Part shown: in pieces, positions 1 through 64,000 of the stretch
How positions within the stretch are numbered: the stretch's first letter is position 1
How the letters are laid out: every line of letters starts with the position of its first letter
Assembly (NCBI RefSeq): GCF_019578655.1
Contig: NC_063259.1
Span: 21,687,277-21,751,276 of the forward strand
DNA from: Ricinus communis
Taxonomy: Eukaryota; Streptophyta; Magnoliopsida; Malpighiales; Euphorbiaceae
Length of the DNA: 64,000 nt
Reading direction: 5' to 3'
Made by a program: the position numbers and the translations under genes
Notes under the pieces: model-generated
The model's input: only the letters and a program-made list of their open reading frames with translations
Told to the model about the DNA's origin: nothing
The model's database searches: none

Positions 1-1162
1 CCACTACTTCACAGTGGGCTTGCCAAGCCTTTTATGTGGAAAAAGGTCCGAAAGGATTCGGGGAAAAAGAGGCTTGTCATAGACTACAAGCCCTTAAACC
101 ATTTCCTTCAAGACAACAAATTTCCTCTTCCTCGGATCTCAAATCTCAAAGTCCATATCCAAAAGGCCTAATACTATTCCAAATTTGACCTAAAGGCGGG
201 CTTTTGGCAACTCGATATCCACCCCAGGAGAGATACAAGATCGCATTTTGTATCCCTAATGGCCAATACCAGACTGTTATGCCCTTTGGGCTCAAGACGG
301 CCCCATCTCAATTCCGGGAAGACCATGATTGAGATTTTTGGCCTATCCTTTACTTTTCTTTGATCTACATCGACGACATCCTACTATTCTCGGAAGCAGT
401 GAAGACCACCACCAATCATACAGTTTCCTTGCCATCATCCGGAAATATGGCATTATCTTTGTCGGGAAAAGAAGAGCACTATTGGCCGACGAGAAATTGA
501 ATTTCTCGATATGCATTTCAAGAATGGCCAATACACATATGGTCCCCACCTGACGAAGGAACTTGATAATTTTCCAGAAGAGATCAGTGAAACAAATTCA
601 ACAGTTCCTTGGAATCCTAAACTATGTTCGAGAGGCCATTCCACACCTGTCTAATTACACGTGCCACCTCTCAAAGATGCTCAAGAAGAACAATCCTTCA
701 TGGGGAGCGGAACAAACAACAGTTGTCAAAAAGCTAAAAGAGCTGGCTCACAATCTGCCACCTCTCACAATCCCGTCAACAGGAGAACTTATTCTCCAAA
801 CAGATGCATCTGACTATGCATGAGGGGCCATCCTCCTAGAAAAGCTCCACGACAAGGAACAATTATATGGATATGCATCGGGTCAGTTTTCCTCTTCAGA
901 AAAACATTATCACACGACCTACAAGGAAATTTTGGCGGTCAAGTACGGGATAAAAAAGTTTGAATTCTTCTTGATTGGACAGCACTTCCTGGTTCGGATG
1001 GATAACTCCTCCTTCCCAAAGATTCTTGAATCCAACCGGAAGACCTTGCACGAGCCCCAACCATCATGATTAAAGTCATGGTTCAGCAGGTATGATTTTA
1101 AGGTTGAGCATATAAAAGGGATAAGAAACCTAATCCCGGATTTCTTATCCAGACTTTTCAAA
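1..1162 (+). pseudogene. Endogenous caulimovirid reverse transcriptase and RNase H, arm A, broken
   Basis: This is the polymerase part of a plant pararetrovirus polyprotein, which copies pregenomic RNA into DNA and removes the RNA strand. The finger-domain motif VIDYKPLN is recognisable near 80-100, and the catalytic box YIDD is intact at 366-377. The RNase H motif TDASDYA lies at 801-823 and is followed at once by a TGA where arm B has Trp. Other damage includes single-base losses in A-runs near 41-95, a TAA at 169-171, and a small deletion with frameshift near 412-420. It is truncated by the window edge and cannot give a functional product. The family call is firm. The genus (petuvirus/florendovirus-like) rests on domain order and general resemblance. 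Confidence 0.9.
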
Positions 1163-2029
1163 CCTCAGAATCAGCCTATAGTCCTTCTCACCTTTACCAT
1201 AAATCTTCCTATAATTTTTATGGCTTCTTCGTCTTCCAGAACCAACCTGCAACCTTCTTCACCACCAGATCTTCCCAACAACCTCACAACCAAACAAGTC
1301 ACTGACTTTGCCCGGAACATGATGTTCCATTATTTGGCAACTTTTCAACAAACCTTCTCACTCCCAATACAATCCAACTTCTTCTTTCCAGACTACCCTT
1401 GGTGTCTGATTTATCACTTATCTCCTGAACATCCAAAGCATGAAAGTGAGTTATGGTTCCTATGATGCCTACCTACAGTCTGTCATCATGCTATAGAAGT
1501 GCCCATTATGAATCTTTTACACTTCTTCAACAATGAAGCAAACTCGGGGTCATATCCTTGGAGATTCCTTACCTGGTTCAAAACTCCATATCAATGGACA
1601 TGAGATCTCCTTAAACTTATCCATGAGCATCGGTTATTCTCAGACAACATTTCCAAAGCTTCGGAATACCATGCTATTTTCATATTACACAGGCCCTATC
1701 TCCGACTGACAGAAAACACATATGCAACCCAGAATATCTGTTACCATTGGAGAAAAATTAATAGTCCTCTACATCTTGCTCCGCCAGCAATCACGAAAGA
1801 TCTAAAGCAGGCCCTGCAATACAGAAATCAATCAAGGACGGCTAATGTCTCAACACCATTAGTATGCACATTCAATGGACACCTGTCAACTGGACAATCC
1901 ATTGAACATTTCTCATTCTCTGGTCTTTCGACCCTACTGGATGATCCTACCTTAACCAGAGCACAACAAGAAGCTCTCATGCAAGATTCCCAGCCAATGG
2001 ATGATGATCAATATGACGATATTTTCTAA
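1163..2029 (+). pseudogene. Viral C-terminal domain of unknown function, arm A, broken
   Basis: This region follows RNase H directly. It opens with an in-frame Met at 1220 followed by MASSSSRTNL and runs about 270 codons to TAA at 2027-2029, ending in an acidic tail (QPMDDDQYDDIF). I recognise no catalytic motif; it is rich in aromatic residues (PDYPWCLIYHLSPEH). In arm B the same sequence is joined in frame to RNase H. Some florendoviruses are described with a second reading frame of unknown function, which may be the counterpart, but that is inference. Arm A is broken by TGA codons near 1464 and 1600 where arm B encodes Trp and Gly. Confidence 0.7.
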
Positions 2030-2066
2030 GCATGTGAAGCTGTCGGCCACTCCTATTACTTTAAGT

Positions 2067-2255
2067 GAATTATTGTATATTGTCCTATTAAGCATGTGAG
2101 TGAATGATGAGTCGTCCTTATTGTCTTCAAAGTTGAGTGTATTATTGTATATGAGTGGAGTGAATTATTAGGTATGTGAATGGAGTGAATTATTGTATAT
2201 TGTCCTATTAGGCATGTGAGTGAATGATGAGTTGTCTTTATTGTCTTGTAAGTGG
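2067..2255 (+). repeat. Direct repeat in the viral intergenic region
   Basis: GAATTATTGTATATTGTCCT occurs at 2067 and again at 2187, each followed by nearly the same 45 bases (AGTGAATGATGAG). The spacing is 120 bp. Arm B has lost part of one copy near 4316, where the sequence jumps to the end of the C-terminal domain, so the two arms differ here by a deletion. Confidence 0.8.
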
Positions 2256-2313
2256 AGGATGAGTGAGATCCCCGCTTAGCCTCCTTTTGTATTCTTATTG
2301 TGATTCTCCTCCC

Positions 2314-2320
2314 TATATAA
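2314..2320 (+). promoter_or_regulatory. TATA box of viral promoter, arm A
   Basis: TATATAA sits in CCCTATATAAGGAG, resembling the TATA context of caulimovirid full-length RNA promoters. A start about 30 bases downstream, near 2345, is inferred. Confidence 0.65.
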
Positions 2321-2611
2321 GGAGAAGTCATTTTGAATAAAATGAGGAAAGTTTCCATTAAGCAACTTCTTACTCTCTCATGGCCTTCTAAACTCCTCCC
2401 TTCTCTTCTCCTCGATCCAATGGCAATGAACTAATAGTTGCTACGATCTGTTTCTGGTATGATCCAAAAGGGCTAACTCGGCTATCGAAATCCAAAAGAG
2501 CAGAAAGATCCCCCATGGCGAGGTGCCTCTTTGTGGTCTTAGCTTGAGGATACCCACCTGCCTTGAGTTTACAGCATGAGGATTATACCATGAACAGCTC
2601 TCGGTTCCCTT

Positions 2612-2619
2612 TGGTATCA
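2612..2619 (+). other. Truncated tRNA-Met primer site, arm A
   Basis: TGGTATCA matches the start of the primer site complementary to plant initiator tRNA-Met (TGGTATCAGAGC). The match stops here and the next bases are an internal RNase H fragment. The intact counterpart in arm B is at 3801-3814. Confidence 0.8.
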
Positions 2620-2918
2620 TCCTCCTAGAAAAGCTCCACGACAAGGAACAATTATGTGGATATGCATCGGGTCAGTTTTCCTCTTCAGAAAAACATTATC
2701 ACACGACCTACAAGGAAATTTTAGCGGTCAAGTACAGGATAAAAAGTTTGAATTCTTCTTGATTTGACAGCACTTCCTGGTTCGGATGGACAACTTCTCA
2801 TTTTCAAAGATTCTTGAATCCAACCAGAAGACCTTGCCTGAGCCCCAACTACTGCGATTAAAGTCATGGTTCAGCAGGTATGATTTTAAGGTTGAGCATA
2901 TAAAAGGGATAAGAAACT
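2618..2918 (+). pseudogene. Third viral RNase H fragment, in the spacer
   Basis: About 300 bp duplicates 825-1124 in the same orientation: the end of the RNase H core and the part containing LESNQKTLPEPQLLRLKSWF. It shares with arm A a base in the GGGTCAG segment near 880 where arm B has GGGTCTG, so it looks closer to arm A. It starts at the broken primer site and ends at the movement protein fragment, so both ends are rearrangement joints. Confidence 0.88.
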
Positions 2919-3709
2919 TGAACATGCTTAGTTTGGGATGCCTGAAGCTTCTCATAGTTAGTGACCCATTCTGTTGGGATCAGCTTTTGTAGATCTTCTT
3001 TTTCCAGTTGCCTGGGAGCCTGGACAACAGTAGGGATATGGCTAGAGTCGGCCATAATGAACAACGCATCAGAGGAGGCTTGAAAGCCTGGGATCTGCAG
3101 ATTGAATGCATGATCCTGTAGTCTATAAACTATCTGATGGTGTATGGTTGAAGAGAGAGCGTTATCGACTCGATTCTCTCCTGTTATCTGAACTTGAACT
3201 TTTAGTGCAGTGGAAAGATAAGGATCATTGAGGGATAGATTGAAATTAGGGAAGAAGGTCAAGACAACACTTCCTGTGTTGAGTGTTGTGACGATCGTTC
3301 TGATTACTGCATGCTCATACTTGAGGTATCTTGTGTCCAGTAGCGACACACGGGCTGTAACCGCTAGTCCCATCCTTCCATGATAGGATAAGACTAGTCT
3401 AACTGCTCCAATATGGAGGTGTGTATAGCCCTGTTTTCTCCACTGTTCTATGAAAGAGGTTGGGATTTCGAGAGTAACGTACTGCTCCTGTGTGGTAGCA
3501 GTAAGAGAACATTGAGAAAGGGAAGAAGATTGGACATATTCTTTTACTGTAAGAGGTTGTTTATGGATAAACTGGTTAAAGGTTTTTCTCACAAAGTTTT
3601 GTTTCTTGAAAATATTGTAAGGGTTCATAATAGGCACTAGGGTATTTTCTATTTGAACATTTTCTGGTATATGGAGATCTCTACAAGATGGTCTATCTTG
3701 TTAGATATG
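2919..3709 (-). pseudogene. Endogenous caulimovirid movement protein, C-terminally truncated
   Basis: This is a 30K-superfamily movement protein, which forms tubules through plasmodesmata in infecting relatives. Family features seen include LEIPTSFIEQWRKQGYTH, HIGAVRLVLSYHGRMG and LLDTRYLKYEHA, followed by VVLTFFPNFNLSLNDP. The frame is open from just after a TAA near 3710. The first ATG is at 3628, preceded by an in-frame GTG at 3637, so the true start is uncertain. About 235 codons remain. The viral sequence ends near 2919, and the frame then runs 17 residues into antisense RNase H DNA and stops at 2864. It lies just after the primer site, its normal position at the start of the genome. This is the least damaged viral frame here. 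Confidence 0.87.
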
Positions 3710-3800
3710 GTTTTCTTACATGAAGGAGAAAGTTATAGAGTAGAAGTGTTGGTAGTAATTTCTGTAGTCATGGTGTTTAGATTTCTCTTCTCTATCACCA

Positions 3801-3814
3801 TGGCTTTGATACCA
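3801..3814 (-). other. tRNA-Met primer binding site, arm B
   Basis: The minus strand reads TGGTATCAAAGCCA. This is the complement of the plant initiator tRNA-Met 3' end with one difference (A for G at the ninth base). It lies about 170 bases upstream of the movement protein frame, the usual place for minus-strand priming in caulimovirids. Confidence 0.85.
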
Positions 3815-4103
3815 AGAGGAGCCGAGAGCTGTTCATGGTATAATCCTCATGCTGTAAACTCAAGGCAGGTGGGTATCCTCAAGCTAAGACCACAAAGAGG
3901 CACCTCGCCATGGGGGGTCTTTATGCTCTTTTGGATTTCGATAGTCGAGTTAGCCCTTTTGGATCATACCAGAAACAGATCGTAGCAACTATTAGTTCAT
4001 TGCCATTGGATCGAGGAGAAGAGAATGGAGGAGTTTAGAAGGCCATGAGAGAGTAAGAAGTTGCTTAATGGAAACTTTCTTGATTTTATTCAAAATGACT
4101 TCT

Positions 4104-4112
4104 CCTTATATA
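4104..4112 (-). promoter_or_regulatory. TATA box of viral promoter, arm B
   Basis: The minus strand reads TATATAAGG within CCTATATAAGGAGAAG, matching arm A. The inferred start is near 4080, with transcription toward lower coordinates. Confidence 0.65.
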
Positions 4113-4339
4113 GGGAGGAGAATCACAACAAGAATACAAAAGGAGGCTAAGTGGGGATCCCACTCATCATCCACTTATAAGACAATAAGGATGACTCATC
4201 ATTCACTCACATGCCTAATAGGACAATATACAATAATTCACTCCACTCACATACAATAATACACTCAACTTTCAAGACAATAAGGACGACTTATCATTCA
4301 CTCACATGCTTAATAGGAGTAGCCGACAGCTTCACATGC

Positions 4340-5149
4340 TTAGAAAATATCGTCATATTGATCATCATCCATTGGCTGGGAATTTTACATGAGAGCTTCT
4401 TGCTGTGCTCTGGTTAAGGTAGGATCATCCAGTGGGGTCGAAAGATCAGAGAATGAGAAATGTTCAATGGATTGTCCAGTTGACAGGTGTCCATTGAATG
4501 TGCATACTAATGGTGTTGAGACATTAGCCGTCCTTGATTGATTTCTGTATTGCAGGGTCTGCTTTAGATCTTCCGTGATTGCTGGCGGAGCAAGATGTAG
4601 AGGACTATTAATTGTTCTTCAATGGTAACAGATATTCTGGGTTGCATATGTGTTTTCTGTCAGTCGGAGATAGGGCCTGTGTAATATGAAAATAGCATGG
4701 TATTCCGAAGCTTTGGAAATGTTGTCTGAGAATAACCGATGCTCATGGATAAGTTTAAGGAGATCTCCTGTCCATTGATATGGAGTTTTGAACCAGGTAA
4801 GGAATCTCCATGGATATGACCCCGAGTTTGCTTCATTGTTGAAGAAGTGTAAAAGATTCATAATGGGCACTTCTATAGCATGATGACAGACTATAGGTAG
4901 GCACCATAGGAACCATAACTCACTTTCATGCTTTGAATGTTCAGGAGATAAGTGATAAATCAGACACCAAGGGTAGTCTGGAAAGAAAAAGTTGGGTTGT
5001 ATTGGGAGTGAGAAGGCTTGTTGAAAAGTTGCCAAATAATGGAACATCATGTTCCGGGCAAAGTCAGTGACTTGTTTGGTTGTGAGGTTGTTAGGAAGAT
5101 CTGGTGGTGAAGGAGGTTGCAGGTTGGTTCTGGAAGATGAAGAAGCCAT
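4340..5149 (-). pseudogene. Viral C-terminal domain of unknown function, arm B
   Basis: This is the better preserved copy of the domain after RNase H. From the Met at 5149 (MASSSSRTNLQPP) the frame is open and continuous with upstream RNase H, with no stop between them, until a TGA at 4619-4621 where arm A has Trp. A further stop follows before the natural end at 4340. Its continuity with RNase H suggests a C-terminal extension of one polyprotein, though the internal Met could also start a separate product. I recognise no known motif. Confidence 0.72.
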
Positions 5150-6500
5150 AAAAATTATAGGAAGATTTATGGTAGAGGTGAGAAGGACTATAGGCTGATT
5201 CTGAGGTTTGGAAAGTCTGGATAAGAAATCCGGGATTAGGTTTCTTATCCATTTTATATGCTCAACCTTAAAATCATACCTGCTGAACCATGACTTTAAT
5301 CGCAGTAGTTGGGGCTCAGGCAAGGTCTTCTGGTTGGATTCAAGAATCTTTGGGAAGGAGGAGTTGTCCATCCGAACCAGGAAGTGCTGTCCAATCAAGA
5401 AGAATTCAAACTTTTTTATCCCGTACTTGACCGCCAAAATTTCCTTGTAGGTCGTGTGATAATGTTTTTCTGAAGAGGAAAACAGACCCGATGCATATCC
5501 ATATAATTGTTCCTTGTCGTGGAGCTTTTCTAGGAGGATGGCCCCCCATGCATAGTCAGATGCATCTGTTTGGAGAATAAGTTCTCCTGTTGACGGGATT
5601 GTGAGAGGTGGCAGATTGTGAGCCAGCTCTTTTAGCTTTTTGACAACTGTTGTTTGTTCCGCTCCCCATGGAGGATTGTTCTTCTTGAGCATCTTTGAGA
5701 GGTGGCACGTGTAATTAGACAGGTGTGGAATGGCCTCTCGAACATAGTTTAGGATTCCAAGGAACTGTTGAATTTGTTTCACTGATAAATTCTCTTCTGG
5801 AAAATTATCAAGTTCCTTCGTCAGGTGGGGACCATATGTGTATTGGCCATTCTTGAAATGCATACCGAGAAATTCAATTTCTCATCGGCCAATAGTGCTC
5901 TTCTTTTCTGACAGCATAATGCCATATTTCTGGATGATGGCAAGGAACTGTTGTAACAGTTGGTGGTGGTCTTCTGCTGTTTCTCAGAATAGTAGGATGT
6001 CGTCGATGTGGATCAAAGAAGAGTAAAGGATAGGCCAAAAAATCTCAATCATGGTCTTCTGGAATTGAGATGGGGCCGTCTTGAGCCCAAAGGGCATAAC
6101 AGTCCACTGGTATTGGCCATTAGGGATACAAAATGCAGTCTTGTATCTCTCTGTGGGCTGGATACCGAGTTGCCAAAAGCCCGCCTTTAGGTCAAATTTG
6201 GAATAGTATTAGGCCTTTTGGATATGGACTTTGAGATTTGAGATCCGAGAAAGAGGAAATTTGTTGTCTTGAAGGAAATGGTTTAAGGGCTTGTAGTCTA
6301 TGACAAGCCTCTTTTTTCCCCGAATCCTTTCAGACCTTTTTTCCACATAAAAGGCTTGGCAAGCCCATTGTGAAGTAGTGGGTTCAATTAGGCCTTCATG
6401 TGATGTCAAGCATTCCCGATCGGGCAAGGGCTAGGTCTGTGGGTGACATTCCCATGTGTGTGGCTTTAGTAGGGTTAATGTCTTCATTAAGTTTGAAGGG
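5150..6500 (-). pseudogene. Endogenous caulimovirid reverse transcriptase and RNase H, arm B, broken
   Basis: Reading leftward: LPFKLNEDINPTKATH near 6490, GLIEPTTSQWACQAFYVEK near 6370, RLVIDYKPLNHFL near 6300, then a TAA at 6209-6211 before the KFDLKAGFWQ region. The catalytic box is HIDD (5999-6010) rather than YIDD, followed by TGA at 5984-5986. From 5863 the frame is open through the connection and RNase H (TDASDYAWGAILLEK near 5560-5530) into the C-terminal domain. The TAA is shared with arm A. The His substitution and the TGA are not. The order agrees with a caulimovirid polymerase. Confidence 0.9.
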
Positions 6501-7275
6501 GAGGCTGATATAGAATTGTGAATTTTTCCACAGAGAAAAAGGGTGTTGAAAATGTGAATGAGATTCTGGACAGAACTGAAGGAATTTTTCTATGTATGGT
6601 AGGAATGGTGGAATTGTATTTGTCACAGAAAACATATTTGAAGTTCCGATTATGGCCATTTCTTGAATTTTATGCCAGTTGGAAGAATTTGGAGCTTTTG
6701 AGCTTGAAGATAAACATCAAACCCTATCAGGATATCCTTGTTTGGAAGATCCGAACCAATGATATGCGTCCATACAACGCAATCAGGAAACAACTGTATT
6801 CCGATCTTCTGTCTTGTGATCAGAGTGGTTTTGAAGGTTTGACCATTGGCTGCCCTAAAGAATTGATCATGGGGCTTCCAATACTCTGATGGGAGAACCA
6901 TTAGGTTCATCATGCTTCTTTGTGCTCCAAAGGTCAAAAAAGCTAATACAGTGGCTTTGAGTATTTTGAAGGTAGGATCTGTATGGGAACATATGGAACT
7001 GGAGGGGGTCTTGTAGTAAATTGAAACGTTTCAGGAGATGGAGAAGAAGCAAAGAAGGAAGACAGTAGGGTTGGAGAGAGAGGATATTGCATTACATCTT
7101 TCAGAATATTCTCCTGACTTTCTTCGTGCAGACCAATCATCAAGAATGGTATCTCACTATCGTCTGAGTCTGAAGAAGATTCTTGTGAGGACTCTGTGGA
7201 GTCTGAGAACTCGATTTCTAACCCAAATAAGCTTTCTGGGGTAAGATCCTCTTGCTCTGAAAGGAGAGATTCTAT
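6501..7275 (-). pseudogene. Endogenous caulimovirid aspartic protease region, broken
   Basis: In caulimovirids a pepsin-like protease between coat protein and reverse transcriptase cleaves the polyprotein. Here GAQRSMMNLMVLPSEYW and HDQFFRAANGQTFKT begin a protease-like stretch (6937-6650). The expected DTG catalytic triad is split by a frameshift: a GAC (Asp) codon at 6933-6935 lies in one frame and the following GAQ in another. The preceding linker (7143-6943) is in yet another frame, and a stop at 7276-7278 separates it from the coat protein. The protease call comes from position and motif remnants. Confidence 0.75.
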
Positions 7276-8111
7276 TTATGCTTCAAAAGAGTCTGGAAGA
7301 GATAAAGACATGTTGACTTGTTGGATCATCTTTGCTGACTTTTCTGGATTCTTAGGACAATTTTTTGCATAGTGTCCCTTTCTTTTGTAGATGAAACATC
7401 TGTCAGACTTGTACCCTTGATTCCGTTTCTTACGGAAATATTTGAATCTCTTTGGGTTCCTTTTCCTGAACTCCTTGTTGCTGCGCGTGTATTTCTGGAA
7501 ATGATATCCAGACTTCTTCTTATGATTTGAACAGACGCAGTTGGCGGCCTTGCACTTAATCTTGAGGTGGTTCTTGTTGCACGCCTTTTGGACTATTAAG
7601 TCCCTTTGAGATAACCTTTTGAATAACTCTTGTTGATCACACAGTCTCTTAATGGAAGAGAGTGTGAACTGCCAGATTTCGCCAAGTGTAATAGAGGTGA
7701 CTGGTCTCTTTGTTGCCGCAATCATATTATTGACCTCAGGTTGTATTTCATCCGGCAGAGAGGTGATGAAGGTATACTTTAGTGTATCGTCACAATCATG
7801 TCCTCCAATGACATAGTAGAGTTTGGACATAGCCGAATAGTGCTTTTCCATATCCTTCATTTTTAAGGAACAGCATTTTCGATCAAAGAACTCTTGTTTT
7901 GCTGTCTTATGACAAGGTCATAACTCCCAAGGAACTGGTTATGGAGGATTGTTACTGCTGCTGATGGAGTTGGTAGAGTGACAAATTGAAGCCTGGTGTA
8001 CTCAGGCTGAGACTGAAACCAATCTCTTAAGCTTCCGATAAATCTTGTGACAAATTCGGCAAGGACCTTTTTGACTGTGGCCCCTTCAAGGGTCATTTGA
8101 AGATAATCCAT
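7276..8111 (-). pseudogene. Endogenous caulimovirid coat protein with damaged zinc knuckle
   Basis: This is capsid protein sequence. The part at 8111-7863 (MDYLQMTLEGATVKKVLAEF, then WFQSQPEYTR) fits the caulimovirid coat core. After a stop and frameshift near 7863 it continues in 7860-7276 with YYVIGGHDCDDTLKYTFITS and a very basic stretch (KRFKYFRKKRNQGYKSDR). The CCHC zinc knuckle that normally binds pregenomic RNA is at 7357-7398, but its second Cys is Tyr (CFIYKRKGHYAKNC). The frame ends at 7276-7278. Confidence 0.85.
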
Positions 8112-9393
8112 GCCAAGAATTCAGAAAGCTTGTCCTTCCATCTTGATGGGGGTAGGTCATCAAAAGTGAACCAAGATCCCGTGCTAGCTGGTTTTGACCT
8201 TGGGTTTGGAGCTCCAGTGGGAGCAAAGAATGACTGTGCATCCTCATCCTCAGGTTCCACTATTTCTGGACTGGGATCAGAAGTGTTCATGAGAATCTCA
8301 GTGATGTCCGCCATCTCTGAAGTATTTGAAGAGGATTCTGAATCATACGGACTGATGAGAGATTGCTCTGGTATTTTTTCTTTACAGGCTAGAGGAGGAG
8401 AGGTTTTCTTTTCTAGGTTTTTTAGGTGTTTTGGGTAAAGATTAGAGAAAGTGTCAAATGGCTGATAAAGGGTTTCTTGTGGCTGTTCTGGTTTTGAAAG
8501 AAAAGGGAATGAAGAATAGTACGAAGGAGCAATAGCAGATGATGTGGAGGCTACTGAAGTAAAGGATGGAATTATTATAGACTGATCTCTCCGAAGATCA
8601 TGCTCAATTTGATCTATTTGTTTCTTCAGCCGTGTGATCTCCTTTTCTTTTTGTATGAAGGCGGGAGTAATGGGCTGAGGTATCCGAAGCTCTCTATCCA
8701 GAGCCTAATACTTTGCAGTAAGCGATGAATGGAGCTGGAGTACTTCTTGTGAGAAAGTATCCAACTTATGATCCAGTTTTTGAGCCAGGTGTAAAGCTTG
8801 GTCTAATTTCTCATCTATCTTTTTTAGATAAGTATTCTGGACGATCGAGTTGGATGTTTGCCAGTTTAGCACCTCTTCTGGAGGTGTCAGGGGCTCTATA
8901 GATCCAGAGGGAGAAATCCTTGAAGGAAGAATTTCTGATCTCTTGTTCTCCGTTTTCCCTAAAGGAGGGAAATCCTCTAGCTGGAACATATAGCACCCTT
9001 GAATTGATGGTTGTACTACTGGTAGATCTGGCTGGATCTCCTTTCTGCAGGTTGCAGAAGGGGCTTTTCCAAATTCGACTCCGAGTTGGGCCAACAGTAC
9101 CTTCAACTCATCGAAAGAGTTATCAAGGACTGTTTTTCCTTCTTTTGCAAGGAGTTCGATAGCCTCATCAAACATTGGGAGTGGTGTTTTGCTCTTCTGT
9201 TGCTTCTGGGAACCATCTGGATCCCAGTCATCCGGCTTCGATCTTAATTCTGAACATGGAGTGTCCGGTGACATATTTTGAGGATTCTTCTTTAGATGCC
9301 AAAAGCAAGGTTCAGCATAGTCTAAGTCATCATCACAAGTGCATCCCGAGCGGCACATCTCTGGGGCAACATCCCAGACGAAGTGTCCTTTGA
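8093..9393 (-). pseudogene. Viral polyprotein linker between movement and coat proteins, coiled-coil
   Basis: From 9358 one frame runs to 8093, interrupted only by TAG at 8705-8707. It contains a Cys-rich start (MCRSGCTCDDD), a Pro/Ser-rich middle, a heptad-like region (KIDEKLDQALHLAQKLDHKL, 8840-8760) and, past the TAG, a second charged helix (EKEITRLKKQIDQIEHDLRR, near 8600). It ends with an acidic segment (MADITEILMN, SPEIVEPEDEDAQSFF) typical of the coat protein N-terminus, and then shifts frame near 8100. The join to the movement protein C-terminus is missing. Virus-like sequence fades out between about 9400 and 9540. Confidence 0.75.
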
Positions 9394-10244
9394 CCTAGGC
9401 AGCGTAGATCTGGTATCTAGAGGACTGGAATGAATGAATAGGGATCTTTTCCCTTGGCCTTAATATTGGTTGTATCATGGATGCTTGAAAGATGGATGGA
9501 GCTGAAGAAGTCTCTCCAGTCTTTGTGAAGATCGTTTTAACAGTGCATAAATAAAAAATATAAGTTATATTAAGTTCCGCACAAAACGCTGGTATTAAAC
9601 TAGCTATAATTAATGTTTAGCTCGGCATCTTCTTTATAGTGTTTTACTGTTAGGTTTAAATATATATCTTACTTTTGCATATAATTTATTTTTAATTAAA
9701 AAATTTATAATTATATATTCGGTAAAATCGGATTTGAATTCAAATTTAAATTTAAATTTACAACTGAGCTAATTATGAGCCGCCGATCTCAAACCGAATT
9801 ATAATTCGAATAATTAAAATAAGCTGAGCTTCAACTTAAGAAACATAGAAAAAATGGCTGGAGCTCAAGCTGAATTCGGTTTAAGTGAACCGAGCTTGAA
9901 AATTCAAAAACTTAGGTTGGCTCAACTCAGCTCGATTGCACCATTAATTGGCAGATAGCATAGAGTTCAACACTCTTCTAACTCATGGTATCTCGTGAAG
10001 CATCCCCTATCCAAATTCAATAAAAAGGATCTTACTGAGTGGAGCTAAGGCATGCCCAATCTAGTAACTCAAACCAGCACTTACAAGAAGCAAAATCAAG
10101 AGCGAACAAGTTAGAATCCCCTACTAGAACATCATAGTACAGGCTCTGAGCATCAAGAGCGAACAACTCAGAAACTCCTACTATTACTTTCTACATATAG
10201 ATGGATGGATTGAGATCCTGCTAATCTCTACACTAGCATGTGGC
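9394..10244. other. Viral edge and AT-rich intergenic DNA, no gene
   Basis: Recognisable viral sequence ends before about 9540. From about 9640 to 9960 there are repeated GAGCTC/GAGCTTGAA and AACCGA words (for example GGCTGGAGCTCAAGCTGAAT), as in common dispersed plant repeats. I see no coding region. Confidence 0.5.
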
Positions 10245-10938
<694 letters not shown>

Positions 10939-13900
10939 TTAAGGAATGAGGCCCTTGCTCTTCAAACTCTCCACAGCATCCTTGATGATTTGCTCCATGG
11001 GAATAAATTCTAAACCCAACTCCATCAGCTTTTTAGCTCCATCCTTTGCCCTTAATAACCCTGGTTGGGTATCCTTTGGCAACCTGCACAATTACACAGT
11101 CGGAGGATTTCAAGCAAGCAGAGATGACACTTTACCAATCTTGACTCGCATTGCAGCCCAGCCCCATGCTTATATCCATGACAGTAAACAACATGACTGA
11201 ATAATTAACACAACAATCCTCGCATAAGGCCCAACAAATTTCAGATTTCAAGTAGAATTACCAAGTAAACTTGATCCCAATGTTTCTTCATGAGAAAAAG
11301 TTGACAGGAAAAAAAGAAATTGTTTTGTCAACTATATTCCTCATTCAGCTAAATATGACAGATCATATTGGGTAGCAACTTGGTTTCAGAACAACAGTGT
11401 GGTGGAATCAGAAGATAATATTCCCAGGCATAACAGATACCCAAAAGAAGAAAACAAAAGAACAAAAGATTTAAGTAGAATCAGAAAATAAAATTCCCAG
11501 TCCAACAGATTGAAATGGGTCGTTGAAGATTTTACCTAGGAACCTTATATTCAGGATATAGTTCAGCAACCTTGGCCACGAAGTCACCATAATGAGATAT
11601 AGCTTCAACACACAAGTGCCTGCCAGATGCAGACGGGTTTTCATATACCATGATATGAGCCATGGCTACATCTTTAAAATGGACAGATCCCATAAAGAAG
11701 TCCTGGTATGTTTCTGTGCAACCTGCAACAGTATAACATTCATCATTAAAGCTTTTCATAATTATACGCTTCAACAACATGGAACTATGAATTATTACCA
11801 GTTTGCTTATTGAAGTACAGTAGATTTAGACTCCTAAAGAGTCCACTATGAGTCTACTATTATGGCGCACCGCCAATGACAGAATGATTCAATGCTTAAT
11901 AGCACAATAACACTCTAGGAAAATGAAATAAAGCACATTGAGATACATACAGATGTTGTGAACTGGAAAACTAATCTTTCCTGGTTGTTATTTCCCAACT
12001 TCCAAGGCACTTGTATATGGAGGAGCCTTTTCCATATCAACTGGTCAGTATCCGGCTAGTGGAAAAGTGTTCTCCACATTCAAACAAAAAATTAAACTTG
12101 AATACTCAAAATTTCTTATTTCCAAAGTAAAGATTCTAAGACTGTTAATTTGTAAATGACTTATCTACAAAAGGATATTTTCTGCAGATAATATTTTTCT
12201 TAATAAGTATAATTATTTTTCTAGTTTGGCTGTAATCCTAAAAATCAATAAGAAATTATATTGTGACTTTTGAAGTACATCAACAAGCCAACTTTCCATC
12301 AGTGAGAAGATAATTAACAGCAAAAATTTGCAATTGCTTCCTCCAGAAGTCAATGAACTACTAGCATATGCCTATATTGTTGTATCTCCTTCCCTTTTCA
12401 TGATTTTGTAGAAGCATAGGGGGAAAGGAAAAGCCCTCTCATTTCCATCACAACTCAATTTTCAAAAGAAAATTGCTTAACTTTTCTCTTCGAGTAGGAA
12501 AATGCTTCCCATTGGCCAATTTCCCTGTACCCACCAAATAGAAAAAAATGTTTCCAAGATAACATTTTTCCAGAAAACCAATCAGAGCCTAAACAACTGC
12601 CACTCTGTTGGGTAGGAGGGAAGTGTATATAAAACCTCCTAGGAGGAGAGAAATTGGGGGGGAGGAGGGGAATTGATATGGAAATCAAAAGCTCCGAGTC
12701 AAAAACTCACAGCTGGTTGAATCTTCAAATGTTTGATTTGAGTCAAAGATACCTATACATACATATGTAAGCATAGAAATTAAGCAAATATCGAATAGAA
12801 AAATGTTTAAAAGACAATCTGATATTTCATTGCTTCTTTAGAACATATATATGCAGTACAAACCAGAAAACCCTCTACATAATTTGTAACTCTTATACAG
12901 TGGTTTAGTGAAAAAGTAATCAAGAGCAAAATGATACAAGTGATAGAGTAACTCTTTGGCGTCATTTATTACATCAAACAAATTAAGAGTCTGCAAAAGG
13001 TTGCCTACAAATGAAACTCCCAAGTAAAAAAACCCCATTCAAATGCATCAGCAATCCTTATACAAACTGAAGCACACTCTAGACTTAAGAAAGAACAATA
13101 TAAAGTACTGCAAGAATTGTTCCAAATCTACTCTCTAAAGCGATCCGCTGACTACCCATTTTTCTCGGATCCCACTGGTTCGTGCAAAAATTCATTTTGA
13201 TTCATTCCTGCTGTATAACAGAACTACTACTACTACTAAATGACAACAATCTTGATAATAAAGGAAAATAAGTTAGTGAAGGAGAACATTATGATTACCT
13301 TGAAGAAGACGCACAAGCATCAACATGCTAGCATTTATAGTTGGTGGAATAACAGGACCCATCACTGTACCTGGGTTCACCACCACCACATCCAACCCCT
13401 TCTCCTTTGCAAACTCCCATGCAACTTTCTCAGCTAGTGTCTTTGATAATGGATACCATAACTATTAAAAAAAGAAATTAAAAGAAAGAAACTTCAGTAA
13501 GACTTACCCCTACATTATAGGCCAGAATAAATAGGCAGGCAAAGTGTTTTTCACTAGCACATTTTGAATGTACATTGTAATACTAATTAATATGCGTCAA
13601 TGACAACTGACTCACTCCATTTTGGTTGCAGTAGTCAACATCAGTCCAGCAATCCTCGGACTTGATGACGTCAGCAGGCCAGTTAGGATTAGGAGTAATA
13701 GCAGAGATAGAAGAAGTGACGACCACGCGCTTAACTCCTTTCTCCTTTGCGGCCGTTAACACGTTTAACGTTCCTTTAATCGCCGGATCCAGAAGCTGCC
13801 CCTGTTCCACATTTTCTATAATTATAAACTTTTATTTTTTATTTTAAAGGAATAAATCTTTAAAAGAAATTGACAAAAAATGCAAGTAAAGAGCAAATAT

Positions 13901-14306
13901 TTAAAAAAAAAAAATTACTTGAGGATCTTGAACTCGATCGACGATGCAAGGAGAGGCCAAATGGAAAACGCCGGCACAGCCGGCGACAGCAGCGACGATG
14001 GAATCGTAGTGGAGAAGGTCAATCTGGTAAAGTCGAAGACGGGACTCTGCTCCTTCCAGGGATTCTAGATGCTTCGTTTCCTTTTCATCATCTTTACAAC
14101 AAATAAAATAGAATTTGAGATGAGTAAGATAGCTTATTCTACTTATACAAAAATCTATAAAAAGAAAAAAAGATAAAACCAATTTAACTGAGATTTTTGA
14201 CGGTGGCGTGGACTGTGTAGCCACGTTGGAGAAGCAGATGGACGAGCCATGAACCTATGCAACCGCTCCCTCCAGTTACGCATACAGTCTCTCCCTCTTT
14301 CGACAT
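10939..14306 (-). CDS. Cinnamoyl-CoA-reductase-like NADPH-dependent reductase, six exons
   Basis: Exons on the minus strand are 14306-14189, 14091-13919, 13801-13616, 13461-13299, 11722-11536 and 11083-10939, all with GT-AG borders and consistent phase, giving 323 residues, a normal family length. The Rossmann motif VTGGSGCIG is at residues 10-18, VVVTSSISA near 123-131 holds the catalytic Ser, and Tyr162 and Lys166 (WYPLSK) complete the extended-SDR triad. True lignin CCRs carry NWYCYGK; this protein has GLWYPLSK, so it belongs to the CCR-like branch, close to Arabidopsis At5g58490 as I recall it, whose substrate I cannot state. [12 protein letters not shown] and [16 protein letters not shown] are also family segments. 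It is probably a cytosolic soluble enzyme. A (TTC)n tract lies just upstream of the ATG. The fourth intron (13298-11723) is long. The gene looks intact. Confidence 0.93.
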
Positions 14307-14331
14307 TCTTCTTCTTCTTCTTCTTCTTCTT
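14305..14331. repeat. (TTC)n microsatellite at the CCR-like 5' end
   Basis: About eight TTC units (GAA on the gene strand) lie in the leader directly before the ATG. Confidence 0.9.
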
Positions 14332-16603
14332 TGGCTTTCTCGTGCTCTACTACTGTGTTTGCTCTGTTAGTGAGTGAGTTTGTGCTTTCTGTTGGATAAT
14401 TTCCATATTTAATTTAATTTTTTTTTTTGAAGATTTTTAATCACTTTTACTAGATAAGTTATTCGTTGCGATCTATTTTAAATTCACTGAAAAAAATAAT
14501 TAAATATAAAATATTTAAATAACTTCACGAACCAAATATAATATTATTTTTTATTTATTTCCACTAGACTATGAAAATAATAAATAATTTATTGAGTAGA
14601 AAATAATTTCACCACAGAACTTCTACTCCTAAAAATAAAACTTTTTTATTTATTTAAAATAAAATATAAAACGAAGAATTTATAATCTAACATAAATATA
14701 TTACATAAACCTAGAGAAAACTTTATAATATATTATCAATTTATTTAGTATAGACTTGTATACGATTTTAATATAACATTTAATACAAAAAATTAGATTT
14801 TAATTGTTATCATTATTATATAATTTATACATTTCTTATTTTTAAAAATTTATCTTGTTAATTTATTGTTACAATACTCTTGTATTGCTCAAAATATATT
14901 AGTTAGAATATTTAAGTTTAATTTAATTTTTTATTAGATAAAATTTTTATATTTTATAATATATGTAGTCAAATTAACTATTTATATTTAGATGAGTTTT
15001 TGCAGTATTTTACATTTTTCCTAATTTTTTTAAAAGTTATTTAAATGTTATATTTAGTTTAAATTATTAGAAGTTCATTTAGTTTAATAACTATAAAATC
15101 TATATTAAAAATATATAAAATAATTGAAAAACTACAATAGAATGAAAGTACATAAAATAACAAAATTAAAAATTGTAACCGAACCGATGATAGTTTGGAC
15201 AAACTCACCACGAGGTCGATCTTACAAAGAATTGTAGAGTATATATTATAAAAACCAACTATCATACAAAATATTAGAAACAAATATAAACACTCTAAGT
15301 CAATAATTTGAGGATAATCTTAAGTTTAATAAAAAAAAATTAAATAATAAAAAAATAAATATAAAACTAGAATGATTAATATAAACTATGCGATAAAATA
15401 GCATTTAATCTAGCTTATATTTAGTAATATCCTTATTTTCCTTAATTCCAAATCTAATAAAAGAGATGGTGATGTGTCATTTTTCCTAAGTCACTCAAGC
15501 TAATGATGCAATATAGATTTCTTATACCAGTATAAATTAAAGTAAAGATGATGTTTTTAATACTTTTAACTTAAAGATTTTTATAACAAATATTACTAAT
15601 AAATTAATATAATAGTCAATCAATAATAATATATAAAACTAATAAACATATAAAGATAAAGAAATCATTTATTAAACTCAAAATATATAAAGTTCATAAG
15701 TAAAAAGTCAAATTAAACACTTATGAAACTTAATTTAACATATTTAATCCAACGATCATTGTAATTAAATAAAAAGACTTAAAATATATAAAACAGAAAA
15801 CTAAACTTATCTCAAAGTTTAAAAGCCCTTCAAATAATGAACAAGATTGATCCTCTCTTTCAATGTCTTCAAAAAACTCTTTTGAATTTTAGAAGAAAGA
15901 TGCAACCAAAGCTAGCTAGACGTAGAAGATGATGTTAGAATTGTAGTAGCCGAATAACTCCCTGTTTAAATTAACCTCTATTTCTTATAGAGATTCCCTT
16001 GTTAAAGTTCTTTTCTCAGCACATAACTACTATAATTATTCCTTACTATCCGAAACCAAACAACTTAAAAGATAATTATCTACTAATTAAATCATAATTA
16101 CTTAAATCTCTCTTTTTGGGCCTTAATGAATTCGATCAGGCCCAAGCTATTGATAGCCTATGTGTATGATTCCCGAGTCTTCTACAACCGTAGTTCAATT
16201 AGAGCCTATTAATGCATTTTTAGCTCAAATTCTCCTTTTTGGCAATTTTATGAATTTAAATAAGAAAACTAAAATAAAATAAAAATACATATTTTTAGCA
16301 TATTATATATAGAAATATATTATTAAAACTCTAAAATATTTTTAAATATCTATATGCAATTTAAACCGATCAAAAATAATATCTTAATTTTATAAAATAT
16401 ATTAATTTATAAATTTAATATTTAACTGAAAATTATATTTATTTTATTTAAATTTTTTATTTAATTATAATTTTATAGTTATGTTATAGAATTTTATTGA
16501 ATTTAGTTCTACCTAAAGCAACATACTTCTCATTTTTGTGTTTTATATAGGTTATGTAAATAAAATAAACTAAAAAGAAATATTATCAGGTATCATCATC
16601 GGT
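14332..16603. other. Divergent promoter interval, AT-rich, no gene seen
   Basis: This 2.3 kb lies between the starts of two genes transcribed away from each other, so it should hold both promoters. It is very AT-rich with no credible coding frame. A less AT-rich part (about 15840-16250) contains TTTTGGGCCTTAATG and may be an old LTR-like insertion, but I found no second copy. Confidence 0.5.
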
Positions 16604-16608
16604 GTGAC

Positions 16609-16616
16609 GACGTGGC
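16609..16616 (+). promoter_or_regulatory. ACGT-core (ABRE/G-box-like) element upstream of GILT gene
   Basis: GACGTGGC lies about 130 bases before the GILT start codon. Elements with this core bind plant bZIP factors. Because the gene has a signal peptide, a secretory-stress role is conceivable but unproven. Confidence 0.35.
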
Positions 16617-16741
16617 CGGGTCTGGCAGCTAACACCTGTAAATCTTGCATGTCAGATATTTTTTCATTTTCTGGAAAAGACTTCACAAACAATAAAGATG
16701 TGTATCTGGGAAGCTTCTTGTTCTATCCAAGAATTGGTGAA

Positions 16742-19700
16742 ATGGCTTCTTCATCTTCTTCGCCTCCAATAAAACCCCTCACTTTAATTCTCTGTATTTC
16801 CTTAATAATCAGTTCCTTTTCTTTTTCTTCTTCTTCTTCTTCTTCTTCTTCTTCTACAGATTCAGAAAAAGTAACGTTAGCTTTATACTATGAATCGCTT
16901 TGTCCCTACAGTGCTAATTTCATTATAAATTACTTACCAAAGCTATTAGAAAACGATGAGCTCTTCTCTATTGTCGATCTCTACCTTTCCCCTTGGGGTA
17001 ATGCCAAGCTCAAATCAAACGACACCTTCGTTTGCCAGGTCTCTCTCTCTCTCTCTCTCAATTTCTTTTTCTTTTTCTCTTTTTTTTCTTGGTTTCCTAG
17101 AATTAAAAACTGATTATTGATCCTGCTAATTGCAGCATGGTCCATCTGAATGTTTATTGAATACAATTGAAGCTTGTGCAATTCATGTTTGGCCTCAGTT
17201 GGTGAGCCAGCTACTTATTATTTACTTAATTTTCTATATTTGATTACCTGATTTGATTAAAATTGCTGCTACGTGTCTGACAGTTAGAATTTGCTGTTAT
17301 TGTCTAGTAATCGGAAGTGTATTCTTTTGTGGAACTTGGTGTCTAATAATTCTTTTCTTTGTTGGGAGACAATTCCTTGTGTTTTGTGTGTCATGGGTGC
17401 TTTCTTGCAATAAAGGATTCGTTATAGTCAAGTGGTATACTCGAGGGAAATAATGTGAATCATCAGCATTCTGCTTACAAAGCATGAACCTAAAGCATTT
17501 CTCGTTATTACATATTCGTTATGTTTCGAGGCCCGTGATAATTGTATTATCCATTTGTTGTATCATTGAAGAAGTGGATTACTTTTGTAGCTTCTTTTTG
17601 AAACATTTATTTTAGACAAATAAAAGACTTTTATCTGTTTCCTGTCTTCTGGTTGAATTTACGTAAGACCTTACATTTCCTGGACGGTAAGTCTGGATTT
17701 ACGTTCTTTTCCCAAATGCCATTTATTTGATGCAGGAGGAGCATTTTCCTTTCATCAATTGTGTAGAGTCTCTGGTATATGAGCGCAGATACCCCGAATG
17801 GGAGTCATGCTTTGAGAAATTGGCTTTGGATGCCAAACCTATTGCTGATTGCTACACTAGCGGGCTTGGCAAAGAGGTCAGCTTCCATGCATTTTGTCTT
17901 CTACTTCTCTTACAAACCAATTTGAGTTATGGGCTCTTGCTATTATATTATATGGTGAAAGAGATGAACTTTATTTGAGGTAATTGCTATAGTTTGCAGT
18001 AATCAGTTTTACATTTTAAGTTCAGTAAAGGATAACATGGATATTATATGCAGTCCAGTGGAAGAAAGTCGATTTATTTCTTTCTATAAGTCAAGAACTT
18101 TCCTGCATTTATTGTTTTAATTTTGCAATTTGTTTGACTTTAAAGATTTTTTTTCTTTTTCTTATTTTTCCCCTTTTTCAATGATTTTAGAATTCCTGTA
18201 AAGTATTGAAAAAATTGCATTGTTGATGCAACCAATGATGCATCTAAGTCAACTAGCATGGATCCACTAGCCTATGGAGGGCCAATGACACGAGCAAGGA
18301 GTAAAAAGTTCAAGCAAGTCTTAAATTCTTACTTGGAGCATGTTTTGAAGATGGCTAATGATGATGCTTTTAATGAAGATAACAACGCCTTAAAGATAGT
18401 GACATTAATTGCTATTAATGAAGTTTAAACTTCTGGTCATGGAACAAGGTCATCAAGGATCAAAGTCAACAGGTTTTCCTAGGGTTTCTAGAAGCATTGG
18501 GCCTCACATTAGAGTTTGTCATGGATTCTTCTGGTTAGTTCAGGTTTGTTAAGGGAAATAGCTGTTCTTAAAAATGGTTGCAGCTTCGAGGTGGATCTAA
18601 ATGATGTGATATTGGTAGTGATTTGTTCTCCTGATAGATTTTAACCAGCGTCAGAAGTTGTTTCCATTTTTTTACTCTATTAAAAGCTGTGGCTGGTGCA
18701 TATTTTGATTATATTATAATAACACGTCCGAAAATCTTGGACAAGAAAAGATTGAGAAAGACAAAGTTAATAGCAAACCTCATTTACCCATCCAACTGCG
18801 ATTTTGGAATCAAACTCAATAAGAAATATCTGTTAGCAAAAAAATCATTTGATTAAGAGAGCTCCAAAGCCTTGAGGATGGCTAGCAGCTTGCCTCATTA
18901 GAGTCTTTAATCCCAATAGGACAGGAGAATAGAGTATGAAAAAACCATGAGTTTGGATTACCCCTCCCCACCTTCCCTTTTCTCTATTTGATCAGAAACT
19001 TCTCTTCTTATTTTAAAAGTTTTGAGCAAGCATGTTTTTCTTTTCCTGCTAGGTTCGGGTTTCTCAGTTTCTAAATCTTTTTGGTGTACACGGACACAAA
19101 TGCAAACATAATTAACCTTTGCAATTAGGCTAGTATTGATATTTAAGGTTCTGCATTTTTCCATCATCCATTTCCCCACAAGCTTTATGAATAGAAAATG
19201 GGTCTGGTTATGATAGAACAATTGGGAAAGAAATGGCTATTAACTCTTAGCAATTGAATTAGTTTGACCTGACACCATCCTGTTCCACTTGTCTTGAACT
19301 ACCATTAGTTTTGGGAAATTTATTCTTGTAGGATTTGATTCACATTCAGATATTTGTGTTTGAAGAGGTTCTTTTGTGGGTAGATGGAGCACAGAAGAGA
19401 AAGTGATCTACAAAATCATTATTAGCACAACAGCTAACATATTCTGCTGATAATTTTATTCCTTTTCATCTGTAGAGCAAAGAATGCTCGTTCTTAAGAC
19501 AATGGGAAAATGTAAAGTTTCACATGACACGAGAACCATTGAATCAAAACCCCTTACTTTATAATCTAACTACTAAATGGAAGCAAGCAAGAGTCCTCAA
19601 GTCAAGAATTTGTAGATAAGGCTTATGCAACTAGTTGATGTCAATGCATCTTACACGTTCTTAGTTTATTTTTAAAAATATTCATCATGACGTCTTTGTT

Positions 19701-20351
19701 GTTTATGAGTTCATGTTTAGGTTGCAGTTTTACCTTCACCAATTTGTGGAACATTAGCATTTGATATTCTGCTTTCCTTTCTTTCAGGTAAGTATGACTA
19801 ATCGAATTTACAATTTGTATCTTTATGCAGCTTGAACTACAATATGCAGCTGAAACAAATGCCCTACAGCCTCCTCATGAATATGTGCCTTGGGTAGTGG
19901 TGGATGGACAACCACTTTACGAGGTTTGTTCCTTTCATTACATCACAATAATAATTACACATGTTTAACTTTGCACTTTGCTATCAACACTAAGACTGGT
20001 TTGGCAACTGACAAAATCTTTTTCCTCTGAAGCTCATGTAGGACCTATTTTTCCTTGCAAGTTATTTTATTTGGTGTTAATAAGAAGGTTAATTGGTGGG
20101 ATCTATAATTACAATTTCTTCTGCTGTAGGACTATGAAAATTTTATAAGTTACATCTGCAAGGCCTACAAGGGCTCTGCCGCCCCCACAGCTTGCAGTGC
20201 AGTATCTCGATACACCAGTCTAGGGGATAAAGCAAAGTCAATTGTTCCAGTATCGTACAAGGAGAGAAAGATATCAACATTATCAGGACGAATTATATCA
20301 GCATTATCATTGTGGATGCAGCAGATGAATGGGGTAGCTGATATTGTATAA
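16742..20351 (+). CDS. GILT-type (gamma-interferon-inducible lysosomal thiol reductase-like) protein, five exons
   Basis: Exons are 16742-17038, 17136-17201, 17736-17876, 19831-19923 and 20130-20351, all GT-AG and phase 0, giving 272 residues. Residues 1-38 form a signal peptide: the hydrophobic core [14 protein letters not shown] is followed by a Ser run encoded by (TTC)n. The GILT signature C-Q-H-G-x2-E-C-x2-N-x4-C is perfect at residues 98-113, spanning the exon 1/2 joint. The active site, normally CxxC, is CPYS at 54-57, so the second Cys is Ser, a state I recall for one plant GILT clade. That suggests a monothiol or isomerase-like rather than classic reductase reaction. The product is predicted to be secreted or vacuolar. 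An in-frame ATG at 16604 exists, but the 16742 start places the signal peptide correctly. The third intron is 1.95 kb and holds a retroelement relic. Confidence 0.93.
18258..18428 (+). mobile_element. Ty3/gypsy polyprotein C-terminal relic in a GILT intron
   Basis: A 56-codon frame reads [20 protein letters not shown], then VLNSYLEH, ending at TAA (18426-18428). The phrase GPMTRARAKK is characteristic of the C-terminal end of plant Ty3/gypsy polyproteins. No LTR is visible around it. It lies in the same orientation as the gene, inside intron 3. Confidence 0.7.
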
Positions 20352-20770
20352 TTGCATTTGCTTTTCCTTTTTCTTTTCTTTTTTTTTCCTTTGTGTCAAA
20401 TGCATAGTGTGCAGCTAAGCTCAAATCTACTACAGTAACTGAACGCCTTTTTTTTTTTCTTATCGCGATTGAACCAAAAGAATTGCTGTTTTGTACTTTG
20501 GTAGCATCTCCATTGTGGCTGCAGGATATCATTTGCTATCAAAGTGAAGTCATGATAATAGAAGTGATTATTGAACTGCTTGTGAATGTTAGAACTCCAA
20601 TATGTGCCTCAAGTTAAACCAGTATCCCCTGTAATGTGTACTTGCCATCTTTAGTGAATGTTCTTTAGGCAAGGCAATGCAGTGGTGAGTTGCCCTAATG
20701 AGAAGGTGCTTGATAGAGGCCTGTGTGGAATCTGTATCTCAATGGGCTAAACTCTTAAAGAAAAACTGAC
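20352..20770 (+). other. Probable 3' untranslated region of the GILT gene
   Basis: This DNA after the stop codon is less AT-rich than what follows, with T-runs and no new reading frame. The change to very AT-rich DNA near 20770 suggests the transcript ends around here. No polyadenylation signal could be fixed. Confidence 0.4.
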
Positions 20771-22656
20771 TATACCCTTCAGCTTTCTAATTTTTGATTT
20801 TTTAGTTATTTTTTTATTATTTTATTAAAAATAACTGGAAAAGAAATTAAATTTTTAAAGTCATAAATTTGAAAGAAAATTGGTAATTGTATTTTCTATA
20901 TTTTTAATACAGTAAACACTAAGAAAAACATAAAAATTTAAATTTGATTAAAAAACTAAATACATTAGATATGCTTGATATTTTCCCTTAATTTTGTACA
21001 AATATTCTGCTCAGAGTTAATCGCTTTTGAGTAGGATTGCGGTGGCAAATAAACTAATGGGCCTAATGAAGAAACTCCTCTTTCAGAAGCCGATCCAGTG
21101 CCGCTTTATTATGGGCCGGCGTCCTGGCCTTGTTGTTAAAAGAACCACGCCGATTAGATGACACCATCAGAGCTTTCCCATTGCTTCAGGATGTCATTTA
21201 TGGGCTTATGTTTATCTTTAGAAAACTTTTCAGAAATATTTTAAAAATAATAAAAAATATTATCATGTATCGTGTAAATTTTGTTTAAAAAATAAATTCT
21301 TTAATTTTTCTAAAAACATGGTGTAATTATTTTCAAAAAATCAGAAAAAAATTTAAGACCGTATTTTAAAAAAAGTATTTACACCATATTTTCTATAAAA
21401 ATAAAGAATACGATATTTTTGTTATTTTTTCTTAACTTTTTTTGTTTTCAAGCTGCACTTTGATTTATGAGATTCAAAGGGGAGAAAAATTGTAAAACAT
21501 TAGCATCAGACTCAGTTATTAGAGCACCAAATGTCAAATGTTAAAAATGTTAGAGTTTATATATTATTAACTACGATTTAGAAAAAATGAAACCAAATAT
21601 CATGTAATATCCTTTTAAAGAAAGATAATATATATATGTAATATAAAATTATTTCAAAACATATAATTACATTAAATATAAAAAAAAATGATAAAAATTT
21701 CTTATTAAAACATATAAACTTTATACTATATCTATCGAATCGAGTTTAACTATTTTTTAACATTTTTATCGAGACAAATCAGTATCAAAATAAAATATTT
21801 CTTGTTTTTAAATTTTTGAGTCAAGTCGTATCAAATGAATATAGTTCATATAATATATAAAATAAAATAATAACCTATTCATTAAATACCTTAGCATAGC
21901 ATTGTATTTCTTTTATTTTCTTTTTTCTCATTTGATGCATAGATTAAAAGTCATAGTGTAGGGTCCAATCCCAAGATTTGCATGCCCTACCAAATACATT
22001 GCATGTGTTTACATTTTTGATAATTGGAGTAGGATTACAGCAAAGCAAAGACAACCAAAATTTCAAAGGGATGGAAAAATGATGGTTGGTGTTTATAAAT
22101 ATTTTTGAATTAGGAGTTAAAATAAAAATAAAAAAAAAATTAAATTTAAGAAAAAATAAAAATTAAAGAAAGCGAGAGGAGAGGAGAATAGCATCAAGCA
22201 CCGTCTGCCAATAAATCTACGGTCCATATCTTGTCGGCGACCAAAACTACAGTTTTTCAAACTTTTTAGGACCCACTTCTTTCTTCTTCCTTTTTCAATT
22301 TCTTTTAGGGCTTTTTCTTTGGGGCCACTCCACTCACTAATAATTTCTTTTCTTTTAATTTCTAATTTTGCTTCCATATTTTTTATGCGTATTTCTTTAA
22401 AATGTAAATTGCAACGAAAAGTTATTAAAATTAGTGCGTTTTTTTTTATTATTTTGATTATATATATATATATATATATATATATTTCTGTCTCAGTTTA
22501 ATTGAATTGTGATAGGTCAACCAACAATGCTCTTCATGTATTGGTAATTCCGTTTTTAAATAAATTTAATTCTTCTAATGAAAATTTTGATAAATAAATG
22601 ATATAAAATGATAATTTTTAATTTTTTTATATATTATAAATAAAATGGCTAATAGC
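20771..22656. other. AT-rich intergenic DNA, no gene
   Basis: No coding frame can be supported. A somewhat less AT-rich patch at about 21010-21200 (GCCGCTTTATTATGGGCCGG) and another at 22160-22340 stand out, but I cannot assign either. Confidence 0.5.
22459..22486. repeat. (TA)n microsatellite
   Basis: An uninterrupted TA dinucleotide run of about 28 bp. Confidence 0.9.
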
Positions 22657-23320
22657 CTAAACAATTTAAATTTTAATGAGATTTTGCTATTGTGGTCAAT
22701 TCTTTAAAATTTGTCAATTTAACTATATTTAGTAAATTGAATACAATTTCGGTATAATTGAATTGTTTGTCAAAATTAAATAAAGCGAGCAATAACATGG
22801 ATGTCAATTAAAAAATTAAAAATCTAATTTGATGACATTATTTATATACGTTACTTGAATTTTAAATTCTCATTTTTTAAATTACCAAAATCTGAGAAAA
22901 TACCACACAAATTTTTGACTATAACAGGTACTCAAGAATCAATACATGAAATCTTAATGAATTTAAAAGAAATTGTATTGAGAAGCAATTTGTATGAATC
23001 TTGTGACCAAAAAGAATAATTTATTCAGGGGAGACGAAAGGAACAAGGAGAGAGAGTCAATCTTAATCTTAGTGATAAGAAGGGAAGAGACAGAATCACA
23101 TCTCCTTGGCGGATTGGTCCGAGTGGAAAGGAAAAAAATTGAGCTTATCCATGTAATTTAATTTTGACAAATAATTTAATTTGGTTAAAATTACACTCAA
23201 TTGTACAAATCATAACTAAATTAATAATTTTCAAAAACATTAGCCAAGAGGGCAAACTACCATAAAATTTGGATGTTTTAGACTGTCAAGCCTGAATAAA
23301 ATTAGAGGGTGAATGTAATA
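22657..23320. repeat. Dispersed repeat, copy 1
   Basis: This is similar over several hundred bases, though diverged, to 40880-41365. Shared phrases include TTGTTTRTCAAAATTAAA, AATRACATGGAT, TTCTCATTT and TTGGYTAAAATTACACW, in the same order. Copy 1 carries extra sequence (about 22910-23150) not seen in copy 2. I cannot assign the class; no terminal repeats are visible. Confidence 0.6.
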
Positions 23321-23493
23321 ATTCTTATATCAATCTTGTAAATCCAACTATGTGTTTGGAGTAAAATTACTTATATAAACACTATAGTTTCTTATAAATT
23401 CATAAACATTAAGGGATTTTTTTTATTTTTCAAAATGTGAAAAAAGAAAAACTTTTAAAATTTAGACCTTGCATAAATATAGGGAGGACAACA

Positions 23494-23497
<4 letters not shown>

Positions 23498-23547
<50 letters not shown>
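23498..23547. repeat. (TA)n microsatellite
   Basis: A TA dinucleotide run of about 50 bp followed by GTGTGTG; the longest simple repeat in the window. Confidence 0.92.
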
Positions 23548-23550
<3 letters not shown>

Positions 23551-26500
23551 GTGTGTGTTAGATTTGATATATTTTTTATTTTATTTCTTATTTACTAATT
23601 TGAATTATATTAATGAATCTTGTGTTCTCTTTTCTTTTCAATATTTTGTTAATTTTTTGTTTATTTATATTTTTACTCATTTTAATATATTTATATCTTT
23701 TATTTTTTATTTTTCAATATTTTTTCTTTTTTTGCTTATTTATTATAGAAACAAGTCTGACCATTATGTAATTTTATAATATCTTATATGATTTCTATCT
23801 ACAAATAATTTTAAAGAATAAAATGAAAAAATCTATTTTAATAAGGGATTGAAATCATTTAGGTTTTGTTAAACTACATCAACTTTTTTTCTCTATGATT
23901 CTATATTTCAATTTTATTTTTAATTAATAATAAATTTAAAATTGAAGTATAATTTTTTATTTATTTTTATATATCATAAATTCTAATATTATTTATATTT
24001 GTTTTCAACATTCAGACCAAGAATTTATTAGTTTTCAAAAAAACTGGAACCATCTCAGAATCAGGAGACTCGTTCAATATCAGTTTCTACTCAATTGAAA
24101 TCAGAACTATTGAATCTAATTCTAACTCGTAAAAAATAATTTATTTTAATTAATTTTTTATTTTTCAAAACTGATTAAAGCCAGAAATGAGACCGGAACT
24201 GGCCAGCTCCATTGCTATAAAGTCTACTTTTATATATACTATGATAATTATTATATTTATATTTTATATAACATTAATAAAAAAAAAATTTAACATATTA
24301 ACTATTTGGTTTATATTAGAGATTATAATAATTTAAATAAAAATTATTAATATAATTATTATATAAAATAAAATAAGTTTAGCCATAAAATATAAATATA
24401 AAATTAATTCATACATATAATAAGGAAGTATGTAGATTAAAGAGCAAGCAAACTACAAATCTTGGATGCTTTATAGGACATGATCATCACACTATAGGCT
24501 TTGCACCCATTCATTTTGGGCATTTTTTATATTATATATATAATACCAAGTTAACTTAGAAGAACGTGGCATGTAAGATTTTTATAAATGACAAAATACT
24601 GTTTTTAAGAGTTTTAATATAACTGTATTCGAATTTTAAACTTTAATTATTGTTGCATTATTTGTAATATCCATGCACCAATATCACTATTCAAATGAAT
24701 TATAAATACAATAACATGAATTTAAGAGTGGGTTCCATAGTATAAATAGCATTTATACTAATTGAGAACAGTTGATGATGGCTCCAATCCGGGTCGGATA
24801 TAGCATCTGAAGTCAATGGAGGCTAAGAGCGAGTAACGACTAGTTCCATTTCAAATCAAATCAAAAAATTAAAAGTTAAATCCTTAAAAGATAATAAACC
24901 GTATTTAAGTTGATGTTAAGTGTTGTGCACTTCCATGAAGGCCCATGCTCTCTATCTATTATTGTTGTTGTTTTCTACAATTCTTTTCATTTGAGCTTTG
25001 CTAAATTTAATTTATCTATTATTCAAGCACCTCAAATTACCATTCGATCATTAATTCTTTTATTATTTTCTTTATTCTTAATTTTCTTAATGTGTTTTCC
25101 TTTTCTTTTTCATTTTCAGTTTTATTAAGTTTATTTGTCTATTATAATTTTAAAAATTAAAATAAACATAAATATATTTGTTAAACAAATTTAACATGTA
25201 AAGAATAAGAAAAAAAGTTAATTATTCAATTTAGAAAAGAAAATATCACAATTGGAATTAAAATTAACCAAAAGAATAATGGTATATGATTGAAAATTTA
25301 AAAGTATGTAAACCAGACAAAAAAAAAATTAAAAAAAAAAGTGTGCGCATTAGGAATTGAAGACCAAGGTCAACCAAAATAATTTAGATTATCCATTAAG
25401 CCACGATATATTATTAGTTATTTGCAATATATATATATATATATATATATATTGAAAACTTTAATGGGGCTGCCTTGTTCCTTGCTGGATCCATCCATGG
25501 CTTCAATTCAAGAAAAATATATATGTTTTAATATAAATAAGAACAATATTATTGAATTTTAGACAAATAACAAGTTACGAATAAGTATAATAATGATGTT
25601 TTTTTTTAATAACTTGGGTCACTAATTGTTTATAATTTTCTTCTTCCACTAGGGTCCCAAGTTCACTGTTGATATGAAATGATTTTTTATAAAATAAATT
25701 ATCTTTTGTAAAGTGATCTAGCACTTAATATATATTGTGGGCTCAATTAACAAAAAAAAAAAAAACACTTAATAAATTTTATTACTAACATTTAAAGAAA
25801 AGAAATATAGTCTAATATTCACTAAACTAGTTTTTAAAAAATAAATTATTTTTGAGAAGAAGAATAAATATTCTATTAATGAGAATTAATAATATATTTT
25901 GACATAAAAATAAAAATGAATATCAAATAAAAAAAAATACATGTAAAGAATCCTTCTAATTATCATCAATCGTGTAGATAGAGTAATATATTATAATTCT
26001 GCAGGAAGTACATTCCACTCGGCGACATTAAGTTACATATTATTTTTAAATATTTTTCAATGAGTTTCATAATTTGAATGTCAGATCAAATCTCTTTAAT
26101 GTTTTATTATTTTTATAGAAAAAAAATTAAATAATCATATCACAATTCATATAAAAGAAAAACTCAGTATAATAGATGACCATAAAACTCTTGGGATGAT
26201 ATACTAATATTTGTTTATTAAATTAATTAATATATAATTAAACAAATTAAGTGGTATACTAAAGATGAAATTTTAATAAAAAAAACAAGTAAAAAGAGAA
26301 AAAAGAGGGTATAGTGTAAGATAAAGTGAAAGTCATTAAAAGAGAGGTAATTAATCAGGTAGAAAGATAACTGAATTATCTTTTCAATTACATAAATAAA
26401 AATTTATACTTAATTATTATTTTCCTGATGAACCTTCTAGATGTGCCCCTCATTATTCCACATAGTTAAATATATTTAGGCATATTTGAATCAATCAAGG

Positions 26501-26942
26501 GATTTAAAGAGGAAAAAAAAAAAGATTTTAAGAGATTTATAACTTTTTCACTTATGAAGGTGAATAAACTGAAAATCTGTTATTTAATAAAATAATGAAT
26601 GACTACAATTTTCTTTTAATTTCAAAATTATTCCGATCAATTCATGAATTTTATATTATATCAGTAAAATAAAATATTTAAAAAATTCATCTAATTTCAT
26701 TATTCAAGAATTAAATTCTAAAGTTTCTCAATTCAAAATGAAGCTGAGTGGTTGTGAGATTTGATCAATTTCTAGTTTGTAGAGTATCATTGTTGAATCA
26801 GGATTGTTGTTATCAAGCATGAGTTGATACTAACTTAAAGATATTAATACCATATTAGTAATCAATTAATTGAGTTTACTATAAAAAATTATGGATTCGT
26901 ATTTATGGAGTCAGTTTTTGGCGTTTGATTGGATAAATGTTT
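23548..26942. other. AT-rich intergenic DNA, no gene
   Basis: This is more than 75% A+T by eye with short TA runs (25426-25452) and A-runs. No reading frame shows real protein character. Confidence 0.5.
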
Positions 26943-29348
26943 AATTCTCTTCTAGAAAAAAATATCGTAAAAAACAAACATCCAGTCGATTCTCTTATAA
27001 TTAATATATGTAGTGAATTAAAATTATTATATATTAGTATTATTAATTTATTAAATTCAGTTATCTAAAGAAAAATAAAAACAGTTTTTCGGAGATTAAT
27101 TAAAATCTATTAATTTATTAATTTGTCATTTTCCAGTTTTCTACTTGAAGAAGAAAGGTTCTACAAATATATAATATAACCCAAATTTCTTCGTTTGTAG
27201 AGAGAAGAAATGAGTTAAATCTAAAATCAAGGAAACTTTTTGGCTATTTCCTAGCTATTTAATTAATTATTGAATGAGGGATCCATATCTTTTGATCATA
27301 TTGTTGCTGTTACAGCTGATAATGTATTAGACAAACTCATCTAAATGTATATATTATTTGTTTTGATCTACTATATAATATGACGTGGTATATAATATAA
27401 AAAATAATATAATATATTATTTTATATATAGAATAATGATAATAATTAATTTAATGTAGTATGTTGCATTTAGCGAGTAATAATAATAAAATGATGGAGA
27501 ACAATGTTTTTAAGAATGTACGGTTGAGCAAACTAATTGAAGTGTGATTTATTAGTTAATATTTTATTTATTATATTTTAAAATAAAAATTATAAATAAT
27601 TATTAAAATTTCGTCTAAACAATTAAATAATAATATATTTTTTTAATTTAACCGACTCCATTCAATTCAACTATAAATCTGATTAATTACGGGTCTTCAA
27701 TTGAACCGATTGGTCCGGTCCAATTCGATTTTTGAAACAGTGATTGGAAATAATAGTTGTCTCCCACCCTTCAATGGCATATAGTTGGCAGAAGTCCCTT
27801 TTGATAAGTAAACCCTGGAAGCCATTAATTACCTCTTCTTTCTTTCTTTTTTTTCTTTTTTTCTTTTTTTATCATGTAAGCATGGAAAATCATGCCAATA
27901 ATATAAAAAAAAAACAACTAGCAACGCAGATTGATCTTCTTTAAATCCCTTCGATTTTGAGCGGTTGAACCCCTCAATTTTAATTAGATACAATTAGATC
28001 TTTAAACTTCTGGTCTTATTAGTATTAGGTCCCTTATTAAACAGTGATTGAACATAAGTAGGAGAGAGAAATATAAAAAAAACTAATAAATCATAACTTA
28101 GAAAACACAAACATATGAACAAATATTGTTGAACACAGAAATAAAAAAACCTATTTCTCGATTCTGTTTTGTAACATGAAAGCCATTAAATATCATTCCC
28201 TGTGTGGACTCTAAAACTGCTGTTTTTTTTGTAGTGATGCTTACTCTTACTTGATTTCTAAACTCAAAACTTATATAGACCGAGAATTTGGTCCCTTTCA
28301 AAATCTGACTCTTAAATCTTGTATCAGTATTCTTTGTAGATTGGAGGAGGGGAAGAATAATGTAGAAGACAATGTTTAATTAGGAACCATTTGCGAGCAA
28401 CACTAGCAAGTGATAAGTCTAAGGCATAGGCCTATGCTATCTATTCTACTTGGATGACCTCACCTTAATAAGAAAATAATCCTTGATTAACCAATTCGTC
28501 AGTCTGATAAGAGCTCCCACTAAAGGCAAAGAGAGGAGTCAGGAGCAAGATCAGCAAGCGGCGGGGGCTCGGGAGATCTAGGCTTGATAGAGCTTAGGAA
28601 AGCGCCGGAGGGAGAAAGGTCAGCAAGGTCCGGGTCGAGAGCTGCACAACGGGATGGAAGAGATAAGGCGGGAAGGGCTAGCAAAAAAGGCAAGGGTTGG
28701 AGGAACTTCTCGCAATGGATAAAAGACATCTTTAGCAGGGTAAGCCCTATCTCATTCAAAAAGAGAAAGAGCTGGATTAATCAGTTGGAGTCAACTTGCC
28801 CTTTTCTTTCCTCTAGAAGGGACTACTTCTTTCTTAGACGAAATTTTATAAGAAAAGAAAGTGTAGAAAAGAAGGATTTTAATTTGAGGCTTTGCCTTTA
28901 CGAGTTGAGTAAACAAATATAATCTCTTAATGGGCATTAGTGATGGTTATGTGTGGAATGACAAGATTAATGAAGCATTTGTGAAGATAAATAATCTAAT
29001 GGAGATATAGGCACTCTGATTAGGACGGTCAGCAACAACAACAATCTCATGGAGATTATCAACTTAAGGATAGGGGGTGGCAATGAGAGGAAGGGTGACG
29101 GCTTCTCATGGTAGGGGGTTTAATTTTTAAAATTGAAGGATTTAATTGTATCAATTTTAAGTTCAAGGGCTCAATCAACAAGGATTTTAAAATTCAAGAG
29201 CTCCTTGCCAAAAAAATTGGGTAACTGTAATGGAGTTATCATCTACTTTCATGTTATTCTACGCTTAATGACAACGTTGATCCTCATAGCCACCGAAATT
29301 CATATATTAGTCCTCTAAGTTAGCAATAAAAAATTACAAAATCTATTA
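26943..29348. repeat. 2.4 kb duplicated block, copy A (matches 47753-50182)
   Basis: The block is about 97% identical by eye to the block inside the gypsy element at 47753-50182, in direct orientation. It starts at AATTCTCTTCTAG and ends at AAAATCTATTAA. At this locus the sequence runs on smoothly into TCCTCCAACTTCC, whereas copy B is cut off by LTR sequence, so A is probably the source. It encodes nothing I recognise. Confidence 0.92.
28380..28960. other. GC-richer island in block A, possible mitochondrial insert
   Basis: About 580 bp within the duplicated block is clearly richer in G+C than its surroundings. It has a style reminiscent of plant mitochondrial intergenic DNA (GGGCTCGGGAGATCTAGGC, AAGGTCCGGGTCGAGAGC). 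A frame on the plus strand (28584-28922) has an odd basic composition and is probably not a gene. Mitochondrial origin is a guess from texture only. Confidence 0.35.
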
Positions 29349-31250
29349 AATCCTCCAACTTCCTATTTTAACCTATTAAGTCTTCAAATTATTCCTTCTC
29401 GTATATGGTCGGAGTTCTTAGATTTGTGAATTGACCTATTGAATTCTTGGACTATCATTTATCTCTTATAATATAAGAGGAAAATTACTCTAAGAAGGTT
29501 ACTGAATTTTACATTTTGTATTAAATTAGTACCTTAATTTTAATTTTTTCTTTGTATACTACAGTTTTATTTTTATTTCAAATGAAGGTTACTCAAGACA
29601 TGTGGCGACCAAGGATATCACTTGTCACATAAGCATCCACGTCAAAAGCCTTGCCAGTCACGGTATTTTACGTTATATTAAATTGATACCCCTAATTTTT
29701 ATTTTTCTTCTTATTGGTACTCTAATACCTATTTGTCTTTTAAATTCTGATGTAATTTAACTAAATAAAGATCAAAAGAGCATATTCTCCATATCACCTT
29801 ACACATTAGATTAAGGCCATTCACTTAGCCATATGCTCGGATTCATCTAAATCAAACCTTTAAATTTACTTTTACCCAAAATAAAGTTTTTCTCTTCCCT
29901 TGCGCCCTTTATCATATCGATCCCACATCAAATCCCTAATTATGTCATCCATCAACTTAAAACTTTTTTAGATCTTAAATTTGTTACTAAAATTTTCTTT
30001 TATCTCAATGGATTTACTATTTTTTAGCCTAATTTCTCAAATTAGTAATGGACACTAGATAGCAATTTCAAATCGCAAATACGATGAACTGGCTTCGATT
30101 AGGACCTTAAAGCTTATGCTAACTCGTGGAAATATAATTTTTGATTGTCAAAGATATGGAATGGGTAGTATCCAAGCACGAGATTGAATTGTTCATTAGC
30201 CTTTAAAAAAATATATATATATATATTTTTTTGTAATTTACTTTAATAATGATACTCAAAGAAATGTACTAATTTCAGGTTTAATCTATTAAGGATGTAT
30301 TATAATGGTAATTTTTACCTTTTGGTTTCATGATGGTAACTTTTGTTATTGTTATATTAGCATTACGTCATAGCTTAAGACTTATCAAATCATTAGTTGC
30401 CTCTGGTAAATGTGCTTCGATTTAAAACTTATTATGAAGATAAAGAATATTTCAAAAAGAGAAATAAAATAAAGAACATCTCATGGCTCAATAGGTCAAA
30501 GTAATTAAAAATTGACATTAATAAGTTAAATAATGATAAATTTGAGGACCCAATTGGTAAAGATAGAAACTTTCAAATCCAACTTTCAAGATTTAACAAT
30601 CTTGAACACACAAGTATGAATTCCCTTCCTTACTCAATATCCCAATTTAAGTCTCTAAAGGTCGTAATTGAATTATCTGACTATGCATTTTGATTCTTCT
30701 CGAACCTCAAATACATAAAAGAAAGAATGAAAGTTTGGTTATTGAGAATTGAATACACAGTGATGATAGCTCAATAAATGATCTCCTTAACTCTAAATAC
30801 TTATGAAAATGATGTATGTATGATTCTAAGTATGAGATTATTTATGTTAGTTGAAAATGATTTATGATCAAATGAATTGCATAAATACGAATAACTTATT
30901 ATTCCTTGAAAAAGAAGAAAAGAAAAAAAGAGACCAAATTGCTAAATAAATTTTATAGCTTTAAATTAAACTCAATAACGATCGTCTAAAGTTATAAAAG
31001 AATTTGATGAAGGAATTGTATACCAAACTATACAAAAGAGAAATGATAATATCAATGATTTTGATGGTAGCCATTTCAAGCCTATGGTTTCTACGATTAA
31101 AATGCTCTTCTGTTCATTTTAAATAATTTTAACAATTAAATTTACAAACAGCAGTTGAGATTTATTATCTAAGAAATAACTATTAATTTCTAGAAATTTA
31201 AATTTTAGATTTTAAATAAAACTCCAACCATTTAATTTAAAATAAGAAGT
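29349..31250. other. Intergenic DNA, no gene
   Basis: The first few hundred bases look like decayed non-coding repeat, with iterated phrases such as AAATCCTCCAACTT and TTAAGTCTTCAAATT. No coding frame is supported. Confidence 0.45.
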
Positions 31251-31720
31251 AAAGATTACAAATACAATAAGTTGTATTTAAATTGAACATGAGAGGATCT
31301 CAATCTACACGGCTCTAACCAAGTTGCCATAGTAGGATCCAGCGAGTGGGCACACCGCTCCTTAATTAATCACCCAATTTTTACCCTTGCGACATTAATT
31401 AGGTCTTCACATCATTGAAAGCAAGCATGTAGATGTTGTCGTTGCTTCAGTGCCACCCAATTTGGGAAGTAGACAATAGCTTCTAACCAGAAGACCCAAA
31501 CTAACATAAATGTTTTGTCTTTAGATCTCTCACAGGCACAGCCCCTTCCCTTGTTGCTTCTTCTTCCCCTGCTGTCTGCCTAACACAGGAATTGCAAAAA
31601 AGGCCATTTCCGAAAATCACCTGATGCTATTGCTGTTTGCTATCATCAATCAATGCATTTATTGCCTGCGACCCCTTTAAGAATTTTTCATAAATGAAAC
31701 TATTCTTTTTACTCTCTTGC
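31251..31720. other. Unassigned GC-richer island
   Basis: About 450 bp of distinctly less AT-rich DNA (GGATCCAGCGAGTGGGCACA, CAGCCCCTTCCCTTGTTGC) sits in an AT-rich desert. I see no protein, tRNA or terminal repeat in it. Confidence 0.35.
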
Positions 31721-34700
31721 CATTTAGCTATTCAAATATAAATCAGGCTATTTTTTTTATTTTCATTTTCATTTTCATTTTCATTTTTACTGTATTAAAA
31801 TATCAAAAATATAACTTTTAATTTCTTTTATTTTTATTTTTTTGGGTTCGAAATTGTACTTTTTCTTCCATAATAATTTAAGAAAAAGAAAAAAAGAAGA
31901 AGCAGAATATTGGATTGCCCCACTTCTTATTCCAATGTCTGTTATTTTCAGATGGGTGCTTTAGGGTGGAAGTTTTTAGTGCAGAAATACTTGCTCCTCA
32001 GTTTATATTACTCTTTTGCTTGCTTCTTATTTGTTTATTACGTCATTAAGAACATGCATATCATTATTTGCTGGTGTCAACGTACCACTATTGATAATTT
32101 TTTATAGTATACATCTTATATATATATTTTTTAGTTACAATTATATGGTATTATAAAAAATAGCTTTCTAGTTTTTATTTTCATAAATCATATATATATA
32201 TATATATATTTGATTTTTTTTAGAAATAATATATTATTATTATTATTATATCTTCTCTATTAGATCAAAAAATTTCTTTTATATGTCTTCCATTTTTTCG
32301 AGTAATTACATTTATGATTTAAATTTTTATTTCTTTACTTCTTTATTAATATTTTTAACTTTCAAATGTATACATATGGATTACTTTTTATTTTTTATTC
32401 TGTTAGACTAGTAAGTTGTTCACATATCATAACTTTTCCCTTCTTTTTTTTTATCTCAATAATCCAAATTCTTATTTTTATTTTCTATTTTTAATTTTGA
32501 TTTTTTTGAAAAATCAAAAAAATTCATTATTATGTAGTAACTAAAATAAGTATCGTACTTATAATATTTTGGAATAAGTATGTAAAAGCACTATGTGATT
32601 TTATCATTTGACAACTTTTAGAATGAAGTATTTTTTTTTTTTAGATAGAAAGAGGCATGTGGTTACAAATCGTGAAAAAAAAAATATTTCATCGTTAAAA
32701 AATTTTGATTTGTAAGAATCCAGTCATTTTTACGTTAATCGGCCATCCTTATTATGTTGTAGGTGTTTGATAATTTAAGTTTGGAGTTCAACAACTCCTA
32801 ATTCCAATATTTGACTGTTAAATTACAATTTAAAAAGTCATTGCTTTGATGATATCAATTTAACGTTCAAACAATTATATTTTGAGTTATTAAATTCTAA
32901 ATCCATATTATTAAACACGAGAAATATGATAATAATGGCTGATCAGACTAAAATTATCTAAATCTTTGCCAATCATGTCATAATTTGTAACAACATATCT
33001 TTTTTTGTTTGAAAAATAAATCACATACTTTAAATTGTCAAATGATAAAATCACATGATACTTTTATATACTTATCTCTAATATTCTTTTAAAAAATAAT
33101 AATCTTATTTTAAATAAATTATATATATTTTATTATTTAACATCATATACTTAATTTTTAATATAAGCATATAACATTATAGCTATATATATTTTTATAT
33201 TGGAATTCAATGTGAAATAACTGTATAAAATATTTCCAAATAAAACTCATAGAAAAATTGGCCATCTTTATCTATATCATAAATTATTACAATTTCATAT
33301 CTACTCTTTGATTAAAAGTGATCCAATTTAATTATATTTTAAATGTTTTTGGACTCCATAAACTAAATTCGCCAAAATGGCTATATTTTGAAGTGAAATT
33401 TTATTGATATTAGTAAATAAATTTAAATTCTAATATAAACTCTTAATTAAATTAAAATGGTATCATCTCCATTAGCCTAAAGCATCGCTCTAGAAATTTT
33501 ATTGTCACTCAAAATAAAAAATAAAAAATAAAAAATAGAAAAACACAGTTTACTCATATAAATGTAGAAAAAGAAATATAAAATCTTGAGTTTTAACACT
33601 TCGACAATTTCTAACTCTGGTTTTCTAATTTCTTTTTATCAATTAGAGATCTAATACTTAATTATTTTATCATCTTCTTGTAGTAATAAATATCATTTTG
33701 ATATAATAATTCTAAAGTCTATACATACACCAAATACTACAATCTTAAGTCCTATGCCGGCGGCATCTCCTAGTTGTCTTAGGATTCCTTTATTATTGTT
33801 GCTCGACATAATATTAAATGCAATTTTGTAGGTGTCAAAAGATATAATGGAGGAAATAAGAGATGCCTGCAAAAGGTAAAAAGATAGAGTAAAAATTAAA
33901 ATAATATATTTTTAGAATTTTAAACTATAAGGATCCAAAATTATTCATATGAGATTTATTCATTTTAATTTTTATAATTTTTTTTTATTTTACCCTCTTA
34001 TTCTTACGGTTTTATCCTTTTAGTAGATTCAACAATTTCTTAGAATATCATCTATCTTAAAAAAAATTCTGAGCTTTCATTTTGAGTCTGAAATTTTTTC
34101 AAATTTTATAGCTAAATAACTAAAAGAAAAGGGAAATACTTTATGTGATTGATTCTAAACTTTTACATTTTTTATTTTACTTCAATATGTAATTTAATTT
34201 ATTCATACATTCTCATTCTCTTACGTTAAAGATTTACCATTTTAAAAATTTGTTGTAAACCTCTTTGTTTTATCCCTCATTAGATTGAATCTCTAAATTA
34301 GATTGTCAGATAAGCCTTCACTATTGTAAACTTTTACTTTTTTTGAGATATATATATATATATATATTCTAAATATCTCAATATAATTTTTTTAACAATT
34401 AAAGATAAAAGATAATAGAAAACAAAATATTTTTAGTTTTATTTTATTGTTCTATATTGCAGGTGAATTATTTCAAGCTGTTAATATTTGTGTATATTAA
34501 ACTACATGAAAGTATACATATATGAAATTAAGTCATTTTGTTATATTTTATTATAAAATTAACTTGAATATAATGCAAATAAAAATCTTAAGATATTTTA
34601 AATTTAGATAATTTATTCTTATTTTGTTGTTAGTAAATTCAAACCAACATATCAAGTAATAAAGAAAAAAATATCATGTAAATCTTTAATATTTATTTGC

Positions 34701-37700
34701 TATTCAGTATTATTAATCTTCTGCTTTTTCCATGAAAATCCAAAACCCATATCTTCTATACCTCTTTTATTTTAATTGCAATTATTTTACCAGTGAAAGT
34801 ATTATATTATAAATTAACAATTTCAGAAAAATTATTGAAATTAAAACATTCAACTTTTTATTCATTTTTTTATTTATCAACATGTAGATTTTATTTTAAT
34901 ATTTCATATTGAATAGTCATTAGATTTTAAGAGTGTAATTAAATAAATTTAAGTAGATAATTACAAATAATTATTCAAATCAAAATAAAATATGTTAATA
35001 AATAATTTAAAGAAATAAAAAAAAATAAATGGTTAATAATTTTGTAATAGGTAACTTTTAGATTTATTTAGGTCAAGTTGTTCAATAATTTATGTCTGGA
35101 ATTAGTACTGTTTTATAGCATATTTGCCGAGGACAGACATTAGTCTGACGAAAGTATTCCAAAGTTGTTTTAATATAGTATAAGGTTGCATATGAAACAT
35201 ACATTTTTTAAAAAATTCAAGTTCCAAAAGATTAAATTTGGCAAAACCTAAAAACAGAATATTTCAGCCAAACCAAATCATCACTCTGACCATCTAGATT
35301 TCTACAAAAGCCCAATTTAATATCTAGATTTTAACAAAATAATAATAATATCTTAAAAATTATTTTAAATTATGGCCGAGATTTTATATTTATTTTTTTA
35401 GAGATGAAAATTTAAAGTTCAAATCAGTACCTTTACGAGTTTTTGCTTTATAAAGCTTTTTTTTTATAAAAACAACTACATAATCTTCTTTGTTATATTG
35501 TGATAAAGCCATAGATTTAATTCAGTTGTATAAAATTAGTTTTTTTTTAATTATTATTTATAAGACTAAATTTGAAATTTAAGGAAGGCCAAAAGGATTA
35601 TTAAAAGAAGTTATTAAAAAAAAAAAAAAGTTGAAGGTTTTTGAAAGTTAAGAGGAGCCATATAGCCACTCACATGTCCTTTTAATTCCATCATTCCATT
35701 TATAAAGCCCCCTCATTATTAAATTATTTTTTATTGTTGCTAGTGTTCAATGAAAAAATTGAGATAGTTTTAATTTTTTACATTCTTAAAGGAAAGTAAA
35801 AATTACCTAAACTAAGACTTATTTAACAAGTTGAACTCGCTTTAATCCCTTGTCGCTATATATATTAAGTAATTTTTATCTACACTGAATATGTAAATAT
35901 CAAGTATATAAATGTTTTAAAATATCTATGTTAAATTAATAAATATAAATTATTTATTTATTGATTGATTTGATATATAAATAAAAATATATAATTAGAT
36001 TAAACAGATTTTCTGTACTTTTATACATATTCGCACTTTTATGTAAGTAAACAATTTAATGATTTTGCTTTCCAATGATAGTGGTATACACCAACCGATT
36101 ACACCAAATCTAATTGAGTCACACTAAATTATACATCACAGATAATATTATTGAATGATAGTTTAATTTGATGTAAATTTGGTTTAGATTAAGATTTTTT
36201 CATTTAAAGCTCTATGACTATATATATGTATATTTTAATTACTTTAAATGATTTTTTTTTTAAATCTATCAATGAGAATTCTCTTTTCTATTTTCTATTT
36301 CGCTGACTCCTTTTTTCACAGTGGATAGTAGCTAATTTTAATTCTTCACTTTCTATATTTTTAGTAATTTTTTAATAATAATATTTATTTGAATTTGTCA
36401 GAGTTTATAAATTTTAATTGTAAACTTTCTTATATTTTTTTAGTAGTGAATTTGAGAATATATATAAAAAAGAATTCCATTAATGCTAAAGTTTCAACGT
36501 TCCGAGATAAATCAAGGCCTTCATATATTGAACATGAATTTATTCGGGTAAAAGTTCGTTTAGGATCTTATTTTATATTTACTTTTTTATTTATTTGTTA
36601 ATTTTGTTGATTAAATATTGTGAGTATTTTATTTTATCTTTCTTTATGGGAGTTTATTTATCTTTTATCATGAGAGTTAGAATGAGTTTGATTCTGGTAT
36701 TCTAAAAATCAGACTCTTTTAAAAACTCGTCAAATGACAATGAAATCGATTTGTAGTTCAATATAGCAATCGAATAGAATATGATTCTTGTAAATATGCC
36801 AAACATTTCCAAAATATTATATACAATTGTTCAATCAATATGATTAATGAAGTTTAGAGGAAAAATTTATTTTTATAACAGAATTAGTATGTATATTTTG
36901 AACGTATTAAACGTAGTCATATTTACTTGTCTAACATGAGTTGTACTTATTAATTATTTTTAACGAGAGACTTTTTTTATTTAAAAATATAATTTTATCT
37001 TTTAATAACAATATTTGGTCCAAATTTGTAACATATTAAAATGTTAAATGAAAGCCCAAACAGCTAGAACACATCCGAACCAAATCATACCATTTCCCTG
37101 TAATTTGATTACTACTTATGGTTAAATTTGGTTTGAATTTTTTCCAAACCTCAAAAATCGATGTAATTCGAATAGATTCCTCAGAACCATCCATTAACAG
37201 GTAAAAATTATAAATAAATAAATAAATATAACATTAAAGTAAAGCTCTTTTGCCCTTGGCATGTCCTGAAAAACACAGTACATAATTAAAAAAAAAAAAC
37301 CGAATAACATATACTATTATTTTCATTTGAATTCTGACTATTATGGACCAGATTTTTATTTTAATTATTATTTTTTGGGTCAATAATGTTTCTCATGGCA
37401 GTGGTAATTAAGAAGAGTTGTAGTCATGCAGCACATATAATATAAATACAATGGTGTTAGTGCATTTGATTAATTTTTTTTTTAATAATATTAAACTGTA
37501 GAAGGTGATGTGGCACAAACAAATCACAGCTTCTTATAAGAAAATAATTAGCATATTTTATAATATACTTTTTCCCTGTAAATTATATAAGAGAATGAAA
37601 CCAAGGGATATAATAAAATATAATAAAATAAAGGGAAAGATTACCCTTAAGCTGCTCTTCAATAAGAGAGGGGGCAGGGACTTCTAGAAGGTAGGAGAAT

Positions 37701-38140
37701 TTAGTAATAGACACACAGATAAAACTCTTAAGGATATAAAAGATAGATCAATAAAGTGAAAAGAAAAAAAAATAATTAAAAAAAAAAGAAGAAATTATTC
37801 TAATTAACATGATGTGATTCTACAAAAAGCCAGAAAGAGAAAAGGGGAAGAAAGTTGCTGCTGATATGCTTAATGATTAATATCTTCTCTTCTTTTTTTT
37901 TTTTAAATAATTTTTCTCAAGATTAATGATTAATATCTTTTTAAAATGAAATTCTTATAGAAAAATATAAAAATAAATAAATAAATTGGGGAATGGGGTT
38001 TTGTTAGGGAGTGAGTGGTGGGTCTATTATATTTGATAATATAATAATTAAAAAACAATTTCTATAGAATTATGATTTGCTACTAGATATATTAAGATAA
38101 TACATTGAAATGGAAAACAAGGGTTGGCTACTGGTCCCTT
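31721..38140. other. AT-rich gene desert
   Basis: This is 6.4 kb of very AT-rich DNA with short TA and ATT runs and no credible gene, RNA gene or structured repeat that I can see. Confidence 0.5.
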
Positions 38141-39060
38141 TCATACTGAGGTGGTGATTACCAAAATAAAATAACAGCAGCAATCACAGAGATTATTATT
38201 ATTATTATTTTCCTTCTCATTGCTGAATATTGTAGCCCTCTGTCATTTTGTATTCGTGTGTTTTTATATACCGGAGAGTTTTTAGAGAGAGATTGAATGA
38301 TGAAGATGCCAATAATCCAAAGAAAAACCAGAACCCAAGATCTAAAGAAACAAAATCTAACAGCAAAGGGGTTCGAGAGAGAAAAAAATAAAATTAATAG
38401 AAAGATAGAGAGTTTTAAAGAAGAAAGCACCTGAAACTGTAAGTGATATATAGTTCAGAGACGCACGTGTTTGCGTCATATGTGTGTATGTATAGCAGAA
38501 GAAAGAAACAATTGTCCATGGGGGCTAGGGTAGGGGGAGCCCAGCCGAGGAAGAAATGACGGGGACCAGCCAGAACCCACAGTTTCTTTTTCTTTTTAGC
38601 TGCCCAGAGTCTCGTCTCAAGATTGGCTAGAATGAATGGAATTAATGCAGTTGCTGCCCTTCTTTCCAACAAGCAACAATGTTACTGCAGCAGTGCAGCC
38701 TTCCACACACTTATATATACATATATTATATATATATATATACAAGTTTTGATGCTACAAACAAAAATCTGTAGCAACTGTGTGTGATAGCTAGTAGAAA
38801 ACAAAAACAGAAACAAGTAAAATTATGAACCAATAAATGGCAATAAGAAAGCACAGTAATTTGACTATATTCTTGCACTTAATAAAGATATATATCTACA
38901 CTCACATATACACTCCCACATATATATGTACATGTATGTTTCAGTCAATTCCATGACCAAGGTTGAGTGCCCATGTTCATAAGATATAATTCTTTTCCTC
39001 TTAGCTAGGTATACTGATAAAATTCCATACATGGATACACATGTATACTTCTTAAGTTAA
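38141..39060. other. Island downstream of the ALOG gene
   Basis: About 38430-38720 is less AT-rich (GGGGGAGCCCAGCCGAGG, AGCTGCCCAGAGTCTCGTC). It lies roughly 0.8-1 kb past the ALOG stop codon on its 3' side. It could be part of a spliced 3' region, a conserved control element or an independent transcript. Nothing in it is recognisable. Confidence 0.35.
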
Positions 39061-39100
39061 AGAAGAAGAAGAAGAAGATGATGATGATGATGATGAAGAA
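39061..39100. repeat. Compound (AGA)n(TGA)n microsatellite
   Basis: Six AGA units followed by about six TGA units, 3' of the ALOG gene. Confidence 0.9.
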
Positions 39101-39465
39101 GGGTTTTAGGTCCTCAAGCTGTGGCTGAAGAGTACAAGTTAAAGCAACATTACAAGGGATCAAAGGAAGTAATAAAAGATTAAAAATATATGCACATTAG
39201 AAAGCTTGGAACTTGGCATTCTGAATTTTCTTTCTTTATTTCATAATAGCAAATTAAGGCAAGTAGTTGCTGTGTGACAAGAAATAGAAGAAGAAGAAGA
39301 GAAAAAGCATTTCTAGCTAAGATTATAATTTTCTAGCAAAATTATGTTCAACCAATGGTTCGATCCAAATTGTAAGAGAACTGCCAGATTATATATAAAT
39401 AAAATATATGTAAAGCTCATAATCACAATTTAGACAAATGAGAAAATGATTATGGAAGTAAAAAA

Positions 39466-40173
39466 CTATACGGCTGTAGTAGTAGCAGGGGTAGCAGCAG
39501 CAGCAGAAGTATTACTAGCAGCAAGATTAGTTTCACCGCCACTACTACTACCAGTCTTTCCATCTCCACCGCCGCCGCCGCCACCGCCACCAACTGCCTC
39601 AACAGCCACCGAAACATTGGCAGAAGTAACAATAGCAGCAGGCCTTTTTCTCTTCTTCTTCTCATACGGAATCCCTCTAGCTTTAGCCTGCCCTTCTTTC
39701 ACTTCCCTTAGATAAATCCTCACAGCCCTTGCTCCAAACGGGTTAGATTCTGGGCGTCCTCCGCTCTCTTCATAAGCCGCTCTCAGCCTTCCGATTAACG
39801 CATCAAGGCTGCCCCAAGCCTGCTTAAGAGGACAAGCACAGGGCGCAGGCGGATTGGGATGTCCAAAATAGGGACAACCCGTTATGTGTACTTTAGTCTT
39901 GCCAAATTGATCTAGATATTTCAAGAACTCGATAACATGTGCACCGCTGCAACGAGCAAGAGTTAATGGAGGCTTATGGTTCTTTAAGTATTGCAAGAAG
40001 GTGTTCCAGTCTCGCCTCTTTTGCGACTCATACCGGCTAGGTGGAGCTTGAAGTGATGACCCTTCTGGTTGTGATGACTGGGATGGTGCTGCTGTCGATG
40101 ATGATACTCCTATTACTACTGTCGATGGACTCGGTTCTCCACTATTCAGTTCAGGCGGTGAAGACGAGTCCAT
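39466..40173 (-). CDS. ALOG/LSH family transcription factor (LIGHT-DEPENDENT SHORT HYPOCOTYLS-like)
   Basis: This is a single-exon frame of 235 residues, normal for the family. Residues 1-45 are a Ser/Pro-rich, low-complexity N-terminus. The ALOG domain covers about 46-175: [19 protein letters not shown], then [20 protein letters not shown], the zinc-ribbon insert with His96, Cys100, Cys112 and Cys114 ([31 protein letters not shown]), and [21 protein letters not shown] nuclear localisation signal KKKRKRP is at 172-178. The tail carries a run of nine Gly (195-203) and Ala/Thr-rich sequence. Family members such as Arabidopsis LSH3/LSH4, rice LONG STERILE LEMMA1 and tomato TMF are nuclear DNA-binding regulators of organ boundaries and meristem timing. 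It stands alone, with no other gene seen within about 19 kb on either side. Confidence 0.95.
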
Positions 40174-40435
40174 AATGACGATCTGATGTTAGTTTCACCC
40201 TATTTTCCTGATCAGTTTATACTTACCCTTTCCCTTTTAAAAGACTATCCGGTTCTTCTTCTTGTTCAAGAGTTTCAAAGTGGAAGAGGGATTCTTGCTG
40301 GCTTGCTTTCTTGCTTGTCGATTGGTGTGGATCTTTTCACGGGTAGAAGATTATGTTGTTTTTTTGTGTTCCTTTCTTTCTTTCTTTCTTTATTTGTGAG
40401 AAGGAGAGGGTTTCATGGAGAAGAGAAGAAAGAGA

Positions 40436-40469
<34 letters not shown>

Positions 40470-40792
40470 AATGATGGGACGTTAAAAGGGATAGATGAAT
40501 GAATGGGTAATATTGTTATTTACTTATTTTTTATTTTTGTCAAGAGGGTAATGGCAGAGAAGGTGGTGTTGGTGGCGGTGGTAGTAGAGGTGGTGGTGAT
40601 GAACCGGTGGTTTTTTGAGAGGATAATTCACATGGTGGCCCCCTCCCTGTACAATAGGGGACATGCTTACTATTTACCACCGGCGGCCCCCAACACAGAC
40701 TCACTCTCACACTCACACTCACACTCACAGACTGATCTCTCTCTTAATTCTTTCTTTCCTTCTTTCTTTTTTTCTTTCTTACATTTATAACT
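40174..40792 (-). promoter_or_regulatory. ALOG leader and core promoter
   Basis: Reading leftward there is a TATAAAT near 40785-40791, then several pyrimidine/purine tracts, a (TG)(AG)-rich run near 40700-40730, the GA repeat at 40443-40468, and the ATG at 40173. This gives an inferred long leader of about 550-590 bases. GA repeats in such leaders are known binding sites for plant BASIC PENTACYSTEINE proteins. The transcription start is inferred, not observed. Confidence 0.45.
40443..40468. repeat. (AG)n tract in the ALOG leader
   Basis: About thirteen AG units (CT on the gene strand), a GAGA-type element about 270 bases before the ALOG start codon. Confidence 0.9.
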
Positions 40793-40879
40793 CACTTCAC
40801 ATGCTTATCAACTGCGTGTGCAGGCTGCCGTAGGACCCATTACGGAATCAAAATTATTAGACATAAGGTAAATAAAAAA

Positions 40880-41365
40880 AACCCTTAAACTAATTCGAAT
40901 GTAAAATTCTATTCTTCAAATTGGTTTAATGCCACTCTTTAATTATTAAGGCGCAATAGTCTAAATAAGTCAAATTTTACGAAATTTCACTATATTGATT
41001 AATTTTTTAAAAAATTATTAATTTAATCAAATATGATTTAATAAATTAAATATAATCTTAAACTAATTGAGTTGTTTATCAAAATTAAACAACGAATAAT
41101 GACATGGATACTAATTAAAAAATAAAAAATTTAAATTGATAGATCATAATATTGTATTATTTATACACTTTACTTAGTTTTAAGTTCTCATTTCTTAAAT
41201 TGTGTCTGTATTATCGTCAACGTTGTTTAATTTTGACCATCAATTTAATTTGGCTAAAATTACACATAATCATAGCTAAATTGATAATTTTAAAATAAAT
41301 TGACAAAATAGCAAATAACCGCACAAGTTTAGATTCTTAAATTGTTAAGCCTTTATTAGAATATT
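40880..41365. repeat. Dispersed repeat, copy 2
   Basis: This is the diverged partner of 22657-23320, in the same orientation, with the shared phrases TTATCAAAATTAAACAACGA, AATGACATGGATACTAATT and TTGGCTAAAATTACAC. It starts soon after the ALOG promoter region. Confidence 0.6.
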
Positions 41366-43592
41366 TTTCTTTTTCTTTTTCTTTTTGCTTTCAAAAAATA
41401 AAAATGAAAAAAAAAAAAAACTAAATCAAAGAATAATTGCAACTACCTCAGCCGCGTTCTTCATCAAACACCCACTCACTAAACATCGATGAACATCAAC
41501 ACCCATTCAAGAACAGCATAAATCAGGAAATGTGGGATTTTTCAAATTTTTGCTCCACAAAATGTTCAAATGATCTCTTAGCCATAATAAAAAGAAACTT
41601 CTAACCCAAAATCAATAAAACTAAAATGGGTGAAGAATTGAACTATAAAAATCTTTTCTTTTTATTACCTATACTCAATTGATTGTTAGCAAAGGTTAGA
41701 GAAGACGATCAAAGACTGATAACAAGCAAGATCACGACCGTGGTTATGGAATGAACTAGACCCAGATCCTGACCTTGTCCTTTTGACGAATTTGATGAAG
41801 GCAACAATAACAGTGACAGTAAATTTTAGGTTTGACAAGTGGCAACGGAGGCAAGGGGCAGTGGTAGAGACATCAGCGACCGTAATATTAATCAGGTTTA
41901 ATTTTTTTTAAATTTAAAAAATGATATTTTGAATTCTAATCATTTATTTTTAAATATAATCATTAGCAAAATTATATCTATGTATCTGTATGCTATTAGC
42001 TTTAAATCTTACTTAGTCCCAATACTAATAGAAGAGTTAACAATGTTAACAAAATGGTTATGATTGGACCTTTTTAAAAAATTAAAAGAAAATATTGAGC
42101 CTATATAAGAAAAAAAAAAGGATTTAATTATACATCTCAAATTAATCCAAGGACTTTTTTAGAACTTGTGCCAAATTACAAATAGTTTGCTATGAGAATT
42201 GTGAAGCAAAAGGAGACCAAGAAATGCTACTGTGGTGGTGCGTTTTGGGTGATTCCTAGTGGTGGATCGGATGAGGGCAATTAATGGAGGGCCTACCTTT
42301 GGTCAAACCAAATACTTGTAAGGCTACTTTTTTATTTTTTTTTTTCTCATTTACAAATTATAGGGTTTTAAAAATGAAATATATATCAAAAATTGTCTGT
42401 CTGTATGATCTTAAGATTGAGCGCGTGGGACACACTAACCCGCAGCTGAGTTGAGGGCTTTGAAGAGCTCCAACAAGTAAAATAAATAGATTCAAGTGCA
42501 AGTAAACTCCAAGAGCCTTGAATCAGAGGCTTAAATCAAAGAGTTACTGTCGATTGTATTGGATAATAACTTTGATTTACAAAAGGGATTGTGACGAAAA
42601 ACTGACACTAAAAAGGGCCAAAACAGTACAACCATATTAAATCTGTACAAAGTAGGTAAGTTTTAATATATGTCGCAGTTTATATCCCATATATTTATTA
42701 ATTTAAAATAAATAAATATATATAAATTATTTAATATTAAAATATACAACACACATGAATCTCAATCTCATATTTATTATAGTATATGAATTTTAAGTTT
42801 ATGTAAGAATTTCTCTATAAAATAAACTTAATTAAAAACCAAATCGTTAAGCTAAAAGCCTAATTTTTAACCCAAAAATTTACATGAATTAGTGTCGTAC
42901 CAAATAAATCTAAGATAAAAGGCTGAAAACTCAAATCAAACACAGTTCATAAACCTACAAGAAATAAAATAAATTACTAAATTATCGCTTAACCATCTCA
43001 GTTTTTCTAAATTCCTCTATTGGATTAAGAGATTAAAAATTAGACCTATCCAACAAAGGATGTACTGATAACATAAAAACTTTCGCCATCAAAATAAAGG
43101 ATAAAAAATCACAAGTAATAGAAAGCTAAAGACACCAATCTAATCAAGATGAATAAGTATCTAAAGTTGGAAGACCCATACACTTTCTGCTTCTGGTGAA
43201 AAAGAGCACAGTGAAATTGAGAAAAACTTGGGTTTGCCCTTACATTAGCGACTCCACTGCAATCACCAACGATCTTTCTTCTCCTTTATCCACAATTATT
43301 GATTAACGGCGCTCCACAAGAGCAAGGGAGAAAAGGAAGCCAAATATCATCTAAATTGACCTAGGCCGGTACTTTGCCGCAATAAAAGGATTATCATCAA
43401 CATGATAACACCAACTAAAAAAATAGAACACTGGAAGACCCATGTAATTGAAATAAGTAAAAGACCCATATCTTTATGAGTATCAAAAGCAAAATTAAGG
43501 TATGGCTTCTGGTGGCCAGAGCCACTAAAGCCTTTCCCCTATTGAAAACCCTAAATCTGGGCGCAATAATAATACATCAAAGAAAGACTTTA
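41366..43592. other. Intergenic DNA with decayed, unassigned patches
   Basis: Less AT-rich patches at about 41440-41900 and 42410-43440 (for example GATTAACGGCGCTCCACAAG) look like old transposon remains, but I could not read a protein domain in any frame. No gene is supported. Confidence 0.4.
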
Positions 43593-43757
43593 GGTGTAGA
43601 TGAGATGGTAAAAATCTCTTCTAACTTAATTAAGGTATTAAGTTCGAACCCTAGATATGCATCTACATTAAAACTCTTGAAATAGTATTATGCCGTCCGT
43701 GAAAGTCCCACCCGACACATTCTAGATAGACTCTAGATATATTTACACCAAAGAAAA
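43593..43757 (+). mobile_element. tRNA-derived SINE with target duplications
   Basis: This 165 bp unit starts GGTGTAGATGAGATGGTA, has a polymerase III B box GTTCGAACCC at 43642-43651 and a weaker A-box-like TAGATGAGATGG at 43597-43608, and ends with an A-rich tail (CCAAAGAAAA). It is flanked by near-identical 12-base repeats, AGAAAGACTTTA (43581-43592) and AGAGAGACTTTA (43758-43769), as expected for target-primed insertion. The B box lies about 35 bases after the A box, normal spacing. It is non-coding. Confidence 0.75.
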
Positions 43758-43769
43758 AGAGAGACTTTA

Positions 43770-44512
43770 AAGAGGCAGCATATTTTAAGTAAGTTATAAT
43801 CATTATGAGGGATATGCATATTTAAAGTTGTAAACTATATATGACAATTTAAAGTGATTCAATGTTAAAATTTGTATCATATTCTATAATAGATTAAAAT
43901 ATAATTACAACTAACTCAAGGAAATCCTCAAAGATAAAAATAAGAGTTATTGTTGTACTAGCAGAGCTTGAGGAGAAATGTGTAGAGTTGCTAGTGATAT
44001 AATGTTTTTTTTTTTTTTTTTTTGTATTCTTTAATAGGTTTTTGCATTTATATTGGAGTATGATTGATGAAAAGTGATGGATAGTGATTAATCACCTAGC
44101 AAAATAGATGATCTCTTTGCAAGATAGATAATTACCTAGTAAAATGATCCTAAAAAATGTGTTACCTGCAAGATAAGTAAATCAATAGAATACCAGAGTT
44201 GACACTCTAATGCCTAAGTCGGATTTGAGGAACAAGTAGAAAAAGTATGAATAAGTATGGTGAGTATAATGCACTAGTCCTATTTCATATAAGAGTATGA
44301 CTTCTTTTCTTGTTTATAATATATTGGTTTTCTAGTCAAATTCTATCTTTGTATTGGTGAGATTTATTTCTGTATTTTCAAAATTAGAGATCTTTATCCA
44401 AGTACAACTAAGACCAATGAGTTACCATTTGAGCAATTATTCAAATTTTCTTAATTGTTCGAATTTGTTCGAACTTCCTTAACTGTTTAGATTTACATAA
44501 AAGATATAAAAA
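43770..44512. other. Intergenic DNA, no gene
   Basis: AT-rich sequence with a T-run near 44007-44023. No feature can be supported. Confidence 0.45.
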
Positions 44513-44640
44513 ATATGCAAGGTTATCCAATAGTAAAGGTTTTGGAAGAGCATTGACTAGCTGATCTAGAATGAGATACAAGACAATAAAAGACTCTCGA
44601 GCTATATGGTCACAAATAAAATGCTAGTCAATAAAGATAT
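44513..44640 (-). mobile_element. Ty1/copia RNase H relic
   Basis: The minus strand of 44632-44513 reads HFICDHIARESFIVLYLI, then LDQLVNALPKPLLLDNLAY. This fits the conserved C-terminus of plant Ty1/copia RNase H (HFVRDKV... DQLADILTKPL). An in-frame TAG sits where the conserved residue before HF is expected. Similarity seems to continue weakly upstream to about 44800. No LTR was found nearby. Confidence 0.65.
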
Positions 44641-45299
44641 TTTTTGTCAGATTAATAAAAATATATATTATAATATATAAATCCATGGAATGGATGTATA
44701 GACTCAGTAAGAAAATTTTTGATTCTTAAGATTTTGTGGCACATAGTGTCCCAACTTGACATTTTGCTTCAGTGAAAGAACGAGCGATAAAAGTAATCAT
44801 ACATTTCTAAATTATAAGGAGTGTGAAAGTTGTATTTTTAAGAGATTTTTTTATTCATTATTTTTTTCTAAAATAACTTAAGTAAACTCGAATTTGAAAC
44901 CTTACTCGAGTTGAGATATGCACTTATTATGATATTAAGCCTGGGAGTATATATCTTTCTTTATTTTTCTTTGTTTTAGTTTTCCACATTTTTTATATTA
45001 ATCCTAAAATAATAAATAAACTAATTAAAACAGCAGGAATTCAAAATAAAAGATTATTTTAATATGATAATTATAATACATTGAATCCCAAATAAACTAA
45101 AATAACAACAATTCAACTAAAGGTAATTAAAAGGTCAATTATAAAATAAAATAAAAAGCCACAACCATACAAAAAAAGGATTTTATTGAATTATTCTCTT
45201 GTGAAATGAAAAGAAGTAAAAGCAATCGAAGTATGACGGAGAATGGGAAAGAGAAGTCTCAAGCCTGTAGTACAAACTGCAAAAGTGAAAACACCCAAC
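44641..45299. other. Intergenic DNA, possibly more copia relic
   Basis: The first 150 bases may continue the copia relic. The rest is AT-rich with no recognisable feature. Confidence 0.4.
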
Positions 45300-46928
45300 A
45301 AATAAATAATAACAAAAAGCAATTCTAATTCCAAATTAAAAAAAAAAAAAAGGAAATAGTTCTAAGTAGAAACCAAAATAATGATTAAAATTTGTTCTAA
45401 TTGCAAAAATAAATCAAATCAAATCAAATTACATATAAAAAAAAAAAAATCAGTTCTGGTTGCAAGTAAAGAAAAACCCAGTTGGTTGGCCAAATGTTGA
45501 TCAAATTTTTCATATTTAATATTCAAGTTAAAAAATTGTTCAAAGACTATATAAGAACTAAAGCGGGTGCCGATTTAGAATTAGTAACTGATAACTGATT
45601 TAGTCTAAATGAGTTTCTGTCAATTCTTTCTTTTAGAGTTTTTGTTTATTAACCGAAAATTTGTTTGATTGTTTTATTTATTTAAATAATATTATTTTAA
45701 AAATAGTTAGTAACAACCTATTTAATTGATTTCATACATTTTTCTTTTATAATTCATAATAGATAATTATTGTTTTGAAACTATAAAACTAGAAAATTTC
45801 CATTAGTGAAATTCCAATCCCTACTCTTTTGAAAATAGATTTGTATTGCTCTAATCATGAAGGTATAACACTTGTTTTGCTAGTTGTGTGTGTTAAATAG
45901 CTATTACCTATTTCAAAGAAAATCTAAATTCCACCCAATATTTAAATCCCTAGATTATTTCTCTTTCCTAATTTCATTCATGTCTGGCTAGGTTGATAAT
46001 GTAGTTGGAAACTAATAGCTCATAGCTAATTAATAGCTGGTATAATTGATAAATTAAACCGTTTGATAAAATTTTATTAATTGTTGTTAATATATTAAAT
46101 GATTACTGATAGTATAATTATCCTTTCAAAGGTATAAATTTTGTTATATTCTTACTTAAACAAATTAATAAAATAGCTTAAAATAAATAAATAAAAATTG
46201 CTTTGCCCTAAAATCAACAGTCTCCTTCATAATATTTGTAACTAAATCCTCCAACAATGATTTCTTCTTTTCTTGAGGTTGAAATTCAAGTGAGGCCTCA
46301 ACATTTTGATTGCTATTCCATGAAAGATTAAGATGATTTCTTCATCCCAGACTATAAGTATTTGAAAAATATAATTGGCTTGTTTTAATATTTTTTTTAT
46401 TGAAGAATATATAAAAGAATATTGGAGAGTTTATAATCTAAAAGGACAAACTCATTAATTTAATTTATTTTAGACTCAAATTAGAATATATTTCCTGACC
46501 TATTCACAGTCTCTCATTCCTAATCCTTGAGTCTATGGATTTCTACATAATGTCATTTTATAAAAGTGTGCTAAACTATATAACTAACTAATATACGAGA
46601 CTTAAAGGATTAGAGATATGATACATATTTTTATAAAATTATTTTATAAGTGTACTAACCTATATAACTTCCTCATGCACACTTTTCACAACAAGTATGA
46701 GATTCGAAGGATTAGATCATTTTTTTTATTTAGGTGAATTAGAAATTTAATCTATATTTAATGAAAGAGAAAAAAATTTCTCATTTTTCTTAAAAAAATT
46801 GAATGTTCTGAAAAAATCGGAATAGGAGAATACTCATCTTGGGGCGGACTTCCTGCTTAGATGCTTTTAACAGTTATTCGCTTTGCACTTGGTTATCCAA
46901 CATTTACCGTGGGACGATAATTGGTATA
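45300..46928. repeat. Tandem duplication, left flank copy 1 (matches 52790-54382)
   Basis: This 1.6 kb is repeated in direct orientation at 52790-54382 with substitutions and small indels (about 96% by eye). Both copies start at AAATAAATAATAACAAAAA, end in the same plastid 23S fragment, and run up to the retroelement at CTAAA. It contains no gene I recognise. Confidence 0.92.
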
Positions 46929-46933
46929 CTAAA
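46817..46933 (-). pseudogene. Plastid-derived 23S rRNA fragment, copy 1, first part
   Basis: The minus strand carries the late part of a plastid-type 23S rRNA. The plus strand shows ACTCATCTTGGGGCGGACTT, then GCTTAGATGCTTTTAACAG and TTTACCGTGGGACGATAATT, which follow the plastid sequence as I know it, mostly with C-to-T or G-to-A changes. It is interrupted at 46933 by the retroelement and resumes at 52727. A mitochondrial 26S origin is less likely but not excluded. Confidence 0.82.
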
Positions 46934-47575
46934 TGATGTAAACTTTCTGTGAAAGAGAAGATTACACGCCAAGATCAATACTTATAAGGTTTGCCAAAAG
47001 TTATTTGCGGAACTATCACCCTTATTTATAAAGAAATAATATCAATAGCTATAATGAGATGAACTTAATTAATCCTAGAAACTAACAAGTTAATAGAATT
47101 AAATTAAAGTAGAAGTGAAATCAAAACCTAAACAATAAGCTTTAATCTTAAGAACACTCAAAGAAACTCTTTAAGCAAAAACAATGTTTTCTATTCAATC
47201 AAAAGGTTATTGCTTTTGCCGAACTACATAGCTCTATTTATAGAGTTTAAAATAAAATAATCTTAATCCTAGAATGACTAGGATGTGCGGCCAAGATTCT
47301 TAAATCAACAAGGAAATAAATAACTCATTAAAGAGAGGAAATAAAATATGGTCAAGATTCCTAAATAAACAAGGAAACAGATAACTCCTAAATAGATGTC
47401 ATCAGGACTCCTTGCTGGATTAGGATCTTTAGTGGAATTGGAATTCTTTGTTGAAGTAGGATTCCTTGTGCTACATGGGTTCTCATCATCAGGACTCCTT
47501 GCTGGATTAGGATATTTAGTGGAATTAGGATTCTTTGTTGAAGTAGGATTCCTTGTGGTACATGAATTCTCATCA
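46934..47575 (-). repeat. 3' LTR of the gypsy-type element
   Basis: This 642 bp reads TGATGAG... on the minus strand and ends ...TTTACATCA. It includes two tandem units of 87 bp (about 47400-47573) and is bordered by the polypurine tract at 47576-47590. Confidence 0.88.
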
Positions 47576-47752
47576 TTCCCCCTTTCTTTGAAAAGATTCG
47601 TCCTCGAATCTTGCTCGAATATTGTGAAAGAAGCAAACATATAAGCTCAAAGAACAATACTAACTCATTATCAACCTGCGTATCTTTCACAAAAGTGTTA
47701 GAGGAACTTTAGAACAAATAATACTTTCAATGCCAATAAAATCAACATGTTC
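47576..47752 (-). mobile_element. Gypsy 3' internal fragment next to the 3' LTR
   Basis: This is a partial second copy of 50702-50880. It encodes the polyprotein end (FTIFEQDSRTNLFKERGND) and the polypurine tract. It breaks off at AACATGTTCAATT, where block B begins. Confidence 0.8.
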
Positions 47753-50182
47753 AATTCTCTTCTAGAGAAAAATATCATAAAAAATAAAACGCATCGATTT
47801 ATATATACAATCGATTCTCTTATAATTAATATATCTAGTGAATAAAAATTATTATATATTAATATTATTAATTTATTAAATTCAGTTATCTTAAGAAAAA
47901 TAAAAACAGTTTTTCGGAGATTAGTTAATAAAATCTATTAATTTATTAATTCGTCATTTTCCATGTTTCTACTTGAAGAAGAAATGTTCTACAAATATAT
48001 AATATAACCCAAATTTCTTCGTTTGTAGAGAGAAGAAATGAGTTAAATCTAAAATCAAGGAAACTTTTTGGCTATTTCCTAGCTATTTAATTAATTATTG
48101 AATGAGGGATCCATATCTTTTGATCATATTGTTGCTGTTACAGCTGATAATGTATTAGACAAACTCATCTAAATGTATATATTATTTGTTTTGATCTACT
48201 ATATAATATGACGTGGTATATAATATAAAAATAATATAATATATTATTTTATATATAGAATAATGATAATAATTAATTTAATGTAGTATGTTGCATTTAG
48301 CGAGTAATAATAATAAAATGATGGAGAACAATGTTTTTAAGAATGTACGGTTGAGCAAACTAATTGAAGTGTGATTTATTAGTTAATATTTTATTTATTA
48401 TATTTTAAAATAAAAATTATAAATAATTATTAAAATTTCGTCTAAACAATTAAATAATAATATATTTTTTTAATTTAACCTACTCCATTCAATTCAACTA
48501 TAAATCTGATTAATTACGGGTCTCCAATTGAACCGATTGGTCCGGTCCAATTCGATTTTTGAAACAGTGATTGGAAATAATAGTTGTCTCCCACCCTTCA
48601 ATGGCATATAGTTGGCAGAAGTCCCTTTTGATAAGTAAACCCTGGAAGCCATTAATTACCTCTTCTTTCTTTCTTTTTTTTCTTTTTTTCTTTTTTTATC
48701 ATGTAAGCATGGAAAATCATGCCAATAATATAAAAAAAAAACAACTAGCAACGCAGATTGATCTTCTTTAAATCCCTTCGATTTTGAGCGGTTGAACCCC
48801 TCAATTTTAATTAGATACAATTATATCTTTAAACTTCTGGTCTTATTAGTATTAGGTCCCTTATTAAACAATGATTGAACATAAGTAGGAGAGAGAAATA
48901 TAAAAAAACTAATAAATTATAACTTAAGAAACACAAACATATGAACAAATATTGTTGAACATAAAAAGAAAAAACCCTATTTCTCGATTCTGTTTTGTAA
49001 TATGAAAGCCATTAAATATCATTCCTTGTGTGGACTCTAAAACAACTGTTTTTTTTTTTTTTTTGTAGTGATGCTTCCTCTTACTTGATTTCTAAACTCA
49101 AAACTTATATAGACCGAGAATTTGATCCCTTTCAAAATTTGACTCTTAAACCTTGTATCAGTATTCTTTGTAGATTGGAGGAGGGGAAGAATAACGTAGA
49201 AGACAATGTTTAATTAGGAACCATTTGCTAGCAATACTAGCAAGTGATAAGTCTAAGGCATAGGCCTGTGCTATCTATTCTACTTGGATGACCTCACCTT
49301 AATAAGAAAATAATCCTTGATTAACTAATTCGTCAGTCTGATAAGAGCTCCCACTAATGCCAAAGAGAGGAGTCAGGAGCAAGATCAGCACGCGGCTGGG
49401 GCTCGGCAGATCTAGGCTTGATAGAGGTTAGGAAAGCGCCGGAGGGAGAAAGGTCAGCAAGGTCCGGGTCGAGAGCTTCACAACGGGATGGAAGAGATAA
49501 GGTGGGAAGGGCTAGCAAAAAAGGCAAGGGCTGGAGGAACTTCTCGCAATGGATAAAAAACATCTTTAGCAGGGTAAGCCCCATCTCATTCAAAAAGAGA
49601 AAGAGCTGGATTAATCAGTTGGACTCAACTTGCCCTTTTCTTTCCTCTAGAAGGGACTACTTCTTTCTTAGATGAAATTTTATAAGAAAAGAAAGTATAG
49701 AAAAGAAGGATTTTGATTTGAGGCAATGCCTTTACCAGTTGAGTAAACAAACATAATCTCTTAATCGACATTAGTGATGGTTATGTGTGGAATGACAAGA
49801 TTAATGAAGCATTTGTGAAGATAAATAATCTAATGGAGATATAGGCACTCTTATTAGGACGGTTAGCAACAACAACAATCTCATGGAGATTATCAACTTA
49901 AGGATAGGGGGTGGCAATGAGAGGAAGGGTGACGGCTTCTCATGGTAGGGGGTTTAATTTTTAAAATTGAGGGATTTAATTGTATCAATTTTAAGTTCAA
50001 GGGCTCAATCAACAAGGATTTTAAAATTCAAGAGCTCCTTGCCAAAAAAATTGGGTAACTGTAATGGAGTTATCATCTACTTTCATGTTATTCTACGCTT
50101 AATGACAACGTTGATCCTCATAGCCACCGAAATTCATATATTAGTCCTCTAAGTTAGCAATAAAAAATTACAAAATCTATTA
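47753..50182. repeat. 2.4 kb duplicated block, copy B, inside the gypsy element
   Basis: This is a near-identical direct copy of 26943-29348. The left joint shares AATTCTCTTCTAG with copy A and AATT with the gypsy internal sequence. The right joint shares TAA with the LTR. Small differences (for example an extra run CGCATCGATTTATATATACA near 47790) show that it is not a recent perfect copy. Confidence 0.92.
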
Positions 50183-50701
50183 ATGAGATGAACTTAATTA
50201 ATCCTAGAAACTAACAAGTTAATAGAATTAAATTAAAGTAGAAGTGAAATCAAAACCTAAACAATAAACTTTAATCTCAAGAACACTCAAAGAAACTCTT
50301 TAAGCAAAAATAAGGTTTCCTATTCAATCAAAGATATATATTTGCCGAATTACATAGCTCTATTTATAGAGTTTAAAATAAAATAATCCTAATCCTAGAA
50401 TGACTAGGATATGTGGCCAAAATTCATAAATCAACAAGGAAACAAATAACTCATTAAAGAGAGGGAATAAAATATGGTCAAGATTCCTAAATAAACAAGG
50501 AAACAGATAACTCCTAAATAGATGTCATCAGGACTCCTTGCTGGATTAGGATCTTTAGTGGAATTAGGATTCTTTGTTGAAGTAGGATTCCTTGTGCTAC
50601 ATGGGTTCTCATCATCAGGACTCCTTGCTGGATTAGGATCTTTAGTGGAATTAGGATTCTTTGTTGAAGTAGGATTCCTTGTGCTACATGGGTTCTCATC
50701 A
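50183..50701 (-). repeat. Truncated LTR inside the composite element
   Basis: This LTR lacks its distal part of about 120 bp. It includes two 87 bp tandem units (50524-50697) and abuts the polypurine tract at 50702. Its broken end joins block B. Confidence 0.87.
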
Positions 50702-52089
50702 TTCCCCCTTTCTTTGAAAAGATTCATCCTCGAATCTTGCTCGAATATTGTGAAAGAAGCAAACATATAATCTCAAAGAACAATACTAACTCATTATCAA
50801 CCTGCGTATCTTTCACAAAAGTTGTTAGAGGAACTTTAGAACAAATAATACTTTCAATGCCAATAAAATCAACATGTTCAATTGGCCCAATGGCATCAAG
50901 TAAAATATTTTTATCACCAGCTCAATTTTTTCTTCATCTTCAATAATAATCTCTTCATTTTGGATTTCGCTTAAAAGTTTATCTTTTTCACCATCTTCAT
51001 TCATTATGACTTTTGTATCTTTATTGACTTTAGTAGAGAAATTTACCTTTTCTATATCATCAATATTAATTTCTAAAGATGGCTTAGACTCAGCTTTATC
51101 TTCAAGATGCTCCGATCCCTTTAAATCTTCAAAACTATTTTAAAGGCTAATCCTTAAAGATTTTATATTCTTTGAAAGTTCATCAATGAAATCTTGACGT
51201 GATTGTCTTTCTATCTTCTTTGGCTTAGGTTTAGGATTATAAAAATTTTGCAAACACTTTTCATAATAATCATCATTCTTTCATCCCCACAATCTATTAT
51301 AAGATTGATAAAGAAGATCTCGACGTCCTCTAGCAAACTCCTCCTGACAAAACATATCTTACACACAATCGCACGTGTTTAACACTCAAAGTAAAGATAT
51401 TTACTCTCGTGTTTCACTCAGTTAGGCTTTTACCCTCTTTGGCACTTATAGAGGCTAAAATAATCAAATACCTAACAACCAAAGTTGTAACGACTCAATA
51501 ACCAACGAATCAGATTTAGAACATATAAGAACACAAACTAGGTAAATGAAACTAGACTTAATGACCAAGATTAACTCCATTCAAAACTGGTCCGACGATG
51601 AATTAATGACGAACTAATTTTGATAAACAAATTAAACGAAAAGGACAGATTTGATTTACATAGAATAAAGAATGTATTTAACACTTAAGAAACAAAATGA
51701 ACGAATGAATTGGACTCTAAGAATAGCAAAGAAGACGAATTGAATAAAAGAAAATACTCTAGACAAGAAAACGAATCACAAAGAAGAAGAAACTAATGGG
51801 TTGATTTTTTTTTTTTTTTTGTAACAAAACAAGAACAAAACATATAGAGCTTAATTTGATTAAAACGTCTCGAAGACTTTGATCAAGCAAACTAAAGGAA
51901 ATGAAATAACAAAATAAAGATATCACAGACCAATTTATCTAGAACGTCTCGAAGACTTTAACCAAACAAATTGACGAAGAGAATAAGATGAAGAGAAATC
52001 TGAAAACAAAAGAGTATGTGAGTAGAAGAACAACGAAAATAACAAATAGGATATGTAACCAAACCTTGTAAGCTAGCTTTGATACCAAA
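50702..52089 (-). mobile_element. Gypsy internal region, gag-like remnant, polymerase deleted
   Basis: From the primer site (52087-52076, TGGTATCAAAGC on the minus strand) the sequence runs through an untranslated leader with Arg/Lys-rich gag-like text near 51345-51150 (RRDLLYQSYNRLWG, RQSRQDFIDELSKNIKSL). It then reaches, with stops, the polyprotein end DSRMNLFKERGND and the polypurine tract. At 1.4 kb it is far shorter than a full gag-pol, so protease, reverse transcriptase and integrase are missing. Confidence 0.65.
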
Positions 52090-52726
52090 TGATGTAAACT
52101 TTCTATGGAAGAGAAGATTACACGCTAATATCAATACTTATAAGATTTGCCAAAAGTTATTTGCGGAACTATCACCCTTATTTATAAAGAAATAAGATCA
52201 ATAGCTATAATGATATGAACTTAATTAATCCTAGAAACTAACAAGTTAATAGAATTAAATTAAGGTAGAAGTGGAATCAAAACCTAAACAATAAGCTTTA
52301 ATCTCAAGAACACTCAAAGAAACTCTTTAAGCAAAAACAAGATTTTCTATTCAATCAAAAGGTTATTGCTTTTGCCGAATTACATTATTTATAGAGTTTA
52401 AAATAAAATAATCTTAATCCTAGAATGACTAGGATATGCGGCCGAGATTCCTAAATCAACAAGGAAACAAATAACTCCTTAAAGAGTGGCAATAAGATAT
52501 GATCAAGATTCCTAAATAAATAAGGAAACAGATAACTCCTAAATATATGTCATCAGGACTCCTTGCTGGATTAGGATCTTTAGTGGAATTAGGATTCTTT
52601 GTTGAAGTAGGATTCCTTGTGCTACATGGGTTTTCATCATCAGGACTCCTTGCTGGATTAGGATCTTTAGTGGAATTAGGATTCTTTGTTAAAGTAGGAT
52701 TCCTTGTGCTACATGAATTCTCATCA
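52090..52726 (-). repeat. 5' LTR of the gypsy-type element
   Basis: This 637 bp has TG...CA ends, is followed on its 3' side by AA and the tRNA-Met primer site, and has two 87 bp tandem units (about 52551-52724). Its outer end abuts CTAAA (52727-52731). Confidence 0.9.
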
Positions 52727-52782
52727 CTAAATGTGCATTTTTTTTTTGTCGTCTCGTATTAGAGAAAAGTCCTCTCAATGCT
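52727..52782 (-). pseudogene. Plastid-derived 23S rRNA fragment, copy 1, second part
   Basis: This continues 46817-46933 after the retroelement. The plus strand GTCTCGTATTAGAGAAAAGT then CCTCTCAATGCT corresponds to the complement of the sarcin-ricin loop region (plastid form CTCTCGTACTAGGGAAAGGT). The first five bases, CTAAA, are the target duplication. Confidence 0.8.
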
Positions 52783-52789
52783 AAAAAGA

Positions 52790-54382
52790 AAAATAAATAA
52801 TAACAAAAAACAATTCTAATTCCAAATTAAAAAAAAAAAAAGAAATAGTTTAAGTAGAAACCAAAATAATGATTAAAATTTGTTCTAATTGCAAAAATAA
52901 ATAAAATCAAATCAAATTACATATAAAAAAAATCAGTTATGGTTGCAAGTAAAGAAAAACCCAGTTGGTTGGCCAAATGTTGATCAAATTTTTCATATTT
53001 AATATTCAAGTTAAAAAATTGTTCAAAGGACTATATAAGAACTAAAGCGGGTGCCGATTTAGAATTAGTAACTGATAACTGATTTAGTCTAAATGAGTTT
53101 CCGTCAATTCTTCCTTTTAGGATTTTTATTTATTAAATGAAAGTTTGTTTGATTGTTTTATTTATTTAAATAACATTATTTTAAAATTAGTTAGTAACAA
53201 CCTATTTAATTGATTTCATACATTTTTTTTTATAATTCATAATAGATAATTATTGTTTTGAAACTATAAAAATAGAAATTTTCCATTAGTGAAATTCCAG
53301 TCCCTACTTTTGGAAATAGATTTGTATTGCTCCAATCATGAAGGTATGACACTTGTTTTGCTAGTTGTGTGTGTTAAATAGCTATTACCTATTTCAAAGA
53401 AAATCTAAATTCCACCCAATATTTAAATCCCTAGATTATTTCTCTTTCCTAATTTAATTCATGTTTGGCTAGGTTGATAATGTAGTTGGAAACTAATAGC
53501 TCATAGCTAATTAATAGCTGGTATAATTGATAAATTAAACCGTTTGATAAAATTTTATTAATTGTTGTTAATATATTATATGATTACTGATAGTATAATT
53601 ATCCTTTCAAAGGTATAAATTTTGTTATATTCTTACTTAAACAAATAAATAAAATTTGCTTTGCCCTAAAATCAGCAGTCTCCTTCATAATATTTGTAAC
53701 TAAATCCTCTAACAATGATTTCTTCTTTTCTTGAGGTTGAAATTCAAGTGAGGCCTCAACATTTTGATTGCTATTCCATGAAAGATTAAGATGATTTCTT
53801 CATCCCGGACTATAAGTATTTGAGAAATATAATTAGCTTGTTTTAATATTTTTTATTGAAGAATATATAAAAGAATATAGGAGAGTTTATAATCTAAAAG
53901 GACAAACTCATTAATTTAATTTATTTTAGACTCAAATTAGAATATATTTCCTGACCTATTCACAGTCTCTCATTCCTAATCCTTGAGTCTATGGATTTCT
54001 ACATAATGTCATTTTATAAAAGTGTGCTAAACTATATAACTAACTAATATACGAGACGTAAAGGATTAGAGATATGATACATATTTTTATAAAATTATTT
54101 TATAAGTGTACTAACCTATATAACTTCCTCATGCACACCTTTCACAACAAGTACGAGACTCGGAGGATTATATCATTTTTTTATTTAGGTGAATGAGAAA
54201 TATAATCTATATTTAATAAAAGAGAAAAAAAATTCATTTTTTTTTTTAAAAATTGAATGTTCTGAAAAAATCGGAATAGGAGAATACTCATCTTGGGGTA
54301 GACTTACTGCTTAGATGCTTTTAACAGTTGTCCGCTTTGCACTTGGTTATCCAACATTTACCGTGGCACGATAATTGGTATA
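52790..54382. repeat. Tandem duplication, left flank copy 2 (matches 45300-46928)
   Basis: The second copy starts directly after the 23S fragment of copy 1, at AAATAAATAATAACAAAAA, with only A-rich shared sequence at the joint. It has independent substitutions and small deletions relative to copy 1. Confidence 0.92.
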
Positions 54383-54387
54383 CTAAA
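54271..54387 (-). pseudogene. Plastid-derived 23S rRNA fragment, copy 2, first part
   Basis: This has the same fragment and breakpoint as 46817-46933, with small differences (CCGTGGCACG here, CCGTGGGACG in copy 1). It runs into CTAAA and then a solo LTR. Confidence 0.8.
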
Positions 54388-55024
54388 TGATGTAAACCTT
54401 CTGTGGAAGAGAAGATTACACGTCAAGATCAATACTTATAAGGTTTGCCAAAAGTTATTTGCGGAACTATCACCCTTATTTATAAAGAAATAAGATCAAT
54501 AGCTATAATGATATGAACTTAATTAATCCTAGAAACTAACAAGTTAATAGAATTAAATTAAGGTAGAAGTGAAATCAAAACTTAAACAATAAGCTTTAAT
54601 ATTAAGAACACTCAAAAAAACTCTTTAAGCAAAAACAAGGTTTTCTATTCAATCAAAAGGTTATTGTTTTTGCCGAATTACATTATTTATAGAGTTTAAA
54701 ACAAAATAATCTTAATCCTAAAATGACTAGGATATGCGGCCAAGATTCCTAAATCGACAAGGAAACAAATAACTCCTTAAAGAGTGGGAATAAGATATAA
54801 TCAAGATTCCTAAATAAACAAGGAAACAGATAACTCCTAAATAGATGTCATCAGGACTCCTTGCTGGATTAGGATCTTTAGTGGAATTAGGATTCTTTGT
54901 TGAAGTAAGATTCATTGTGCTACATGGGTTCTCATCATCAGGACTCCTTGCTGGATTAGGATCTTTAGTGGAATTAGGATTCTTTGTTGAAGTAGGATTC
55001 CTTGTGCTACATGAGTTCTCATCA
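54388..55024 (-). mobile_element. Solo LTR of the same gypsy-type family, same insertion site
   Basis: This 637 bp LTR has TG...CA ends and two 87 bp units (about 54848-55020), flanked by CTAAA at 54383-54387 and 55025-55029. It has no internal region, so it is the product of LTR-LTR recombination. Confidence 0.9.
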
Positions 55025-55080
55025 CTAAAGGTGCATTTTTTTGTGTCGTCTCGTATTAGAGAAAAGTCCTCTCAATGCTA
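55025..55080 (-). pseudogene. Plastid-derived 23S rRNA fragment, copy 2, second part
   Basis: This continues the copy 2 fragment after the solo LTR (GTCTCGTATTAGAGAAAAGT), ending at CAATGCTA. Here the flanking DNA continues uninterrupted to the right, so this is the original right border. Confidence 0.8.
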
Positions 55081-56105
55081 AAAAGAAAAGTTAGAGGATG
55101 GTTTTATTTATTTCTAAAGCAGTGGAATATTGGTCTCGAATTCAAACATGATCAAACTAGTGTCGAATTTAAAGCTGCTAAGCACCTAGGAGATTCTCTT
55201 TTACATTCAATAAAAATATGAACATGCTTTTGCTTTGGCAAATTATAACGTTATATGTAAGAGAAAGAAAATATATATATCAATCAAGAATCCCCCCATT
55301 CACTGCAGTAGTGAATGATTGTCCGAATCATGGATTCCAAGAAAGTGACATGAGAATATAACATTCTGATGTTTGGTTTGCTGGAAAATATTGTACATCC
55401 AAAAAGAAAGTTGCTTTCTTGAATTGGTGGTCCACCATAATTTAGCATGCACATAGTTTTTTTAAAAAAATCAACTGGGATGCATGTAATATTGGATTTG
55501 AATGTATATTGCTTTCTATTAGATTTAATTTCAATTGGAGAAAAAGAAATGTCACTTAGGGTGGCATTAGAATTATGAGGACTAATTTATGTGCTTAGGA
55601 AATAAGGCTCCTTTTTCACAAGTTGAGATTCCTTCTTCACAAGTTAACTATCAAAATATAATATATAGTTTTGAGGATATGTAATTGTGGTCCGTATTGT
55701 TTCTATACATAAAAAAAAGGACAAATTGAGAGTTTATGATGATTAATCATTCAACTCTCCTAGGCTCCTTTGTGATTATTTAGTCAACCTCTATGAGTTT
55801 AGGGCCATTAGCCTCATCTATTGCCTAGAATACTAGTAAGGAGAAAAACTAAATATTTATATACATTATTGCATTTGATTATTATAAATATTTGATTAAA
55901 AATAAAAATACAAAAGTTGAATGGAATAATAGGTGAGGGTTAGTATCTTCAATCTAATACTTTAGGAGATAGACAATGATTATAGAAAGTTGACACATGG
56001 GCGAAAAGGCACGTGTTGAAACATGGTAGCCCCTTGACAAAGAAGACCCAAGTACCTGGATAGATGATAACTCGAAGTATGATAGTTTGGAGAAATGTGA
56101 AGAGA

Positions 56106-56140
<35 letters not shown>

Positions 56141-59100
56141 TCATATGAATTTTTTTCCCTTTTTATATAAATTGTTTTGTAACTTTTAAGTTATTTATTT
56201 AAATTGTGATGAATTTAAAAATTTATATATAAAAAAACTACTAAAAGATATATTAAGAGTATTAAAGAAATGTATTAACTATTCTAAAAGAATATAAATT
56301 AATATTAAAAGTGTTATATAATTTTATACTTAACCATTTAATATTTTAATTATTTTTCTCATCCTATTATCATAAGAACTATTCTAAAAATTTTAATTCA
56401 TTTCTTAGAGTTATAAATTTAATCTAATTTTTGTAAAAAATCTCTATAATTTTTTTCATTTATTTAATTACTTTAAAGTCTTCTTTTTACTCTCCTTCAT
56501 AAGAATTATACTAACATTTTTAATATATCTTTAATTTAATATTTATATATTTTTTATTCAATTTTATAAAAAGAACTATAATTTTCACATTTTAATGTAG
56601 ATATTTATATATGTATCTAAATAATTTATAATTAATAAACTACTACATCCATGTTAACGTCTAATTCACATAAATACTTTATGGCTAAACACATAAATGG
56701 ATCCTTGAACTTGTTCCTGTTTGTAATTGGCTCTCCGAATTCAAAGGGTCATTTATGTATTTAGTATTTATTTTATATTTTGAATATATTATTATTTTAT
56801 TAAACTTACATGTTTTTAGATGGCGTAAAATATACGTGCATAATATTAATGATTAAAAGTTTTAAAACTAATAGTCCGTAAAATTGAAAAGTTCAATTGA
56901 ATTAAAGTTGAGATCGTGAGATTAATTACAAAAACGAAACAAGTAACTCCCGTCAAAAAATAAGTTCAGGGACCCATTTATGTATTTAGTTATATTTTAT
57001 TCATATAAAATAATTTTCCCTCAAAAAATAGACACTAGACTATTTTATTATTATAATCAACTTATTAATTACTATTTTTTATTCATATATTATATTTTCA
57101 TCTCAAATATAATTAAAGTACAAGTAAATAAAAAGGTTTTAAAAAAAATATTTTTAGAATTGTATTACAAAATTTATAATTCTTAATAATTGATAATTAT
57201 TTACTTATTTTGATTAAGAAATTAATATTTTTATATATTAAAATGTTTAATTTCATATTTTTATATAAATTTATATTTATATCTGAATAATTTATTTTTT
57301 ATAATATTATAAATATTTATATTAATTTTAATTAATGTAAATATCGTTTTTATGTAAAAATGACTTCCATCCAAAGGACAGATATCGAGCTAGTTTTATG
57401 AGTATTTGAGAGAGTTAGACAACAATTTATAACTTAGAAATAATATTAAAATAAAATAATATTATAACAATCCATAAAATAATAAATTCTGAAATTTTTC
57501 TATTTATAAATAAAAAATTAAAATCCAGAAAAATGAAGAATTTTGAAGGATAATAAGATTTTATAAAAATTATTGATTTAAACTTTTTTTTTTTACTCAC
57601 TAAACAATTGATTTAAGTTTCACTAGTTTTATAATATTTTTCATTCTAAATCTATCAATCCAAACGATGTCTTAATATCCCAACTAATAAAGTTTCCATC
57701 TATTTTGAGAAAGGAGGTTGGTATTTATGACATTAATAAAATAATTAATTACGTTGATTTATCATATCATAGAGCAAAATTGATTGATAATAGCATAAAG
57801 TAAAGAATTGATACATGAAAAGAAAAAACATTTTCATAAAAAATAGACGGTGATAAATTGAATTATGAAAAGCAGGGCCATTGTTGAGTGTAAAGATTTG
57901 AACAAAAGGTAGAGGAGGAAGTGCTTTTCCTTATACCAACATAGGGACGAAACTGTTTATTTCTTTATAAACATAGGGACCGAAAAGTTTGTAAATAAAC
58001 TTCAGGAACTAAACTGTCAGACATATTCAAACTTCAACAGGAAAAAAAAAAAAAAAAAAAGAAGGTTAATTTGAAAAGGGCAGAGACTTTTATGTGAAAA
58101 GTTATATATATAAGTACTTTGAATGTGCAATAATAACATTCTTTTGAAATAGTATACTGTCTTTTACAACAAAAAAAAAAAGGAAATTGTTATTATTATT
58201 TTCTTAATTTTGTTTATATTATTTCTTTTTATATTTTGTTTATACTGACATTTCTTTAGAAAATCCCTTTTTAGACTATTTTGTTTACTTTTTTAATTTT
58301 ATGAAAGTCCACATGCAATAGCTCTTTTCTGCTACAAGTTTGTATCACTTTACTTTTCCCAGGAACAAAAATGGTTGCTTGTATTTCAATTTCTAGTTTT
58401 ATAAGAGACAGAATATTAAAAATATATTACTTAACTTTTAAGATAATATATTATTATGAAATTTATCGTTTTATTTTTGTATTTTTATATTTAATATTCA
58501 TGAATAGAAAAATATTACATGTATTTATAGTAGTGCATTTAATGATAATAAAAAAAGTGAATTAGGATGAAAGATAAAAATAATGGTATCATAAATTTGT
58601 TAGAAAAAAAAGAATATAAAATTATATTCACTCAAAAAATATGTCAAACTTATACTAACAATATATTAAAAAATATATTAACATACACTTAAAATATATA
58701 AAATTAAAAATAAAAATAAAATAAAAAAATCGATGTAAGTTTTGTATTTATAATAGCTATATAAATTTGATAACAATAAAAAGCGAATAGAAATGAAAAT
58801 TATAATATTATTATAATGTCATAATTTTATTAAGAAAAATGATATTAAAATAATATTAAAATACAGTTGAAAAGATATTATATAAATAAAATATTTACAC
58901 CTCGATAACCGTATAAATAAACATGAAAATCTTAGATTGTATAAATAAAATCTCATAATTCATTACTCGTAAGTATATATATATATATATAAATTTTATT
59001 CATTTTTTTGCAATGAACACGAAAAATATTTATAATAATAATACAAAATTCACTTATTGATAGATACTGCAGCATCCGTCAGAAATTTGAAATTGATTTT

Positions 59101-59254
59101 AATTCCATTAATCGATATATATTACCGAGCAATTTTATTAAAATTTATTCGTATATGCATTAGAAATTTTATATTGTTAAAAAATAAAATAAAAAAGTGG
59201 TGTTATAATAACGGGTTCTACACTTCACCGATTTACTTTTTAACTCCAACCTAC
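55081..59254. other. AT-rich intergenic DNA, no gene
   Basis: No supported gene. It includes the TA run at 56109-56138, an A-run near 58040-58060 and short AT repeats. About 55090-56060 is less AT-rich but not recognisable. Confidence 0.5.
56109..56138. repeat. (TA)n microsatellite
   Basis: A TA dinucleotide run of about 30 bp. Confidence 0.9.
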
Positions 59255-59690
59255 TTTTTGAAATTTCTAATAGTCTGAGGTTGGTTTCTTCCTTCGATCA
59301 CCTTGTGCAAAAGAAACCATGGTGATTGCCTGAACAACCCAATTGCAGATAAAGACAGACCCAAGTAAGAACAGAGAATAAAAACCCGAATGGATTTGAA
59401 TAGTGAAAAATGTGTAGAAGGAAAGGGGAAGGAATGAGTGCACCAAACAAAACAAAAGGAAAAAGGGGAACACAAACATAAATTGAGTTTGTCTGGTTGT
59501 GGAATGGTGGGGGCAGAGTGAGAAAGGAGAAGGAGAAGGAGAAGGAGAAGGAGTGCACTCTTTTTTCTTTCTTTTGGATTTTTGGCAGTGAGATTCCATT
59601 TGTCAGATGGGTAATCAAAGTTTTCATGTTTGTTGTTCCATTGAAACTTTAAAGGAAATTGTGATGACAAGAAGTTGCTTGTGAATTGGA
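59255..59690 (-). other. Unassigned leader-like island
   Basis: About 430 bp is much less AT-rich than its flanks. Three overlapping minus-strand frames are open across it (59670-59251, 59599-59267, 59627-59298), but all are driven by a TTCTCC hexamer run and show low-complexity Ser/Pro/Phe/Leu text, so none is credible as a protein. It reads like a leader or first exon (an ATG context near 59321 is followed by CACAAGGTGATCG, a possible splice donor), but no downstream exon is found in the next 4 kb. Confidence 0.35.
59525..59553. repeat. (GGAGAA)n hexamer repeat
   Basis: Nearly five units of a six-base repeat; being a multiple of three it keeps several frames open. Confidence 0.88.
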
Positions 59691-61619
59691 TTTAAAGCTC
59701 TTTTCATTTCTTTTGACTTTTCACTAACTACAAAAGGGGTATACGAGGTAGTAATAATAATAATAATATTTTATTATTATAATTAATAATAATAAAAATA
59801 ATGATTATTATTCTTATTAAAAATGCAAAATGGTACTTTTATTATACTGATTTTAATTATATATGTGTATATATTTTGTTTATATAATTAATAATATTAT
59901 CCTTAATTATTCTATTTTTTAAAAAATACTAAATATTTTATATATTAACATTATATACCGCAAATGTAATTGAACAATTAATTGTCGTTCTATCTTTTTG
60001 TAACCGATAACATTAATCCAAATGTTATTTGATTGCTTTTAGGCTCATAATCTTTAATTTGACATTTATTTTTTATTTTTTATTCTTTGTCAAGTGAACA
60101 TGAAAAATAAGATTGTTAATTCATGGATATATAAGTAAAACTGCTTAATTATCGTTTACTATTTAAAAATGAATTTTCTTAATGATAAAACAATTACTGT
60201 TAATTCTCATGTTTAATTGTTTTGTACTCTTACCTAATAAATAAAGTTACAATAAAACAATGCACAATTGTTTCTTGATCAAGCAACTGAAACAAAAATA
60301 GACCTAACTATGTTCTGGTTTCTCCAAAGAGAGGATCAAAAGTCAAAATTGGTCCTTATTGAATTCAATCAATTTTCATTCTAACTGATTTTAATTTCAA
60401 TCTTTGACGATTTCCAGTTCTATTTAACATGCATGAAATTGAACCAAACAATTAATTTCCATGATACAGATATTATAAAAAGATTTTAATTCTAGTATAA
60501 TTTTATTCGAGATTGTTCTAATATGATTCTCAGTAAAACCGATCCACGATCAAGATGCAAAAAATTGTATGACAAAAATTACATGGAAAAATATTATAAT
60601 AAAATTTATTATTAAATCTCTAAATTTTTTCAGTTTTATTTTATTAAGTCTCTAATTTTTTATTTTATTCTATTTAACTCTTACGTATTAATTTTTACTA
60701 AAAAAAACTCTTACATGTATTTCATAAAAATCTTCATTTATTCTATTAAGTTATTATACTTTAATTTTTATTTATATAAGGGAATAAGCTATTATATTTT
60801 AGTTTTATTTTTATAAAGAATTAATCAAAGTTTAAAAAAAAAAAAAAGAAACCCTAGTTTTGCAGAAGGAGCACCATGCATTCCGTCCCAAGTTGAAGCT
60901 AACACCAAAACCTGAAGTTCATTTGTAAGTATAATACCAAATGATAATCAAGTAAAAGGAACCCATATATCCAACTGGAGATAAATTTAAATATAATAAT
61001 AAATATTAACTTAAATTAAATTATAAAATTTTGATTTTATTATAGAAAATAACATAGTAAATTGGATAAACAGTTTCTCAAATTTTCTCTATGTATCATT
61101 CTGATTTTTAATTTATATTATAATACTCCCTGAATTTTAATTAGAATATCTGTGTATTGTTTTCGTCAAAGCCTTCCATGTGTTTAAGTTTTGTCGAAAA
61201 TGGTCGTGAATTATAATTATTTAGTCAATTTAATATTTTATTTTTTGATTTAATTTAATAAATATATAAATTTACTTTTTTATGATATTTTAATACTTTT
61301 TGACACGTCTCTTCATTAAATATATGTATGTATTGTATAAAAATATTTAAATATTATCAAAAAATAAAAATAAAATAATATTATTAAATTAAATTAAAAT
61401 TTAGAAATATTTAAATATTAAATAAAATAAAATTTTAATATATATTAAATTAAATGAAAAATTAAAATATTAAATTGTCTAAAAATAATTACATATCATG
61501 ATAAAACATTGGCACTCATTTTAAAAATAAAAAATAACATTAAACTAAATTAATTACTTTAAATAACAAAACTGAAAAATAACAATACAGTCTGTTGTTG
61601 CTTTTTTAATTTCACTTTC
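59691..61619. other. AT-rich intergenic DNA, no gene
   Basis: Contains an AAT/ATT-rich stretch (59748-59810) and nothing that can be assigned. Confidence 0.5.
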
Positions 61620-62140
61620 CTCAGGTCTTCCGATGAGACAGACAGTCTCCTTGTTGTTCTTCAGTCACTCCAAGAACACCATGGCTAGATCATCTGAGCT
61701 GGTGTTCTTGTTCCAAATTCTTGTTCTTGCTCAAACTCATCTACAATGGGTCGAATAAATCATTGTGAGTCAGATCCATGTACCCAAAAGTCTCCATCGC
61801 ATCCATGCAAACAACGTCTCTCTATCCCACCACCTTGATCAGATGGCTGAGAGATCCTCTTCCTGTGTTTCCTACCGGATCTCTCTATCTTCACCGCCGC
61901 CGCCGCCACCATTGCCGCATCCCTGCAGCAGCCAATGACTGACACCGTTAAACGATCTTAAACGCAGAAAACAATAGCAACATTGAATGATAGTCAAAAT
62001 CTCTTTTTGGCCTGACGGAGAGAAAGACGTTGGTCGCACTCGAACGACAGAAAACGGCAGGGAAGGACATGTAGTGGTAGGTGTTACGGTGGTGGTACGT
62101 TGGTATTACGAAGAGGGTACGGTGGTTTGAACAGTAATGG
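61620..62140. other. Unassigned GC-richer island with (CCG)n
   Basis: This includes a CCG run (about 61890-61913), a purine/pyrimidine-mixed segment and GGTGGTACGTTGGTATTACG. It breaks sharply from its AT-rich surroundings. Open frames are short. It could be a decayed exon or transposon piece; I recognise neither. Confidence 0.3.
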
Positions 62141-62697
62141 CTATACTTTTTTCATTTTGATTTTTTCGTTAGTATTTCGGCGGATGGTATAATTATTTTT
62201 TTTTTTGTTCAGTTTTCTTTTCTCATTTTCAATTTGTAATTTTGTTAGAATTTAGTGTGATTAAATTGTTACAAAGTTCAAGATAAGTGAAACGAAAAAT
62301 AGTAGTTCTGTTGATCTTTTGATTTTCTTTTTTCTTGTATTTTATGTAATTAATGAGAAATTTTTAGACAGATTTAATTTTTTACATAATGTTTTTATAT
62401 AAATTGAATTAAATATCGATATATATTATTTATTAAATTATGTATTTATATTTATTGATTTATCTATTATTATTATTCATTCATAATTAAAAATTAACTA
62501 ATATAAATGCAATAATTAATAGATATTATTATTGTCACTATGTAATTGATTTTATTCATGAATGACATGATAAATTAATTTTATCTAAAAATTTATTGTA
62601 ATTAATTTTTTCATTTAATGTTTATTTGAATCCATTTCATGTCTATTTGAATCTATTTTATGTCTCTATTCAAATATAAAAAGAAAATGAATTATAA
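62141..62697. other. AT-rich intergenic DNA, no gene
   Basis: Nothing recognisable. Confidence 0.5.
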
Positions 62698-63440
62698 GGT
62701 TTAATTTGGCCTTTAAATTTTGCAATTAGGTACAATTTAGCTATTTTTAATTTTTATGGCTAATTTAATTCTTAAATTTTTTAAATAGATTCAATTTAAC
62801 ACTTTTTTAAACAATTTTGTTGCATGTGCTATGACAAGAGCGTGAAAAATGGCCAGATTGAGCCTGACTGCAAAGTTTGAGGGCCAAATTGAACTCAAGC
62901 CACAAGTTGAAGGGCCAAATTAAACTTTATTTTTTTAAAGTAAAAAATTAAAAAATAAATATAATTTTGTTTAAATGATCTCAAATCAATAAAACATCAA
63001 AACCAACTCACCGTCGCTGCTATTATTTTTCCATTACTATCACCAATACTTTTTAAATAAAAAATTATCAATATTATCACTAAAAATATAAAAATATATA
63101 TGAGATTTTACAATCTAACACCATCATTGTTATCATTTTATCAGTCTCTACATAACTTCCACCAATTAATTCAAAATTTAAAATATAAAAAAATTATATA
63201 ATTAAACTAAATATAACTCAAATTAATTTTTTTAGATCAAATTGAGCCATATAAAAAATTGAGTGGCCAAATTGAGTATGTAATAAAAGTTGAGTGGCCA
63301 AATTAGACTCTATAGCGCCTATACATTTCACTTTCTTAAAAAAAATGCTACATTATACCTACTTAAAGAGTTTAGGAATTAAATTGACCGTAAAAGTATC
63401 AAACTGAAATGACTATAATGTTTGAGGGCCAAATTGAACC
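62698..63440. mobile_element. Candidate non-autonomous terminal-inverted-repeat element
   Basis: The left end GGTTTAATTTGGCC (62698-62711) is the inverted complement of the right end GGCCAAATTGAACC (63427-63440) in 13 of 14 bases. The motif GGCCAAATTRA also occurs near 62881, 62913, 63271 and 63298, as subterminal repeats do. No clear target duplication is seen, so the borders and class are uncertain. Confidence 0.4.
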
Positions 63441-64000
63441 TCGTTCCTAAAAAAACACTCGAATTATTTATCACTTTTGTATATCTAATGCAATATTAAT
63501 TTTTTTTTTTATTTTTTTTTTGTATTGAAATAATTATAATAGATTTTATAATATCTATATAAAGTTAATTTAGTATATTTTAATTAGTTTTTAATGTAAT
63601 TAAATTTATTAAATATTTTATTAATTCAAATAAATTACTAAAAGATAGGAGTTAGTATGGAATGAATAGAGTAATTATTATTATTTTTGTCTTTTAATTT
63701 TTATTTTAAAATGAATACTAAATATTGTAATATTATAGATTAATAGTATAAGTGAGTGGCTAAAGTGCGTGTGAGTATGGCATATAAATTTCAAAAAGAA
63801 TATCCAAAATACAGCTAACTAATTTCTTTTTTTCTCTTTCAGCTTTTAAGCAGAAGTTAATGAAAAAAAAATTAATAATACCTCAATTAAAATATAAAAA
63901 GTCTTACTATACAAATTAAAATTAATAAATAATGGAGCATAGTGGCATAAAGAGTAAATTAGGGAGGGTTGTGCGTGGAATTGATCGCAGGTAATGATTA
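63441..64000. other. AT-rich intergenic DNA to window end
   Basis: No feature can be supported. Confidence 0.5.

Follow-up and report, generated by a model that had tools for sequence, protein, structure and literature searches.

How did two copies of one virus come to lie in opposite orientations in the castor bean genome, and does their arrangement mark a locus of antiviral defence? The question is raised by a stretch of Ricinus communis DNA of 64,000 nucleotides (NC_063259.1, 21,687,277-21,751,276; GCF_019578655.1), hereafter the window, in which an inverted repeat of a viral segment had been predicted from the letters of the sequence. Self-comparison of the window aligned positions 1-2619 with 6381-3807 in inverted orientation at 94.0% identity over 2,635 columns (4,050 bits), whereas the best inverted match among 50 dinucleotide shuffles of 1-6385 reached 35.6 bits over 24 nt. 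This result confirmed that the inverted repeat is real and bore out the predicted two-copy structure. In the window part, 2,559 bases could be aligned between the arms at 96.6% identity; the differences comprise 67 transitions, 19 transversions and 12 gaps, and 36 perfect arm-to-arm runs of at least 21 nt total 2,070 bases. Divergence was uneven along the arms (chi-square p 4.6e-5), a pattern indicative of gene conversion or recombination.

The repeat belongs to a 13.0-kb locus in which copy A (+) and copy B (-) flank an RNase H scrap of 300 nt. Its features are listed below, where L009 is the left flank of the window (G000:C4:21677277-21687276).

L009:6304-6503: left host flank, 88% A+T
1..2619, + strand: right part of copy A, with RT, RNase H, C-terminal region, promoter, leader and first 8 nt of the primer-binding site (PBS) (self-match, flank comparison)
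2314..2321, + strand: TATA box of copy A (TATATAAG), directed right
2612..2619, + strand: truncated tRNA-Met PBS TGGTATCA; the end of copy A, junction J1
2618..2917, + strand: RNase H scrap, a second copy of 829-1129, junction filler (window self-match)
2918..9544, - strand: copy B, of circularly permuted unit length, without 36 nt between its ends (against L002 and 20 other copies)
2918..3697, - strand: movement-protein (MP) region of copy B (Pfam PF01107, 3.4e-15, window 2864-3697; relatives)
3802..3814, - strand: tRNA-Met PBS of copy B (TGGTATCAAAGCC)
4105..4112, - strand: TATA box of copy B, directed left, convergent with the copy A box
4622..5881, - strand: open frame, RNase H and C-terminal (ORF2-like) region (Pfam RT_RNaseH_2 3.4e-22, RT_RNaseH 1.1e-20)
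5987..6208, - strand: reverse transcriptase fragment (Pfam RVT_1 1.2e-12)
6653..7030, - strand: putative aspartic protease region (Pfam RVP 0.008, 16.9 bits, below the cut-off of 20.7)
9545..9744, no strand: right host flank, 78% A+T

Copy A measures ~6.1 kb, of which ~5.5 kb pairs with copy B, and reaches from one tRNA-Met PBS to the following one, less an internally deleted segment. Its left end lies 4 nt into the PBS, against A+T-rich host DNA, and its right end 8 nt into the PBS. Arm A does extend leftward, a point that the original prediction had proposed to check: base 1 is only the window edge, and the left end of the copy lies ~3.5 kb beyond it, at L009:6504. Copy B continues right to 9544, past the limit of 6385 first noted. 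Both copies are interrupted by frameshifts and stops. The arms had been described as head to head around a 1.2-kb spacer; read in coding direction, the two copies lie tail to tail, their sense 3' ends and promoter/PBS ends facing each other, and the supposed spacer is viral, consisting of the scrap and the MP region of copy B. J1 is unique in the genome as an exact sequence, and one further place matched it with 2 mismatches. Rfam and tRNA scans of the window gave no match. AATAAA was absent from the + strand between 2345 and 9544, which is not significant, as 8 of 100 shuffles also lacked it (mean 2.32).

The endogenous pararetrovirus identity held up, with Pfam matches for the MP, RT and RNase H domains and a PDB match to a chain named 'Enzymatic polyprotein', while no CP family match was found in the locus. 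In circular order, MP lies ahead of the CP, protease and RT regions. Upstream of MP lies a tRNA-Met PBS, TGGTATCA, found at 2612(+) and 3814(-), with TGGTATCAGAGCC in many other copies; the tRNA-Met PBS sequence is that printed in a passage of PMC13308828. The C-terminal ORF2-like region shares its reading frame with RNase H, and relatives of it occur in other plants (for example, P0002, 48% over 97% of the query). Close named protein matches were unnamed plant 'polyproteins', and a search of viral contigs with the MP piece found no relative. The insertion site is A+T-rich on both flanks, and several other copies run directly into (TA)n-like DNA. We refer to the virus as a florendovirus-like endogenous pararetrovirus (endogenous Caulimoviridae). 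Florendovirus accounts for >1% of the R. communis genome, as stated in a passage of Geering et al., 2014 (PMC4241990). According to the passages considered, florendoviruses share with the castor locus the MP ... RT-RNase H order, the tRNA-Met site, A+T-rich flanks and rearranged copies, but in castor the C-terminal ORF2-like region lies in the RNase H frame; these passages report neither tRNA-site ends as a rule nor inverted pairs.

The ends of copy A were compared with those of other copies using a leader query of 251 nt upstream of the PBS, which gave 42 genomic matches (best 40 of 608 candidates scored). Two of the 42 belong to the window itself, copy A stopping at +8 and copy B running through. 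Among the 40 other leader-bearing ends, all best-scoring matches, 29 terminate in the interval from about -40 to +11 of the PBS (27 placed by script and two, L050 and L064, by eye after script misplacement), 20 of the 40 fall within -5 to +11, and 11 run through. A mid-genome control query of the same length (best 40 of 287 candidates) showed no break within 89 nt at any of 38 other sites (Fisher p 1.2e-12). On the 5' side, judged by eye among the best 40 of 195, 17 of 39 copies start no more than ~50 nt from the PBS, 20 continue across it and 2 begin further in. The sampling covered top-scoring matches only, and the leader search under-represents copies whose ends lie further upstream. Ending at the PBS is thus the rule for florendovirus-like copies in castor bean among the best-scoring matches sampled, and the contrast of 29/40 with 0/38 in those matches shifts the focus from one odd locus to that rule. 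Literature searches on tail-to-tail arrangement with tRNA junctions, or head-to-head arrangement with discontinuities, found no paper combining the required terms (four of six in the first case, all four in the second), and the PBS rule may still be published. Related behaviour is described in a passage of Kunii et al., 2004 (PMC526188), where ends of sequences in rice resembling rice tungro bacilliform virus (RTBV) are concentrated in the intergenic region and at a position that matches the RTBV strand discontinuities, from which its authors concluded that integration followed reverse transcription. Judged by that passage, rice and castor are alike in copy ends clustered at particular sites; they differ in virus genus and host, and castor adds a same-genome control and tail-to-tail joins.

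Inverted virus pairs were present at 5 of 20 other sampled copies (hits 2-21 of 42, from the best 40 of 385 candidates), and PBS-linked tail-to-tail joins were found at four other loci (L031, L036, L039 and L013/L063). The inverted arrangement is therefore ordinary in the castor bean genome among the sampled copies. This recurrence also bears on whether the repeat is a palindromic chimera of the assembly. Although inverted duplications are a known type of assembly artefact, such an origin is extremely unlikely here, as the same join type occurs at independent loci, copies A and B end differently, and the arms diverge, in the window part by 3.4% substitutions besides the 12 gaps and piece by piece by 3.0-6.6%.

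These ends and joins are most readily explained by one old complex integration, which we consider highly probable: two near-unit-length viral DNAs of the same lineage and a scrap would have been end-joined tail to tail at an A+T-rich site and then decayed. Copy A would represent a linear unit opened at the tRNA-Met PBS, the start of minus-strand DNA synthesis. Joining of two such PBS ends would yield a tail-to-tail pair, and the joined viral DNA with the scrap would have been captured at an A+T-rich host place before decaying. Some observations count against this scheme: besides the uneven divergence of the arms and the plain distances given below, copy B ends away from the PBS, its 36-nt gap holds no break in any of 20 other copies, and junction microhomology is only 1-2 nt. 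Given such short microhomology, we infer, rather than observe, the end-joining of viral DNA after reverse transcription; the whole locus probably reflects a single event. A plus-strand priming site at the opening of copy B was also considered, as purine-rich sequence directly adjoins 9544 in other copies; it was rejected because longer purine runs lie elsewhere and because of the same unbroken gap in 20 of 20 copies.

Alternatively, one integrated copy could have been duplicated in inverted orientation by a later chromosomal rearrangement. Consistent with this, as with the joining of two molecules of one lineage, A and B were sisters in all six piece trees (support 0.76-0.99, against the 20 sampled loci). 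By plain distance, with 20 other loci compared, B is nearer to L011 than to A in four of six pieces with a tie in a fifth, and A is nearer to L011 in one; the sisterhood therefore rests on the trees. A later duplication is nonetheless improbable, since the ends of A and B differ with opposite permutation (PBS to PBS versus an opening between MP and CP), the inner junctions contain no host DNA, and a viral RNase H scrap separates the copies. Complex integration of end-joined viral DNA therefore remains the preferred explanation.

The original prediction had further held that a transcript through both arms would fold into long dsRNA. The long perfect runs uphold the pairing; the full hairpin, however, needs a promoter outside the locus, because the viral promoters lie inside the arms, where the TATA boxes of A and B converge, and a viral-promoter transcript could fold back its leader only. 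In the predicted leader fold-back, 269 of 273 leader bases are paired (MFE -876 vs -502 for 12 shuffles, SD 12). Were the locus transcribed, its converging viral promoters would yield antisense RNA and a leader hairpin of ~270 bp, and read-through from an outside promoter the long hairpin; the products of either route would be substrates for Dicer-like enzymes. In addition, the 20 other viral loci between them contained 61% of the 22-mers of arm A (window part) and 69% of those of copy B, and 0% of those of a host control stretch.

For inverted-repeat caulimovirids of other plants, the siRNA idea has been published before. Passages of a review (PMC10377300) describe tomato inverted-repeat endogenous caulimovirids ('TSAs', Valli et al.) whose 22-nt siRNAs trigger degradation of matching transcripts, and inverted repeats derived from caulimovirids in soybean; tomato EPRV 22-nt siRNAs are described in part of the literature as DCL2-dependent. 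As described there, TSAs resemble the castor locus in being a rearranged endogenous pararetrovirus with an inverted repeat and a potential hairpin transcript. They differ in host and virus lineage, and in castor the viral promoters converge inside the repeat. Banana eBSV loci, in the passage of a review that covers them, likewise carry duplicated viral fragments, some in the same and some in opposite orientation, but are described as replication-competent, whereas the castor copies are broken. A full-text literature search for castor small RNA and pararetrovirus matched only a review.

A working siRNA source, in which dsRNA is diced to 21-24-nt siRNAs that silence related copies or episomal virus, would fit the long perfect runs, the converging TATA boxes with a self-folding leader, the 22-mers largely common to other viral loci, and the tomato and soybean precedents. 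We nevertheless regard it as rather doubtful, and the piRNA-cluster-like antiviral role suggested in the original prediction as conjectural. The full hairpin depends on an outside promoter, inverted pairs are common here without sign of selection, and C/T differences between the arms were highest at CG (12.3%) and CHG (10.1%) compared with CHH (4.8%), a pattern consistent with methylated, silent chromatin. C-to-T differences at CG were also asymmetric, with 10 in B against 1 in A (p 0.012), but this comparison was chosen post hoc and left unused.

Because inverted pairs are common in the genome, the arrangement on its own gives no indication that defence was selected for, and the mere presence of an inverted repeat argues only weakly for an evolved defence locus. 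Since castor copies end at the tRNA-Met PBS, inverted pairs with converging promoters are expected from integration, and those in castor look like a by-product of the pasting of viral DNA ends. RNA across the join could still feed RNA-silencing defence. Moreover, an origin by PBS-end joining becomes testable for the inverted-repeat fossils that act as siRNA sources in tomato and soybean. With the promoter ~300 nt from the PBS, PBS-end integration would make a tail-to-tail join yield converging promoters and a self-complementary leader. We speculate, with little confidence, that siRNA loci might in this way be self-made, and heritable RNA immunity arise as a by-product. If so, the castor locus would be one of at least five such joins, and reverse transcription would keep generating siRNA loci against its own virus family.

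Comparison of the window with itself confirmed the inverted repeat of a viral segment given in the original prediction, although its details required correction. Positions 1-2619 matched 6381-3807 with 94.0% identity over 2,635 columns, far beyond the best inverted match among 50 shuffles (24 nt), and the arms were 96.6% identical over 2,559 aligned bases, with 12 gaps. The left flank (L009, C4:21677277-21687276) carries on the viral sequence of the first copy (copy A), L009:7070-10000 being an inverted match to 9338-6382 (94.0%) and L009:6504-7071 a match to 3810-3244 (95.8%); therefore, copy A extends beyond the left edge of the window. The whole locus covers C4:21683780-21696820 (13,041 bases). 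Its features and the host features of the window are as follows, PBS being the tRNA-Met primer-binding site.

From L009:6504, + strand: copy A, running PBS, movement protein (MP), deletion, coat-protein region (CP), next PBS (flank and window comparison)
2314, + strand: TATA box TATATAAG of copy A
2618-2917: RNase H scrap, 300 nt, between copies A and B
9544 to 2918, - strand: copy B, running CP, reverse transcriptase (RT), RNase H, promoter, PBS, MP (comparison with other copies)
2864-3697, - strand: movement protein (Pfam)
4112, - strand: TATA box TATATAAG of copy B
4622-5881, - strand: RNase H (Pfam)
5987-6208, - strand: reverse transcriptase (Pfam)
6653-7030, - strand: protease, sub-threshold Pfam match
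10245-14254, - strand: short-chain dehydrogenase/epimerase-like exons, host
16574-17113, + strand: GILT exon, host
39466-40188, - strand: ALOG-domain protein, host

In PDB, the RNase H stretch matched 8r0s_A, a chain labelled 'Enzymatic polyprotein' (2.7e-38); a match to one Ricinus communis protein showed 94% identity over 23% of the query. Among castor genes, the model of P0306 (R. communis LOC8273460) reads as a fusion of a viral movement protein with a host-like C-terminal region, which by eye we take to be a NusG/KOW-type protein; the fusion may be genuine, or the gene model may be wrong. Elsewhere in the window, large direct duplications were 94-96% alike (26937-29349 / 47747-50183 and 45300-47575 / 52791-55024), and all four copies contain a tandem pair of 87-nt units (at 47399, 50525, 52550, and 54848). 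One frame from the first duplicated pair and one from the 87-nt repeats had no Pfam match.

Copy A starts 4 nt inside the PBS, where A+T-rich host DNA ending in ATATA adjoins ATCAGAGCC, and stops in its second PBS after TGGTATCA. The two ends of copy B are only 36 nt apart in other copies (L002), and B therefore corresponds to one full-length circular unit that was opened between the MP and CP regions. The junction of copy A with the scrap (J1, 2617/2618) had one exact match in the genome and one place with 2 mismatches; the remaining 39 BLAST matches did not extend across it. Across the 300-nt RNase H region, private differences numbered 9 in A, 9 in the scrap, and 2 in B.

The PBS lies ~300 nt downstream of the TATA box of each copy. 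The copies had been described as head to head; they instead lie tail to tail, with converging promoters (TATA boxes at 2314 + and 4112 -). With transcription starts assumed ~30 nt below the TATA box (2345 and 4081), the leader (between promoter and PBS) of the rightward RNA was predicted to fold onto the antisense leader of B, with 269/273 bases paired and an MFE of -876 vs. -502 (SD 12) in 12 shuffles. Alternatively, scrap 2618-2917 could pair with 5240-5540, but the two stems cross in order. Pairing of the whole arms into a hairpin requires RNA begun outside both copies. The proposal that RNA through both arms gives long dsRNA would hold for RNA started outside the copies but not for viral-promoter RNA, which could fold back only its leader. 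Speculatively, read-through from the short-chain-dehydrogenase-like exons (- strand, 10.2-14.3 kb) would be one outside source. Short repeats (~23-25 nt) immediately preceding the viral promoter (2131-2200, 2064-2257) vary in length between arms, with arm gaps of 32 nt at 2051 and 25 nt at 2147; this stretch is likely a fast-changing promoter region.

The ends of other castor bean copies were evaluated with a leader query (3816-4066, -), which gave 42 matches from the best 40 of 608 candidates, two being the window's own and 40 being read beyond. Among the 40 matches outside the window, 29 leader-bearing ends stopped in an interval spanning about -40 to +11 relative to the PBS (27 placed by script, L050 and L064 by eye), 20/40 within the narrower interval of -5 to +11, and 11/40 copies continued through the PBS into MP. 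An identical procedure at a mid-genome control site (8000-8250, -; 40 matches from the best 40 of 287 candidates, two being the window's) showed no break within 89 nt in the 38 copies read (Fisher p 1.2e-12). Ends further upstream of the PBS are under-counted because the leader query favours copies reaching near it; this bias does not account for the accumulation of ends there. For the 5' ends, a query at 3540-3790 (-) gave 41 matches from the best 40 of 195 candidates, of which 39 were read by eye: 17/39 copies begin no more than ~50 nt from the PBS, usually on its downstream side, 20 run through, and two start further in. At 4/40 leader sites, as in the window, the PBS region is followed by viral sequence from elsewhere: antisense leader (L031), antisense RT (L063, at locus L013), sense RNase H as at J1 (L037), and promoter sequence (L062). 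At L036 and L039, copies are joined tail to tail directly; in all, PBS-linked joins of this kind occur at four loci besides the window's (L031, L036, L039, and L013/L063).

Arrangement was assessed at 20 other loci (hits 2-21 of 42; best 40 of 385 candidates), 10 kb each, compared piecewise. Inverted viral arms >1.4 kb lay within the 10-kb view at three (L013, 2,580; L022, 2,010; L026, 1,462), and at L019 and L023 an inverted leader was met just past it, continuity being judged from distance and the partner at L023 being only 71% alike; therefore, 5/20 loci are in inverted pairs. Orientation was head to head at L022 and L026 and tail to tail at L013, L019, and L023. L021 and L028 contain viral pieces of either orientation but no long matching arms, and the remaining 13/20 had no inverted viral pair within 10 kb. 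The match tables hold more opposite-strand viral pairs ~0.3-3 kb apart (G000:C2:29266446-29268370, C10:5331846-5335686, and C6:23330325-23333598). Separately, 5/20 sampled copies (L023, L026, L027, L029, and L030) carry ~115 extra bases at the window 9023/9024 point, which copy B and most other sampled copies lack; this difference marks two virus sublineages.

Florendoviruses are reported to form >1% of the castor bean genome (Geering et al., PMC4241990), and the density of caulimovirid RTs in castor is given as about 2 per Mb (PMC5766536). According to the ICTV profile (PMC7660458), caulimovirid virion DNA has discontinuities at priming sites, and tRNA-Met primes the minus strand. In rice, Kunii et al. 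(PMC526188) located ERTBV ends in the intergenic region and at discontinuities, and inferred integration after reverse transcription; a review (PMC10377300) and the florendovirus paper (PMC4241990) favour double-strand-break repair at TA-rich sites. The PBS ends at castor copies agree with these ERTBV and florendovirus models. A viral DNA molecule whose free end lies at the PBS would be joined, sometimes to another such PBS end, and then captured in the genome. For the locus structure, the favoured explanation is that integration at the PBS produces such arrangements repeatedly.

A and B were sisters in 6/6 piece trees (supports 0.93, 0.985, 0.98, 0.94, 0.76, and 0.92), which would fit one infection; by plain distance, B was nearer L011 than A in four pieces and tied in one, which would count against one infection. 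The longer branch is copy A's. The A-B distance per piece was 0.030-0.066, and a plant rate of 7e-9 substitutions per site and year would convert this to about 2-5 million years, which is a maximum if both molecules differed beforehand. Divergence along the arms was uneven (p 4.6e-5).

C/T differences between the window arms were present at 12.3% of sites in CG context, 10.1% in CHG, and 4.8% in CHH, and the excess at CG and CHG is indirectly suggestive of methylated DNA, for which it would be expected. Of the 22-mers of arm A in the window, 61% recurred in at least one of the 20 other loci; the share was 59% for the L009 part of A, 69% for copy B, and 0% for a host control stretch. Because 59-69% of 22-mers are common to other loci, siRNAs from this locus could act on related copies, and small-RNA reads would be assignable to it only via unique positions. 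In tomato, inverted-repeat caulimovirid loci with 22-nt siRNAs are described, with similar cases in soybean (review PMC10377300), and the tomato EPRV 22-nt siRNAs are given as DCL2-dependent (PMC9124383); the eight species in which PMC4241990 reports florendoviral sRNAs do not include castor. An antiviral reading of the locus is possible and has precedents. The link of PBS ends with tail-to-tail joins and converging promoters is worth following.
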